DNA from: Flavobacteriales bacterium
GTDB lineage: Bacteria > Bacteroidota > Bacteroidia > Flavobacteriales > UBA1820
DNA: 54,944 nt
Reading direction: 5' to 3'
Assembly (NCBI GenBank): GCA_017620815.1
Contig: JAGAUI010000028.1
Location: 1-54,944 of the forward strand
Position 1 is the stretch's first letter; each line of letters begins with the position of its first letter. The position numbers and the translations under genes are program-made. Of the stretch, positions 1-54,944 are shown in pieces. Under the pieces are notes generated by a model that searched no databases, had not been told where the DNA came from, and worked only from the letters and a program-made list of their open reading frames with translations.

Positions 1-690
1 ATAAGGGTATTCAGATTGAAGGGAAAAATGAGAATCAGATTCGGTAGGACAAGAATAATCATAAGGCAAGAAACGCTTTACACTCTCCTTGTTTAAATCC
101 AAATCCATAGACACCCATTTATGAGGAGCTCCATACATATCAGTCCTGAAATCTTCTCTGAAATGAGGCCCAAAAAATATCTTATCTTTTATCATAAATG
201 AATAAGCCGCACATGTCACATTTTGATACACGTGTTTGGCAGAAACTCTTTTTATAAAATTACAGTCAAGGTCATAATATAACAATTTATAACAAAAATG
301 GTCAAATATACATATAAGACTATCTGTGATGGATACATTGCAAATACTGGTATATTCATTAGGTCCTTCACCTTTGTCTGCTATTTTATCAATGAATTTA
401 CCATTCTCATCAAACATAAACACACTTTCTGTCTGTTCTTCCCATACATATATTCTGCCATTACGATACCACACGTTCATGATGTCTTTCCCCACCAGAC
501 ATTCTGCGGTAGTCTCCAGTGGAATGGCCTTGAAGAATGAGGTATCCAGATATTCAGACATATCCATATGTTTTTCGGCTGTATTAACATCTATATGAAT
601 ATGTGGGACATCTTGTGAAGATTTCTTATCTATATTTCCACAGCCCATGAGTATAGAAAGAACAATCAAAATAAACGGTGTTTTTTTCAT
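1..690 (-). CDS. 6-bladed beta-propeller lipoprotein, N-terminal part
   Basis: The minus-strand frame from the ATG at 690 stays open for 230 codons to the left edge, so only the N-terminal part is present. It begins with a lipoprotein signal peptide (MKKTPFILIVLSILMGC) with a lipobox ending at Cys17. The mature part has the pattern 'FFKAIPLETTAECLVG', then 'VFMFDENGKFIDKIADKGEG' followed by PNEY, which is typical of the large Bacteroidales family of 6-bladed beta-propeller lipoproteins (DUF4934-like). Such proteins are exported and anchored to a membrane; their individual functions are mostly unknown. It is divergent from the mvaD-like gene and no clear -7 element was found for it. The family call is good; the function is not known. 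Confidence 0.75.
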   Translation of the reverse strand, partial: MKKTPFILIVLSILMGCGNIDKKSSQDVPHIHIDVNTAEKHMDMSEYLDTSFFKAIPLETTAECLVGKDIMNVWYRNGRIYVWEEQTESVFMFDENGKFIDKIADKGEGPNEYTSICNVSITDSLICIFDHFCYKLLYYDLDCNFIKRVSAKHVYQNVTCAAYSFMIKDKIFFGPHFREDFRTDMYGAPHKWVSMDLDLNKESVKRFLPYDYSCPTESDSHFSLQSEYPY

Positions 691-828
691 AGTAGTAGAT
701 ATTTTTATTTATGTGGCTAATTTAGTGAAAAAAACATTATCCCGATAAAGAGGGATAAATCTTTTGTTAAACTTCGTTTGTAGGGAAATGATAATAAAAT
801 GACTCGTGGGCGATAATAAAAATGTGGA

Positions 829-859
829 TTGCAAGAGAGAGGAAATATGCGTATCTTTG
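829..859 (+). promoter_or_regulatory. Bacteroidota-type promoter of the mvaD-like gene
   Basis: TTG at 829-831, 20 bases, then TATCTTTG at 852-859, matching the TTTG/TAnnTTTG primary sigma consensus of this phylum. Transcription should start near 866, which excludes the upstream in-frame ATG at 806 as a start and points to 872 or 878. Confidence 0.7.
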
Positions 860-877
860 GCCGTAAAGAATATGTAT

Positions 878-1942
878 ATGAAACAGGTAGATATAAAAAT
901 CCCAGCCGAAGGCTATTGTGTGTCTTACCAAAGCCCTTCCAATATAGCAATAGTTAAATACTGGGGTAAAAAAGGTGAACAAATCCCAGCCAATGCTTCG
1001 CTGTCGCTTACATTGAGCGAGTGCCGTACAGAAACACATATGATGGTAAAACCTAGCAAGGTAGCAAACGAAGATTATGAAGTATCGGTATATCTGGATG
1101 GGGAGAAAAAAGATGATTTCGTCCCCAAGATAAAACAATTCTTCACGCGTATAGTGTCATATGCCCCTTACCTTACCAAATGTAGCGTAGAGATACATAC
1201 ACACAATACATTCCCACATTCGTCTGGTATAGCTTCGTCGGCATCGGGAATGAGTGCCTTGTCTATGTGTCTGGTGGATATGGAGAGAAACTGTGGGGTA
1301 GATATGAGCGAGGAAGAGATGAAAAAACGTGCTTCGTTCTATGCTCGTCTGGGGAGTGGTAGTGCTTCGCGGAGTATCTATCCTCTGGCAGCGGTATGGG
1401 GAGAACACATAGAATACAAATGTTCGTCAGACCTCTATGCCATAGCAGTGGAAGATGTGCATCCCGTGTTTCATACTTTCCATGATACCGTACTCCTTAT
1501 AGAAAAGGGACAGAAGAGCGTCTCCAGTACCGTAGGTCATTCGCTTATGAAGGGACATCCTTATTCGGCAGCTAGGTATCAGCAGGCAGTAACCAATATG
1601 TCAAAACTCAAAGACATCATGTCAAGAGGTGATGTAGAGGCATTTGGTGCTTTGGCCGAAAGCGAAGCACTTACGCTCCATGCTATGATGATGACGGCTT
1701 CTCCTTATTATATACTATTTGCTCCGCACACCATAGAGGCTATACAGCTTATATGGAAAGAGCGTAAAGAAAAGGGACTTCCTGTGTATTTCACTCTGGA
1801 TGCAGGAGCCAATGTCCACGTCCTCTATCCCGATAGTCATGCAGGTAGCGTGCAGTCATTCATAAAAGAAAAACTCTCCCCCCTATGCCAAGGCGGTACA
1901 TATATAAATGATATGGTGGGTAGTGGCAGTAGTAAAATATAA
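878..1942 (+). CDS. mvaD: Diphosphomevalonate decarboxylase-like GHMP protein
   Basis: A 354-residue member of the GHMP superfamily closest in pattern to mevalonate diphosphate decarboxylase, which converts mevalonate diphosphate with ATP into isopentenyl diphosphate. Visible family motifs are 'SPSNIAIVKYWGKKG' at residues 19-33, the phosphate-binding loop 'PHSSGIASSASGMSAL', the 'GSGSASRSIYPLAAVWGE' segment, and 'DAGAN' holding the expected catalytic Asp at about residue 308. The open frame extends upstream to 806, but the promoter at 829-859 overlaps that extension, so I start at ATG 878 (ATG 872 is also possible). No other mevalonate pathway gene is in the window. Bacteroidales generally use the MEP route and often carry a lone copy of this family, so its true substrate is uncertain even though the active-site residues are kept. 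Confidence 0.8.
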   Translation: MKQVDIKIPAEGYCVSYQSPSNIAIVKYWGKKGEQIPANASLSLTLSECRTETHMMVKPSKVANEDYEVSVYLDGEKKDDFVPKIKQFFTRIVSYAPYLTKCSVEIHTHNTFPHSSGIASSASGMSALSMCLVDMERNCGVDMSEEEMKKRASFYARLGSGSASRSIYPLAAVWGEHIEYKCSSDLYAIAVEDVHPVFHTFHDTVLLIEKGQKSVSSTVGHSLMKGHPYSAARYQQAVTNMSKLKDIMSRGDVEAFGALAESEALTLHAMMMTASPYYILFAPHTIEAIQLIWKERKEKGLPVYFTLDAGANVHVLYPDSHAGSVQSFIKEKLSPLCQGGTYINDMVGSGSSKI

Positions 1943-1960
1943 TAGAAACCAATGATAGGT

Positions 1961-1989
1961 AAAAGACCTCACTCGTGAGGTCTTTTTTT
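1961..1989 (+). terminator. Rho-independent terminator after mvaD-like gene
   Basis: Perfect 11-bp stem, AAAAGACCTCA (1961-1971) with TGAGGTCTTTT (1976-1986), loop CTCG, followed by a T run. It separates the mvaD-like gene from the nuo promoter. Confidence 0.85.
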
Positions 1990-2054
1990 ATTGAATATAT
2001 GGCAAATGATGTGCGGGAGTAAAAGGAGTGTGCTTTTTTTGGGTGTATATGTTT

Positions 2055-2082
2055 TTGTATTACAATTATTTGATTACCTTTG
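2055..2082 (+). promoter_or_regulatory. Promoter of the nuo operon
   Basis: TACCTTTG at 2075-2082 is a good -7 element; TTG at 2055-2057 (within a run of T) lies 17 bases upstream, slightly short of the usual 19-21. Transcription would start near 2089, giving a leader of about 140 bases before nuoA. Confidence 0.65.
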
Positions 2083-2122
2083 CACAAGGCGTGACGTGCG
2101 CTGTGAAAACGATATAATGGTG

Positions 2123-2190
2123 GTGCTAAATAGCACATATACAGCATTTTACTTTCCCTCACAGGAAGGGAAGAGTATGCTGTGTATGTG
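2123..2190 (+). promoter_or_regulatory. Structured nuo leader with competing hairpins
   Basis: A 14-bp stem with one G-T pair joins 2134-2147 and 2177-2190, enclosing a second stem (CTTTCCCT 2152-2159 with AAGGGAAG 2166-2173). The outer 5' arm also contains AGCAC (2132-2136), which can instead pair with GTGCT at 2123-2127 over an AAAT loop. The two foldings exclude each other at that arm. There is no T run after the long stem, so it is not a plain terminator. It lies wholly within the predicted 5' untranslated region of nuoA. Function is inferred only from structure. Confidence 0.5.
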
Positions 2191-2230
2191 TATTTGAAAA
2201 AGGAAAACAAAACACTAAATAAACATTTAT

Positions 2231-2581
2231 ATGAATTCACAACTTTTAATCGTAGTCTTTTTTACTGCGTTGGTGCTGGTGATAGCGGGTACAGCTATGG
2301 CTTGGTTGCTCTCTCCTAGCAAACGCAACGCACAGAAAGAACTGCCATACGAGTGCGGTGTGCCTACACGCGGTACTTCGTGGATGCAGTTCAAGGTAGG
2401 TTACTATCTATTTGCCATACTGTTTCTCATGTTTGACGTGGAGGCAGTATTTCTTTTTCCATGGGCTGTAGTGGTTCAGGAATTGGGATTATTGGCATTG
2501 GTTAATGTATTATTCTTTATGCTGGTACTCGTTTTGGGTCTAGCGTATGCTTGGAAGAAAGGAGCTTTGCAATGGAAATAA
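2231..2581 (+). CDS. nuoA: NADH-quinone oxidoreductase subunit A
   Basis: A 116-residue membrane subunit of respiratory complex I with three hydrophobic helices. The segment 'PYECGVPTRGTSWMQFKVGY' is the conserved loop between helices 1 and 2, including the redox-sensitive Cys of the family, and 'FLMFDVEAVFLFPWAV' is the conserved acidic second helix. It is the first gene of the operon and its last bases overlap the start of nuoB. NuoA sits at the junction between the hydrophilic arm and the membrane arm, next to NuoH and NuoJ, where quinone binding is coupled to proton pumping. Confidence 0.95.
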   Translation: MNSQLLIVVFFTALVLVIAGTAMAWLLSPSKRNAQKELPYECGVPTRGTSWMQFKVGYYLFAILFLMFDVEAVFLFPWAVVVQELGLLALVNVLFFMLVLVLGLAYAWKKGALQWK

Positions 2582-3159
2582 ATCTTAAATCAATGAAACA
2601 CGAGGACTTCAAGGACAACGAGTCTTTGGAGGCAATGGTCGCCGAACTTAATAAGAACGGTGCAAACATCACACTAGGTGTGCTGGACGATGTTATCAAC
2701 TGGGGACGCTCCAACTCTCTATGGCCTGTAACATTTGGTACTAGCTGTTGCGGTATCGAATTCATGGCTGTGGGTGCTGCACGTCACGATATGGCCCGTT
2801 TTGGGTTTGAGGTTACACGTGCCAGCCCTCGTCAGGCCGATATGATAGTGGTAGCAGGTACCATAGTTCCCAAGATGGCTTCTGTATTCCGTCGTCTATA
2901 TGACCAGTTGGCAGAGCCAAAATACGTGATAGCAGTAGGAGCTTGTACTATATCTGGAGGCCCTTTCAAAGGCTCTTATCACATAGTAGAAGGTATAGAC
3001 AAAATCGTTCCTGTGGACGTATATGTTCCGGGTTGCCCTCCACGACCAGAATCATTCCTATATGGTATGATGCAATTGCAGCGTAAAGTCAAAGCCGAAC
3101 GCTATTTTGCCAAAGGTGGACGTTACGTAAAAGAATCACAAGAAAATAATCAAGACTAA
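2572..3159 (+). CDS. nuoB: NADH-quinone oxidoreductase subunit B
   Basis: A 195-residue hydrophilic subunit that carries iron-sulfur cluster N2, the last electron carrier before quinone. The four cluster ligands are visible: the tandem Cys59-Cys60 in 'GTSCCGIEFM', Cys125 in 'GACTISGG' and Cys155 in 'VPGCPPRPE'. The frame is open from a TTG at 2551, but ATG 2572 gives the usual length, follows an AGGAG-like stretch and overlaps the nuoA stop, so it is the better start. NuoB binds NuoCD and NuoI in the connecting module of the complex. Confidence 0.95.
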   Translation: MEINLKSMKHEDFKDNESLEAMVAELNKNGANITLGVLDDVINWGRSNSLWPVTFGTSCCGIEFMAVGAARHDMARFGFEVTRASPRQADMIVVAGTIVPKMASVFRRLYDQLAEPKYVIAVGACTISGGPFKGSYHIVEGIDKIVPVDVYVPGCPPRPESFLYGMMQLQRKVKAERYFAKGGRYVKESQENNQD

Positions 3160-3197
3160 CAGATAGTCATAAACCATAAAAGTATTGTAAAATCACA

Positions 3198-4829
3198 ATG
3201 AGCGTAATACAAGAAAAAATCAACGCCATAGCACCAGATGCAGTATATGTAGAGGCACAGTACCCTACATTTACTATCCCACAGGACAAGATGCGTCAGG
3301 TGGCACGCACACTGCATGATGATGCAGACCTATCGTTTGACTATCTGGTCTGTCTCACAGGTGTGGACGAAGGCCCTGAAAAAGGACTAGGAGTGGTGTA
3401 TCACCTCTCTTCAAGCACACACAACCATTGGGTGGTGCTTAAAACATTTACAACAGACCGCGAAAACCCTATGCTCTACACAGTGTCAGATGTATGGAAA
3501 GCGGCAGAACTTAACGAACGTGAAGTGTATGACTATCTAGGTATACGTTTCATAGGACATGAAGACAACCGTCGTCTATTCTTGCGTCAAGACTTTAAGG
3601 GACACCCACTACGCAAGGATTACGACCCAGCTTCAAACCCTCTATCTCTACAGTGTGAAGACGGTCAAGATACTACCGTTGCCCTAGTAGAAGACCCTGC
3701 TACAGGAGAGGTGAAAGAAGAAGAACGCGTTATCTTCACCCCAGATGAATACGTGGTGAACATAGGACCTCAGCACCCAGCTACACACGGTGTGCTACAC
3801 TTGCGTACATCACTAGATGGTGAGATAATCAAGAAAATAGACCCTATATGTGGTTATGTACACCGCGGTATAGAAAAATTGGCCGAGAGCAAGACTTATC
3901 CACAGCAGCTTTCATTCACAGACCGTCTGGACTATCTTTCGGCACATATGAACCGCCATGCTCTATGTAACTGTATAGAAAAAGCTCTGGGACTGGAAGT
4001 GACCGACCGCGTTAAGTACATACGTACTATCATGGACGAACTTCAGCGTATAGACTCTCACCTTCTATGGGTTTCATCATTCTATATGGACTTCGGTGCT
4101 CTTACAGTGTTCTTCTATGCATTCCGCGACCGTGAAATGTTGCTCGATATATTTGAAGGAACAACAGGTGGTCGTCTTATCCAGAACTACAACACTATAG
4201 GTGGTGTGCAGGCAGACCTAGCCGCAGACTTTATACCAAAAGTAAAAGAATTCATCAAATACCTTCCTAAGGCACTGGAAGAATATCACGCTGTCTTTAC
4301 AGGTAACGTAGTAGCCCAGAACCGTATGAAAGGTATAGGTCTTATCACTCGTGAGCAAGCTATCAATTACTCGCTTACAGGACCTTCAGGACGTGCTTCT
4401 GGCTGGGCAAATGACGTTCGTAAGAACGACCCATATGCTGCTTATGATAAAGTAGATTTCACTCCAGCTCTACGTACAGGTGGTGATGTATATGACCGTT
4501 ATATGATACGTTTTGATGAGATAATGGAATCTATCCATATCATAGAACAACTCATAGACAATATCCCAGAAGGCGATATCCAAGTCAAAACCAAACCTAT
4601 CATTCGTCTGCCAGAGGGCGAATACTACTCACACGTAGAAACAGCCCGTGGTGATTTCGGTGTGTATATAGAATCTCGTGGTGATAAGATGCCTTATCGT
4701 CTTAAATATCGTTCTACTTGTCTTCCACCAGTATCTATCCTAGATACAGTATGCCGTGGACACAAGATAGCCGACCTTATAGCAATAGGTGCATCACTCG
4801 ACTATATCGTTCCTGAAATAGACAGATAA
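3198..4829 (+). CDS. nuoCD: NADH-quinone oxidoreductase subunit C/D fusion
   Basis: A 543-residue fusion. Residues 1 to about 145 are NuoC (30-kDa subunit; ends with 'GHPLRKDYDP'), followed by an acidic linker, and from about 184 NuoD (49-kDa subunit) begins with 'VNIGPQHPATHGVLHLR'. NuoD houses the quinone site with NuoB; the His of the 'HPATHG' loop, which faces quinone, is present. The fused form is known from enterobacteria and is usual in Bacteroidales. The C-terminus ends in 'DR', as in most NuoD proteins. Confidence 0.95.
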   Translation: MSVIQEKINAIAPDAVYVEAQYPTFTIPQDKMRQVARTLHDDADLSFDYLVCLTGVDEGPEKGLGVVYHLSSSTHNHWVVLKTFTTDRENPMLYTVSDVWKAAELNEREVYDYLGIRFIGHEDNRRLFLRQDFKGHPLRKDYDPASNPLSLQCEDGQDTTVALVEDPATGEVKEEERVIFTPDEYVVNIGPQHPATHGVLHLRTSLDGEIIKKIDPICGYVHRGIEKLAESKTYPQQLSFTDRLDYLSAHMNRHALCNCIEKALGLEVTDRVKYIRTIMDELQRIDSHLLWVSSFYMDFGALTVFFYAFRDREMLLDIFEGTTGGRLIQNYNTIGGVQADLAADFIPKVKEFIKYLPKALEEYHAVFTGNVVAQNRMKGIGLITREQAINYSLTGPSGRASGWANDVRKNDPYAAYDKVDFTPALRTGGDVYDRYMIRFDEIMESIHIIEQLIDNIPEGDIQVKTKPIIRLPEGEYYSHVETARGDFGVYIESRGDKMPYRLKYRSTCLPPVSILDTVCRGHKIADLIAIGASLDYIVPEIDR

Positions 4830-4858
4830 TAGAATAGTAAATAAATAAAAATACAGAT

Positions 4859-5935
4859 ATGTTTGATTTTTCAATAGTAACTAGTTGGATAGATTCTATG
4901 TTGCGTGGGGTGATGCCTGCATGGGCAGCTCTTACCATAGAATATGTCCTGATAGGTGTAGTTATACTTTTGGTATATGCCCTTATCGCTCTATCGCTTA
5001 TCTATATGGAGCGTAAAGTGTGCGGAGCATTCCAGTGCCGTCTAGGACCCAACCGTGTGGGACCTATGGGTATATTCCAAGCAGTAGCCGATATGGTTAA
5101 AATGCTTATCAAGGAGCTTATCTACATTCGCAATTCAGATAAATTCCTCTTTAAGCTAGCTCCATTTATCATGATTACAGCATCGGTGATGGCATTTGGT
5201 TGCCTACCATTTGGTCGCGGTCTTCATGTGTTGGACTTCAATATCGGTATCTTCCTTTTACTCTCTGTTTCGGCTGTGAGCATAGTAGGTGTTCTGCTGG
5301 CAGGGTGGGCTTCCAATAACAAATTCTCTATGATAGGTGCTATGCGTTCTGGTGCACAGATGATAAGCTATGAACTATCACTGGGTATCTCTATGCTTAC
5401 TATGGTGATGTTGGCTGGTACTATGTCATTCTCTGGTATAGTAGAGGCACAGGCCGATGGTTGGTTCCTTTTCAAAGGTCATATCCCAGCCCTTATAGCA
5501 TTTATAGTTTACCTTATAGCAGGTAACGCCGAGACCAACCGTGGACCTTTTGACCTTCCAGAGGCCGAAAGTGAGCTTACCGCTGGTTTCCATACAGAAT
5601 ATTCAGGACTACAGTTCGGTTTCTTCTATCTAGCCGAATACCTTAACCTATTCATCGTTTCTGCTGTGGCTGCTACCGTATTTTTGGGTGGATGGATGCC
5701 ACTGCATATACCGGGTTGGGAAGGGTTCAACGCTGTGATGGATTATATACCTTCGGTAGTGTGGTTCTTTGGTAAGACATACTTGATGATATTTGTTCTC
5801 ATGTGGTTCAAATGGACTTTCCCACGTTTACGTGTGGACCAAATCCTTACACTAGAATGGAAATATCTCCTACCTATAGGACTGTTCAACCTAATGCTAA
5901 TGGCCATCATAGTGATATTTGGCCTTCACTTCTAA
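4859..5935 (+). CDS. nuoH: NADH-quinone oxidoreductase subunit H
   Basis: A 358-residue membrane subunit with about eight hydrophobic helices. It anchors the hydrophilic arm and forms the mouth of the quinone channel. Conserved motifs include '[20 protein letters not shown]' in the first cytoplasmic loop and '[20 protein letters not shown]' (the acidic loop lining the quinone channel). Length and motif order match the family. The gene lies 29 bases after nuoCD. Confidence 0.95.
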
Positions 5936-5965
5936 TTCATAGAGATAAAAAACACTATAAATAAA

Positions 5966-6454
5966 ATGGGAGTTATCAATTACTTTAAAACATTGTTCGG
6001 TGCCATAGCTACATTGCTTACGGGACTGAAAACTACCATCACCGTGTTTTTCCGTAAGAAAACCACACAATGTTACCCAGAAAACCGTTCTACACTTAAA
6101 ATATCTGAACGTTTCCGCGGTACACTCACTATGCCGGTGGTGGACGGCAAAACCAAATGTATAGGTTGCGGTATATGCCAGAACGCTTGTCCTAACGGTA
6201 CTATCACCGTTATAACTCGTAGCGTGGTGAACCCAGAGACAGGTAAAGCCAAAAAAGAGCTAGACCGTTACATATATGACCACGGTAGTTGTACTTACTG
6301 CCAGTTGTGTGTAAATGCGTGCCCATATGATGCTATCAAATTTACTCCAGAGTTTGAATGTGCAGTATTTAACCGCAACAAACTGGTTATGCAACTCAAC
6401 CCAGTGGTAGAAACAGAAGAAGTTAAACCAAATGTAGAACCGGAAAATAAATAA
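5966..6454 (+). CDS. nuoI: NADH-quinone oxidoreductase subunit I (2x[4Fe-4S])
   Basis: A 162-residue ferredoxin-like subunit that carries clusters N6a and N6b. Two complete CxxCxxCxxxCP motifs are present: Cys65, 68, 71, 75 in 'CIGCGICQNACPNG' and Cys109, 112, 115, 119 in 'CTYCQLCVNACPYDA'. Because no nuoEFG follows, NuoI is the outermost electron-carrying subunit encoded here and is the probable entry point for electrons from an unidentified donor. Confidence 0.95.
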   Translation: MGVINYFKTLFGAIATLLTGLKTTITVFFRKKTTQCYPENRSTLKISERFRGTLTMPVVDGKTKCIGCGICQNACPNGTITVITRSVVNPETGKAKKELDRYIYDHGSCTYCQLCVNACPYDAIKFTPEFECAVFNRNKLVMQLNPVVETEEVKPNVEPENK

Positions 6455-6459
6455 TTAAG

Positions 6460-6972
6460 ATGATAGAATTAAAAGCCATTCACGTAGTATTTGCCGTTTT
6501 GGCACTCATCATAGTGGTGTTTTCCATCATGACGGTTACTACACGCCGCATATTGCGTGCAGCTACTTACCTGCTGTTTGTACTCTTTGCGGTGGCAGCA
6601 CTATTCTTCCAGTTGGATTACCAATTCCTAGGAGCAGTGCAGCTTACCATATATGCGGGAGGTATCATAGTCCTTTATGTGTTCTCCATACTGCTTACTC
6701 ACGGTGTGGGTGATAAACAGGACCTTCCCGAAAAGAAAAAAGTTATTCCTGCTCTTGTGGCATCACTAGGTGGTCTAGCACTAGCAGGATATATGTTGTA
6801 CCAAGAGACGTTCCCTGCTGTCCCTTATGACGCTACCGACCCAGATATGAAAGTGGTAGGTGCTGCTCTTATGGGACTAGGCGAGGGCGGATACATTTTC
6901 CCATTTGAGGTGATAAGCGTATTCCTTTTGGCGTGTATTATAGGTGGAATATTAATAGCTAGAAAACGATAA
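6460..6972 (+). CDS. nuoJ: NADH-quinone oxidoreductase subunit J
   Basis: A 170-residue membrane subunit with five predicted helices. The segment 'GAVQLTIYAGGIIVLYVFSI' matches the conserved helix 3 of the family, whose local distortion is tied to coupling in complex I. It lies 5 bases after nuoI and 4 bases before nuoK, so translation is probably coupled. Confidence 0.92.
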   Translation: MIELKAIHVVFAVLALIIVVFSIMTVTTRRILRAATYLLFVLFAVAALFFQLDYQFLGAVQLTIYAGGIIVLYVFSILLTHGVGDKQDLPEKKKVIPALVASLGGLALAGYMLYQETFPAVPYDATDPDMKVVGAALMGLGEGGYIFPFEVISVFLLACIIGGILIARKR

Positions 6973-6976
6973 GAAT

Positions 6977-7288
6977 ATGGATATACCAATGCAATGCTAT
7001 CTGCTGGTAGCAGCCGTGATGTTCTTCTGTGGAATATACGGTTTCATCACCCGCCACAACGTGCTGGCTATGCTTATATCGCTGGAGCTTATCCTCAATG
7101 CGGTAAACATAAACTTTGTGGTATTTAACCGTTTCCTTTATCCCGAAGCCTTGGAAGGGTATTTCTTTACTCTCTTCTCTATAGGTGTAGCGGCTGGTGA
7201 GACGGCTGTGGCGATAGCCATCATCATAAATATATACCGCAATATCAAAAACATCAAGGTAGAAAACCTTGACAATATGAAGTTCTAA
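6977..7288 (+). CDS. nuoK: NADH-quinone oxidoreductase subunit K
   Basis: A 103-residue subunit of three helices, related to MrpC antiporter subunits. The conserved acidic helix residues are seen in 'LAMLISLELILNAVNINFV' (Glu) and 'AAGETAVAIAIIINIYRN' (Glu), which lie on the proton path of the membrane arm. Length is normal for the family. Confidence 0.94.
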   Translation: MDIPMQCYLLVAAVMFFCGIYGFITRHNVLAMLISLELILNAVNINFVVFNRFLYPEALEGYFFTLFSIGVAAGETAVAIAIIINIYRNIKNIKVENLDNMKF

Positions 7289-7312
7289 ATCCGCTATCAA
7301 ATAACGTAAAAA

Positions 7313-9226
7313 ATGGAATACTCTATATTTGTACTTCTGCTGCCGATGATAATGTTTCTTTTCATCGGTCTATTGCAGGGAAAACTCAAAGGACAGTCTG
7401 CGGGTATCATAGGTACTATATCTATGTCGCTGACCACTATCATAGCTTATGCAGTGGCATTTGACTACTTCTTCTCTCCCGAGAGCAAGATAGATGGCAT
7501 ATACCAGAAGATAGTGGAATACAACTGGGTATGGTTACAACTCACAGAAAACCTACACATAGACCTAGGCATACTACTAGACCCTATATCTTGTATGATG
7601 CTGGTGGTTATCACTACTGTATCTCTTATGGTACATATATATAGCTTGGGCTATATGCACGGTGAGAGAGGATTTGCACGTTACTATGCGTTCCTTTCTC
7701 TATTCTCATTCTCTATGCTAGGACTTGTAGTAGCTACCAATATCTTCCAGATGTACATATTCTGGGAGCTAGTGGGTGTATCATCTTACTTGCTTATAGG
7801 TTTCTACTACACCAAACCTGCTGCCATCGCTGCCAGCAAAAAAGCGTTCATCGTTACTCGTTTTGCAGACCTTGGCTTCTTGATAGGTATCCTAGTGCTT
7901 TCATTCTATGCACAGTCATTCAGCTTTACAGACCTTACTGCTCCTGGTGGTGTAGCTCTTTCTAGTGCTGCTGGTGTTTCTTTCCTAGGTGCTAGTGCTG
8001 CTGCTTGGGGATTGAGTTTGATATTTGTGGGTGGTGCTGGTAAATCGGCTATGTTCCCTCTACACATATGGCTTCCAGATGCGATGGAAGGTCCTACACC
8101 TGTGTCTGCTCTTATCCACGCTGCTACGATGGTGGTAGCTGGTGTGTATTTGGTGGCACGTATGTTCCCTCTATACATAGATGCTGCTCCAGAGGTTCTA
8201 CCTGGTATAGCTTATGTGGGCGCATTCACATCGCTATTTGCAGCGGTGATAGCTTGCTTCCAGTCAGACATTAAACGCGTGCTAGCGTTCTCTACTATAT
8301 CACAGATAGGATTTATGATAGTAGCTCTAGGCGTTTCTGGTATGGGTGGTCACGATGGTCTAGGTTATATGGCTGGTATGTGGCACTTGTTCACTCACGC
8401 TATGTTCAAAGCCCTACTATTCCTAGGTGCAGGTGCTGTGATACACGCTGTTCACTCAAACGAAATGTCTGCAATGGGTGGACTTAGAAAATATATGCCT
8501 GTAACTCACATCACATTCCTTATAGCATGTCTTGCCATAGCTGGTATCCCTCCATTCTCTGGATTCTTCTCAAAAGACGAAATCCTTTCTGCATGTTTGG
8601 AATTCAGCCCAGTGATGTTTGCTCTTATGGCAGGTATAGCAGGTCTTACTGCTTTCTATATGTTCCGTCTATACTATCGTATATTCTGGAGCACTCCTAC
8701 CGATGTCTCTCATCACACACCTCACGAGGCTCCTGCTGTGATGTATCTTCCACTTATATTCCTAGCAGCTGTTACGCTGGTAGCTGGTTTTATCCCATTT
8801 GGTGATTTTGTAACTAGCGATGGTGCGGTTTACCATATCCACATCAACTGGACAGTAGCTACTATAAGCATCGTGGTGGCTGTGGTGGCTATAGCGATAG
8901 CTACAGTGAAATATATGAAAGAAAAATCCAAAGCTCCTGAAAACCCACTCAACAACGTGGGAGCTTTCTATCGTGCAGCATATCGTCGTTTCTACATAGA
9001 CGAAGTGTATATGTTTGTTACTCACAAAATCATATTTGCATACATATCTCGCCCTATCAAATGGTTTGACCGTCACGTAGTAGATGGATTTATGAACTTC
9101 TTGGCATGGGGAGCAAATGCACTTTCTGGCCTTATCAAAGGTTTCCAGTCTGGACAGGTACAGCAGTATGCTTATGTATTTGTGCTAGGTGTTATAATAC
9201 TGATAGTAATAGCTTTGGCACTGTAA
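7313..9226 (+). CDS. nuoL: NADH-quinone oxidoreductase subunit L
   Basis: A 637-residue antiporter-like proton-pumping subunit at the far end of the membrane arm. Typical pieces are 'YMHGERGFARYYAFLSLFSF', 'FWELVGVSSYLLIGFYY' (key Glu), 'GGAGKSAMFPLHIWLPDAM' (key Lys) and 'HAATMVVAGVYLVARM'. The C-terminal part includes the long lateral helix and last helix characteristic of NuoL, so it is not a NuoM or NuoN copy. Confidence 0.95.
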   Translation: MEYSIFVLLLPMIMFLFIGLLQGKLKGQSAGIIGTISMSLTTIIAYAVAFDYFFSPESKIDGIYQKIVEYNWVWLQLTENLHIDLGILLDPISCMMLVVITTVSLMVHIYSLGYMHGERGFARYYAFLSLFSFSMLGLVVATNIFQMYIFWELVGVSSYLLIGFYYTKPAAIAASKKAFIVTRFADLGFLIGILVLSFYAQSFSFTDLTAPGGVALSSAAGVSFLGASAAAWGLSLIFVGGAGKSAMFPLHIWLPDAMEGPTPVSALIHAATMVVAGVYLVARMFPLYIDAAPEVLPGIAYVGAFTSLFAAVIACFQSDIKRVLAFSTISQIGFMIVALGVSGMGGHDGLGYMAGMWHLFTHAMFKALLFLGAGAVIHAVHSNEMSAMGGLRKYMPVTHITFLIACLAIAGIPPFSGFFSKDEILSACLEFSPVMFALMAGIAGLTAFYMFRLYYRIFWSTPTDVSHHTPHEAPAVMYLPLIFLAAVTLVAGFIPFGDFVTSDGAVYHIHINWTVATISIVVAVVAIAIATVKYMKEKSKAPENPLNNVGAFYRAAYRRFYIDEVYMFVTHKIIFAYISRPIKWFDRHVVDGFMNFLAWGANALSGLIKGFQSGQVQQYAYVFVLGVIILIVIALAL

Positions 9227-9257
9227 TTAATTAAGAAATAGATAAAATACATAGATT

Positions 9258-10751
9258 ATGAATTTTCTTTCACTATTTGTTCTCTTGCCACTTCTTACCC
9301 TAGCAGGGTTGTGGCTGAGTAAAAACCTCAAACAGGTACACGCTGTAGCTGTTACAGGTGCTAGTGCACTGCTTATACTTACAGTGTACCTCACAGTGGA
9401 TTTCCTATTGCAGAGAGCAGCAGGTAATACTGCCGAAATGCTCTACACTGCATCGGTAATGTGGTTTGAACCTCTTAATATACACTATGCAGTAGGTGTG
9501 GACGGTATATCTGTTTCTATGCTGCTGCTTACATCTATCATACTTTTCACAGGTGTATTTGCTTCATGGACTATAGTTGACCAAGCCAAAGAGTACTATA
9601 TGTGGTTCCTGCTACTCACACTAGGTGTGTACGGGTTCTTCATCTCTATAGACCTCTTTACTATGTTTATGTTCTATGAGGTGGCTCTTATCCCTATGTA
9701 CTTGCTCATAGGTCTATGGGGTAGCGGTGGTAAAGAATATGCTGCTATGAAACTTACACTGATGCTGATGGGTGGTAGTGCCTTCCTTATGATAGGTATC
9801 ATAGGTATTTACCTTAATTCTGCTCCAGAAGGAGGTGAACTTACTATGAACCTTCTAGAAATTTCCAAGGTTCTTATCCCTATGGAGGTTCAGCGTTGGT
9901 TGTTCCCACTAGTATTCATAGGTTTTGGTGTGCTAGGAGCTATGTTCCCATTCCACACTTGGAGCCCAGACGGTCACGCTTCGGCTCCTACTGCCGTGTC
10001 AATGCTTCACGCTGGTGTGCTTATGAAACTGGGAGGTTATGGTTGCTTCCGTGTAGCTATCTACCTAATGCCAGAAGCTGCCAATGAACTAGCATGGATA
10101 TTCCTTACTCTTACAGGTATAAGCGTGGTATATGGTGCATTTGGAGCTATACTTCAGAAAGACCTTAAATACATCAACGCATACTCATCTGTTTCTCACT
10201 GTGGTCTAGTGCTATTTGCTATACTTATGCTCAACCAGACTGCTATGACAGGTGCCATAATGCAGATGTTGTCTCACGGTCTTATGACAGCATTGTTCTT
10301 TGCACTTATAGGTATGATATATGGTCGTACACATACTCGTAACATAGACGAGATGAGTGGTCTTATGAAAGTAATGCCATTCCTTGCTGTATGTTATGTG
10401 ATAGCGGGTCTTGCTTCGCTAGGTCTTCCGGGTCTTTCTGGATTTGTAGCCGAAATGACAGTATTTGTAGGTTCTTGGGAGCACACAGATATGTTCCACC
10501 GCGTATTTACTGTGGTGGCTTGTTGTTCTATCGTTATCACAGCGGTGTATATACTACGCGTGGTGGGCAAAATCCTTTATGGCGAAGTAGAAAACAAACA
10601 TCACCTAGAACTAGGAGATGCTGTATGGCATGAGAGAATACCTGTTGTTATCCTTATAGTGGTGATAGCAGCTATAGGTATGTACCCACTTTTGGTTTCA
10701 GATATGATAAGCGATTCGCTAGTATCAGTAATAGGACAGTTAGCTAGATAA
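9258..10751 (+). CDS. nuoM: NADH-quinone oxidoreductase subunit M
   Basis: A 497-residue antiporter-like subunit. The motifs 'FMFYEVALIPMYLLIGLWGS' (key Glu), 'FGVLGAMFPFHTWSPDGHAS' and 'HAGVLMKLGGYGCFR' (key Lys) identify NuoM. It sits between nuoL and nuoN in the normal order, with 31 and 25 base gaps. Confidence 0.95.
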   Translation: MNFLSLFVLLPLLTLAGLWLSKNLKQVHAVAVTGASALLILTVYLTVDFLLQRAAGNTAEMLYTASVMWFEPLNIHYAVGVDGISVSMLLLTSIILFTGVFASWTIVDQAKEYYMWFLLLTLGVYGFFISIDLFTMFMFYEVALIPMYLLIGLWGSGGKEYAAMKLTLMLMGGSAFLMIGIIGIYLNSAPEGGELTMNLLEISKVLIPMEVQRWLFPLVFIGFGVLGAMFPFHTWSPDGHASAPTAVSMLHAGVLMKLGGYGCFRVAIYLMPEAANELAWIFLTLTGISVVYGAFGAILQKDLKYINAYSSVSHCGLVLFAILMLNQTAMTGAIMQMLSHGLMTALFFALIGMIYGRTHTRNIDEMSGLMKVMPFLAVCYVIAGLASLGLPGLSGFVAEMTVFVGSWEHTDMFHRVFTVVACCSIVITAVYILRVVGKILYGEVENKHHLELGDAVWHERIPVVILIVVIAAIGMYPLLVSDMISDSLVSVIGQLAR

Positions 10752-10776
10752 GATAATTATTATACATACATAGACG

Positions 10777-12201
10777 ATGGATTTCAATAGCATACTTACA
10801 CTTCTAAGACCAGAACTATCGCTACTGGCGATAATAATTATCCTGCTTATATATGACCTATTTGCAGGCAATACTGCCAAAAAATACTTCCAACCCCTAG
10901 CATGGGTGCTTCTAGCTGCCCATACAGTGTGGAGTTTCTGCCTTACTCCAGAAGGCACTCTATTTGGTGGAATGTTTGCAACTACACAAGCAGCCTCTCT
11001 GGTTAAGGCCATACTTTCATTGGCAACACTTATAGTATTCCTCCAAGCAGGTGGAGCTCTTGCAAAAGCCGAATCTTCATTTAAGACAGGCGAGTTCTAT
11101 GTGCTTACTCTTTCTACACTATTTGGTATGAATATCATGATATCTTCTGGACATTTCTTGATGTTCTACCTAGGACTAGAAACAGCTTCTATACCACTTG
11201 CATGTCTAGTGGCATTTGATAAATATAAACAGAACAGTGCCGAAGCCGCTGCCAAATATATCCTTAACGCAGCCCTTTCTTCTGGTATCCTAGTATATGG
11301 TCTTTCATTTATCTATGGTACTTGCGGTACACTCTATTTTGCAAATGTGCCTTCACTGCTAGATATGACAGTGCTTCAGGTGGCAGGTATAGTGATGTTC
11401 CTAGCAGGTATGGGATTCAAGATTTCTCTTGTACCTTTCCATATGTGGACTCCAGACGTGTACCAAGGTGCACCTACTTCGGTTACTGCATATCTTTCTG
11501 TAGTGTCAAAAGGAGCAGCAGCGTTTGCTCTTATGACAGTACTGTTTAAGGTATTTGCTCCTATGGCTGCTGTATGGCAAGACCTACTATATGGTATCAT
11601 TATAGTTACTATCACACTAGCCAACCTATTTGCTATACGTCAGAAGGATATCAAGCGTTTCTTTGCTTATTCTTCTATCTCACAGGCTGGTTATGTGGTA
11701 CTAGGTATCATGGCAGGTACAGCCGAAGGTATGACAGCTATGATATACTACATACTAGTGTACATACTTTCAAACCTTGCAGCATTTGGTGTTATCTCAA
11801 CAGTTGAAAACCACACAGGACGTGTAAACATAGACCAGTACAATGGCCTTTACTCTACCAACCCTCGTATGGCATTTGTGATGATGCTTGCCCTATTCTC
11901 ATTGGGTGGTATTCCTCCATTTGCAGGTTTCTTCAGCAAATTCTTCATCTTTACATCGGCTGCTGCTTCTGGATATTATGTGTTGGTATTCATAGCATTG
12001 GTAAATACTATCATCTCACTTTACTACTATCTGCTAGTGGTAAAAGCTATGTTTATCAACAAGACAGATGCTCCTGCTCCACACTTCCGCAGCGAAAAAG
12101 CTCTAGTATTCTCACTGGCTATATGTGTAGCTGGTATAATATTTGCTGGTGTCGCTAGCTGCCTATATGGTGGAATAGGTCAGTTCACTTTCGGTATGTA
12201 A
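10777..12201 (+). CDS. nuoN: NADH-quinone oxidoreductase subunit N
   Basis: A 474-residue antiporter-like subunit that joins NuoM to NuoK. Motifs are 'FYLGLETASIPLACLVAFDK' (key Glu), 'GMGFKISLVPFHMWTPDVYQ' (key Lys) and 'IKRFFAYSSISQAGYVVLG'. It is the last gene of the operon, ending 16 bases before a strong terminator. No nuoE, nuoF or nuoG is present before or after. Confidence 0.94.
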   Translation: MDFNSILTLLRPELSLLAIIIILLIYDLFAGNTAKKYFQPLAWVLLAAHTVWSFCLTPEGTLFGGMFATTQAASLVKAILSLATLIVFLQAGGALAKAESSFKTGEFYVLTLSTLFGMNIMISSGHFLMFYLGLETASIPLACLVAFDKYKQNSAEAAAKYILNAALSSGILVYGLSFIYGTCGTLYFANVPSLLDMTVLQVAGIVMFLAGMGFKISLVPFHMWTPDVYQGAPTSVTAYLSVVSKGAAAFALMTVLFKVFAPMAAVWQDLLYGIIIVTITLANLFAIRQKDIKRFFAYSSISQAGYVVLGIMAGTAEGMTAMIYYILVYILSNLAAFGVISTVENHTGRVNIDQYNGLYSTNPRMAFVMMLALFSLGGIPPFAGFFSKFFIFTSAAASGYYVLVFIALVNTIISLYYYLLVVKAMFINKTDAPAPHFRSEKALVFSLAICVAGIIFAGVASCLYGGIGQFTFGM

Positions 12202-12217
12202 TACATATGTACTCAAT

Positions 12218-12254
12218 AAAAAGGCGGCTTCCCTAGGGGGAAGCCGCCTTTTTT
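12218..12254 (+). terminator. Terminator of the nuo operon
   Basis: A perfect 16-bp stem pairs 12218-12233 with 12238-12253 over a 4-base loop. It is GC-rich in its upper part and followed by T. Confidence 0.92.
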
Positions 12255-12317
12255 ATCTCACAAGTCATATCATATGAAAAATTAGTGGTAAATTTGAAGG
12301 CATAAAATAGATATACA

Positions 12318-13013
12318 ATGTTTACTTTTCTTGTTGTAGCCGTTATTATATATTTTCTCTTTATAAGAGGGAGGTCATTTACTATGTATAGAGGTCCTAT
12401 AGGACTAGATACAGAAGACCTAGACGTGCGTATCCTTTCACTGGCACAGGCGGTAATAAAAGCCGATGGAACAGTAAAAGACCTAGAGGTGCGTATAGTG
12501 AGAGATTATTTTATTCAAGCATTCGGTGCAGAAAGAGCAGCCAGAGCCTTTGCTGCGTTTAAGAATTTTGCTCTTAAAAACGATGTCAATAGAGTAGCCA
12601 GCGAATTGCGTTACACTATGGGATATCAGAACCGTCTTAATCTGCTACCATTCCTCTTCCAAGTGGCTATGGTGGATGGAGATTATTCCAGTGCCGAAAA
12701 CAGAGTCATATATTCTATCTCACAGTCATTGGGTATAGCAGAACAGCATTACCAATACATATTCCGTATGTTTGTAAGTGCTGGGTATAACTCTACTGCC
12801 ACTCGTGAAAATATGCAGAGGGTGTCTCCTTATGCTGTGTTGGGGCTAGAGGAGGGGGCATCACAGGAAGAAGTCAAGCGTTCATATCGTTCTCTAGTCA
12901 AAAAATACCATCCCGACCGTCTGGTAAAGTATTCTGAAGAAGAACGTGTCGCTGCCCAAGAAAAGTTTATAGAGATACAGAAGGCATATGAAGAGATAAA
13001 ATCCACATGGTAA
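12318..13013 (+). CDS. TerB-like and DnaJ-domain membrane protein (DjlA-like)
   Basis: A 231-residue protein with an N-terminal hydrophobic segment (residues 1-16), a TerB-like helical domain (about 32-150; 'LAQAVIKADGTVKDLEVRIV' and 'VAMVDGDYSSAENRVI') and a C-terminal J domain (about 168-231) with the Hsp70-activating His-Pro-Asp at 198-200. This order is that of DjlA, a membrane-anchored co-chaperone of DnaK. It is monocistronic between the nuo terminator and the tRNA-Ser promoter. Its client is not known. Confidence 0.85.
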   Translation: MFTFLVVAVIIYFLFIRGRSFTMYRGPIGLDTEDLDVRILSLAQAVIKADGTVKDLEVRIVRDYFIQAFGAERAARAFAAFKNFALKNDVNRVASELRYTMGYQNRLNLLPFLFQVAMVDGDYSSAENRVIYSISQSLGIAEQHYQYIFRMFVSAGYNSTATRENMQRVSPYAVLGLEEGASQEEVKRSYRSLVKKYHPDRLVKYSEEERVAAQEKFIEIQKAYEEIKSTW

Positions 13014-13052
13014 TTTTGTGGTGAGAATAGCAGATGTAAAGTGATAAATTTG

Positions 13053-13060
13053 TACATTTG
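13053..13060 (+). promoter_or_regulatory. -7 element of the tRNA-Ser promoter
   Basis: TACATTTG 21 bases before the mature tRNA. No convincing -33 TTTG is seen. Confidence 0.5.
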
Positions 13061-13080
13061 CCTGTCTTTAAGACGAGGAA

Positions 13081-13165
13081 GGAAAGATGGCAGAGCGGTC
13101 GATTGTGGCGGTCTCGAAAACCGTTGAGGGTAACACCTCCGGGGGTTCGAATCCCCCTCTTTCCG
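13081..13165 (+). tRNA. tRNA-Ser (anticodon CGA)
   Basis: Class II tRNA. Acceptor arm GGAAAGA pairs with TCTTTCC near the 3' end. The anticodon loop is CTCGAAA (anticodon CGA, for UCG codons), flanked by GCGGT and ACCGT. A long variable arm with stem GAGG/CCTC follows, and the T arm is GGGGG-TTCGAAT-CCCCC. The 3' CCA is not encoded and must be added enzymatically. Confidence 0.95.
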
Positions 13166-13171
13166 CTGGTG

Positions 13172-13203
13172 AACCCGCCCCACGCAGTGGGGCGGGGTTT
13201 TTA
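13172..13203 (+). terminator. Terminator after tRNA-Ser
   Basis: GC-rich stem AACCCGCCCCA with TGGGGCGGGGTT, loop CGCAG, followed by T residues. Confidence 0.88.
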
Positions 13204-13285
13204 TTGAATGTGTTATTTATATGCAATTTGTTAAATTCCTAACAAAATATATGATTCCTGTTTAAAAAATGAAAACTCCCTTTTA

Positions 13286-13293
13286 TACCTTTG
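13286..13293 (+). promoter_or_regulatory. -7 element of the AGCS symporter promoter
   Basis: TACCTTTG, followed by GC, 38 bases before the ATG. The -33 region is not a good match. Confidence 0.6.
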
Positions 13294-13330
13294 CAGCCAT
13301 ATAAATACCACATTATCATAGATAAATAAA

Positions 13331-14740
13331 ATGACAGAACTTCTTTCACAGGCCAGTGACTTTATATGCGGATACCCGCTTTTCCTGCTGCTGATAGGCG
13401 GTGGGTTGTTCTTCCTTTTTTATTCGGGATTTGCTCCTCTTAAATACTACTGGTATGCACTTAAACTGGTAGGCAAGGAAGAAAAATCGGCTGTCAAGAA
13501 AGAAGGTCAGATAAGTCCGTTTGAGGCTCTGATGAGTGTCATCGCTGCCAATGTAGGTATGGGTAATATAGCTGGTGTGGCTATTGCCCTTACTATGGGA
13601 GGTCCCGGAGCCATATTCTGGATGTGGGTGAGTTCTGTAGTGGGTATGGCTACCAAATTCTTTGAGGGTTCACTTTCGGTGATGTACCGCAGAGTAGATA
13701 AAGACGGTGTTCCCCGCGGAGGTACTATGTATATGATAGAAGAAGGATTGGGACGACGTTGGAAGCCGATGGCTGTATTTTTTGCAGTGATGGGTCTTGT
13801 GGGTACGCTGTGTATCATGCAGTCCAACCAACTCACCGAAGCCATCCTTACGATAGTATCCAGCGGTGAGGCGATAGGGTCTAGTGCATTCCTTTCTATG
13901 ATAGGTGGGGCGATAGGCTGTGATAATGATATGGTTATACGTATCTTGTGTGGTGTGGTGATAGGTGCGATAGTGGCGGCAGTGATATTTGGAGGGATAA
14001 CACGTATAGGAAAAATATCGGCTCGTATGGTGCCTGTGATGGTGGTTCTTTATTTCCTCATAGTACTATACATCATATTTACCAACCTTTCGGTAGTGCC
14101 AGATGTCTTTGCATCTATATTCCGCGGAGCGTTTTCTCTAGAGGCAGGAATAGGCGGTATAGTAGGTGTGGCGGTGATAGGTGCCCGTCGTGCAGCCCTT
14201 ATCAATGAGGCAGGTACAGGTACGGGAACTATGATGCACGGAGCCTCTACCAATACCGACCCTACCCGCGAAGGTCTTAATGCTATGATAGGCCCATCGG
14301 TAGATTCTGGGTTCCTGTGTACGCTTACGGCTCTAGCGGTGCTTATAAAGGGAGATTATAATGTAGAAGGTATCAAGGGACTGGAGATAGTCCTCAAGGC
14401 ATTTGATGCAGGAGTTCCGGGGCTGGGAAGTCCGCTGTTTATGGTCGTGGTGCTGTTCTTTGCTTTTTCTACTATGTTCTCTTATTCATACTATGGGCAG
14501 AAATGTACAGCATATCTCTTTGGAGAGAAGTGGGCAAGATACTATAATTATCCATATCTTTTGGTGATAATAATAGCAGCTGTTATACCTCTGTCGGCAG
14601 CGGTAAGTATCATAGACATAGCTTATGCACTTATGGCATTACCTACTATGATAGCAATGTTTATACTTGCTCCGCGAGCCCGTAGTGCTATGAAGGATTA
14701 CTTTGCTGGCAAAAATACTTCCTCAAAATGTATCAAATAG
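13331..14740 (+). CDS. Alanine/glycine:cation symporter (AGCS family)
   Basis: A 469-residue inner-membrane transporter with about eleven hydrophobic helices. It belongs to the alanine or glycine:cation symporter family (DagA/AlsT/GlyP), which imports small neutral amino acids with Na+. The family signature is seen in 'SVIAANVGMGNIAGVAIALT' and 'GGPGAIFWMWVSSVVGMATK', and 'EAGTGTGTMMHGASTN' is the conserved central motif. It has its own promoter and appears monocistronic. The exact amino acid cannot be told. Confidence 0.9.
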   Translation: MTELLSQASDFICGYPLFLLLIGGGLFFLFYSGFAPLKYYWYALKLVGKEEKSAVKKEGQISPFEALMSVIAANVGMGNIAGVAIALTMGGPGAIFWMWVSSVVGMATKFFEGSLSVMYRRVDKDGVPRGGTMYMIEEGLGRRWKPMAVFFAVMGLVGTLCIMQSNQLTEAILTIVSSGEAIGSSAFLSMIGGAIGCDNDMVIRILCGVVIGAIVAAVIFGGITRIGKISARMVPVMVVLYFLIVLYIIFTNLSVVPDVFASIFRGAFSLEAGIGGIVGVAVIGARRAALINEAGTGTGTMMHGASTNTDPTREGLNAMIGPSVDSGFLCTLTALAVLIKGDYNVEGIKGLEIVLKAFDAGVPGLGSPLFMVVVLFFAFSTMFSYSYYGQKCTAYLFGEKWARYYNYPYLLVIIIAAVIPLSAAVSIIDIAYALMALPTMIAMFILAPRARSAMKDYFAGKNTSSKCIK

Positions 14741-14773
14741 GGTAAAAATAGAACAAAACATACTTTTCTTAAT

Positions 14774-14781
14774 TATATTTG
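14774..14781 (+). promoter_or_regulatory. -7 element upstream of the 14840 gene
   Basis: TATATTTG. The predicted transcription start (about 14788) falls inside the hairpin at 14782-14809, an unusual arrangement. Confidence 0.45.
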
Positions 14782-14809
14782 CAAATGTCCCCACAAATGG
14801 GGACATTTG
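14782..14809 (+). terminator. Perfect hairpin between AGCS gene and next gene
   Basis: 12-bp perfect stem, CAAATGTCCCCA (14782-14793) with TGGGGACATTTG (14798-14809), loop CAAA. It probably terminates the symporter transcript, although only a short weak T stretch follows. It could also cap the 5' end of the next transcript. Confidence 0.55.
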
Positions 14810-14839
14810 TTATGTTATAATGTAAATACATATACGGCT

Positions 14840-15382
14840 ATGAAAAGACTTTTTCTCTTTGTGTTTTTTTTATCTTTTATCTCTACCTATGCCCAACAGA
14901 ATATGTTGGATTGTAGGTTTGTGTTGAATGAAAGAGGGCAGGTGGATTTTTATGTAACGAACATCACAGATAGTACCATATATTTTAATTTTGAGATATA
15001 TAATCATTTAACCAAGGTAAGTTCACATAATTTTTTCCCTGCCCGCCTAGATGCTGGTCAATCTGTTGCTGTGGGAGCGACAGGTTTTTTTAAGTGGAAT
15101 TGGGTGAAGGGATTTAGGATAACACTCAATATCTATCCCGATGTAAATGATGTTTATGAGTGCCCATACTACGACAAGGTGTATGAGAAATCCATCAGAA
15201 TACGTGATTTGGATAGGGTGAGGGTGTATGAAAGATTTTCAGGAAGACCTATAGACGCATACTATAACCCATATACCAATAGAGTAATTGTAGATATGGT
15301 TTACTATGAGATTACAATATCAGATATGGTGGAGTATAAATACAACCTAAAAGGGTCTAACTATTATCTGAAACATCTCTAA
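14840..15382 (+). CDS. Secreted protein of unknown function
   Basis: A 180-residue protein that I do not recognise. The open frame reaches back to 14807, but the ATG at 14840 gives a clean Sec signal peptide (MKRLFLFVFFLSFISTYAQQ, likely cut after Ala at about 18) and avoids the hairpin, so it is preferred. The mature part is rich in beta-type segments such as 'FYVTNITDSTIYFNFEIYNH' and ends without a sorting domain or membrane helix. It may be periplasmic. The neighbours are a symporter and a signal-peptidase-like gene on the same strand, which do not indicate its role. Confidence 0.65.
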   Translation: MKRLFLFVFFLSFISTYAQQNMLDCRFVLNERGQVDFYVTNITDSTIYFNFEIYNHLTKVSSHNFFPARLDAGQSVAVGATGFFKWNWVKGFRITLNIYPDVNDVYECPYYDKVYEKSIRIRDLDRVRVYERFSGRPIDAYYNPYTNRVIVDMVYYEITISDMVEYKYNLKGSNYYLKHL

Positions 15383-15445
15383 TTTTTGTGAGCTGTTTTT
15401 TATGTAGGATATTTTCCGTTTTTAACCTGTTTTTAATGAGTAGTT

Positions 15446-15895
15446 ATGAAGCAGTTACCCAATGAGGCTTTTTTTGAGTGGGTGGAAGAAGAGCTATTCC
15501 AAGACAGACCCGTAACTTTCCGAGTGAGAGGTGGTTCTATGTTCCCGCTACTTAAAGACGGGAAGGATAGTGTGATGTTATATCCTTGTGTGGGGGAAGA
15601 GTTGAGAGTAATGGATGTAGTTCTCTTTAAGTACAAGGGAAGACATGTTATGCACCGTATAGTAAGCATAGATGGTGATAAGTTATCGATGCAAGGCGAT
15701 GGCCTGCCTATGACGTATGAGCATTGTTTACGAGGTGATGTATTAGGCAGAGTGGGATTTGTTATAAATTCGTCTGGTAAGAAGCTGGATGTACACAGTA
15801 AAAAATGGATGTGGCCGAGTGCTCTATGGTGCAGAATGGGAGTGATAAGACGTTATTTTTTAAGGATATGGAGATACATAGATAGACATATATAA
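15446..15895 (+). CDS. S24/S26-type signal-peptidase-like protein
   Basis: A 149-residue protein with the fold signature of LexA/signal peptidase I proteases. 'FRVRGGSMFPLLKDG' carries the nucleophile Ser31, and 'GRHVMHRIVSIDGDKLSMQG' has His70 where typical bacterial signal peptidase I has Lys, as in the SipW/ER type. No N-terminal membrane anchor is visible; a weakly hydrophobic C-terminal stretch ('ALWCRMGVIRRYFLRIWRYI') could touch the membrane. Small proteins of this kind are common in Bacteroidales but their substrates are not established. Confidence 0.65.
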   Translation: MKQLPNEAFFEWVEEELFQDRPVTFRVRGGSMFPLLKDGKDSVMLYPCVGEELRVMDVVLFKYKGRHVMHRIVSIDGDKLSMQGDGLPMTYEHCLRGDVLGRVGFVINSSGKKLDVHSKKWMWPSALWCRMGVIRRYFLRIWRYIDRHI

Positions 15896-15966
15896 CATAG
15901 AGGTATGCAATACACACACCTTTATACTATTATAGTTTCTTAAAGAATATAAATTGTGATTAGGAT

Positions 15967-16194
15967 TTATTTGCTGGCCATAGATGAAAAAAACTCTTCT
16001 AATGACATTCCATGTATATCTAGAATCTTGAGTAACATCTTCATCGTGAAGTTCTGCCCATTCTCTATCCTCCAATAGCTAACCCTGTTAAGTGAGTTCT
16101 CATAAGCAAAAATCTCGGCACTGCTATATCCTTTTTCTTTACGTATCTCGCGTAGATGACGTCCTATACTTTTAAGTTGTATTTCTGTTTTCAT
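15967..16194 (-). CDS. Small XRE-family helix-turn-helix regulator
   Basis: A 75-residue DNA-binding protein consisting of little more than a Cro/C1-type helix-turn-helix: 'IGRHLREIRKEKGYSSAEIF' starts the first helices, then 'ENSLNRVSYWRIENG' is the recognition helix region, and 'LLKILDIHGMSLEEFF' closes the domain. It reads away from the polysaccharide locus and is separated from it by about 490 bases. A candidate -7 element lies 26 bases upstream. It could regulate itself, the polysaccharide promoter or something distant; the sequence does not decide. Confidence 0.75.
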   Translation of the reverse strand: MKTEIQLKSIGRHLREIRKEKGYSSAEIFAYENSLNRVSYWRIENGQNFTMKMLLKILDIHGMSLEEFFSSMASK

Positions 16195-16219
16195 AGATAA
16201 TGTAATTAAAAATTTTTGG

Positions 16220-16227
16220 TAAAGGTA
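16220..16227 (-). promoter_or_regulatory. Candidate -7 element of the xre gene
   Basis: Read on the minus strand it is TACCTTTA, one base off the TAnnTTTG consensus, 26 bases upstream of the ATG. Confidence 0.4.
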
Positions 16228-16315
16228 GTTTTACATCATATTACTTGTAACCTCATAAATGAAACGTTTAATATGCTGTTTTTTTTATGATGTTTATTAT
16301 GAAAGCAGAAGTATT

Positions 16316-16323
16316 TACATTTG
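16316..16323 (+). promoter_or_regulatory. Orphan -7 element TACATTTG
   Basis: Exact TAnnTTTG match without an obvious -33 element and without a gene within 360 bases. A transcript from it would run through the G12 tract and both arms of the inverted repeat, so it could serve a small RNA or a long locus leader, or be a chance match. Confidence 0.3.
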
Positions 16324-16388
16324 TACACTACATACAAGTGGGTGTATGAGAAAAGAGACTCTCCTTGCGAAAGTGTTAATATGCGCTG

Positions 16389-16506
16389 AAAATTCGGGGG
16401 GGGGGGGTAGATTTTTCCTATAATACTATTATCATGTAGATGTAATGTATGGATAGATGTGAGGTGTAACATTTGTGTATTTTCCTGTGTAATACCCCCC
16501 AATTTT
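16389..16506. repeat. Inverted repeat built on the G12 and C6 runs
   Basis: AAAATT-C-GGGGGG (from 16389) is matched by CCCCCCAATTTT (16495-16506). The arms are complementary over 12 positions apart from one extra C, with about 93 bases between. The G arm continues into a run of twelve G. Confidence 0.55.
16396..16407. repeat. Homopolymer run of twelve G
   Basis: Twelve consecutive G, 124 bases upstream of the -33 element of the polysaccharide promoter. Runs of this length are prone to slippage during replication, and also to sequencing errors. Confidence 0.85.
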
Positions 16507-16530
16507 ATCAAAAAAAATAATATCTACATG

Positions 16531-16560
16531 TTGTATTCTAAAAGATATGTTATATCTTTG
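16531..16560 (+). promoter_or_regulatory. Promoter of the polysaccharide locus, with palindromes
   Basis: TTG (16531-16533), 19 bases, TATCTTTG (16553-16560). The -7 element lies in a perfect palindrome AAAGATAT-GTT-ATATCTTT (16541-16559), and the -33 TTG lies in TACA-TGT-TGTA (16525-16535). These are plausible operator sites but AT-rich. Confidence 0.6.
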
Positions 16561-16566
16561 TAGGGA

Positions 16567-16687
16567 GTGGGGAAAAAAATAGTACCTGCTGCTTTTTATG
16601 ATACAGTTTCTTGCAAAGAGTAATATAGCTTGCCACTATGTGTGGGTCAAGAAGCCGGAGGCATATCATAATTAAAAACATATAGTC
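16567..16687 (+). promoter_or_regulatory. Leader of the polysaccharide locus, possible UpxY target
   Basis: A leader of about 120 bases precedes the first gene. It contains a hairpin (CTTGCCAC 16629-16636, loop TATGT, then GTGG and CAAG with a 2-base bulge, ending 16651) and a small GCC-GGA-GGC element (16654-16662). In Bacteroides the UpxY proteins act on such capsule leaders to prevent early termination, and an UpxY homolog is encoded in this locus. The target itself is inferred. Confidence 0.4.
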
Positions 16688-17821
16688 ATGGAAGAAAACA
16701 TTATCATCATCGGAGCTTTTGTTGTGGCTGCAATAGTATCGTGGTTTCTAGTTCCACGAATACTATTTATAGCATTTCAAAAGAAACTATTTGACGTGCC
16801 AGATAGTCGTAAGATACATACAGGTATAGTTCCTCGATTGGGAGGAGTTACTTTCTTTCCTGTATTTGTGCTGGTGTTTATGATGACATTTGCCTTTATG
16901 AGTTCCTTCTGTGATAGTGTGAAGACCCTCATAAATAACGATGTGGTGGCCGAATGTTCTCTACTTATATGTGGTATGACTATCATATTCCTAGTAGGAA
17001 TAGGTGATGACCTAGTAGGTGTTTCCAGTAACAAGAAATTTATGGCACAGATTTTGGCGGCTATGTTTATACCTCTGTCGGGTTTCTGGATAAATAACTG
17101 GTATGGTCTCTTTGGAGTGTATGAATTACCGGTGTGGATAGGAATGCCATTTACTGTATTTGTAACCGTCCTTATAACCAATGCCATAAATCTTATAGAT
17201 GGACTAGATGGTCTGGCTTCGGGGCTATGTATGATAGCATTATTAAGTATAGGAGGCGTGTTCTTTATGGATGGAGTGTGGATATATGCTCTTATAGCTG
17301 CTATAATGCTGGGGGAAGTGCTGCCATTCTTTATGTACAACGTATTTGGAAGCACATTACGCCGTACCAAGATATTTATGGGTGACACAGGTAGTCTTAT
17401 GTTGGGCTATGTGATTTCATTTATCCTTATACGTTATGTGTTCTGTGAGCATGGTATAACCGCAGGCCACGAAGGTAGATTTATGATAGCCCTGTCACTC
17501 ATATTTGTGCCTATATTTGATGTGTTGCGTGTGATGACGGTGCGTGTGAGAAAGGGTGTAAGCCCATTCCTCCCAGACCAAAACCATATACATCACAAAT
17601 TCCTAGCAGTGAGATTCTCCAAAGCACAGACTCTATGCTCTATCCTCTTTATAGATGTGTTGCATATAGCTGTAACCGTACTCTTGCTGGAGATAGATAT
17701 AGATGTGAATATAGTTTTTGTTGCAAACCTACTGTTGTGGTTTACGTTTAATGTTATACTGTCACGCGTACGTGCATCCCGCAAGGCAGAAAATAAACAA
17801 CGTGAGGTCTTCATAAGATAG
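16688..17821 (+). CDS. WecA-like undecaprenyl-phosphate sugar-1-P transferase
   Basis: A 377-residue membrane protein of the MraY/WecA/TagO family, with about eleven helices. It starts polysaccharide assembly by moving a sugar-1-phosphate (in WecA, GlcNAc-1-P) from UDP-sugar to undecaprenyl phosphate at the cytoplasmic face. Motifs are 'PDSRKIHTGIVPRLGG', 'NAINLIDGLDGLASG' (catalytic Asp cluster), 'IFMGDTGSLMLGY' and the His-rich 'DQNHIHHKFL'. It is the first gene after the locus promoter and lies only 4 bases before the UpxY gene. Together with wecB, wecC and a wecG-like gene it could make a GlcNAc-ManNAcA lipid-linked start unit. Confidence 0.88.
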   Translation: MEENIIIIGAFVVAAIVSWFLVPRILFIAFQKKLFDVPDSRKIHTGIVPRLGGVTFFPVFVLVFMMTFAFMSSFCDSVKTLINNDVVAECSLLICGMTIIFLVGIGDDLVGVSSNKKFMAQILAAMFIPLSGFWINNWYGLFGVYELPVWIGMPFTVFVTVLITNAINLIDGLDGLASGLCMIALLSIGGVFFMDGVWIYALIAAIMLGEVLPFFMYNVFGSTLRRTKIFMGDTGSLMLGYVISFILIRYVFCEHGITAGHEGRFMIALSLIFVPIFDVLRVMTVRVRKGVSPFLPDQNHIHHKFLAVRFSKAQTLCSILFIDVLHIAVTVLLLEIDIDVNIVFVANLLLWFTFNVILSRVRASRKAENKQREVFIR

Positions 17822-17825
17822 ACTT

Positions 17826-18326
17826 ATGGAAAATCCAGTGGCTTGGTATGCGGTGCGTACACTCTCCCGTACAGAAAAAAAGGTGGTAGAACGTCTGAAA
17901 GAAAAAGGCATAGAGGCATACGTCCCACTTAGGGTTGAAAAGAAAAAGTGGAGCGATAGGATTAAAACGATAGAGACTCCGCTTATCACTTGTTATGTAT
18001 TTGTACATATGGCACTGGATAGACGCATAGATGTATTGCGTACCCAAGGAGTGGTAGGATATGTAAAAGAAGAACACAAAGACGTGCAGATACCAGACCA
18101 GCAAATGCAGGATTTCATAAAAGCAGTATCTCACGTCCCAGAAAAAGTAGATTTTATCCCTCAAAGACTCAAAGAAGGCACTCCCATCATCGTCAAGTGT
18201 GGCCCTCTTGCAGGTATGAAAGGCGAAATGATGGAATATGCTGGTAGCAAGAGAATAATCATAAGGTTGAGCAGTATAGGTTGTGCGAGGGTGGAAATAG
18301 AAGAAAACAGCGTAGAAGAGCTATAA
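17826..18326 (+). CDS. UpxY-family NusG-like transcription antiterminator
   Basis: A 166-residue paralog of NusG. The NGN domain (about 5-105) begins 'AWYAVRTLSRTEKKVVERLK' and includes 'ETPLITCYVFVHM', and a KOW domain follows (about 118-166; 'GTPIIVKCGPLAGMKGEMME'). UpxY proteins of Bacteroides are encoded in capsule operons and allow RNA polymerase to read through the operon leader of their own locus. The residues after the NGN region are those that vary between loci. Here it is the second gene, not the first, and no partner UpxZ gene is seen next to it. It probably promotes full-length transcription of this very long locus. Confidence 0.88.
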   Translation: MENPVAWYAVRTLSRTEKKVVERLKEKGIEAYVPLRVEKKKWSDRIKTIETPLITCYVFVHMALDRRIDVLRTQGVVGYVKEEHKDVQIPDQQMQDFIKAVSHVPEKVDFIPQRLKEGTPIIVKCGPLAGMKGEMMEYAGSKRIIIRLSSIGCARVEIEENSVEEL

Positions 18327-18336
18327 ATAGTAAAAA

Positions 18337-19230
18337 ATGAAAGGAATAGTCCTAGCAGGAGGTAGTGGCACACGACTTTATCCTATCACAAAGGGTATAA
18401 GTAAACAGTTGCTACCCATTTATGATAAGCCTATGGTTTATTATCCTATTTCTGTCCTTATGATGGCGGGGATAAGGGATATCCTCATAATTACTACGCC
18501 CGATGATGCTCCATCATTTAAACGTCTGCTAGGAGATGGAAGTGATTATGGGGTGAGATTTGAATATGCTGTACAACCCTCACCCGATGGTCTAGCACAG
18601 GCTTTTATCATAGGTCGTGAATTCATAGGCGATGATGATGTGGCTCTAGTGCTGGGCGATAACATCTTTCATGGGGCTGGACTTTCATCTATGCTAGAAG
18701 ATGCGGTGAATGATACTGGCAAAGAAAAAAAGGCTACAGTGTTTGGGTATTGGGTAGATGAGCCAGAACGTTATGGCGTGGCCGAATTTGATAGTGAAGG
18801 TCGTTGTCTTTCAATAGAAGAAAAACCATCCTCTCCCAAATCCAATTACGCAATAACAGGTCTTTACTTCTATCCCAATGATGTAGTACGAGTAGCCGAA
18901 GGAGTAAAACCATCATCGCGTGGAGAACTGGAGATAACGAGTGTGAACCAGTTTTATCTCTCATCGGGTAGGTTACAGGTAAAGACATTGGATAGAGGGT
19001 TTGCTTGGTTGGATACAGGTACACATGATTCGCTGGCCGAAGCATCTATATTTGTAGAAGTGATAGAAAAACGTCAGGGTCTTAAAGTGGGTTGTATAGA
19101 AGGGATAGCCTATCGCCGTGGTTGGATAGATGAAGATAAAATGAGACAATTGGCAGCTCCTATGCTTAAAAACCAATATGGACAATACCTCCTCAAAGTA
19201 ATAGAAGAAATCAATCGCAAACGTCTATGA
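18337..19230 (+). CDS. rfbA: Glucose-1-phosphate thymidylyltransferase
   Basis: A 297-residue nucleotidyltransferase that makes dTDP-glucose, step 1 of dTDP-L-rhamnose synthesis. '[18 protein letters not shown]' holds the nucleotide-binding loop, followed by '[17 protein letters not shown]', 'VLGDNIFHG' and '[19 protein letters not shown]'. Length and motifs match RmlA closely. It overlaps rfbC by four bases (ATGA). Confidence 0.96.
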
Positions 19231-19787
19231 AAGTAACTCCTACATCTATTCCAGATGTCTTAATCATAGAACCCGAAGTCTATAGGGACTCTCGTGGTTA
19301 TTTCTTTGAGAGTTTTTCACAACGCGAATTTGATGAAAAGGTGGCTCCTATACGTTTTGTGCAGGACAACGAATCTATGTCTTCATATGGGGTGGTGAGA
19401 GGTCTTCACTTCCAGATGGGGGAGGCCGCACAGTCAAAACTGGTACGTGTGGTTAAAGGAAAGGTGATGGACGTGGCGGTAGATATAAGACGTGGTTCGC
19501 CTACATTTGGTAAGTATGTGGCGGTAGAGCTTACGGGAGATAATCATCGTCAGTTGTTCATTCCTCGTGGTTTTGCACATGGATTTGCGGTAAAAAGCAA
19601 GAGAGCTGTCTTTACTTATAAGTGTGATAATTTCTACGCCCCTGGCAGCGAAGCAGGTATAGCGTGGAATGACCCTACATTATCTATTGATTGGGGAATA
19701 CCACAAGACGAAATGATACTCTCTCCAAAAGATATGTTATTGCCTCTACTAGAAGAGATAAGCTGTCTTTTTGAGTATGAAAAGTGA
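19227..19787 (+). CDS. rfbC: dTDP-4-dehydrorhamnose 3,5-epimerase
   Basis: A 186-residue cupin enzyme for the third step of dTDP-L-rhamnose synthesis. '[15 protein letters not shown]' and 'GVVRGLHFQ' with catalytic His61 are conserved, as are '[14 protein letters not shown]' and '[12 protein letters not shown]'. It overlaps rfbA and lies immediately before rfbD. Confidence 0.96.
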
Positions 19788-19794
19788 TAGGAAG

Positions 19795-20661
19795 ATGAAG
19801 AGAGTATGGGTGTGTGGCTCTAAAGGGCAGTTGGGTCTATCGCTACAAGGCATAGTGGGGGGAAGTAAGCACAGATACTTCTTTACCGATGTAGAAGTAG
19901 ATATATGTTCCCGTGATAATGTAGAGGAGTATGTAAGACAAAACGAAATAGACGTTATTATAAATTGTGCGGCATATACTGCCGTAGATGCAGCCGAAAA
20001 AGATAAAGAGAAGGCGTATGCTGTAAATCATCTTGCGGTAGAAAATCTCTCTCTCGTTGCAGAAAAAAACGGAGTATTTCTCATACATATATCTACAGAC
20101 TATGTATTTGACGGGAGAGCTAGCAGACCATACATGGAAGATGATGCAGTGAATCCTATGAGTGTGTATGGAGATAGCAAATGGAAGGGAGAAAGAGCGA
20201 TAGAGGAGAGTGGCTGTAAGTATATCATACTGCGTACAGCTTGGTTGTATAGCCAGTATGGGAAAAACTTTGTCAAGACTATGATACGTCTTACAAGTGA
20301 AAAAGAGAGTATAAGTGTAGTTAATGACCAGAGAGGTTGCCCTACATATGCAGGAGATTTGGCTCGGGTGATATATGATGTGGTGGAAAGAGATGATTAT
20401 GAAAAAACCCAAGGTGTATATCACTATGTAGGAGGAGGCAGTTGTTCGTGGTGGGAATTGGCAAGGGAAGTGGCTCGTGTGGCAGGAAATGATAGATGTG
20501 AAATAAAACCTTGTACTACCAGCGAATACCCTACTGTAGCACATCGTCCAGCATATAGCGTTTTAGATGCTAGAAAGGTGCAGGAGACCTTTGGGATAGA
20601 GATACCACATTGGAAAGAGGCTCTGCGTAAGTGTATGGCCAATATAAAGAAAGGAGAATGA
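19795..20661 (+). CDS. rfbD: dTDP-4-dehydrorhamnose reductase
   Basis: A 288-residue short-chain dehydrogenase for the last step of dTDP-L-rhamnose synthesis. 'VWVCGSKGQLGLSL' is the NAD(P)-binding loop, 'NCAAYTAVDAAEKD' and 'ISTDYVFDG' are family signatures, and 'VYGDSKWKGE' holds the YxxxK pair. The frame is open from 19771 inside rfbC, but ATG 19795, 7 bases after the rfbC stop, places the Rossmann loop at the usual N-terminal position. Confidence 0.93.
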   Translation: MKRVWVCGSKGQLGLSLQGIVGGSKHRYFFTDVEVDICSRDNVEEYVRQNEIDVIINCAAYTAVDAAEKDKEKAYAVNHLAVENLSLVAEKNGVFLIHISTDYVFDGRASRPYMEDDAVNPMSVYGDSKWKGERAIEESGCKYIILRTAWLYSQYGKNFVKTMIRLTSEKESISVVNDQRGCPTYAGDLARVIYDVVERDDYEKTQGVYHYVGGGSCSWWELAREVARVAGNDRCEIKPCTTSEYPTVAHRPAYSVLDARKVQETFGIEIPHWKEALRKCMANIKKGE

Positions 20662-21716
20662 AAAGAAATATACTCATAACAGGAGGAGCGGGTTTTATAG
20701 GTAGCCATGTGGTGCGTCTGTTTGTAAACAAATATCCAGACTATTACATAGTATGTCTGGACAAATTGACCTATGCTGGGAATCTTGCCAATCTCAAAGA
20801 TGTAGAGTCTAGTAGTAATTATACGTTTGTAAGAGCAGACGTTGCTGACTATGCAGCGATAAAAAAAGTATTTGAGGAGTATGATATAAACGGAGTGATA
20901 CATCTGGCTGCCGAAAGTCATGTGGACCGCAGTATTACCGACCCATTTACCTTTGCTCGTACCAATGTAATGGGAACGCTTACTCTGCTGCAAGTAGCAC
21001 GAGAGTATTGGGCAGGAGACTGGGATGGTAAACGTTTTTATCACATCTCTACCGATGAGGTATATGGAGCATTGGGCGTGGGAGATGATTTGTTTACAGA
21101 GGAGACACGATATGACCCTCATAGCCCATATAGTGCATCAAAGGCATCGAGTGACCATTTTGTACGTGCATTTCATGATACATATGGAATGCCTACCCAT
21201 ATATCCAACTGCTCCAACAACTATGGGCCATATCAGTTCCCAGAAAAACTCATACCGCTGTGCATAAATAATATCAAGCTGGGGCGTGATATCCCAGTGT
21301 ATGGCAAGGGCGAAAATGTGAGAGATTGGTTATATGTGGAGGACCATGCTAAGGCAATAGATGAGATATTTCACCGTGGGAAAGACGGGGAGACTTATAA
21401 CATAGGTGGTAATAACGAATGGCGAAACATAGATGTCGTTAAACTTATAATAGAAACAGTAGATAGACTCTTGGGTAATCCTGTGGAGCATTCGCTGGGA
21501 CTTATAACCTATGTCACAGACCGTGCTGGGCATGACTTACGTTATGCCATAGACTCTTCAAAACTCCAAAGAGAGTTGGGTTGGAAACCTTCGTTGGATT
21601 TTGAGGAAGGTATAGAAAAGACTGTGAGTTGGTATCTGGAAAATGAAGATTGGGTAGAAGGTGTTACCAGTGGGCAGTATGAGTCGTATTATGAAACTAT
21701 GTATCAAAATAGATAG
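20658..21716 (+). CDS. rfbB: dTDP-glucose 4,6-dehydratase
   Basis: A 352-residue extended SDR enzyme for the second step of dTDP-L-rhamnose synthesis. 'NILITGGAGFIGSHVV' is the NAD loop, 'HLAAESHVDRSI' and 'HISTDEVYG' are conserved (Asp-Glu catalytic pair), and 'SPYSASKASSDHFV' has the Tyr and Lys. ATG 20658 overlaps the rfbD stop as ATGA and gives the standard length; an earlier in-frame ATG at 20631 is unlikely. The gene order rfbA-C-D-B is complete here. Confidence 0.95.
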   Translation: MKRNILITGGAGFIGSHVVRLFVNKYPDYYIVCLDKLTYAGNLANLKDVESSSNYTFVRADVADYAAIKKVFEEYDINGVIHLAAESHVDRSITDPFTFARTNVMGTLTLLQVAREYWAGDWDGKRFYHISTDEVYGALGVGDDLFTEETRYDPHSPYSASKASSDHFVRAFHDTYGMPTHISNCSNNYGPYQFPEKLIPLCINNIKLGRDIPVYGKGENVRDWLYVEDHAKAIDEIFHRGKDGETYNIGGNNEWRNIDVVKLIIETVDRLLGNPVEHSLGLITYVTDRAGHDLRYAIDSSKLQRELGWKPSLDFEEGIEKTVSWYLENEDWVEGVTSGQYESYYETMYQNR

Positions 21717-21719
21717 AAT

Positions 21720-22871
21720 ATGAAGAAAATAATGCTTGTCTTCGGTACTCGTCCCGAAGCTATTAAGATGGCTCCTCTAGTTAAGGAGTTCCAGAAACAT
21801 TCGTCTGACTTTATTACACAGGTATGTGTAACAGGTCAACATAGAGAGATGTTGGATCAGGTACTCAAACTATTTGAGATAACTCCAGATTATGACCTTA
21901 ACATCATGAAACAAGGTCAAGATCTCTATGATGTAACAGCTCGTGTACTTACAGGTATGCGTGATGTACTTAAAGAGGCTCAACCAGATGTTGTTCTAGT
22001 ACATGGAGATACTACTACTAGTACAGCAGCGGCATTGGCTGCGTTCTACCAACAAATACCTGTGGGACACGTTGAGGCAGGATTACGTACACATAACATA
22101 TACAGCCCTTGGCCAGAGGAGATGAATCGTCAGATAACAGGTCGTATATCTGCATATAATTTTGCTCCTACACCACTATCTCGTGAAAATCTCCTCAAAG
22201 AAAATATAGACGATAAAAGCATTTATGTAACAGGAAACACAGTGATAGATGCTCTACATACAGTAGTCGCCAAGGTCAAAGGAGATAAAGAATTAAATGC
22301 TTCACTAGCAGAAGAGCTTAAACGTTGTGGATATGATACTTCACGTTTGGACGGTGGTAAAAAAATGGTGCTTATCACAGGACATCGCCGTGAGAACTTC
22401 GGGGATGGATTTATCTCTATGTGTACAGCCATCAAAGACCTTACACTTAAGTATCCAGATGTGGATTTTGTATATCCTATGCACCTTAATCCAAATGTAC
22501 GTCGTCCTATCCGCGAGGTATTTGGTGATGACCTATCAAATCTTGGTAATATGTTCTTTATAGAACCACTGGAATATCTTTCATTTGTTTTCCTTATGGA
22601 AAAATCAACTATAGTCCTTACCGATAGTGGAGGTATACAGGAAGAAGCCCCTGGACTGGGAAAACCAGTGCTTGTGATGCGAGACACTACCGAACGTCCC
22701 GAAGCCCTTTCGGCTGGAACAGTAAAACTGGTAGGTACAGACTATAATAAAATCACTAGCGAAGTTTCTCAACTATTGGATGATGAAGCATATTATAATG
22801 TGATGAGTCATGCAGTAAACCCTTATGGTGATGGACTAGCTTGTGGTCGTATAGTAGAAGCTCTTAAATAG
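21720..22871 (+). CDS. wecB: UDP-N-acetylglucosamine 2-epimerase
   Basis: A 383-residue non-hydrolysing epimerase that interconverts UDP-GlcNAc and UDP-ManNAc. '[15 protein letters not shown]', '[13 protein letters not shown]', 'GHVEAGLRT', 'HRRENFGDG' and '[18 protein letters not shown]' are all present. It is followed directly by wecC, so UDP-ManNAcA is the probable end product. The related FnlC/CapG enzymes share this fold, but nothing here sets it apart from WecB. Confidence 0.93.
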
Positions 22872-22902
22872 AATGATAATTAACAAAAAAAGATAAAAAA
22901 TT

Positions 22903-24108
22903 ATGAAAGCTTGTTTTATGGGATTGGGCTATATAGGATTGCCCACAGCGATTATTGCCGCTAAACACGGAGTACAAGTAATAGGTGTAGATATTAACCC
23001 AAAGGTCGTTGAAATGACCAATGCAGGTAAACTACACATTATTGAGCCTGGAATGGAAGAAATGCTTCAAGAAGTTGTTAAAAGTGGAGCATTGCACGCA
23101 TCTACTACTCCAGAAGTAGCAGATGCTTATTTTATGGTTGTCCCTACTCCTTTCAAGGGAGACCACGAACCAGACATCAGCTATGTGGAGGCTGCTACAC
23201 GTGCGGTTTTGCCATTGCTTAAAGAAGGAGACCTATATGTGATAGAATCTACATCACCAGTGGGTACTACAGACAAAATGAAAGACCTTATTTTTTCAGA
23301 ACGTCCAGAACTGAAAGATAAGATATACATTGCATATTGTCCAGAGCGAGTACTTCCAGGTAATGTAATTTATGAATTGGTACACAATGACCGCGTGATA
23401 GGTGGTATGAATGAAGAAAGTACTACCAAGGCGATAGAATTTTATAGCCAGTTTGTACAAGGTACGCTTCACCGTACCAACTGCAAAACCGCCGAGATGT
23501 GTAAACTTACAGAAAACTCATCTCGCGACGTACAGATAGCATTTGCTAATGAGCTATCACTAATATGTGATAAAGCGGGTATCAATGTATGGGAACTTAT
23601 CAATCTAGCCAATAAACATCCACGTGTAAATATCCTTCAACCTGGCTGTGGTGTAGGTGGACACTGTATAGCTGTAGACCCATATTTTATCACGTCAGAC
23701 TTTCCTATGGAATCCAAGATTATCGCTTCGGCTCGTAATATCAATAATTATAAATCATTCTGGTGTGCAGAAAAAGTACAGAATGAAATGTTGAAATTTG
23801 AGCTTAAAAACGGTCGCAAACCTTGGGTTGCAATGATGGGTCTAGCATTTAAACCAAATATCGATGACCTTCGTGAATCTCCTGCCAAACAGATAGCTAC
23901 CAAAGTAATGCAAAGTTGTAATAATGCTCAGTTTATGATTGTGGAGCCAAATATAGAAACTCACAATGTGTTCAAATTGACAGACTATAAGGAGGCTTAT
24001 GAAAAAGCAGATATCATAGTATTCCTTACAGCACATGACCCATTCAAATCATTGCCATATCGTGAAGATAAGGTGATATTGGACTTCTGTGGTATTTTCA
24101 AAAAGTAG
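22903..24108 (+). CDS. wecC: UDP-N-acetyl-D-mannosamine dehydrogenase
   Basis: A 401-residue UDP-sugar dehydrogenase that oxidises UDP-ManNAc twice to UDP-ManNAcA. The N-terminal NAD domain starts 'MKACFMGLGYIGLPTAII'. 'GVGGHCIAVDPYF' holds catalytic Cys255, and the C-terminal UDP-binding domain includes 'LAFKPNIDDLRESPA'. It is intact, unlike the related fragment at 30737-31347. Confidence 0.93.
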   Translation: MKACFMGLGYIGLPTAIIAAKHGVQVIGVDINPKVVEMTNAGKLHIIEPGMEEMLQEVVKSGALHASTTPEVADAYFMVVPTPFKGDHEPDISYVEAATRAVLPLLKEGDLYVIESTSPVGTTDKMKDLIFSERPELKDKIYIAYCPERVLPGNVIYELVHNDRVIGGMNEESTTKAIEFYSQFVQGTLHRTNCKTAEMCKLTENSSRDVQIAFANELSLICDKAGINVWELINLANKHPRVNILQPGCGVGGHCIAVDPYFITSDFPMESKIIASARNINNYKSFWCAEKVQNEMLKFELKNGRKPWVAMMGLAFKPNIDDLRESPAKQIATKVMQSCNNAQFMIVEPNIETHNVFKLTDYKEAYEKADIIVFLTAHDPFKSLPYREDKVILDFCGIFKK

Positions 24109-24120
24109 AATAAGGTATTG

Positions 24121-24155
24121 AACATAACATTCGCTTACAAAGCGAATGTTATGTT
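24121..24155 (+). terminator. Perfect 16-bp hairpin after wecC
   Basis: Arms 24121-24136 and 24140-24155 are perfect inverse complements with an ACA loop. No T run follows on the plus strand, so it may stabilise RNA ends, cause pausing, or terminate only when UpxY is absent. Confidence 0.5.
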
Positions 24156-24190
24156 ACTCAGACTTTATGTCTCTCATATATAAAATTTCC

Positions 24191-24198
24191 TATATTTG
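24191..24198 (+). promoter_or_regulatory. Internal -7 element before wzx
   Basis: TATATTTG, 35 bases downstream of the hairpin. No clear -33. It could give the variable core its own transcription. Confidence 0.4.
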
Positions 24199-24391
24199 GA
24201 ATATATGTCCATCTGTGATTAAAGTCAAATAGGATAATTATGTGAAGATATCTCTTAACTGGCAAGGTATGAGAATTTGTTTTTTGAGATTTTAGATAGG
24301 ATAGTTCATTTAAGACAAGTAAAGCAGATGTATTTTATTTGCCGTTAGAGAAAGGAGTATAATAAAATATATTGATTAAAATTATTTAGAC

Positions 24392-25843
24392 GTGGCGACA
24401 TCAATAAAGAAGAATTTTGTATTCAATATTATATTGACGCTTTCTACATATATAATAAATATATTTTTGTTTCCTTATGTTTCACGAACATTGGGCGTTG
24501 AGAATGTGGGTAAGATAGGTTTTGTGACAAACGTCATAACTTATTTTACTTTATTTGCCATGTTAGGAGTGGGAAATGTAGGTATAAGAGAAATTGCAAA
24601 ATATCGTGAAGATAGAGCAAAGCGTTCAAAAGTATTTTCTGAAATAATATGCATACTATTGATATTAATGTCAATAGTTTTAGTGTGTTATTTGATTGCA
24701 ATATTTTCAGTACCTCGACTAAAAGAAAATATCAATCTTTTTATCATAGGGGTTCCATTTCTTTTGTCAAGTTCATTTCTTTTGGAATGGTTGTACCAGG
24801 GAATGGAAAATTTTAAATTTATAACCAAGAGAAGTATAATAATAAGGATAATGTATGCATTATCGGTAGTATTGATTATACATTCCCCGAAAGATTATTA
24901 TATATATTTCTGCCTTACAACACTTACTTGGGTAGCAAATTCCATAATCAATATCCTATATGCGAGGAAATTTGTGGATTTTACATTGAAAGGTTTAGAT
25001 ATAAAACGACATATTAAGAGTGTATTATCATTAGGCCTGTTCAAGATAATGACATCAATGTATACGACATTCAATATCTTGTATTTAGGATTTGTATGTA
25101 GTGATACGGAGGTAGGATATTATTATACATCTACAAAATTGTTTTATATAATTTTAGGTGTAATGACAGCATTTACCTCTGTTATGTTGCCAAGAATGAG
25201 TTATTTAGCTGTTCAAAGTGATAAAACGGAATTCAATAATAAAATCATTAATTCTTTTGAATTGGTATTTTCTTGTGCGATGCCATTAGCCATATATTGT
25301 ATATTATTTGCTCCACAAATAATATCGTTACTCGCAGGAAGTAGTTTTGAGGGAGCTATTCTACCTATGCGGATTATAATGCCGCTTATAATTTTGACCA
25401 GTATGTCACAAATATATATTATTCAGACACTTACTCCATTAAAGAAAGATAAGATAATAATGTGTGGTTCGTGTGTTGGAGCGGTAGTAGCAATAATAGC
25501 CAATATATTATTGGTCGAGCGTTATGGGGCTATAGGTTCAGCGTTGGTACTATTGTGTTCAGAAATATGTTGTTTTTTGGTGTCTTTCATATATTCTACA
25601 CGTAAACATATAGTAAAATTCCCATATTCAAAATTTATGAAAAACATAGTATTATGTATGATATATATGTTTGTGGGTTATGTTATTCTGAGTTTAGATT
25701 GTAATACATTAGTAAAATTGCTTCTTAGTGTTATTGTGTTCTTGTTGATATTCACCACAATGCACTTATTTGTTATTAAAGGAACGTTTATAAATAATCA
25801 GTTAAAATCTATAATAAAAGTAAAAAAATATGTCAATTTTTAA
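24392..25843 (+). CDS. wzx: Wzx-type oligosaccharide flippase
   Basis: A 483-residue polytopic membrane protein (about 12-14 helices) of the polysaccharide transporter/MATE-like family that moves lipid-linked repeat units across the inner membrane. The N-terminus 'KKNFVFNIILTLSTYIINIF' followed by 'FPYVSRTLGVENVGKIGF' is characteristic. The start is a GTG at 24392; no ATG fits. The last 14 bases overlap the next gene. Base content is clearly more AT-rich than the upstream rfb/wec genes, as is usual for flippases. Confidence 0.9.
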   Translation: MATSIKKNFVFNIILTLSTYIINIFLFPYVSRTLGVENVGKIGFVTNVITYFTLFAMLGVGNVGIREIAKYREDRAKRSKVFSEIICILLILMSIVLVCYLIAIFSVPRLKENINLFIIGVPFLLSSSFLLEWLYQGMENFKFITKRSIIIRIMYALSVVLIIHSPKDYYIYFCLTTLTWVANSIINILYARKFVDFTLKGLDIKRHIKSVLSLGLFKIMTSMYTTFNILYLGFVCSDTEVGYYYTSTKLFYIILGVMTAFTSVMLPRMSYLAVQSDKTEFNNKIINSFELVFSCAMPLAIYCILFAPQIISLLAGSSFEGAILPMRIIMPLIILTSMSQIYIIQTLTPLKKDKIIMCGSCVGAVVAIIANILLVERYGAIGSALVLLCSEICCFLVSFIYSTRKHIVKFPYSKFMKNIVLCMIYMFVGYVILSLDCNTLVKLLLSVIVFLLIFTTMHLFVIKGTFINNQLKSIIKVKKYVNF

Positions 25844-26900
25844 GGACAAAACATTGCTGATAACCGGGGGGACAGGGTCTTTCGGAAATATGGTATTAAA
25901 GAGATTTTTGGATTCAGATATCAAAGAGATACGGATCCTATCTCGTGATGAAAAAAAGCAAGATGATATGCGTCATGCTTTACAAAATCCAAAAGTGAAA
26001 TTCTACATAGGAGATGTGCGTAATAGAGAATCTGTAGATGTTGCTATGAGGGGAGTGGATTACGTTTTTTCGGCAGCCGCTCTCAAACAGGTGCCATCGT
26101 GTGAGTTCTTTCCTATGGAAGCTACTATGACAAATGTTATCGGGACTAACAACGTACTTCTTTCAGCAATAGAATATAAGGTCAAAAAAGTGGTTGTCCT
26201 TTCTACTGATAAGGCTGCATATCCTATTAACGCAATGGGGATTAGTAAAGCTCTTATGGAGAAAGTAGCTATTGCTAAAGGTCGTGAATTGGGGCATGAT
26301 GCTCAGACAACAATATGTTGTACACGTTATGGTAATGTGATGGCATCACGTGGTTCTGTTATCCCTCTATGGGTAGAACAAATGGAACAGGGCAAACCTA
26401 TCACTATCACCGATCCTAATATGACACGTTTCATGATGACTCTGGATGATGCTGTTGATCTAGTTATATATGCATTCACGCATGGTGAAAATGGAGACCT
26501 TTTTGTACAGAAAGCTCCAGCGGCAACTCTTAATACTTTGGCACAAGCTCTAAAAGAGGTTTATGCACAGGTAAAATCTGAGTATGGAGAGACAGAAGTC
26601 AAGATGATAGGTACTCGTCATGGAGAAAAGGTATATGAAACTCTAGTGACGCGAGAAGAAATGGCTCGTGCAATAGATATGGGTGATTACTATCGTATCC
26701 CATGTGATGGACGTGATTTAAATTATGATAAAGTAGAGGGGGGTAATCCTGAAATAGAGAGAATGGAGGAATATCACAGTCATAATACTAGACGTTTAGA
26801 TGTGGAAGGCATGAAAGAACTATTGCTTAAATTACGTTTTATTCGTGAAGATTTAGGACTTCAGCCACGTTCAAAGGCCAAAGAAATACGTTCAGAATAG
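25830..26900 (+). CDS. FnlA/CapE-like UDP-GlcNAc 4,6-dehydratase/5-epimerase
   Basis: A 356-residue SDR enzyme of the FnlA/WbjB/CapE group that converts UDP-GlcNAc into UDP-4-keto-6-deoxy-L-sugars, the first step towards UDP-L-FucNAc. 'TLLITGGTGSFGNMVLKRF' is the nucleotide loop, 'SAAALKQVPSCEFFPMEA' and 'STDKAAYPINAMGISKALME' are the family signatures (the catalytic Tyr replaced by Met before GISK, as in this group). The next genes are a sugar cupin and a CapF-like reductase, matching the order in L-FucNAc loci. It starts inside the flippase gene, so translation is coupled. Confidence 0.88.
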   Translation: MSIFKDKTLLITGGTGSFGNMVLKRFLDSDIKEIRILSRDEKKQDDMRHALQNPKVKFYIGDVRNRESVDVAMRGVDYVFSAAALKQVPSCEFFPMEATMTNVIGTNNVLLSAIEYKVKKVVVLSTDKAAYPINAMGISKALMEKVAIAKGRELGHDAQTTICCTRYGNVMASRGSVIPLWVEQMEQGKPITITDPNMTRFMMTLDDAVDLVIYAFTHGENGDLFVQKAPAATLNTLAQALKEVYAQVKSEYGETEVKMIGTRHGEKVYETLVTREEMARAIDMGDYYRIPCDGRDLNYDKVEGGNPEIERMEEYHSHNTRRLDVEGMKELLLKLRFIREDLGLQPRSKAKEIRSE

Positions 26901-26905
26901 TTATT

Positions 26906-27343
26906 ATGTCAGAAGTCAAAGTTATACAGGGGGAGATATTCTGTGATGAAAGAGGACAGATAAGTTCTCTTAATGCCTTTCGTTTTGGCAATGAGGTAAA
27001 ACGCTTTTATTTTATACATCATCCAGATGTAAGTGTAATAAGAGGTTGGCACGCTCACCAGTATGAAAAAAAATGGTTTTACTGTGTAAAAGGGGCATTT
27101 ACTCTGGGATTGGTAAAGATAGATGATTGGGATAATCCTTCGCAAGACCTTGGTGCAGAAATATATACTCTTACAGAGCGTGATAGTAAGATAGTCTGTG
27201 TCCCAGAAGGCTATGCTAACTGCATAAAAGCTAGTGAGCCAGGTTCTGTACTGATGGTTTTTTCTGGTAAAGTATTGGAAGAAGCACTTGGCGATAGCTG
27301 GAGATATGATAAGAATTTGTGGGTAGATTGGTCAAATTATTAA
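26906..27343 (+). CDS. WxcM/FdtA-like sugar cupin
   Basis: A 145-residue single-domain cupin of the WxcM-like family, which includes dTDP-sugar 3,4-ketoisomerases. 'FYFIHHPDVSVIRGWHAHQY' is the first strand and metal or active-site region, followed by 'KKWFYCVKGAFTLGLV'. It lies between the FnlA-like and CapF-like genes with 5 and 13 base gaps, so it probably acts on the keto-sugar made by its neighbours. Whether it is an isomerase, an epimerase or non-catalytic cannot be told. Confidence 0.72.
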   Translation: MSEVKVIQGEIFCDERGQISSLNAFRFGNEVKRFYFIHHPDVSVIRGWHAHQYEKKWFYCVKGAFTLGLVKIDDWDNPSQDLGAEIYTLTERDSKIVCVPEGYANCIKASEPGSVLMVFSGKVLEEALGDSWRYDKNLWVDWSNY

Positions 27344-27356
27344 CATATTAAGTGGT

Positions 27357-28568
27357 ATGAAAGTACTAGTAACAGGAGCCAAAGGTTTTGTGGGTAAAAA
27401 TCTATGTGCTCAACTTAATAATATAAAGACTGGTAAAGCCAAATATTATGGTGATATAATTGTGTCAGAAATATATGAATACGATATAGATACCGAACCG
27501 GCTCTATTGGATGAATATTGTAAAAAAGCAGATTTTGTATTTAATTTAGCTGGAGTTAATCGTCCTCAAAATCCGGAAGAGTTTATGCAAGGAAATTTTG
27601 GATTTGCTTCAACTCTTTTAGATACACTTAGAAAGTATGATAATAAATGTCCTATAATGCTTTCCAGCTCTATCCAAGCAACTCTTATAGGTCGTTATGC
27701 CGATGGAGAATATGGTAAAAGTAAGAAAGCAGGAGAGGAACTTTTTTTTGATTACTCCTCGCAAACTGGAGCTAAAGTTCTAGTATATCGTTTCCCAAAT
27801 CTTTTTGGAAAATGGTGTCGACCCAACTATAATAGTGCAGTAGCTACATTTTGCAATAATATAGCCAATGATTTACCTATACATGTAAATGACCCTAATG
27901 TAGAGCTAGAACTTCTTTATATCGATGATTTGGTAGATGAGATGATTGCGGCATTGAGTGGTAATGAGCATCATTGTGAGTTTGATGGAGTGGATACAGT
28001 TCTTACACCAGAAGGCAAGTATTGTGCTGTGCCTACTACATATCATGTAACGCTAGGCGAGATAGTGGATCTTTTGGATTTGTTCAAATCTCAAACAAAG
28101 ACATTGGTGATGCCTGAAATACCTGCTGATTCTTTTGCTAAGAAATTATATTCAACATATCTGTCTTATTTGCCAAAAGAGAAAATCGCATTTCCATTGA
28201 AGATGAATATTGATGCTCGTGGCAGTTTCACAGAATTGATAAAATCTGACAGAGTAGGGCAGGTGAGTATCAATATCTCAAAACCAGGTATAACTAAAGG
28301 AGAACATTGGCATCATACTAAATGGGAGTTCTTTATGGTGGTGGCGGGTCATGGTCTTATACAAATGAGAAATATACATAGCCAAGAAGTGCTTAATTTT
28401 GAAGTATCTGGAGATAAGATAGAAGCCGTACATATGCTTCCAGGTTATACACATAACATCATAAATCTTTCTGAGTCTCAGGATCTGGTCACTGTGATGT
28501 GGTGTAATGAGTGTTTTGACCCATCGCACCCAGATACTTTTTTTGAACCAGTAGAAAGTAAATCATAG
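27357..28568 (+). CDS. CapF/FnlB-like bifunctional epimerase-reductase
   Basis: A 403-residue two-domain protein: an N-terminal SDR domain (about 1-270; 'MKVLVTGAKGFVGKNL', 'DFVFNLAGVNRPQNPEEF') and a C-terminal cupin (about 280-403; 'GITKGEHWHHTKWEFFMVV'). This is the layout of CapF/WbjC/FnlB, which carries out C3 epimerisation in the cupin and reduction at C4 in the SDR to give UDP-L-TalNAc. A FnlC/CapG 2-epimerase would finish UDP-L-FucNAc but no separate copy is found in the window. Confidence 0.87.
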   Translation: MKVLVTGAKGFVGKNLCAQLNNIKTGKAKYYGDIIVSEIYEYDIDTEPALLDEYCKKADFVFNLAGVNRPQNPEEFMQGNFGFASTLLDTLRKYDNKCPIMLSSSIQATLIGRYADGEYGKSKKAGEELFFDYSSQTGAKVLVYRFPNLFGKWCRPNYNSAVATFCNNIANDLPIHVNDPNVELELLYIDDLVDEMIAALSGNEHHCEFDGVDTVLTPEGKYCAVPTTYHVTLGEIVDLLDLFKSQTKTLVMPEIPADSFAKKLYSTYLSYLPKEKIAFPLKMNIDARGSFTELIKSDRVGQVSINISKPGITKGEHWHHTKWEFFMVVAGHGLIQMRNIHSQEVLNFEVSGDKIEAVHMLPGYTHNIINLSESQDLVTVMWCNECFDPSHPDTFFEPVESKS

Positions 28569-28569
28569 A

Positions 28570-29478
28570 ATGAAAATAGCAACTATCACAATTTTTTGCA
28601 ATGAAAGATTTAGAGTGGATAATTGGTTGAAATACTACTCTGAATATAAAGATGAGATAGCACTACACGTCATTGTGAATAATGGAAATTTTGAAGATTG
28701 TGAATTTTTACAATCAAAATTTCCAGACTCCGTAGTATTGTATTCTTCTTCTAAAAATCTTTTAGCTGCGTATAACATAGGCCTTTTAGAGATTATGAAA
28801 CATAAGGAAATAGATGCTATATGCCAAATTACAAATGATATACAGTTATCTACAAAAGGATTTACAGAGTTGTACAAATTTCTTTATAGTAATGAAAGAT
28901 ATGCTATGGTAAGTCCTATCCTTTATAATAAAGATTGTGATGTTGTATGTCAATTTGGAAGCACTGTGAGTCTGAAAAACATGAGTTATAAACATATTTA
29001 TCAAGGACTCAGAGGAAGAGATATAAAGGAAAATGTAAAGATTGTGACAGGATTGCCAGGAGGTATTGTTATGGCAAAACGTAATATTTATGAGAAAGTA
29101 GGGATACAGGATGAACAGATATTTATGTATGGAGATGAAACAGACATGTCTATAAAAGTGATGCAGGAAGGATATCTGATGGCTGTAACAAAAGAAGTCT
29201 CATCGTGGCATCAGCATATCAATCTTCCAGGTAAAAGGATGCGTAATCCTAATGCGGCATTGTTTATGGCAAGAAATCATATATACATAGCAAGAAAACA
29301 TTTTGGATTTAAGGTTATTGTACAAACAGTTTTACATGAATTGAAAAAATTCTGTTTCTATTTCGGAGGTTGTATATTACATCTTAGGTCAAAGGAAGAG
29401 TTTATATATTTTCTTCACTATCTGAAAGGTATATGGAGGGGAATATGTAATAATATGAATAATGATTTTATACGATAA
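28570..29478 (+). CDS. Family 2-like glycosyltransferase
   Basis: A 302-residue GT-A fold glycosyltransferase. 'MKIATITIFCNERFRVDNWL' opens the nucleotide-binding half, 'SSKNLLAAYNIGLLEI' and 'ICQITNDIQLS' stand at the donor-metal region, and 'MYGDETDMSIKVMQEG' is the E/D-rich acceptor motif. No membrane anchor apart from a hydrophobic patch near the C-terminus. It begins one base after the capF-like stop. Donor and acceptor cannot be told. Confidence 0.83.
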   Translation: MKIATITIFCNERFRVDNWLKYYSEYKDEIALHVIVNNGNFEDCEFLQSKFPDSVVLYSSSKNLLAAYNIGLLEIMKHKEIDAICQITNDIQLSTKGFTELYKFLYSNERYAMVSPILYNKDCDVVCQFGSTVSLKNMSYKHIYQGLRGRDIKENVKIVTGLPGGIVMAKRNIYEKVGIQDEQIFMYGDETDMSIKVMQEGYLMAVTKEVSSWHQHINLPGKRMRNPNAALFMARNHIYIARKHFGFKVIVQTVLHELKKFCFYFGGCILHLRSKEEFIYFLHYLKGIWRGICNNMNNDFIR

Positions 29479-29483
29479 GTAAT

Positions 29484-30653
29484 ATGCCAAATATTAGAAG
29501 GTCTTATTTTCTTTTGATTCTTCTTTTAATGTTTAGCGGGACTCCGTGCTTTTCAATGGACTCAGAGTTAGCTTTATTACTTTTTGTATTTTTAGTATAT
29601 AATATAAATAAAGATAGAATCAAGATTTCATTTAAGAGCATTGGGATTCTTGCTCTCTTTTTGTCAGTTATAATATTAAGAGGTATCTATAGAGACACTT
29701 TTGCTATATATGATTTTAGTCAATTGATAATATTCATAGATATATTTCTTATAGTATATTTAGTTAAGAATGATTTTTTACATTGTTATGTAAATATAAT
29801 GAAATGGTCTGCCCTCATAAGTATTGTATTATGGGGAGCAATACAGCTAAGCGGAACTTTTTATAATGTTTTGCTGTCCTTTGCAGAGATGTTGCCTCAA
29901 TTTGGTAATACAGCAGAATATATGCAAGATTCTTCAAATCCATCATATTCTTTATATGTTTTTACTGTTTCATTAAGAGATTATGCTATAGAAAGAAATA
30001 GTGGATTTACATATGAGCCGGGGTTATATGCTGTATATATAACATTAGCACTTGTTATTCATTTGATGAGTAATGGTATTAATATATATTCTAAAGTTTC
30101 AATTTTATTCTTGTTAACAATTATATCTACATTTTCTACGGCGGGGTATGCGTCATTTACCTTAATAATTATTTTAGCGATAATTTTTAGTAGAAAGATT
30201 AATGCCTTATTTAAGATATTGATGTGTTTGTTAATTCCTTCTATTGTGGGATATATATTTTCATTAGAATTCATGTCTGAAAAAATATCAACGAATATTG
30301 AGTTAGATGGGAATACACAGTCAAGATTTTATGCAATTATATATCACTGGGAAATGATAAAAGAAACGTCCTATATTATAGGATGTTATTATAGAGATAC
30401 AGAAATAAGTCCTAATGGGTTGACCATGGTATTATTGCGATGGGGGATACCTATATCAATAGTTTATTATATTTTACTTTTTAAAGGGTTATTTTCTCAA
30501 TTTAGGGAGAAAAATATAATAAAGAAGACTTTATATATATTGCCCATTTTAGTGGTGGTTTTTTCTCAAGTAGCAACAGTATATCCATTGTTTTATGCTA
30601 TTGTTATGATGGGATGTATTGACAGCAATAAAGGAATAAGTATGGCTAAATAA
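29484..30653 (+). CDS. wzy: Wzy-type polysaccharide polymerase
   Basis: A 389-residue polytopic membrane protein with about ten to eleven helices and a large periplasmic loop in its middle ('NPSYSLYVFTVSLRDYAIER' onward, then 'SGFTYEPGLYAVYITL'). The 'EPG' motif preceding a helix is common in Wzy/O-antigen ligase-like proteins. It is strongly AT-rich. As the only polymerase-like membrane protein in a locus with wzx, wza and wzc it should join the repeat units in the periplasm. Confidence 0.8.
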   Translation: MPNIRRSYFLLILLLMFSGTPCFSMDSELALLLFVFLVYNINKDRIKISFKSIGILALFLSVIILRGIYRDTFAIYDFSQLIIFIDIFLIVYLVKNDFLHCYVNIMKWSALISIVLWGAIQLSGTFYNVLLSFAEMLPQFGNTAEYMQDSSNPSYSLYVFTVSLRDYAIERNSGFTYEPGLYAVYITLALVIHLMSNGINIYSKVSILFLLTIISTFSTAGYASFTLIIILAIIFSRKINALFKILMCLLIPSIVGYIFSLEFMSEKISTNIELDGNTQSRFYAIIYHWEMIKETSYIIGCYYRDTEISPNGLTMVLLRWGIPISIVYYILLFKGLFSQFREKNIIKKTLYILPILVVVFSQVATVYPLFYAIVMMGCIDSNKGISMAK

Positions 30654-30736
30654 TAGATTAAGCAATAGATCATTGTTGGTTATATTATTTGTAGATAAGC
30701 CATTGTCAAATAGGCTGTCCATATCTTAGTGAGGTT

Positions 30737-31347
30737 TTGAATTGGTTTAATATTAAAAAAATAATAAAAGAAATTAATGATTTTAAAATTTGTGTAATCG
30801 GACTAGGTTACGTAGGCCTGCCACTAGCACGCCTGTTCTCTACAAAATATGATACTGTAGGGTTTGACATGAATCAATCACGTGTGGATGCTTTAAATGC
30901 AGGGCACGACGCTACGATGGAAGTGAGTGACGTTCTTCTTCAAGATGCAATTAAAAACCACGGATTCAAATGTAGTACAAGGTTGGATGATATCCGTGAT
31001 TGTAATATATATATTGTGGCTGTTCCTACACCTGTAGATGAAAATAATCGTCCAGATTTAAAACCTCTATGGGGGCAAGCGAAACTGTAGGGAAAGTTAT
31101 TTCCAAAGGTGATATAGTGGTTTATGAGTCTACAGTATATCCAGGAGTGACAGAAGAAAAATGTCTACCTGTAGTAGAAAGAGTATCTGGATTAAAGTTT
31201 AATGTAGATTTCTATGCCGGATATTCTCCAGAACGTATCAATCCTGGAGATAAAGAGAATACAGTGGAAAAGATAAAAAAAGTTACATCTGGTTCTACCC
31301 CCGAAATCGCAGACATAGTAGATAATCTGTATAAAGAAATTATACTT
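30737..31347 (+). pseudogene. Frameshifted, truncated TviB-like sugar dehydrogenase
   Basis: The first part, from a TTG at 30737, reads as the NAD domain of a TviB/VipA-type UDP-sugar dehydrogenase ('ICVIGLGYVGLPLARLFSTK', 'IYIVAVPTPVDENNRPDLKP'), then leaves frame at a run of five G (31071-31075). The match resumes in another frame ('ASETVGKVISKGDIVVYEST', 'YAGYSPERINPGDKENTVEK'). A run of six G would restore the frame. The match stops at about residue 210 of a normal 430 or so, exactly where the next gene begins, so the catalytic-Cys half is absent. The gene cannot be active even if the frame is corrected. Confidence 0.85.
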
Positions 31348-32334
31348 ATGAATATATATATCACGTTAGATTACGAACTTTTTTTGGGCCCAAAGACAGG
31401 ATCTGTTGATAAATGTTTAATAGAACCAACATATAATCTATGTAAGGTTGTAAGTAAACACGGGTCAAAGATGGTGTTTTTTATAGATGTATTGTATCTT
31501 ATCAAACTAAGAGAATATTCATCAGATGATATTAGATTACGAGAAGATTATAATAAAATAATAAAACAGCTAAAGTTTTTGAATAATGAAGGTCACGATC
31601 TTCAATTACATATTCATCCTCAATGGAATTATTCTACTTACGATAAATTCAAAAGAGAATGGAAGTTAGATTTTATTCATTATAGTGTGTCAGATTGTCC
31701 ATTTGATGATGTGAAAAAAATGTTTGTAGAAGGGTGTAATTTTATTTATGATATAATAGGTAAATATCCTACAGTGTATAGAGCGGGAGGATATAGTTTT
31801 ATGAATGAAAGTAATTTTGTAGACTTTCTTGTATCTATAGGGATAACTAATGATTCATCAGTGTTAATGCGTGAAAAATCATGTACTAAGTTTCAGAAAT
31901 ATGATTACTCTAGTATTAAAGATTTTTCAGCATATAAATTCAGTAATGATATTACAAAACCTGTTCAGAGTGGGTGTATGACAGAGTATCCTATAACAAC
32001 TATAAACATGATACATGTTGTGCGTTCAATAGTTAATAGATTTATAAAGCATAAATATGGCAATCGAGTACTAAAAAAAGGTGATGGATATGGAGTTGGA
32101 TATCTAAATCGTAATAAGTCCAATGTGTCTTTATTTAAAAAAATAAATCAAAGAGCATCTATAGATTTAACGAATGGTTTTTGGCTTAATTATATTTATA
32201 ATAAAATAAAAAAAAGAGGAGATTTGATGCTCATAATAGGGCATCCTAAAAATTTTACTGATTATTCTTTTATTGCATTAGGAAAATTTCTTGATACCAT
32301 TAGTAAAGATGATAAAATAAAAACATTTAAATAA
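31348..32334 (+). CDS. NodB-like polysaccharide deacetylase, paralog A
   Basis: A 328-residue protein that starts at ATG 31348, fused in frame behind the dehydrogenase remnant. 'MNIYITLDYELFLGPKTGS' resembles the first motif of NodB-type deacetylases with one Asp, 'NEGHDLQLHIHPQW' supplies a His cluster for metal binding, and 'VYRAGGYSF' is the third motif. It is a paralog of the gene at 36842 (20 of the first 27 residues identical). The family acts on carbohydrate N-acetyl groups; some distant members have other roles. No signal peptide, so it acts in the cytoplasm, perhaps on lipid-linked sugars. The start is chosen by comparison with the paralog. Confidence 0.72.
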   Translation: MNIYITLDYELFLGPKTGSVDKCLIEPTYNLCKVVSKHGSKMVFFIDVLYLIKLREYSSDDIRLREDYNKIIKQLKFLNNEGHDLQLHIHPQWNYSTYDKFKREWKLDFIHYSVSDCPFDDVKKMFVEGCNFIYDIIGKYPTVYRAGGYSFMNESNFVDFLVSIGITNDSSVLMREKSCTKFQKYDYSSIKDFSAYKFSNDITKPVQSGCMTEYPITTINMIHVVRSIVNRFIKHKYGNRVLKKGDGYGVGYLNRNKSNVSLFKKINQRASIDLTNGFWLNYIYNKIKKRGDLMLIIGHPKNFTDYSFIALGKFLDTISKDDKIKTFK

Positions 32335-32342
32335 TTACAGTT

Positions 32343-33434
32343 ATGAAAACATGTGTTTTTATAGTGCCTCAACTGTCTCAACCGCGTTGTATAAAAAGGA
32401 TAAAGTCTATATATGATGCGGGTATTCCTATTAAAGTATATGGTTTTGACAGAGGATTGTATAGTGAAAATATCGCAAATATTCCATTCCCCGTAGAACG
32501 TATAATAGTATATCCAGGTAAAAATAAGTTCTCAAGATTATTTTTTATAATAAAGACAATAAGAAATATAATAAGAACGAATAAAAAAGATTCTGTATTT
32601 TATCTATTTAGTTTTGAAGTAGCATATTATGCTACGATGATGGGATGTAAAAATTATATTTATGAGGAAGCGGATGTTTCTGCTGTAAAGAAGAGATTTG
32701 CTTGGCAAAGAAAGTATTTTTTAAGAAAAGATCGAAATCTTGTCCAGAATGCAAAATTGGCAATTTTTACATCACAAGGATTTGTGGAATATATTTTTGG
32801 TGATAAATCGCCGAAGAATTTAATGTTGTTGCCAAACAAACTTAGTCCATTTTTTACTGATGAGAAACGGGATTCTCTTTATAAACATGAGATAGATGTT
32901 AATCATTTAAGATTTGCATTTATAGGTCTTGTCAGGTATTTTAGAACTATTTTGGGCTTTGCAAAAGTCGTTGGTGAAAAATTCCCTCAACATGAATTTC
33001 ATTTTTATGGAGATGCATCAAATAAAGAATTGCTAAAGTTTGAAACGGAAAAGTACAAAAATATATATATACATGGGGCATTCTCTAATCCACAAGATTT
33101 AGAAAAAATATATTCAAATGTAGATATTAATATTGTTTGTTATGATCCATCTTCTATAAATGTCAGAATAGCTGAGCCGAATAAATTGTATGAATCTATA
33201 TATTTTAGAACACCAATTGTTGTAAGTAAAGAAACATATCTTGAGCGTAGAGTTCTTGAGCTAGGTATTGGAACATCTATAGATTGTACAAAATCAGAAG
33301 ATATAGAGTCATTTATAAAATCCATATCAATATCAGATATTGACAAATATATAAAAAATATGAATAGTATTTCGTCAGAACAATTGATTGATAATGCAGA
33401 TGAGATTGTTTTTAGGATTTCTGAGATATTATAA
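32343..33434 (+). CDS. Family 4-like glycosyltransferase
   Basis: A 363-residue GT-B protein. The N-terminal half has 'VFIVPQLSQPRCIKRIKSIY' and 'YIYEEADVSAV'; the C-terminal half has 'RFAFIGLVRYFRTILGFAKV' and 'RIAEPNKLYESIYFRTPIVV', the E-x7-type donor region of GT4. AT-rich. Its sugar donor is unknown. Confidence 0.8.
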   Translation: MKTCVFIVPQLSQPRCIKRIKSIYDAGIPIKVYGFDRGLYSENIANIPFPVERIIVYPGKNKFSRLFFIIKTIRNIIRTNKKDSVFYLFSFEVAYYATMMGCKNYIYEEADVSAVKKRFAWQRKYFLRKDRNLVQNAKLAIFTSQGFVEYIFGDKSPKNLMLLPNKLSPFFTDEKRDSLYKHEIDVNHLRFAFIGLVRYFRTILGFAKVVGEKFPQHEFHFYGDASNKELLKFETEKYKNIYIHGAFSNPQDLEKIYSNVDINIVCYDPSSINVRIAEPNKLYESIYFRTPIVVSKETYLERRVLELGIGTSIDCTKSEDIESFIKSISISDIDKYIKNMNSISSEQLIDNADEIVFRISEIL

Positions 33435-33453
33435 ATAATAAATATGCTATTTG

Positions 33454-35283
33454 ATGTTAAAGAAATTAAAACACTATACACTTTGGGAGATTCTCAGGCA
33501 GATACCCTATAAGATAGGATATCGCCTTGCGTTAAGAAAGGAAAAATCTCGGGTGACAAATATGGATTGGGAGGAGGTTTTTCCATTTAAAACATTAAAT
33601 TTTGAGGATTTTTCAGAGTTTTATAGACGGTGTAATGATGATAAGGATGAAGTTATTGCTGTCGCTCAAAATATATTGAATGGAGAGATAGAGATTTTCC
33701 ATAAGAAATATTATTTTGATCATAAGAATGATTGGTTATTAGACCCAGTCTCTCGTAACGAATGGGATAGAAATATATTCTTTGTTTCGGCTCCTAATAA
33801 TCAAGCGGGGTGTAAAGATGTAAAATATGTATTGGAAGTAAACAAGATGAATCATCTTGTCAATGTAGCTCAAGCATTTTATGTTACAGGAGAGAAAAAA
33901 TATGTTGATTACATAGAAGAGTCTATAATTGCATGGAAGGAGATAGTAAAGCCCGGAAGGAGTATAGCTAGTAGGATTATAATGGATTTAGGTTTTAGAG
34001 TTATAAACCTATTTTATATAATACTGCTATGTTCTCCCAAAAGCGAAGATTTTAATAAAAAAGTATTACCCCATATATTAGGTATAATATCAGAACATGT
34101 AAGAAGGATAGAGAAATTTTCATCACCTCGTTGGTTCAAGTCTGGTAATGGAGTGAATCATAATACAGGAGAGATGATTGGTCTGATAATAGGGCAAAAG
34201 ATATTGGAATCATATGGAATTAAATCTTATACCAAAAGTTATCCTTCAGAATATCGTTATCTAATAGAAGTTTTGGATAGGACTATTGCTCCAAGTGGGG
34301 CATATCTAGAACAGTCTGCAAATTATGCAAGGGTAGTTTCAGAATTTCTAGTATGTTTTGATATGTTTATGGGTGTCTTTGGGCATCCTACTTGTGCAAA
34401 AAGATATTTGGAGGGGAATTATACATCGAGATTACTCACGTTCCTATATGATTTGAATTATAATAATTTTTTACCCAATTATGGAGATAATGATGATGCA
34501 CGAGTGTTGATACCATTTTGTAAAAAAAACAATGAAGTAGAATATGTGCTAGAAGGAGTAAATCCCCCATCAAAATATCGTTCATATATAGATGGCAGCC
34601 AATGGATATGGCATTCATATGATAGTAATGATGTATTCATTACCACTAGGGTGGGAAGGTTTACGTATCTGCGTGAAGGAGCTGCGGTACATGCACACAA
34701 TGATATTTTGGCAGTATGTGTAGGCATAAAAGGTTATCCTCTATTTGTGGATAAAGGATGCCGATATTATAATTCTGGACTAGATATAATGAGAGAGGAT
34801 CGCAGTGTGGAGAGTCACAATACGGTTTCGTTTAAGGGAGTGGAGATGAATCATACGTATAGTTCAATATATTATGATTACCCGAAATCAAGATGTTATA
34901 ATGAGGGTTCAAATGATGGGACTATTTTTAAGGGTGTAGTGGAGTACTATGGTCGTCAACATATAAGAGAAATAAACTATGCAGAAGGTACACTTTTAAT
35001 TGTGGACAATATAAAATCACTGAATGCAGATAAAGTAAGTATACGTTATATGTTGCATCATGATGTGAATCCACAAGTGATAAATGATAATACTGTAGAT
35101 TTATATGTGGGTAGCCAATATAAGATTGCAACAATAACCTTTGATGGAGTGCAAGATGTTAAAATAGTACCGACTACCTATTCTACGTCATATTCGGTGG
35201 AAATCCCTACAAAAAGTATTGTAGCATCTATTAATGAGACTAGAACAACGACAAAAATATTTCTATATGATAAGAAAAATTAG
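33454..35283 (+). CDS. Heparinase II/III-like polysaccharide protein
   Basis: A 609-residue protein of the heparinase II/III family: an alpha/alpha barrel (about 60-360; 'FKSGNGVNHNTGEMIGLIIG', with Asn and His in the region of the lyase active site) and a C-terminal beta-sandwich (about 380-609; 'TYLREGAAVHAHNDILAV' with a His, then 'GYPLFVDKGCRYY'). The first 30 residues are basic and amphipathic with no signal peptide. Lyases of this family cleave uronic acid-containing chains, which fits the ManNAcA made here; many capsule-locus members have no shown activity. TTG 33451 is directly before ATG 33454, which I use as the start. Confidence 0.82.
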   Translation: MLKKLKHYTLWEILRQIPYKIGYRLALRKEKSRVTNMDWEEVFPFKTLNFEDFSEFYRRCNDDKDEVIAVAQNILNGEIEIFHKKYYFDHKNDWLLDPVSRNEWDRNIFFVSAPNNQAGCKDVKYVLEVNKMNHLVNVAQAFYVTGEKKYVDYIEESIIAWKEIVKPGRSIASRIIMDLGFRVINLFYIILLCSPKSEDFNKKVLPHILGIISEHVRRIEKFSSPRWFKSGNGVNHNTGEMIGLIIGQKILESYGIKSYTKSYPSEYRYLIEVLDRTIAPSGAYLEQSANYARVVSEFLVCFDMFMGVFGHPTCAKRYLEGNYTSRLLTFLYDLNYNNFLPNYGDNDDARVLIPFCKKNNEVEYVLEGVNPPSKYRSYIDGSQWIWHSYDSNDVFITTRVGRFTYLREGAAVHAHNDILAVCVGIKGYPLFVDKGCRYYNSGLDIMREDRSVESHNTVSFKGVEMNHTYSSIYYDYPKSRCYNEGSNDGTIFKGVVEYYGRQHIREINYAEGTLLIVDNIKSLNADKVSIRYMLHHDVNPQVINDNTVDLYVGSQYKIATITFDGVQDVKIVPTTYSTSYSVEIPTKSIVASINETRTTTKIFLYDKKN

Positions 35284-35698
35284 ACATTATTGTTGGAGAT
35301 TAAAAATTAATACAAGGTACCTAATATATACTCGTATATTTAAGATGGATATTCATCCATCAGCAAGGATAAGTTCAGATGCAAGATTAGATGCTACTTA
35401 TCCAAAAGGTATTCACATAGGTGAGGAGAGCTATATAGCTGGTGGAGTTATTGTGTTTAGTCATGATTATTGTCGTGGACTTCATTGTGATACATACATA
35501 GGAAAGAGATGTTTCATAGGAGCCAATGCTATTATAATGTGTGGTGTGAAAATAGGAGATGAGGTGGTAGTAGGTAGTGGATCGGTTGTGACAAAAGACG
35601 TACCAAGCAATTGTATTGTAGCTGGTAACCCTGCCAAAATCATCAAAGAAGGAATAAAGACCAAGAAATTTGGTCAAATAGAGACAAATAATAAATAA
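35267..35698 (+). CDS. Left-handed beta-helix acetyltransferase
   Basis: A 143-residue hexapeptide-repeat acyltransferase of the WbbJ/maltose acetyltransferase type. The repeats run from 'IHPSARISSDARLD' to 'VGSGSVVTKDVPSNCIVAGN', with the active-site His in 'VIVFSHDYC' and the closing 'GNPAKIIKEG'. It probably O- or N-acetylates a sugar of the repeat unit. ATG 35267 overlaps the preceding gene by 17 bases; ATG 35345 would give a shorter protein without the basic N-terminal helix. Confidence 0.85.
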   Translation: MIRKIRHYCWRLKINTRYLIYTRIFKMDIHPSARISSDARLDATYPKGIHIGEESYIAGGVIVFSHDYCRGLHCDTYIGKRCFIGANAIIMCGVKIGDEVVVGSGSVVTKDVPSNCIVAGNPAKIIKEGIKTKKFGQIETNNK

Positions 35699-35699
35699 G

Positions 35700-36836
35700 A
35701 TGAAAAAGGTAATATTTGTTTACGGGAACTTACCTGCATATAGACGAGATTTTTTCACTAATTTATCAAAAGAATTGGATAGAAATGGCATAGAAATGAA
35801 AGTTTTCTATGGTCATAATTTAGTGAAAAAAACGCCTCAGGATGATAGTAAAAATTATAAAACAGAGAAATTTCCAACTAAAAAATTAAACTTAAAATTT
35901 CTTTATTTTTATACTTTGCCAGGCCTGTATGAGCATATAAAGCAAGAAAACCCAGATGGTATTATATTTCAATTCAATCAGACAAATCTGTCTCAATGGC
36001 AAGTGCTTAGATATTGTAAAAAAAATAATATTCCGTATGCAATATGGGGATGTAACTATACGCGAGCAGACTTGAACGGTATTTTGGCAAAGTTAAGAGA
36101 ACGAATATATCACAAGATATATAAAAATGCTACAATGTTAATACCATACGGAACATTATATAGAGATTATTTTTTGCGCTTAGGTATTGAAAAAGAGAAA
36201 ATAGTGGTAGCCCAAAATACTATAAATGTAGAAGCTATAGTAAAAAAATATGCTGAACTCCCTGAAAAAAACGTAGAAAATAAAACAGTTAAGATCTTAT
36301 ATGTAGGAGCTCTATCCAAACAAAAACGTGTGGAAACAGCAATAGATGCGGTAGCAAAAATGATTGAAGAGGGGTATGATGTTATATTTGATGTAGTTGG
36401 AGGAGGTTTTGATCTAGAGCCACTTAAGAATTATTTGTCTCAAAAATCAGAGTTAGTAAAATCCAAAATCAAGATTCATGGAGCCAAATATGAAGAAGAA
36501 TTGGAGAAATTTTTCGTAAATGCAGATTTATTTTTGATGCCTGGAATAGGAGGATTGGGCGTAAATGAGGCGATGGCATATGGTTTGCCTATAATATCTA
36601 CAAATGGTGATGAAACAGTATATGATTTGATAGATGGAAATGGATATTTGCTGCAAAACTTTGGAGATACAGATGAACAGGTGAAGTACCTTAAAATGTT
36701 TTTAGCACTCTCATCAAAAGAACGCCAAGAAATGGGAAGAAAGAGTAGAGATATAATTCTTTCTAAGGCATCATTGAAAAATATGGTTCAAAGTCATTTA
36801 AGAGCGATAAAATTAATGATCGGTAAAAAAATGTAG
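35700..36836 (+). CDS. Family 4 glycosyltransferase
   Basis: A 378-residue GT-B glycosyltransferase. 'KKVIFVYGNLPAYRRDFFTN' opens the acceptor domain, and the donor domain has 'KILYVGALSKQKRVETAIDA', 'ADLFLMPGIGGLGVNEAMAY' and 'GLPIISTNGDETVYD', which fit GT4. The context suggests a step in repeat-unit assembly; the sugar is unknown. Confidence 0.87.
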   Translation: MKKVIFVYGNLPAYRRDFFTNLSKELDRNGIEMKVFYGHNLVKKTPQDDSKNYKTEKFPTKKLNLKFLYFYTLPGLYEHIKQENPDGIIFQFNQTNLSQWQVLRYCKKNNIPYAIWGCNYTRADLNGILAKLRERIYHKIYKNATMLIPYGTLYRDYFLRLGIEKEKIVVAQNTINVEAIVKKYAELPEKNVENKTVKILYVGALSKQKRVETAIDAVAKMIEEGYDVIFDVVGGGFDLEPLKNYLSQKSELVKSKIKIHGAKYEEELEKFFVNADLFLMPGIGGLGVNEAMAYGLPIISTNGDETVYDLIDGNGYLLQNFGDTDEQVKYLKMFLALSSKERQEMGRKSRDIILSKASLKNMVQSHLRAIKLMIGKKM

Positions 36837-36841
36837 AGATT

Positions 36842-37834
36842 ATGAATATCATATTGACGTTGGACTATGAACTATTTTTAGGAAAAAATACGGGTAGTAT
36901 AGATAATTGTTTAATACGTCCATTAGATGCTTATATAGAAAGTATAGAAAAATATGGAGCAAAATTTACCATATTTGTAGATGCCACATACTTATATAGA
37001 TTGAAAGACTATTCTACAAAATATGAGAAAGCGGCGGAAGATTATAAAAAAATTTCTACTCATATAAAGAATCTACAACAGAGAGGTCACGAGATACAAT
37101 TACATATCCATCCCCATTGGTTTTACTCTGATTACAATGGACAAGAATGGAATATGGATCAAACGCATTACAAATTGTGCGATTTGCCCTTGGAAGAAGC
37201 AGAAAAAATTTTCTCGTCGTCAAAGGCTTTATTAGATAGCATAATAGGAAGTGCTACTACTGCATTTCGTGCAGGAGGTTTTTCTACTCAACCCACAGAA
37301 ATACTGAAGCAGTTATTTGAACAAAATGAGATAAAAGCAGATACATCTGTGTGTCCTGGGAATATTTATGATTCTCCACAACAGAAATATGATTATCTGA
37401 GAGTGCCAGTTGTTGATAAATATATGTTTTCTAATGATATATGTCTTGAAGATCCTCAGGGTAAATATATTGAAATACCTATCACGACATATAAAATATC
37501 TCCGCTGTTTTATTGGAAACTGGCATGTAATAGGCTCCTTAAATTAAATAGACATCGTATATGGGGAGATGGAGAGGCTGTAGTTACTACAGCAGAAAGT
37601 ATAAAGGTCCGCCTTACAAGATATACCCAAGCAATGGCATGTATAGATGGGTATAAGATAAGTTATCTAAAAGATATATATAAATTCCAAAAAAAGAGAA
37701 ATCGGGAAATATTATGTGTCTTGGGGCACCCTAAACTGGCTACTAATTATTCGGTAATTAAGTTGGAAGAATTTTGTAAATATGCCACTTCCGATGGAGC
37801 TAAATTTTTAACTATATCTCAATGTTATGAATAA
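36842..37834 (+). CDS. NodB-like polysaccharide deacetylase, paralog B
   Basis: A 330-residue cytoplasmic protein and the second copy of the gene at 31348. It keeps 'MNIILTLDYELFLGKNTGS', 'QRGHEIQLHIHPHWFYSDYN' and 'TAFRAGGFSTQ', and 'CVLGHPKLATNYSVIKLEEF' near the end parallels 'LIIGHPKNFTDYSFIALGKF' of paralog A. The GHP-K motif in both suggests an extra conserved function. It overlaps the following AAC(3)-like gene by eight bases, so the two may act on the same sugar: deacetylation, then re-acylation. Confidence 0.73.
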   Translation: MNIILTLDYELFLGKNTGSIDNCLIRPLDAYIESIEKYGAKFTIFVDATYLYRLKDYSTKYEKAAEDYKKISTHIKNLQQRGHEIQLHIHPHWFYSDYNGQEWNMDQTHYKLCDLPLEEAEKIFSSSKALLDSIIGSATTAFRAGGFSTQPTEILKQLFEQNEIKADTSVCPGNIYDSPQQKYDYLRVPVVDKYMFSNDICLEDPQGKYIEIPITTYKISPLFYWKLACNRLLKLNRHRIWGDGEAVVTTAESIKVRLTRYTQAMACIDGYKISYLKDIYKFQKKRNREILCVLGHPKLATNYSVIKLEEFCKYATSDGAKFLTISQCYE

Positions 37835-38786
37835 AAATCTGAAGATTGCCATTAGCTTTATTTTATATTATAGTCCTTCTTTTGTCAAAGAAAAAATCAA
37901 AGCCATAAAAGATAAGAAAGAATTGGAGGAGGGAATGGCTCGGGCTAAAAGAACAAAAGTATCAAAAGAGGAATTACTTGTAATAATAGACAATTTAGAT
38001 TTGGATACGGACATTATGCTACATACATCTATAATGAATGTAGGTAAAGTCACAGGAGGAGCTAAATTTATAGCTAATACTATAAAAGAACGAGTGGTAG
38101 ACATGGGTAATCATACATTATTGGTCTCAGCATTGCCATATCGTGGGGGATTTAAGGATTATTTAGAAAAAGATCCAGTATTTGATGTCAGAACTGCACC
38201 TATTGCTATGGGAGAAGTTAATAGTCGCATATCTACTTTCCCAGGTGCATATCGTAGTATCCATCCTACGCATTCTGTCGTTGCGATAGGCCCTCGATCC
38301 AAGGAATATATAGATGAACATTTCTTAGATGATACACCATTTGGGAAACATAGTCCCTATTATAAATTGTTGAAAAATAAAGCTAAAATTTTGCTCTTTG
38401 GAGCAACATTGAACAATCTAACTTATGTTCATGCCGTAGAGGATATGGTGGGAAGCATTTATATGCATAGATATTATTGTAAAAAAGATTATGAAGTAGA
38501 TTGTATCGATGCTAATGGTAAAATTATCAACGTAAAAACAAAATGTCATCATCCTTTGAAATGTATAGGTAGAGATGTGAGCGTTTTATATGACGATATG
38601 ATAAAGGAAGAAGTTATGAAAGTTTTCCCTTTTGGCGAAGCACAAGTGATGCAGATAGATGTATATAAATTTACAAAATTCTATCTCAACTATTTGAAGG
38701 GAGGACGTTCTATTTACGGTAAATTTACGGTTACGCAAGATATAAATAACCGAATAAATGAGTTGTTAGAAAGTATCAATCAGTAG
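37827..38786 (+). CDS. AAC(3)-family acyltransferase
   Basis: A 319-residue member of the aminoglycoside N3-acetyltransferase fold. 'DTDIMLHTSIMNVGKVTGGA' near residue 60 and 'YRSIHPTHSVVAIGPRSKEY' around residue 150 are the family's CoA and active-site motifs, and 'ILLFGATLNNLTYVHAVEDM' follows. In polysaccharide loci such proteins acylate amino sugars rather than antibiotics. The placement directly after a deacetylase-like gene supports N-acylation of a free sugar amine. There is no reason to read it as a resistance gene. Confidence 0.78.
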   Translation: MNKNLKIAISFILYYSPSFVKEKIKAIKDKKELEEGMARAKRTKVSKEELLVIIDNLDLDTDIMLHTSIMNVGKVTGGAKFIANTIKERVVDMGNHTLLVSALPYRGGFKDYLEKDPVFDVRTAPIAMGEVNSRISTFPGAYRSIHPTHSVVAIGPRSKEYIDEHFLDDTPFGKHSPYYKLLKNKAKILLFGATLNNLTYVHAVEDMVGSIYMHRYYCKKDYEVDCIDANGKIINVKTKCHHPLKCIGRDVSVLYDDMIKEEVMKVFPFGEAQVMQIDVYKFTKFYLNYLKGGRSIYGKFTVTQDINNRINELLESINQ

Positions 38787-38808
38787 TCCCTTTATTATAG
38801 AACTACTA

Positions 38809-38919
38809 ATGTTTGTCAAATTATTTACAAATAATTTTGAAAACACAGATGTAAGTAAAATTATAAAGGAAGAATTCACACGACAAATACGGTCAATCAA
38901 AAGAGTAATTTATTTGTAA
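38809..38919 (+). pseudogene. Remnant of an acyl carrier protein gene
   Basis: A 36-codon frame in the gap between the AAC(3)-like and WecG-like genes. Its residues 2-21 align without gaps with residues 6-25 of the intact ACP at 39714, with 11 of 20 identical (pattern F-K-F-N-FE-TD-S-I-E). The stop comes before the DSL serine site, so it cannot carry an acyl group. The similarity is also visible in the DNA. It looks like the N-terminal piece of a second, older or displaced ACP gene. Confidence 0.6.
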
Positions 38920-38976
38920 TAGAGCTATGTCTCAATAGGAGAATCTATAACATTAAATGAAACAAATTCTATATAA

Positions 38977-39684
38977 ATGAAGGTAGAAAAAGTTACAATT
39001 AACGGAGTAAATATATTCCCATTTGCATCGGAAGACCAGGTCATTGAATATGTAGATAAACACAAAGGAATTCTTGTGGCACTCAATGCTGGGAAAATAG
39101 GAAGATCATCTGATGTGATGCGAAAGATGATAAATGAAAATATAGGCTATGCAGATGGTATGGCAGCAGTGATGGCTCTAAAGAAAAAAGGAGCTAAGAA
39201 TGTTGTAAGAATACCAGGGTGTGAATTGTGGCTAAAAATCATTGAAAAGAAGTATAGGGATAGTACATTTTATCTAGTGGGAGGCAGTAATGCTGTGATA
39301 GAAGAAACTATATCTCGACTTAAAAATGATTATAAGGGAATCAATATAGTGGGATATAGAGAAGGTTTTATCAAGTCTGATGGAGAACGAGAAACACTGA
39401 TAAATGATGTAGTAGAAAAGAAACCAGATGTGGTTTTTGTAGCTATGGGTACCCCTAAACAAGAATTGTTGATGAAAGAAATGTCTAACAGACATTCTGC
39501 TATATATCAAGGATTGGGAGGGAGTTTTGACGTTTATACGGGAAGGGTAGAGAGAGCTCCATTATGGTTGAGAAAGTTAAACCTAGAAGGGCCTCATAGA
39601 GTATTCAAAGACCCTAAAAAAATTAAACGATTTGTGTTGGATTTAGCTGTAATAATTAAGATCAAATTAGGAATTATAAAATAA
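38977..39684 (+). CDS. WecG/TagA/CpsF family glycosyltransferase
   Basis: A 235-residue GT26 enzyme. 'ILVALNAGKIGRSSDVMRKM' and 'IGYADGMAAVMALKKKG' form the active-site region (Asp), then 'DVVFVAMGTPKQELLM' and 'YQGLGGSFDVYTGRVERAP'. WecG transfers ManNAcA and TagA transfers ManNAc to lipid-linked GlcNAc. As the locus makes UDP-ManNAcA (wecB, wecC) and starts with a WecA-like enzyme, this is probably the ManNAcA transferase for the second sugar. Confidence 0.87.
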   Translation: MKVEKVTINGVNIFPFASEDQVIEYVDKHKGILVALNAGKIGRSSDVMRKMINENIGYADGMAAVMALKKKGAKNVVRIPGCELWLKIIEKKYRDSTFYLVGGSNAVIEETISRLKNDYKGINIVGYREGFIKSDGERETLINDVVEKKPDVVFVAMGTPKQELLMKEMSNRHSAIYQGLGGSFDVYTGRVERAPLWLRKLNLEGPHRVFKDPKKIKRFVLDLAVIIKIKLGIIK

Positions 39685-39713
39685 TTAAATATTCATTAAA
39701 AAAAATCATTATC

Positions 39714-39944
39714 ATGGACACACAAGAATTTATCAAGAATTTTGCCAATCAATTTGAAGACACAGACGCTAGTGAAATAACAATGGAAACTTCGTTTAGA
39801 GATTTGGACGAATGGGATTCACTGGTTGCATTGGCTATCCTCAATATGATAGCAAAGAAATATGGCGTAAAGCTAACATTTGATGATATGAGGCAGACAA
39901 ATACAGTTCAAGAGTTGTTTAACGTTGTAGAATCAAAAAAATAA
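39714..39944 (+). CDS. Dedicated acyl carrier protein
   Basis: A 76-residue ACP. 'DEWDSLVALAILNMIAKKYG' contains Ser36, the expected phosphopantetheine attachment site, in a DSL motif. It differs from housekeeping AcpP (no 'GADSLD' motif), as in specialised ACPs. Its stop overlaps the start of the ketoreductase gene (TAATG), and a ketoacyl synthase follows, so the three should work as one acyl-making unit. Confidence 0.88.
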   Translation: MDTQEFIKNFANQFEDTDASEITMETSFRDLDEWDSLVALAILNMIAKKYGVKLTFDDMRQTNTVQELFNVVESKK

Positions 39945-40693
39945 TGGAAGTAAATCCATTTTCATTATCAGGAAAGACAATCTTGGTAACAGGAGCGTCT
40001 TCTGGTATAGGTAGAGCTATAGCGGTGGCTTGTGCCAATATGGGAGCTAAACTCATAATTACAGCTAGAAATAAAGAGCGTCTAGAAGAGACAATATCTC
40101 TTATGTCTGGCGAGGGGCACCGCTATATCTCGGCCGATCTTACTAAGGTAGATGATATATACTCATTGGTTACAGAATTGCCAAAATTGGATGGAGTTGT
40201 TAGTAATGCCGGAGTAGTAAAGAGTATAGTTGCTTTGTTTAGTGATTATAGTGAAACGCAAGAAATATTCAATACTAATGTTTTCTCTCATATCAATCTT
40301 ATACAGCAATTATTAGAAAACAAAAGACTCAATAAAGAAGCCTCAATAGTATTTACATCATCTATCTCTGGTGTGTATTGTGGTCTTTTAGGGGGTTCTT
40401 TGTATGGTGCTACTAAATCGGCTATAAATGGTTATGTAAGGGCTCTGGCATTGGAGTTGGCTCCGAGAAAAATAAGAGTCAATACTATCAATCCAGGAAT
40501 GATAGAAACAGATCTTGTTGCTTCGACATCTATAACAAAAGAAGAATTGGAAGAAGATAAAAAGAAGTATCCAATGAAAAGATACGGTCGCCCTGATGAA
40601 GTAGCCAATAGTGTAGTTTATCTTTTGTCAGATGTTACAAAATGGATGACAGGAACCAGTCTCCTATTAGATGGAGGTTATTCAGTACAATAA
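39944..40693 (+). CDS. FabG-like short-chain reductase
   Basis: A 249-residue classical SDR. The cofactor loop 'TGASSGIG' is at residues 16-23, the 'NAG' motif at 88-90, and the catalytic Ser140, Tyr154 and Lys158 lie in 'SSISGVYCGLLGGSLYGATK'. It ends with 'MTGTSLLLDGGYSVQ', as 3-oxoacyl-ACP reductases do. Lying between an ACP and a KAS III, it most likely reduces a 3-oxoacyl-ACP to the 3-hydroxy form. A sugar dehydrogenase role is less likely but not excluded. Confidence 0.85.
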   Translation: MEVNPFSLSGKTILVTGASSGIGRAIAVACANMGAKLIITARNKERLEETISLMSGEGHRYISADLTKVDDIYSLVTELPKLDGVVSNAGVVKSIVALFSDYSETQEIFNTNVFSHINLIQQLLENKRLNKEASIVFTSSISGVYCGLLGGSLYGATKSAINGYVRALALELAPRKIRVNTINPGMIETDLVASTSITKEELEEDKKKYPMKRYGRPDEVANSVVYLLSDVTKWMTGTSLLLDGGYSVQ

Positions 40694-40708
40694 AAAATAA
40701 ATTAAATT

Positions 40709-41707
40709 ATGAAGGCATATATAAAGGCGTTATCATATTATCTGCCAGAGCAGATACTTACCAACGAAGAACTGGTAAAAGAATTTCCAGAATGGAGTGT
40801 TGAAAAAATTGCAGGCAAGATAGGTGTAACACAGCGTCATATAGCAGCTCCAGACGAAACCGCAGGAGACATGGCGGTAAAGGCGGCTAATAAGATGATA
40901 GAGGAATATGGTATAGACAGAACAGAGATAGATTTTATAGTTCTATGTACTCAGAGTCCAGATTATTTTCTTCCAAGTACAGCCTGTGTCATTCAACATG
41001 CGTTGAATATCCCTACTACATGTGGGGCATTTGACATAAATCTAGGTTGTTCTGGGTATGAATATGGTCTTGCAATAGCAAAAGGATTTGTAGTATCTGG
41101 AATTGCAAAGAACGTTCTTTTACTCACAGCAGAGACATATACCAAGCATCTCCATCCCAAAGACAAGGGAAACAGGACAATATTTGGAGATGCGGCAACA
41201 GCTACATTGGTGTCCGATAATGGCTTTGCAGAGATAGGAGAATTGTCTTTGGGTACAGACGGCTCTGGAGCAGACCATCTTATCCATAAAAGCGGTGCAT
41301 TCAGACAGTATTCGCCTATGAATGATTTGACATTTGACGAAAATGACAATCCTCATTCTAGTGATTATCTGTATATGAATGGCAAGGCTATATTTGATTT
41401 TACATCAGAAGCAGTACCAGTGATGGTAGATGATACATTGTCAAAAAATAATTTGACATTGGACGATGTTGACTTGGTCGTATTTCACCAAGCAAATAAA
41501 TATATGATAAATTATTTGCGAAAGCTATTGGATATAGATAAAGAAAAGTTCTATATATTTTTGGAAAATGTAGGTAATACAGTATCATCTACTATCCCTA
41601 TCGCATTGTGTGAAGCAAAAAAAGAAGGTCGTCTGTGTGGAAAAGTTTTGGTGGCAGGATTTGGTGTAGGTCTTTCATATGGTGCAACAATTCTGTATTG
41701 TGAGTAA
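40709..41707 (+). CDS. 3-oxoacyl-ACP synthase III-like enzyme
   Basis: A 332-residue thiolase-fold enzyme of the KAS III (FabH-like) group. The triad is visible: Cys114 in 'DINLGCSGYEYGL', His260 in 'VVFHQANKYMINYL' and Asn290 in 'ENVGNTVSSTIPIAL'. FabH condenses an acyl-CoA primer with malonyl-ACP. Here it would make a short 3-oxoacyl chain on the neighbouring ACP. The presence of this gene in a polysaccharide locus points to a non-standard acyl group on a sugar. Confidence 0.88.
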   Translation: MKAYIKALSYYLPEQILTNEELVKEFPEWSVEKIAGKIGVTQRHIAAPDETAGDMAVKAANKMIEEYGIDRTEIDFIVLCTQSPDYFLPSTACVIQHALNIPTTCGAFDINLGCSGYEYGLAIAKGFVVSGIAKNVLLLTAETYTKHLHPKDKGNRTIFGDAATATLVSDNGFAEIGELSLGTDGSGADHLIHKSGAFRQYSPMNDLTFDENDNPHSSDYLYMNGKAIFDFTSEAVPVMVDDTLSKNNLTLDDVDLVVFHQANKYMINYLRKLLDIDKEKFYIFLENVGNTVSSTIPIALCEAKKEGRLCGKVLVAGFGVGLSYGATILYCE

Positions 41708-41754
41708 ATAATAGAATATAGTCTTCTATAAAATAAGATGAGGGTAAAATATAT

Positions 41755-42714
41755 ATGGCAACATTTATAGTAAAAAAAACAACAGAATTATCTATTGATG
41801 AAAAGAAACAGATAATAAATTTGTTTAACATTGTATTTGATAAAAATAGGAGTGTTGAAGAATTTGACAATCAATATCTGAATAATCCAATGGGATATTC
41901 ATATCATTCTATGATGATTGTAGATGATATTATTGTGGGACATAATTCGGGAGTACCATGTTATTATTATGTCAATGGAAAGAAGGTGGTATTTGCTTGC
42001 AATATTGATACTATGATACATCCTAATCATAGGGGGATTGAAAATTATTATGATTTGATGAGTGCTACATATGTAGAATATAAAAATGATAGAGTAGATG
42101 TAGTATATGGATTCCCTAATGATAATGCATTCCCGCTACTTACAAAGTTGAAGTTTATGAAAAATGTAGGCAGAATGTATACATATTGCCTGCCATATAG
42201 GATAGGAGGTTATAAAAAATCGTTGAAATATCTCAATTGGCTGTCTCGTCTATTCTGTGTGATGTGTGTCAATGTGAGTATGATTTTTGCGTCAAAAAAA
42301 CAGACTTCTTTTAAGATAGAGAAGGATACTGATACGTACAATAAGAGTCGTTACCAAAGAATGGATGGAGAATATTCTAGAGTGGTGTGTAAAGGCGTAG
42401 AGTTTGTATATAAGATAATGAATCATGAAGGTGTAAGAACTGCATTTATTATAGATGTTATGGGTAAATCTTCATATAATTTTTGTACAGCGGTAAAATA
42501 TATACTTAAAAATGAGAGTGCCAATTTTGATATGATTATTTATCCTGGGATTTTACCATTCTCGATAACAGGAATGATAAGAATACCAAGAAAATATGAA
42601 CCTAAGCGTTTTAATTTCACGTGTAAGAGAATGTCTTCAGATAAGGAGTTAGATAAATATATTTACTCTATTGATAATTGGGATATAAATCTATCTAATT
42701 ATGATTTAATATAA
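41755..42714 (+). CDS. GNAT-family acyltransferase
   Basis: A 319-residue protein with a GNAT-like N-terminal half: 'VGHNSGVPCYYYVNGKKVVF' and 'CNIDTMIHPNHRGIENYYDL' resemble the central strands and the CoA-binding loop, and 'VDVVYGFPNDNAFPLLTKLK' the following helix. The longer C-terminal half resembles the second domain seen in larger GNAT (Eis/FemAB-like) proteins. The gene follows the KAS III gene and its stop overlaps the next start (TAATG). It is a candidate for moving the acyl chain from ACP to an amino sugar. Confidence 0.68.
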   Translation: MATFIVKKTTELSIDEKKQIINLFNIVFDKNRSVEEFDNQYLNNPMGYSYHSMMIVDDIIVGHNSGVPCYYYVNGKKVVFACNIDTMIHPNHRGIENYYDLMSATYVEYKNDRVDVVYGFPNDNAFPLLTKLKFMKNVGRMYTYCLPYRIGGYKKSLKYLNWLSRLFCVMCVNVSMIFASKKQTSFKIEKDTDTYNKSRYQRMDGEYSRVVCKGVEFVYKIMNHEGVRTAFIIDVMGKSSYNFCTAVKYILKNESANFDMIIYPGILPFSITGMIRIPRKYEPKRFNFTCKRMSSDKELDKYIYSIDNWDINLSNYDLI

Positions 42715-43562
42715 TGAATGTATTGACATTTGACGTAGAGGAATGGTTCCATCTACTAGATTTTGATTCTACCCGCGGTGAGGAATCTTGGGAGGGGTAT
42801 GAGGTTCGTATCCATCAAAATATGGATAGAATATTCCGCCTTTTGGAAGAAACAGATAGCAATGCTACGTTTTTTGTTATAGGATGGATAGCAAAAAAAT
42901 ATCCCGAGGTAGTACGTCGTATAGCTGAAAAATATGAAGTAGCCAGCCATACTATGACTCATCAGCTGGTGTGGCAACAGACACTGGAAGAATTCAGACA
43001 AGATGTAGATAGCTCTATTAAACTTCTGCAAGATATAACGGGTAAACCTGTGAAATATTTCCGTGCGCCAGGTTTCTCAATAAGACAGAGTGAGGCTTGG
43101 GCGTTTAATATATTGGCAGATTTAGGAATAGAGATAGATTGTTCTGTGTTCCCTGCTACACACGCACACGGGGGGATGTCTTCATATCCTACACATATGC
43201 CTAGTATAATAGAGCACGATGGTGTAAGGATAAAAGAAATGCCTATTACTACCAAAAAGATTATGGGTAAACCTGTGATATTCTCGGGAGGAGGATATTT
43301 TAGACTATTTCCATATAGTATGATAAAGAAATGGACAAAAGAAAAAAGTGATTTTTGTCTATCATATATACATCCTCGTGATTTGGACGGCGGGCAGCCT
43401 GTATTGGAAGGGTTGCCATTATCAAGAAGATTTAAGTCCTATGTAGGAGTAAAGGGTGCCGAAGAAAAGTTACGTAAGTATTTGACGGACTTTTCTTTTG
43501 TAGATATAGCAGAAGCAGATAAACATATTGATTGGCATAAAGCACAGATAGTTAAATTATAA
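42714..43562 (+). CDS. XrtA-associated-type polysaccharide deacetylase
   Basis: A 282-residue NodB-domain protein of the DUF3473 group. 'LTFDVEEWFHLLDFD' is motif 1 with the metal Asp, 'YEVASHTMTHQLVWQQT' is motif 2 with two His, and 'YFRAPGFSIRQSEAWAF' is motif 3. The C-terminal 'SYIHPRDLDGGQPVLEG' and 'SRRFKSYVGV' define the subgroup found in exopolysaccharide loci. No signal peptide. It is clearly different from the paralogs at 31348 and 36842, so it should have a separate substrate. Confidence 0.87.
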   Translation: MNVLTFDVEEWFHLLDFDSTRGEESWEGYEVRIHQNMDRIFRLLEETDSNATFFVIGWIAKKYPEVVRRIAEKYEVASHTMTHQLVWQQTLEEFRQDVDSSIKLLQDITGKPVKYFRAPGFSIRQSEAWAFNILADLGIEIDCSVFPATHAHGGMSSYPTHMPSIIEHDGVRIKEMPITTKKIMGKPVIFSGGGYFRLFPYSMIKKWTKEKSDFCLSYIHPRDLDGGQPVLEGLPLSRRFKSYVGVKGAEEKLRKYLTDFSFVDIAEADKHIDWHKAQIVKL

Positions 43563-43655
43563 TATACCGTAAATGATACTAGTGAGGTAGTGAAATTAGC
43601 ATATATTTGATCTTAATATATTTGTATATTATGATGTTACATGCTATATTTTTAT

Positions 43656-43663
43656 TACATTTG
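43656..43663 (+). promoter_or_regulatory. -7 element before the wza gene
   Basis: TACATTTG followed by C, 27 bases before the ATG. Two further TATATTTG matches (43602-43609 and 43617-43624) lie in the same AT-rich gap. The export genes can thus be transcribed apart from the sugar genes. Confidence 0.5.
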
Positions 43664-43690
43664 CATTAAAGTATATAATATCCCATAGCA

Positions 43691-44497
43691 ATGAGAAATT
43701 TAAAAACATTAATAGCAGTATTGGTGGCTGTTTTTATGGCTTCGTGTGCTAGCCAGGAAGACGTAGTATATCTTCAAGATACTATGAGTGCAGCCAAGAA
43801 TGTAGAAATGGCTCAAACGTATGAAGTTAAAATTCAGCCAGATGACATGTTGGCTATACTTGTCAATAGCCGTAATCCACAGCTAGCAGCACAGTTTAAT
43901 ATGCCTTTAGTAGGGTATCAGTTGGCACGTAGTACTTCTGCAGAACAGATTACAACGACCAATAATTTGCAGGGTTATCTAGTAAATAAAGATGGTAATA
44001 TAAATTTCCCTGTACTAGGAGAACTCCATGTGGCAGGTCTTACTCGTACCCAACTTACCGAAATGCTTGAAAAACGTTTGCGTAGTGAGGGAGAGGATGG
44101 GGCTTATGTAAAAGACGCTATCGTTACAGTAAAATTCCTCAATTATAAGATATCTGTACTAGGGGAGGTTAATCGCCCAGGAAATTATAGTCTAAATTCA
44201 GACCGTATCACTGTCCTAGAAGCATTGGCATTGGCAGGGGATATGACTATTTATGGGCAGCGAGAAAATGTACATGTTATACGCGATAATAATGGTCAGA
44301 CACAGACTCTTATAGTCAATCTTAAATCGTCAGACCTTTTTAACCAACCCGGTTATTACCTCCAGCAGAATGACGTGGTATATGTCATTCCAAATAAAAT
44401 AAAGGCTCAGCAGAGTGGTATCAACCAAAACAATAACGTAAGTGTTTGGCTGTCTGCGGCATCTCTTATAGCTACAGTATTAAATATAATATTCTAA
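43691..44497 (+). CDS. wza: Wza-like polysaccharide export lipoprotein
   Basis: A 268-residue outer-membrane polysaccharide export protein. The signal peptide ends in the lipobox MASC (Cys19). The poly-export domain follows ('YEVKIQPDDMLAILV' then 'GYLVNKDGNINFPVLGELHV') and a SLBB domain ('ISVLGEVNRPGNYSLNSDRI', 'QQNDVVYVIPNK'). It ends in a hydrophobic helix ('SVWLSAASLIATVLNIIF'), in place of the long amphipathic barrel helix of E. coli Wza. Next to wzc, it should form the periplasmic/outer-membrane exit. Confidence 0.92.
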   Translation: MRNLKTLIAVLVAVFMASCASQEDVVYLQDTMSAAKNVEMAQTYEVKIQPDDMLAILVNSRNPQLAAQFNMPLVGYQLARSTSAEQITTTNNLQGYLVNKDGNINFPVLGELHVAGLTRTQLTEMLEKRLRSEGEDGAYVKDAIVTVKFLNYKISVLGEVNRPGNYSLNSDRITVLEALALAGDMTIYGQRENVHVIRDNNGQTQTLIVNLKSSDLFNQPGYYLQQNDVVYVIPNKIKAQQSGINQNNNVSVWLSAASLIATVLNIIF

Positions 44498-44510
44498 AAT
44501 TTCAGGTAGA

Positions 44511-46946
44511 ATGTCAGATCAAAATATACAGCAGAATAACGTATCACAAGAAGAAAGCGAATATACGTTCAGGGACTTATATGATCAGGTGAGAGCCCAT
44601 TGGGTATGGTTCTTGATTTCTATTATAGCGTGTATATCGATAGCCGTTTTATATCTTAAAACCACACATAGTGAGTACTCTCGTACAGCTACGGTACTTA
44701 TAAAAGACGAGAAGAAAGGTGGTGCAGGAGTAACAGAATCGGCACTATTTTCTGAATTGGGTATTATGGGAGGTGTGAGTACGGTAGATAATGAGATGAT
44801 AGTATTCCAATCCACCAAACTGATGGAGGACGTAGTTCGTCGTTTGGGACTTAATGTGGTGTATGTAAAACCAGCGTTGTTCAAGAGTGAAGATTTGTAT
44901 GGACACAGTCCTGTCGTGGTAAAATTCCTAGACAATGATGATACAGAACCTATCCAACTAGTAATCACGCCTCGTGATGATAAAAAGTTCTCCATACATT
45001 CGTTTGTGATAGATGAGGAAAAGTATTCATATAAACGTGAGGCAGGATATGGTGATACCCTTTCTACTCCTGCTGGTAGATTGGTGGTAGAAAAGACTCT
45101 GTATCTGGATGAGGAAACATATGGTGATGATATAGAGATAAGTCATCTGCCGATGAAAAAAGTGGTTACTATGTATAGAAAGGTTGTAAGCGTTACACTT
45201 TCTAGTAAGACAGCTAGTGCTCTTACACTATCTATGATAGATATAGTTCCACGTCGAGCCGAAGACGTTATAAATACCCTTATAGAGGTGTATAACGAAG
45301 ACGCCATAGAGGACAAAAACCAAGTGGCAGAAAGCACCAAAAACTTTATAGATGAACGTCTGTCTATAATAGGTAGAGACCTTGAAGATGTAGATGCCCG
45401 TATAGAGCAATATAAACGTTCCAATGAGATAGCCGACATCACGTCTGAAATGACGGTTACTCTTCAAGCAGAAAGTGAGTATAAGAGACAGTCTTTAAGT
45501 GTAGAAAATGAGATACGCATAGCCGAATTTATACGCGAGTATCTCACATCTCCTTCCAAGGCAGATGACCTTATACCAGTAAATACAGGAATACAGGACG
45601 AGGGTATCAATACTATGATTACCCAGTACAATACCAAAAAGATAGAACGCGACCGTTTGCTAGCTAACTCTGGCGCCAAAAACCCACTTGTACAAGACAA
45701 GAATACCGAACTTTTGGCACTTAAAAAGTCTATCATTTCCTCTATTGATAACTTGCTTACATCGTTACATATCCAGCAGAAAGGTCTTAAAGCACAAGAC
45801 GAAAAAACCAAACGTCGTATAGCTACCGTACCTTCACAGGAAAAAGAGGTGATGACTATCTCTCGTGACCAGAAGATTAAAGAGGAACTATATCTTTATT
45901 TGCTCAATAAACGCGAGGAGAATGCTATGACACTTGCCATAGCCGAAGACAGAGCCCGTATCATAGATGCAGCACATGGTAGTGATATCCCTGTTGCTCC
46001 TAGAAAAATGATGGTTCTTCTAGTGGCATTGGTTATAGGATGTGCTATTCCTATAGTTTGGTTGTATTTGAGGGATATACTTGATACTACGGTGCGTGGA
46101 CGCAAGGATGTTGATGATGTTCTTACAGCTCCATTCATAGGTGAGGTGCCAGAACGCGACCGCGATGATAATCCCGGTGAAGAGGTATTGGTACGAGAGG
46201 GCAAACGCGATGGTCTTTCAGAGGCATTCCGTATCATCCGTACCAATATGGACTTCCTTGCCGTGAAGGGTAAACCTATAAAAGTGGTTACATTTACATC
46301 TTATGCACCGGGTAGTGGTAAGACATTCGTTTCGTCAAACTTTGCTATGGTACATGCCTTGGCAGGTAAGAAGGTGGCACTTTTGGATATGGACTTGCGT
46401 AAACGTACTCTATCCAAACGCCTTAAGAAAGCTGCTCATCCGGGTATCACTACTTACCTTTCGGGTAAGATAGACAATGTAGATGATATGATAGTACCAC
46501 AAGTATATCATGAGAATCTGGATTTAGTGTGTGCAGGGCCTATGCCTCCAAACCCTGCCGAACTTCTACTTTCAGACCGTCTGGATACTATGATGGAAGA
46601 ATTGAAAAAGAAATATGACTATATAGTGATAGACGGTGTGCCAAACACTATGGTTGCCGATGCTAGTATCATAGACCGAGTAACAGATGTTACACTATTT
46701 ATAGTACGTGTAGGTAAAATGGACCGCCGTGTACTTCCAGTGGTGGAAAGAATGTACAAGACAGGAGCCCTTACCAATATTTGTATCCTTCTTAACGGTG
46801 TACGCTCTACTCATGGAAGCTATGGATACGGCTATGGTTATGGTTATGGATATGGCTATGGATACGGCTATGGCTATGGCAATGAAAAAGATGCCAAAAA
46901 TCGCCGCAAATTTGCACTTTTAGAAAGATTGAAAAACAAAAAATAG
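44511..46946 (+). CDS. wzc: Wzc-like tyrosine autokinase and chain-length regulator
   Basis: An 811-residue BY-kinase. Two membrane helices (about 31-50 and 503-523) flank a long periplasmic Wzz domain with coiled-coil stretches. The cytoplasmic kinase has the Walker A loop 'YAPGSGKTFVSSNFA' near residue 600, Walker A' 'VALLDMDLRKRTLSKRL' and Walker B 'YDYIVIDGVP'. The tail has ten alternating Tyr-Gly pairs at 771-790, followed by a basic end. Wzc-type kinases phosphorylate such tail tyrosines on each other, and cycling of phosphorylation is needed for polymer export. The phosphatase gene follows after 6 bases. Confidence 0.93.
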   Translation: MSDQNIQQNNVSQEESEYTFRDLYDQVRAHWVWFLISIIACISIAVLYLKTTHSEYSRTATVLIKDEKKGGAGVTESALFSELGIMGGVSTVDNEMIVFQSTKLMEDVVRRLGLNVVYVKPALFKSEDLYGHSPVVVKFLDNDDTEPIQLVITPRDDKKFSIHSFVIDEEKYSYKREAGYGDTLSTPAGRLVVEKTLYLDEETYGDDIEISHLPMKKVVTMYRKVVSVTLSSKTASALTLSMIDIVPRRAEDVINTLIEVYNEDAIEDKNQVAESTKNFIDERLSIIGRDLEDVDARIEQYKRSNEIADITSEMTVTLQAESEYKRQSLSVENEIRIAEFIREYLTSPSKADDLIPVNTGIQDEGINTMITQYNTKKIERDRLLANSGAKNPLVQDKNTELLALKKSIISSIDNLLTSLHIQQKGLKAQDEKTKRRIATVPSQEKEVMTISRDQKIKEELYLYLLNKREENAMTLAIAEDRARIIDAAHGSDIPVAPRKMMVLLVALVIGCAIPIVWLYLRDILDTTVRGRKDVDDVLTAPFIGEVPERDRDDNPGEEVLVREGKRDGLSEAFRIIRTNMDFLAVKGKPIKVVTFTSYAPGSGKTFVSSNFAMVHALAGKKVALLDMDLRKRTLSKRLKKAAHPGITTYLSGKIDNVDDMIVPQVYHENLDLVCAGPMPPNPAELLLSDRLDTMMEELKKKYDYIVIDGVPNTMVADASIIDRVTDVTLFIVRVGKMDRRVLPVVERMYKTGALTNICILLNGVRSTHGSYGYGYGYGYGYGYGYGYGYGNEKDAKNRRKFALLERLKNKK
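46821..46880 (+). repeat. Ten tandem TAY-GGN hexamers in wzc
   Basis: Sixty bases of a six-base repeat (TAT or TAC plus GGN) that encode (Tyr-Gly)10. The hexamers vary in third position, so they are not a pure repeat, but slippage could still change the count without loss of frame. Confidence 0.9.
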
Positions 46947-46952
46947 GCAGTT

Positions 46953-47699
46953 ATGTTTTCTCTATTTACCCTGAAAAAAACACTTATAAAACATGGATTG
47001 CCACAGCAGATGACAGATGTGCATATGCACCTGTTGCCTGGTGTAGATGATGGAGCCAAAACGGCAGAAGAGAGTATCGCACTACTGGAAAAACTATATA
47101 GCTATGGAGTAAAAAGAGTGATTCTTACTCCACATGTAGCTATGAGTTTTCCGCAGAATGATACTGCTATGCTCAAGGAAGCTTTTGAAAAATTCAAAAA
47201 AGAAGTATCATCAAAAGCTGTTCCAGAACTACATCTAGCAGCAGAATATATGCTTGACGAAGGCTTTTTAAAACATCTTAATTCTCCTGATGGACTCCTT
47301 ACTTTTGATGGAGAGAGAGTGCTGGTAGAAGTGTCGTTCCGCGGTTGTTCTATGACGGTGGTACAGGAGCTTCTTTTCCAACTTTCGCTTAAAAAATACA
47401 TACCGGTGCTTGCTCACCCAGAGCGTTATCCATACATGAAGATGGAGGATTATAAGATGTTGCGTGATTGTGGTTGTGAGTTCCAACTCAATATCGCAGC
47501 ATTGAGTGGTCGTTATGGGAAGGCATCACTCGAGATAGCACAGAGGTTATTATCTCAATACATGTATGAGTATGCAGCGAGTGATATGCACGGTGAACGT
47601 CATATGGGCGTCTATGAAGATATCAAGATAGATGAAAAGTCTTATCATCGTCTATCTCTATTGCTGGAGAATAACTCTACCCTGTGGGGAAAAGAATAG
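46953..47699 (+). CDS. PHP-type tyrosine phosphatase (CpsB/YwqE-like)
   Basis: A 248-residue metal-dependent phosphatase of the PHP family, used by many bacteria in place of Wzb to dephosphorylate BY-kinases. Metal-binding motifs are 'DVHMHLLPGVDDG', 'ILTPHVAMSF', 'LAAEYMLDE', 'LAHPERYPYM' and 'ASDMHGERH'. Its position right after wzc makes the kinase its likely substrate. It is the last gene of the locus, and a terminator follows after 16 bases. Confidence 0.92.
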   Translation: MFSLFTLKKTLIKHGLPQQMTDVHMHLLPGVDDGAKTAEESIALLEKLYSYGVKRVILTPHVAMSFPQNDTAMLKEAFEKFKKEVSSKAVPELHLAAEYMLDEGFLKHLNSPDGLLTFDGERVLVEVSFRGCSMTVVQELLFQLSLKKYIPVLAHPERYPYMKMEDYKMLRDCGCEFQLNIAALSGRYGKASLEIAQRLLSQYMYEYAASDMHGERHMGVYEDIKIDEKSYHRLSLLLENNSTLWGKE

Positions 47700-47715
47700 A
47701 ATTTATAAGTGAATA

Positions 47716-47757
47716 ATGCAAATAAGCGGAGCCCTGCGGGTTCCGCTTATTTGCATT
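47716..47757. terminator. Bidirectional terminator ending the locus
   Basis: Long stem: ATGCAAATAAGCGGA (47716-47730) with TCCGCTTATTTGCAT (47742-47756), continued by GCCC/GGGT around a TGC loop. It lies between the convergent phosphatase and mntP genes and is T- and A-flanked, so it can serve both. Confidence 0.88.
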
Positions 47758-47766
47758 TAAAAATGT

Positions 47767-48360
47767 CTATGAAAAAAACAGATGTTCTATAAGTATCTTT
47801 ATGCCTATTGCTATGAGGATAATCCCTCCTATTATTTCGGCACGTTTACGGAAGCGACGTCCAAACCGTGTTCCTACCCACATACCCATAGTAGAAAAGA
47901 TGGCCGTAGTAGCAAATATCACGATAGTAGCTACCACCATGTTGACTATTAGGAAAGAGAATGATATGCCTACTGCCGCAGCATCTATGCTCGTGGCTAT
48001 GGACAGAGCTATGAGAGTACGCGTATGCCATGGATAACATTTTTTATCATCTGTGCAGCCACATGGTTTTTCTTTTTCATCACTAGGTGGAGTAAATCCT
48101 TCTTGAAGCATTTTACCTCCCATGAGTGCCAGCAATCCAAATGCCACCCAATGGTCCCACGACTGTATGTGGTGAGCAAAACTATCTCCTGCCATAAATC
48201 CTATAAGTGGCATTACGCACTGGAAGGCAGAAAGAAAAAAGGCTATTTTTATCACCCGAGATACCATCATACGTTTCATCACTGCACCAGCTCCTACTGC
48301 TACTGCAAAACTATCCATAGAAAGACCTATGGCTATGATGATTATCTCTACTATTGACAT
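47767..48360 (-). CDS. mntP: Manganese efflux pump MntP
   Basis: A 197-residue inner-membrane protein with six helices that exports Mn2+. The N-terminal 'IIIIAIGLSMDSFAVAVGAG' has the conserved Asp (Asp16), 'GLLALMGGKMLQEG' has the matching Glu, and 'IATSIDAAAVGISFSFL' has the second conserved Asp. A short Cys-rich loop ('KEKPCGCTDDKKCYPWH') lies in the middle. It follows the AspT-like gene on the same strand by 82 bases and may be cotranscribed. No manganese riboswitch was recognised. Confidence 0.93.
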   Translation of the reverse strand: MSIVEIIIIAIGLSMDSFAVAVGAGAVMKRMMVSRVIKIAFFLSAFQCVMPLIGFMAGDSFAHHIQSWDHWVAFGLLALMGGKMLQEGFTPPSDEKEKPCGCTDDKKCYPWHTRTLIALSIATSIDAAAVGISFSFLIVNMVVATIVIFATTAIFSTMGMWVGTRFGRRFRKRAEIIGGIILIAIGIKILIEHLFFS

Positions 48361-48442
48361 GGCGATGTATTTATATCTGTCGTGTAAATATATGACAAAT
48401 AATGTTATGGTGATATATCTGTAATGTTATTTCCCTAGCTCA

Positions 48443-50104
48443 TTATAGAAAAGAGGGTAGTAATACTATCAGTTGGCTCATGATGATTATCACCACCAGT
48501 GCAAATGGATATACCGTAGCGTATGCTACCTGTGGAGCTCCGTTTTCGGTAAGGGATTCTGCCGAACTTAATCCCGGAGTAGATGTCATGCCACCTGTGA
48601 TAGCACCCATTAGAGTAAAGAAATTTATCTTCATTACATAGTATCCTATTGCCGTAGCTATCACCATAGGTATGAGGGTTATAAATGCTCCTATTATAAA
48701 TAGTTCTATGCCATACATCTGGAATACCTGCACTATGTTACTTCCAGCACGTAAACCTACGGGAGTGAGGAACATGAGCAGTCCCAGTTGTCTTAACAGC
48801 GAATTGGATAATGAGGGGATAGCCCATATTATAGGCCCTGTTTTTCCCTTATAGCTCAATAGCAGGGAAGTGAGCAGTACACCCCCCGTAAGCCCCAACG
48901 AAAAATCCATACTTCCCAGCGGGATGGAAATCATACCCACTACCACACCTAGTATTATACCTAGTGATATGGGTAAAAAAGATGTAGATGTGAGTTGTTT
49001 CATAGAGTCTCCCATAAGGTCGCTTACGCCCTTGACATTACCACGGGAGCTAGATACCAGCACTTTGTCTCCGTAACGCAATCGTGTGGAAGGGTGAGGA
49101 GTTATATCCACTCCCGAACGTCTTATGCGTACTACGGTAGCACGATATGTCTCCATCATATTGAGTTCTATGATGCTTTTGCCTACTATTGCTTTATTGG
49201 TAATGAGATACCAACGCACCTCTATCTGCCCGCTTTTGGGTATTTCAATGCTGGTAGTAGAGCCTATGAGCATCTCTACGCGTTCCATAGCATCGGGTGT
49301 GCCTACCGCACGTATTACATCTCCCTCATACAGGACAACATCTGGCGAAGGTACTACTAGTGTCCCATCGCTTCTCAACACACGAGAGACGTTGGCTTTG
49401 GTCATAAAGCGTACGCGGAGTTGTCCCAATGTTTTGCCATATATATTGGCATTGCTCACTATAAAGTTCTGTCCCACCAGAGGTATTACGCTAGATGTGA
49501 TGGTCTGGCGATAGTTTTCTTCTTCTTTTGATAGGTTTATACGGAACATCTTGTGTGCTATTTTTATAAATATCACTACTCCTATCACACCAAATGGATA
49601 TGCTATACCATAGCCTATGGACGCATCGGCAGCGTTGTATCCATCTACTGCACTGGCCGCTTCTATGGCTGCTGCCAGACCGGGGGTAGAGGTGAGTGCT
49701 CCGTTGAGAAGACCTACACTTATCACTGGGTCTATACCCATTATGTATTCGACACATAGGGTAGCTATGGCGGCAAGAGCTATTATGATGATGGTAAGGC
49801 TTATAAGTCGTTTGCCTTCGCGGCGGAAAGCCTCAAAAAACGAAGGCCCTGACTGTATGCCTATGGTGTAGATAAAAAGTATAAGCCCTATATTTTCCAC
49901 TATAGGGGGCATTGAAAATGGCACTCCACAAGCATTGAGAGCCCAACCCAAAAATATCGCTACAAATATCACTGCCGAAACATCAAAACTAAAGCCTTTG
50001 ATGGTGATATTTCCCGCTGCCATTCCCAGAGCGATGACCAGAAACAGCACTAGATAGTCTTTCACGGCTATCATAGAGAGAAATTCTTGAAAGAATGATT
50101 CCAT
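48443..50104 (-). CDS. AspT/YidE-family transporter with RCK_C domains
   Basis: A 553-residue membrane protein of the aspartate:alanine exchanger (AAE) family. It has a duplicated membrane unit: five helices (about 15-180; 'LLNGALTSTPGLAAAIEAAS'), two cytoplasmic TrkA-C/RCK_C domains (about 205-370; 'LGQLRVRFMTKANVSRVLRS', 'VLYEGDVIRAVGT', 'RLRYGDKVLVSSSRG') and five more helices (about 380-553; 'GAITGGMTSTPGLSSAESLT'). Related proteins exchange amino acids or dicarboxylates, but the substrate of the YidE/YbjL group is not established. Confidence 0.87.
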   Translation of the reverse strand: MESFFQEFLSMIAVKDYLVLFLVIALGMAAGNITIKGFSFDVSAVIFVAIFLGWALNACGVPFSMPPIVENIGLILFIYTIGIQSGPSFFEAFRREGKRLISLTIIIIALAAIATLCVEYIMGIDPVISVGLLNGALTSTPGLAAAIEAASAVDGYNAADASIGYGIAYPFGVIGVVIFIKIAHKMFRINLSKEEENYRQTITSSVIPLVGQNFIVSNANIYGKTLGQLRVRFMTKANVSRVLRSDGTLVVPSPDVVLYEGDVIRAVGTPDAMERVEMLIGSTTSIEIPKSGQIEVRWYLITNKAIVGKSIIELNMMETYRATVVRIRRSGVDITPHPSTRLRYGDKVLVSSSRGNVKGVSDLMGDSMKQLTSTSFLPISLGIILGVVVGMISIPLGSMDFSLGLTGGVLLTSLLLSYKGKTGPIIWAIPSLSNSLLRQLGLLMFLTPVGLRAGSNIVQVFQMYGIELFIIGAFITLIPMVIATAIGYYVMKINFFTLMGAITGGMTSTPGLSSAESLTENGAPQVAYATVYPFALVVIIIMSQLIVLLPSFL

Positions 50105-50162
50105 GTGTTTTTATTGATTTAGTTGGTTTTATGATTTGTTTTATGATTTTTTCCTTCTGGAG

Positions 50163-50170
50163 CAAAAGTA
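50163..50170 (-). promoter_or_regulatory. -7 element of the AspT-like gene
   Basis: Read on the minus strand it is TACTTTTG followed by C, 58 bases upstream of the ATG. Confidence 0.5.
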
Positions 50171-50234
50171 CGACACAAATTTTCTCATTATTCCAATTTT
50201 AAAACAAAAAATTACGCTGTAATTAAATTTGTGC

Positions 50235-50242
50235 TACATTTG
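50235..50242 (+). promoter_or_regulatory. -7 element of the ABC exporter operon
   Basis: TACATTTG followed by C, 49 bases before the ATG at 50292. The -33 region is weak. Confidence 0.55.
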
Positions 50243-50291
50243 CAATTAGTAACATAAAAAAATATATCATAAACCTTATTACACTACACAG

Positions 50292-51227
50292 ATGTCAGAT
50301 ATTATACTATCGGCTCACTCTCTTACCAAGGTCTATGGGGACTATAAGGCACTAGATAACCTTACGGTAGATATCCCTCGTGGGAGCCTCTTTGGACTGT
50401 TGGGGCCCAATGGTGCAGGTAAGACTACATTTATACGACTTATAAACCAGATACTTATCCCTACATCTGGACATATTACACTCAACGGTGCCCCTATCAC
50501 CCGCGAAGATATAACCCGTATAGGTTACATGCCCGAAGAACGAGGCCTGTATAAAAACCTTACGGTGATGGACCAAGCTATGTATCTAGCCCGCCTTAAA
50601 GGACTCTCTCCTGCCGAAGCCAAAGCCCGCATACGCAAATGGCTTGCCAAATTTGAGATAGAAAATTGGGCGGGGAAAAAGATACAGGAACTCTCCAAAG
50701 GTATGGCTCAAAAGGTGCAGTTTATAATCAATCTGCTCCACGAACCCGAACTGATGATACTTGACGAACCATTCAGTGGTTTTGACCCTATAAATGCTTC
50801 GCTTATACGTTCTTGTATAGAGGAGATGTGTGAGGGTGGAACTACGGTTATATTCTCTACCCACCGTATGGAATCGGTAGAGCAGATGTGTTCTCATATG
50901 CTCCTTATAAACAAAGGTCGTGGTATCCTCCAAGGTAAAATATCTGATATCAAGGAACAGTATAAGGAAGGTATTTATCGTGTGGAGATAGGTGGTGATA
51001 ATATAAACGAAATGGAAAAATGGAGCGAATTTGTAGGGTGGGAGGATATCAAAAACTCTCAATGCAAGGCAGCTTTTATACGTCTTGAAAATCCTAGTGA
51101 ACCAAATGCTATGCTATCACGTTTATGTGGCATAGGACAGATACGCTCGTTTGCCGAGGTGCTGCCATCTATAAATGATATCTTTATAAAAGCAGTAGGA
51201 GAAAGTAAAGATTCACAGAACGTCTAA
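50292..51227 (+). CDS. ABC transporter ATP-binding protein
   Basis: A 311-residue ATPase of an ABC-2 exporter, similar to NatA. Walker A 'GPNGAGKTTFIRLI' is near residue 40, the Q-loop region is 'RIGYMPEERGLYKNLTVMD', the signature is 'ELSKGMAQKVQF', Walker B is 'LMILDEPFSGFDP', and the H-loop is 'IFSTHRMESVEQMC'. A C-terminal extension of about 80 residues follows, as in the NatA/YhaQ group. The permease starts 20 bases downstream. Confidence 0.92.
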   Translation: MSDIILSAHSLTKVYGDYKALDNLTVDIPRGSLFGLLGPNGAGKTTFIRLINQILIPTSGHITLNGAPITREDITRIGYMPEERGLYKNLTVMDQAMYLARLKGLSPAEAKARIRKWLAKFEIENWAGKKIQELSKGMAQKVQFIINLLHEPELMILDEPFSGFDPINASLIRSCIEEMCEGGTTVIFSTHRMESVEQMCSHMLLINKGRGILQGKISDIKEQYKEGIYRVEIGGDNINEMEKWSEFVGWEDIKNSQCKAAFIRLENPSEPNAMLSRLCGIGQIRSFAEVLPSINDIFIKAVGESKDSQNV

Positions 51228-51247
51228 TCCTTGAAAAATCCAATACA

Positions 51248-52630
51248 ATGGCAAAAAGTAAAATAGGACTTATAATAGGACACGAATACTTAATAAGAGT
51301 ACGCAAAAAATCATTCTGGCTGGTGGGAATACTCACTCCGCTGGCTATCGTGGCGGTGGGATTTCTCATAGGATTCCTCTCTATGGCCAATAGCAGTGAA
51401 GAAACACAAGTAGCTGTATATGACCAGTCATCACGTCTGGCAGCTCATATGGAAGGAGATGAAAATCTAGCGTTTATCCCTGTATCGGCAGCGATGGAAC
51501 TGGATTCTGCCAAATCTATGGTGCGTAATGCAACAGTGGATGCACTGCTGGTTATTCCTAGTGATACTACATCGCGTTATGAGGTCATAGAAAAGTCTAT
51601 GACTATCTATTACAGTGAAAACGTACCTATGAGTGTACAGGGTGAAATATCATCACAGGTAGAGAAAGTCATACAGGACGCTAGAATAAAAGATTTGGGT
51701 ATAGACCCTGCCTCTCTGGATAAGACTCGTACCAATGTGTCTATCTCTATGATAGATATAAGTGATAGCAGTCAGGAAAAAGAAGAGAGTGATTTGGTAC
51801 AGACGGTAAAGATAGTACTTGCATTTGCACTATGTTTCTTGCTCTATATGTTTATGGTGTTCAGCGGAAATATGGTGATGACCTCTACTCTGGAAGAAAA
51901 AACCAATCGTATAGTGGAGGTGATAGTATCATCTGTACGTCCGTTTGACCTAATGGTGGGTAAGATAATATCTTCGGGGCTTGTGGCTATGACGCAAGTG
52001 CTTATATGGGCGGTGATGCTCACAGGTCTATCTATGGCGGGTATAGCAGGTGTTGCAACAATGACAGCTGGTGATAAAATGACAGAACAGGCATTGGCTG
52101 TGGCGGCAGAAAATCCAGAAACTGCACAGATGGCACAGGTGATGGCTACCTCTCAAAATCCCGATGCCATGAGTGAGATGATGGAAACCATCACAGAACT
52201 ATCACAGATAGACTTCTTGACGATAGGCATAGTATCACTGGTGTTCTTTCTTTTGGGATATTTGCTATATGCTTCGCTCTATGCAGCAGTAGGTGCTGCG
52301 GTAGATAGTCCCAACGATGCAGGACAGTTTGTTCTTCCTCTTACCATACCTATCATCATAGCACTATATTGTGGTATGACTATCATAGATAATCCTCATG
52401 GTCCAGTGGCATTTTGGCTGTCTATGATACCATTTACCTCGCCCATAGTGATGATGGTGCGTGTGCCATTTGGAGTGCCAGCGTGGGAGATAGTGCTTTC
52501 GGCAGTACTTTTGCTAGTAACATTCCTAGTATTTACATGGATAGCTGCCAAAATCTACCGCATAGGACTTCTTATGTACGGCACCAAACCTACATATAAA
52601 GACCTATGGAAATGGATACGCCAATCATAG
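51248..52630 (+). CDS. ABC-2 type permease (NatB-like)
   Basis: A 460-residue permease. One helix near the N-terminus ('SFWLVGILTPLAIVAVGFLI') is followed by a large extracytoplasmic domain (about 50-190) and then five to six helices to the C-terminus. 'MVMTSTLEEKTNRIVEVIVS' then 'SVRPFDLMVGKII' is the family signature of NatB/YhaP. It is the partner of the preceding ATPase; Na+ is the substrate in NatAB, while here it is unknown. Confidence 0.88.
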   Translation: MAKSKIGLIIGHEYLIRVRKKSFWLVGILTPLAIVAVGFLIGFLSMANSSEETQVAVYDQSSRLAAHMEGDENLAFIPVSAAMELDSAKSMVRNATVDALLVIPSDTTSRYEVIEKSMTIYYSENVPMSVQGEISSQVEKVIQDARIKDLGIDPASLDKTRTNVSISMIDISDSSQEKEESDLVQTVKIVLAFALCFLLYMFMVFSGNMVMTSTLEEKTNRIVEVIVSSVRPFDLMVGKIISSGLVAMTQVLIWAVMLTGLSMAGIAGVATMTAGDKMTEQALAVAAENPETAQMAQVMATSQNPDAMSEMMETITELSQIDFLTIGIVSLVFFLLGYLLYASLYAAVGAAVDSPNDAGQFVLPLTIPIIIALYCGMTIIDNPHGPVAFWLSMIPFTSPIVMMVRVPFGVPAWEIVLSAVLLLVTFLVFTWIAAKIYRIGLLMYGTKPTYKDLWKWIRQS

Positions 52631-52663
52631 ATAAATAGAATCATAATATAATAAACATATAAA

Positions 52664-53152
52664 ATGAAAGTAGGAATCATCATGGGGTCTGATTCAGACC
52701 TTAAAATAATGGAACAGGCCGCCGCTGTGCTTGAAGAACTGGATGTAGAGGTAGAGATGGATGTGATGTCGGCACATCGTACACCAGAAAAGGTTCTTGA
52801 TTATTCTCGTAGTGCATATACACGTGGTGTAAAGGTCATCATAGCTGGAGCCGGTGGAGCAGCACATCTAGCGGGAGTAGTAGCTGCTGTAAGCCCACTG
52901 CCAGTGATAGGTGTGCCTATAAAATCTTCCAACTCTATAGATGGTTGGGATAGTGTGCTGTCTATGTTACAGATGCCTTCTGGTGTGCCTGTAGCTACTG
53001 TAGCCCTAGACGGAGCCAAAAACGCAGGTATCCTCGCCGCACAGATGATAGCCACAGGAGATGAAAAACTGCTGGAGCGTATCATAGCATATAAAGAAGC
53101 CATGAAAGAGAAAGTAGAAAAGGCTTCGCAGAAGGTACGTCGCGGTTATTGA
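52664..53152 (+). CDS. purE: N5-carboxyaminoimidazole ribonucleotide mutase
   Basis: A 162-residue class I PurE, which converts N5-CAIR to CAIR in purine synthesis. 'IMGSDSDLKIMEQAA', 'VMSAHRTPEKVLDYS' with the catalytic His, and 'IIAGAGGAAHLAGVVAA' are all present, then 'PVIGVPIKSSNSIDGWDSVL'. The gene begins 33 bases after the ABC permease stop and may share its promoter. No purK is in the window. Confidence 0.95.
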   Translation: MKVGIIMGSDSDLKIMEQAAAVLEELDVEVEMDVMSAHRTPEKVLDYSRSAYTRGVKVIIAGAGGAAHLAGVVAAVSPLPVIGVPIKSSNSIDGWDSVLSMLQMPSGVPVATVALDGAKNAGILAAQMIATGDEKLLERIIAYKEAMKEKVEKASQKVRRGY

Positions 53153-53207
53153 TAGTAAAAAAAAGGTATATACACCGCTATAATAAAAATTTTCATTATT
53201 TTTGTCC

Positions 53208-53230
53208 CACGAGGAGCTATGCTCCTCGTG
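53208..53230 (+). terminator. 10-bp hairpin after purE
   Basis: CACGAGGAGC (53208-53217), loop TAT, GCTCCTCGTG (53221-53230). No T run follows. A TATTTTTG match to the -7 consensus (53197-53204) comes just before it, so it may sit at the 5' end of a transcript rather than end one. Confidence 0.45.
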
Positions 53231-53368
53231 AGGTATCAATGTCTAATGTAGAAAAGATTTTACTATATTGAAAATAGCATTTGTATTGCGATGCTCCCGT
53301 GAGCTGCTTTTTGTTCCTATCCGTATCTGATGTGAGGGGTTTAACTCCCACATGTGCAGGATACTTCA

Positions 53369-53376
53369 TATATTTG
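53369..53376 (+). promoter_or_regulatory. -7 element of the arginine decarboxylase gene
   Basis: TATATTTG, 38 bases before ATG 53415. It lies inside the longer open frame that starts at 53352, which supports the downstream start. Confidence 0.55.
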
Positions 53377-53414
53377 TCAAATCAAGCCAAAAGGCATCAG
53401 CTTTATATTTAGGA

Positions 53415-54809
53415 ATGAAAACCAACTACATAGACCTTATAGACCAAACTTTTTATTTCCCACAGGATGAATTTGAGCTAGATGGGGACTGCCTTACGTT
53501 TCATGGCATAGACCTTATGGGACTCATAGAAAAGTATGGCACTCCATTACGCCTTACATATCTGCCGCGTATATCTCACAATATCCAACGTGCCAAAAAG
53601 ATATTCTCCAAGGCAATGAAGAAAAATGCCTATGAGGGAACGTATAACTATTGCTATTGTACCAAAAGCTCCCACTTCAGCTTTATCCTTCACGAAGCTC
53701 TTAAAAACGATATCCATATAGAAACATCGTCGGCATTTGATATTCCTATAGTGGAGAAACTCATAGAGGACGGACATCTGGCAAAAGATAGTTATATCCT
53801 ATGCAATGGTTTTAAGCGTGGAGCATACATAGAAAATATAGCCCGTCTTATAAATACAGGTCATAAAAATACTATACCTATCATAGATAACGAAGACGAG
53901 ATAGAGTACCTTTCTGAAGCGATAGACGAACCATTTGAAATAGGGATACGTATAGCATCTGAAGAAGAACCAAAATTCGCATTCTATACTTCGCGTTTAG
54001 GTATAAAATACCGCGACATAGCTCCGCTGTACCGCAAGGTGATAAAAACACATCCCAAGGCTCGTCTTAAAATGTTGCATTTCTTTATAAACACTGGTAT
54101 AAAAGATAGTTCGTACTATTGGAACGAGCTTACCAAGTGCCTTAAAGTATATGCAGACCTTAAGAAAGACTGCCCAGAACTAGATAGCCTTAATATAGGT
54201 GGCGGTTTTCCTATCAAGAACTCTCTGGCATTTGAATATGACTACCAGTATATGGCAGACGAGATAATAGGGCAGATAAAACATATGTGTGAGGAACGTG
54301 ATATCCCAGTGCCACATATCTTTACAGAATTTGGTACGTTTACGGTGGGGGAGAGCGGTGCTACTCTTTACCAAGTAATGCACCAGAAGGAACAGAATGA
54401 CCGTGAGAGATGGGATATGATAGATTCGTCATTTATGACTACTATGCCAGATACTTGGGCGATAAACCAGAGATTTGTTCTTCTTCCCGTCAATCGTTGG
54501 AGAGACCCGTATGAACGCGTGCTGATGGGTGGTCTTACCTGTGATTCAGACGACTATTACAATTCTGAACAGCATGTCAATGCTATCTATATGCCCAAAT
54601 TCAGTGAAAAGAAACCTCTGTACATTGGCTTCTTTAACAATGGAGCATACCAAGATGCTCTAGGAGGAGTAGGAGGGCTGCAACACTGCCTTATCCCACA
54701 ACCTCAACACGTTATTATAGACCGTGATGAGGATGGAAATATCATAGACAGAGTGTTCCATGGTGAGCAATCGGCCGATGATTTCATGCGTATATTGGGA
54801 TATAAATAG
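53415..54809 (+). CDS. speA: Short biosynthetic arginine decarboxylase
   Basis: A 464-residue PLP enzyme of the alanine racemase-fold decarboxylase group, in the short form that is typical of Bacteroidota and annotated as arginine decarboxylase (agmatine and polyamine synthesis). 'YNYCYCTKSSHFSFIL' has the PLP Lys84, 'SLNIGGGFP' is the glycine-rich phosphate loop, 'TEFGTFTVGESGATLYQV' follows, and 'MGGLTCDSDDYY' has the active-site Cys. The frame is open from 53352, but ATG 53415 matches the family length and follows the promoter. A G7 run (54820-54826) lies just after the stop. Confidence 0.85.
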   Translation: MKTNYIDLIDQTFYFPQDEFELDGDCLTFHGIDLMGLIEKYGTPLRLTYLPRISHNIQRAKKIFSKAMKKNAYEGTYNYCYCTKSSHFSFILHEALKNDIHIETSSAFDIPIVEKLIEDGHLAKDSYILCNGFKRGAYIENIARLINTGHKNTIPIIDNEDEIEYLSEAIDEPFEIGIRIASEEEPKFAFYTSRLGIKYRDIAPLYRKVIKTHPKARLKMLHFFINTGIKDSSYYWNELTKCLKVYADLKKDCPELDSLNIGGGFPIKNSLAFEYDYQYMADEIIGQIKHMCEERDIPVPHIFTEFGTFTVGESGATLYQVMHQKEQNDRERWDMIDSSFMTTMPDTWAINQRFVLLPVNRWRDPYERVLMGGLTCDSDDYYNSEQHVNAIYMPKFSEKKPLYIGFFNNGAYQDALGGVGGLQHCLIPQPQHVIIDRDEDGNIIDRVFHGEQSADDFMRILGYK

Positions 54810-54858
54810 CTGTGACATAGGGGGGGTAAAGATTATTTTCATCTTTTTGATAAAAAAG

Positions 54859-54891
54859 TTTGGAAGATAATAAAAAATAGTTCTATCTTTG
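54859..54891 (+). promoter_or_regulatory. Promoter of tRNA-Phe
   Basis: TTTG (54859-54862), 21 bases, TATCTTTG (54884-54891) followed by C. Both elements match the phylum consensus. Transcription would begin close to the mature 5' end at 54907. Confidence 0.7.
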
Positions 54892-54906
54892 CACCACTTG
54901 AAAGGG

Positions 54907-54944
54907 GTACCCTAGCTCAGTTGGTAGAGCAAAGGACTGAAAAT
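54907..54944 (+). tRNA. tRNA-Phe (anticodon GAA), 5' part
   Basis: Acceptor 5' strand GGTACCC, then TA, the D arm (GCTC-AGTTGGTAGA-GAGC type), and an anticodon arm whose loop reads CTGAAAA as far as the right edge, giving anticodon GAA. The window ends inside the anticodon arm, so the 3' half is not seen. Confidence 0.85.

Follow-up and report, generated by a model that had tools for sequence, protein, structure and literature searches.

The polysaccharide locus considered here, from a Flavobacteriales bacterium, carries among its sugar genes a run of genes for building a short acyl chain, and it raises the question of what this chain is for and where an amine to receive it would come from. 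An answer can be sought in the genes on either side of the run, within the window (the whole 54,944-nucleotide stretch of DNA that was analysed). On balance, the evidence somewhat favours a gene set that, in this gut-type bacterium, exchanges the N-acetyl group of a sugar for a short hydroxyacyl group on a surface polysaccharide.

The acyl-building module and its locus

Four open reading frames, for an acyl carrier protein (ACP), a ketoreductase (KR), a ketoacyl synthase (KAS) III and a GNAT protein, follow one another in the same direction on the + strand between positions 39714 and 42714, with successive gaps of -1, 15 and 47 bases (Table 1). The positions of these genes and their Pfam domains agree with an earlier, sequence-only reading of this DNA, which ended the run at the GNAT; the run in fact continues, as the gene for the deacetylase PDA2 overlaps that of the GNAT by one base. 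The catalytic residues given in that reading for the ACP, KR (Ser140/Tyr154/Lys158) and KAS III (Cys114/His260/Asn290) were exact and are all intact, and they are conserved amongst relatives, including the ACP serine (72/72 aligned sequences), the KAS triad (81/81), and the KR Tyr and Lys (63/63) and Ser (62/63). KAS III would join a short acyl-CoA (in the simplest case, acetyl-CoA) to the malonyl group that the dedicated ACP carries; reduction by the KR would then yield a 3-hydroxyacyl-ACP. Since the module has a single KAS and lacks genes for a dehydratase and an enoyl reductase, the simplest product would stop at 3-hydroxybutyryl-ACP, and the module probably makes such a short 3-hydroxyacyl-ACP.

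Table 1. Module genes and neighbouring genes with a role in the argument, by position in the window.
Feature	Position	Strand	Basis
PDA1, carbohydrate-esterase-4-fold deacetylase-like protein	36842-37834	+	Fold model; Pfam Polysacc_deac_1 3e-4, below cut-off
AACX, AAC(3)-type (Antibiotic_NAT) candidate N-acyltransferase	37827-38786	+	Pfam PF02522 2.3e-36
WecG/TagA/CpsF glycosyltransferase, ManNAcA/ManNAc transferase type	38977-39684	+	PF03808 4.2e-44; TIGR00696 over cut-off
Dedicated acyl carrier protein	39714-39944	+	Pfam PP-binding 3.9e-8; Ser36 (DSL)
FabG-like 3-oxoacyl-ACP reductase (KR, SDR)	39944-40693	+	Pfam adh_short_C2 2.8e-52
KAS III, polysaccharide clade	40709-41707	+	Pfam ACP_syn_III_C 4.6e-25; tree
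GNATw, tandem-GNAT N-acyltransferase	41755-42714	+	Pfam Acetyltransf_9 1.5e-6; fold model
PDA2, polysaccharide deacetylase with DUF3473, XrtA-system type	42714-43562	+	Pfam; TIGR03006 2.6e-76

The surrounding locus holds rmlABCD-type genes, Wzx, Wzy, several glycosyltransferases, WecG, Wza and Wzc, together with a WecA/MraY-type transferase at 16688; locus genes that were not profile-scanned were assigned by reading their sequence. WecB and WecC both scored over their NCBIfam cut-offs, and FnlA and a WbjC-type reductase are best matches that fall under theirs. As read from these genes, the locus fits rhamnose, ManNAcA, and a sugar of the L-FucNAc/L-PneNAc type. The earlier assignment of L-FucNAc itself is doubtful: besides the FnlA- and WbjC-type enzymes, the locus has only one WecB-type 2-epimerase, so that the sugar may instead be L-PneNAc, or the epimerase may serve the ManNAcA pathway as well. 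Other occupants of the locus include a protein with a Heparinase II/III C-terminal domain and no obvious signal peptide (33451-35283), lying within the biosynthesis genes, a Wzc-like tyrosine kinase ending in a long (GY)n tail (44511-46946), and, after the kinase, a PHP-type phosphatase (46953).

Separation from housekeeping fatty-acid synthesis

A phylogeny of the KAS III against FabH, as proposed in the sequence-only reading, placed the polysaccharide KAS III (51 sampled entries) in a single clade (support 100/99) apart from 15 housekeeping FabH, and the window protein scored 260.8 bits against TIGR00747, under the cut-off of 292.1. Elsewhere, the genome encodes a second, housekeeping ACP (contig C25), the window ACP being the weaker of the two, a housekeeping FabG that scores over its cut-off (C14), and one further KAS III (C12). 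With the lack of a dehydratase and enoyl reductase, these results bear out a dedicated short-chain module in a polysaccharide locus.

The earlier reading had taken fabH and fabG missing elsewhere in the genome as a sign that the module feeds housekeeping lipid synthesis, and this holds for one of the two genes: FabG is present, and no protein of the window's genome exceeds the TIGR00747 cut-off as a canonical FabH, the window KAS being the best match. Even so, it is very improbable that KAS III, KR and ACP serve membrane lipid synthesis in a genome without canonical FabH. Two genomes of the same genus (G001 and G002) also seem to be without canonical FabH, and they lack the window KAS, yet both keep the C12-type KAS III as their only strong match; because of this retention, fatty-acid synthesis is most likely initiated by the C12 type. 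KAS III of similar score is the best one in four other small genomes (G012, G014, G029 and G038), the polysaccharide KAS clade is sporadic, unlike a housekeeping gene (19 of 395 genomes drawn evenly from the phylum), and the genome has its separate ACP and FabG. A housekeeping fatty-acid role for the module was rejected on the KAS tree, the separate ACP and FabG, and the same-genus relatives. The C12 gene itself (19865-20926) encodes a divergent 365-aa KAS III beside a TetR-like gene, and apart from the window KAS the genome has no further strong KAS III; proteins of similar score are the sole KAS III in 600-kb genomes of the order.

Deacetylase partners and a probable source of the amine

The sequence-only reading, in which an amino sugar could be acylated by the GNAT or by AACX, was incomplete: it missed both deacetylase partners and so gave no origin for the free amine. 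The AlphaFold model of PDA1 (pLDDT 82) matches solved CE4 deacetylases and ArnD (E 1e-8 to 6e-8), and PDA2 scored 256.3 bits against TIGR03006, just under the cut-off of 276.2 though this is nonetheless its nearest family, with DUF3473 over its Pfam cut-off. Invariant residues in the alignments are D8/E10/H88/H90/R143/D167/H296 for PDA1 and D7/E9/H79/H83/R117/D142/H220 for PDA2. With the catalytic Asp at residue 8 or 7, a signal peptide is not possible, and both proteins are thus probably cytoplasmic, the compartment where acyl-ACP for a linked acylation would be available. The gene for AACX overlaps that of PDA1 by 8 bases; its product belongs to the AAC(3) superfamily (125.9 bits to PF02522), and its score against the AAC_3 equivalog (87.5 bits, cut-off 270) suggests that it is not a resistance gene. 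A third deacetylase-like gene, 38% identical to PDA1, is found at 31348-32334. Directly before it is a nucleotide-sugar dehydrogenase remnant (30737-31348), with an N-terminal domain split across two frames and then cut off, that looks like a recombination scar.

Using a genome scan with the window KAS III, 80 loci were collected (KAS 59–79% identical), nearly all from the Bacteroidota with a few from the Spirochaetota; isolates carrying the cassette include Parabacteroides distasonis NM39_I3 and Chryseobacterium arachidis DSM 27619. In this neighbourhood search, which the sequence-only reading had also proposed, an ACP adjoins the homologous KAS III in 70 loci, a KR in 63, and the GNAT family of the window occurs in 9; the arrangement of the module is not due to chance, since ACP and KR recur as neighbours in independent loci. 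In all nine of these other loci the GNAT has a deacetylase partner, directly behind it in eight (hypergeometric p = 1.3e-5), although the loci were chosen by similarity to the window KAS and the co-occurrence with GNAT and PDA2 is therefore partly inherited; one locus has the order GNAT-ACP-KAS-deacetylase. The GNAT is probably the partner of PDA2. In unbiased samples it is rare (1 of 396 genomes of the order; in the phylum sample only remote matches of 33–48 bits, with no deacetylase match within their 3.3–3.7 kb loci), too rare for the pairing to be seen outside KAS-selected loci. A PDA1-AAC(3) pair lies beside ACP-KR-KAS in two further loci with no GNAT-PDA2 within 5.5 kb, and as the two pairs occur separately elsewhere, the window combines both.

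The same loci bear on a second source of amines. A deacetylase of CE4 or PIG-L type was present in 26 of the 80 loci, a DegT aminotransferase in 15, and both in none (Fisher p = 0.0017), an exclusion that persisted when the loci were thinned by KAS identity at 85% (p = 0.023) and 75% (p = 0.036) and was no longer significant at 70% (p = 0.14). In Flavobacterium psychrophilum, the genes wfpC-wfpG build the R-group of the O-polysaccharide with an ACP, a KR and KAS; the published account gives the product as 3,5-dihydroxyhexanoyl, the amine as coming from an aminotransferase, and the acyltransferase as PglD-like (PMC6519341). The window could likewise place its acyl group on an amino-nucleotide-sugar made by an aminotransferase, its deacetylases being unrelated and acting, for example, in partial de-N-acetylation of the polymer. 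That such a route is published, that 11 of the 15 DegT loci also carry an LbH acyltransferase, and that the genome has a DegT gene on C26 all speak for this; we nevertheless regard it as unlikely. Profile scans and sequence reading turned up no aminotransferase among the window genes that they covered, the LbH gene of the window (35234-35698) scored 61 bits against NeuD_NnaD, far below the cut-off of 160.8, and the GNAT is accompanied by a deacetylase in every locus where it was found. Fourteen of 20 relatives conserve the C26 gene, among them the same-genus G001-G003, which are without the window KAS and GNAT. The genome has one other clear DegT gene, on C1; neither looks tied to the module, that on C26 less firmly than that on C1. 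The C1 gene lies together with KdsB and an iron-dependent ADH (6208-11704), a cluster that we take to be probable 8-amino-Kdo (Kdo8N) genes, KdnA/KdnB-like.

The GNAT itself was modelled from ten homologues (pLDDT 90.9) as a tandem GNAT with a conserved WDxNLSNYD motif at its C-terminus. Its closest folds (Foldseek) are Eis, which N-acetylates aminoglycoside amines, and N-myristoyltransferase (NMT); no sequence relative was found in the PDB, and the Pfam scan returned Acetyltransf_9 only, with no match to NodA or to FemAB/Acetyltransf_6. Both Eis and NMT take acyl-CoA rather than acyl-ACP, which by analogy would count against an ACP donor. It would agree with a different role, in which the GNAT and AAC(3)-type enzymes only re-acetylate deacetylated sugars with acetyl-CoA and another transferase puts the 3-hydroxyacyl group on a hydroxyl. 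O-acylation of this kind is improbable for the window, to about the same degree as the aminotransferase route: MBOAT O-acyltransferases adjoin the same module in 10 of the 80 loci, but none was found among the window's locus genes, and taking off an acetyl group only to put one back would achieve nothing without some form of regulation. Five of the 80 loci have KAS and ACP with no ketoreductase nearby, next to MBOAT and DUF1574-like genes, and are probably an O-acylation variant.

For the exchange of acetyl for hydroxyacyl that we favour, we infer the chain length, the acceptor sugar, the use of acyl-ACP by the transferases and the order of the steps. A cytoplasmic CE4-type deacetylase (PDA2, or PDA1 in the second pair) would strip the acetyl group from a GlcNAc-, ManNAcA- or FucNAc-type residue of a lipid-linked repeat unit or precursor. 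Acyl transfer from the ACP onto the freed amine would then fall to the partner of each deacetylase, the tandem GNAT for PDA2 and AACX for PDA1, and the re-acylated unit would be flipped by Wzx, deacetylation thus preceding flipping. With two deacetylase/acyltransferase pairs and one acyl module, at least one pair may use acetyl-CoA.

Relation to known systems and implications

The likeness to F. psychrophilum drawn in the sequence-only reading is real and published as far as the acyl-making half is concerned (PMC6519341). Each has a dedicated ACP, KR and KAS amongst the polysaccharide genes of a member of the Bacteroidota, and the product, predicted in the case of the window, is a short hydroxylated acyl group destined for a sugar amine. 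The likeness ends there: the wfp module has two different KAS genes, an aminotransferase route and a PglD-like LbH acyltransferase, with no deacetylase in the accessible part of its description, whereas the window has one KAS (the other KAS III of the genome being at C12), two deacetylases, and GNAT and AAC(3)-type transferases. In seven of the 80 loci an additional, divergent KAS lies between ACP and KR (ACP-KAS2-KR-KAS), the order that two rounds of chain extension like those in F. psychrophilum would call for; one of these loci, L068, is from a Treponema bin, which suggests transfer between phyla.

Rhizobial Nod factors provide a parallel in logic. The reductase in the building of their acyl chain is NodG. 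NodB deacetylates and NodA then acylates with an ACP donor (PMC5080398), so that, as proposed for the window, cytoplasmic GlcNAc deacetylation is followed by N-acylation from ACP with a chain made by a dedicated KAS. The window differs in having KAS III instead of NodE, a short chain, a polysaccharide context, a GNAT unmatched by the NodA model, and a PDA2 that scores 55.4 bits against the NodB model TIGR04243 (cut-off 240). The Caulobacter holdfast likewise combines a deacetylase (HfsH) with a tandem GNAT (HfsK) on one polysaccharide, and acylation of the freed amines has been suggested (PMC5362036). The deacetylase is cytoplasmic there and probably also in the window; HfsK, however, is FemX-like and regulated by c-di-GMP, the window GNAT is nearer Eis and NMT by fold, and the acyl-making module of the window is absent from the description of the holdfast system (PMC5362036). 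As these tests of family membership fail, the window set may be said to work like the Nod and HfsH/HfsK systems rather than to belong to either. The product is likely of the same kind as in Acinetobacter K loci, where 3-hydroxybutanoyl amides are carried on amino sugars of the surface (qhbCB, psaGH and lgaHI); unlike the window, the gene modules listed for these sugars name no acyl-carrier module (PMC9676051).

The new part is the coupling of the acyl module to deacetylases and to GNAT/AAC(3) transferases, and no description of a deacetylase/GNAT/ACP polysaccharide system was found in the literature searched. A wider reading, held tentatively and at slightly less than even confidence, is that the Bacteroidota, with relatives in the Spirochaetota, independently evolved a Nod-factor-like system of deacetylation and reacylation, in which a portable ACP-KR-KAS III module is combined with one or another of several interchangeable deacetylase/acyltransferase sets (PDA2-GNAT or PDA1-AAC(3), with PIG-L and FemAB types as possible members in other loci), and the GNAT is a new family of ACP-dependent sugar N-acyltransferases. 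Such sets would serve to vary the sugar N-acyl groups on surface polysaccharides. If so, many Bacteroidota surface polysaccharides would bear short hydroxyacyl amides that arise through exchange of acetyl for acyl rather than during amino-sugar synthesis, these groups would be predictable from genomes, and a likely new acyltransferase family could be named. The window would also make it possible to test the idea, put forward for HfsH and HfsK, that re-acylation follows when a deacetylase frees an amine. Since R-group genes affect LPS antigenicity in F. psychrophilum, according to the published account (PMC6519341), a similar swap may set the antigenic type here.
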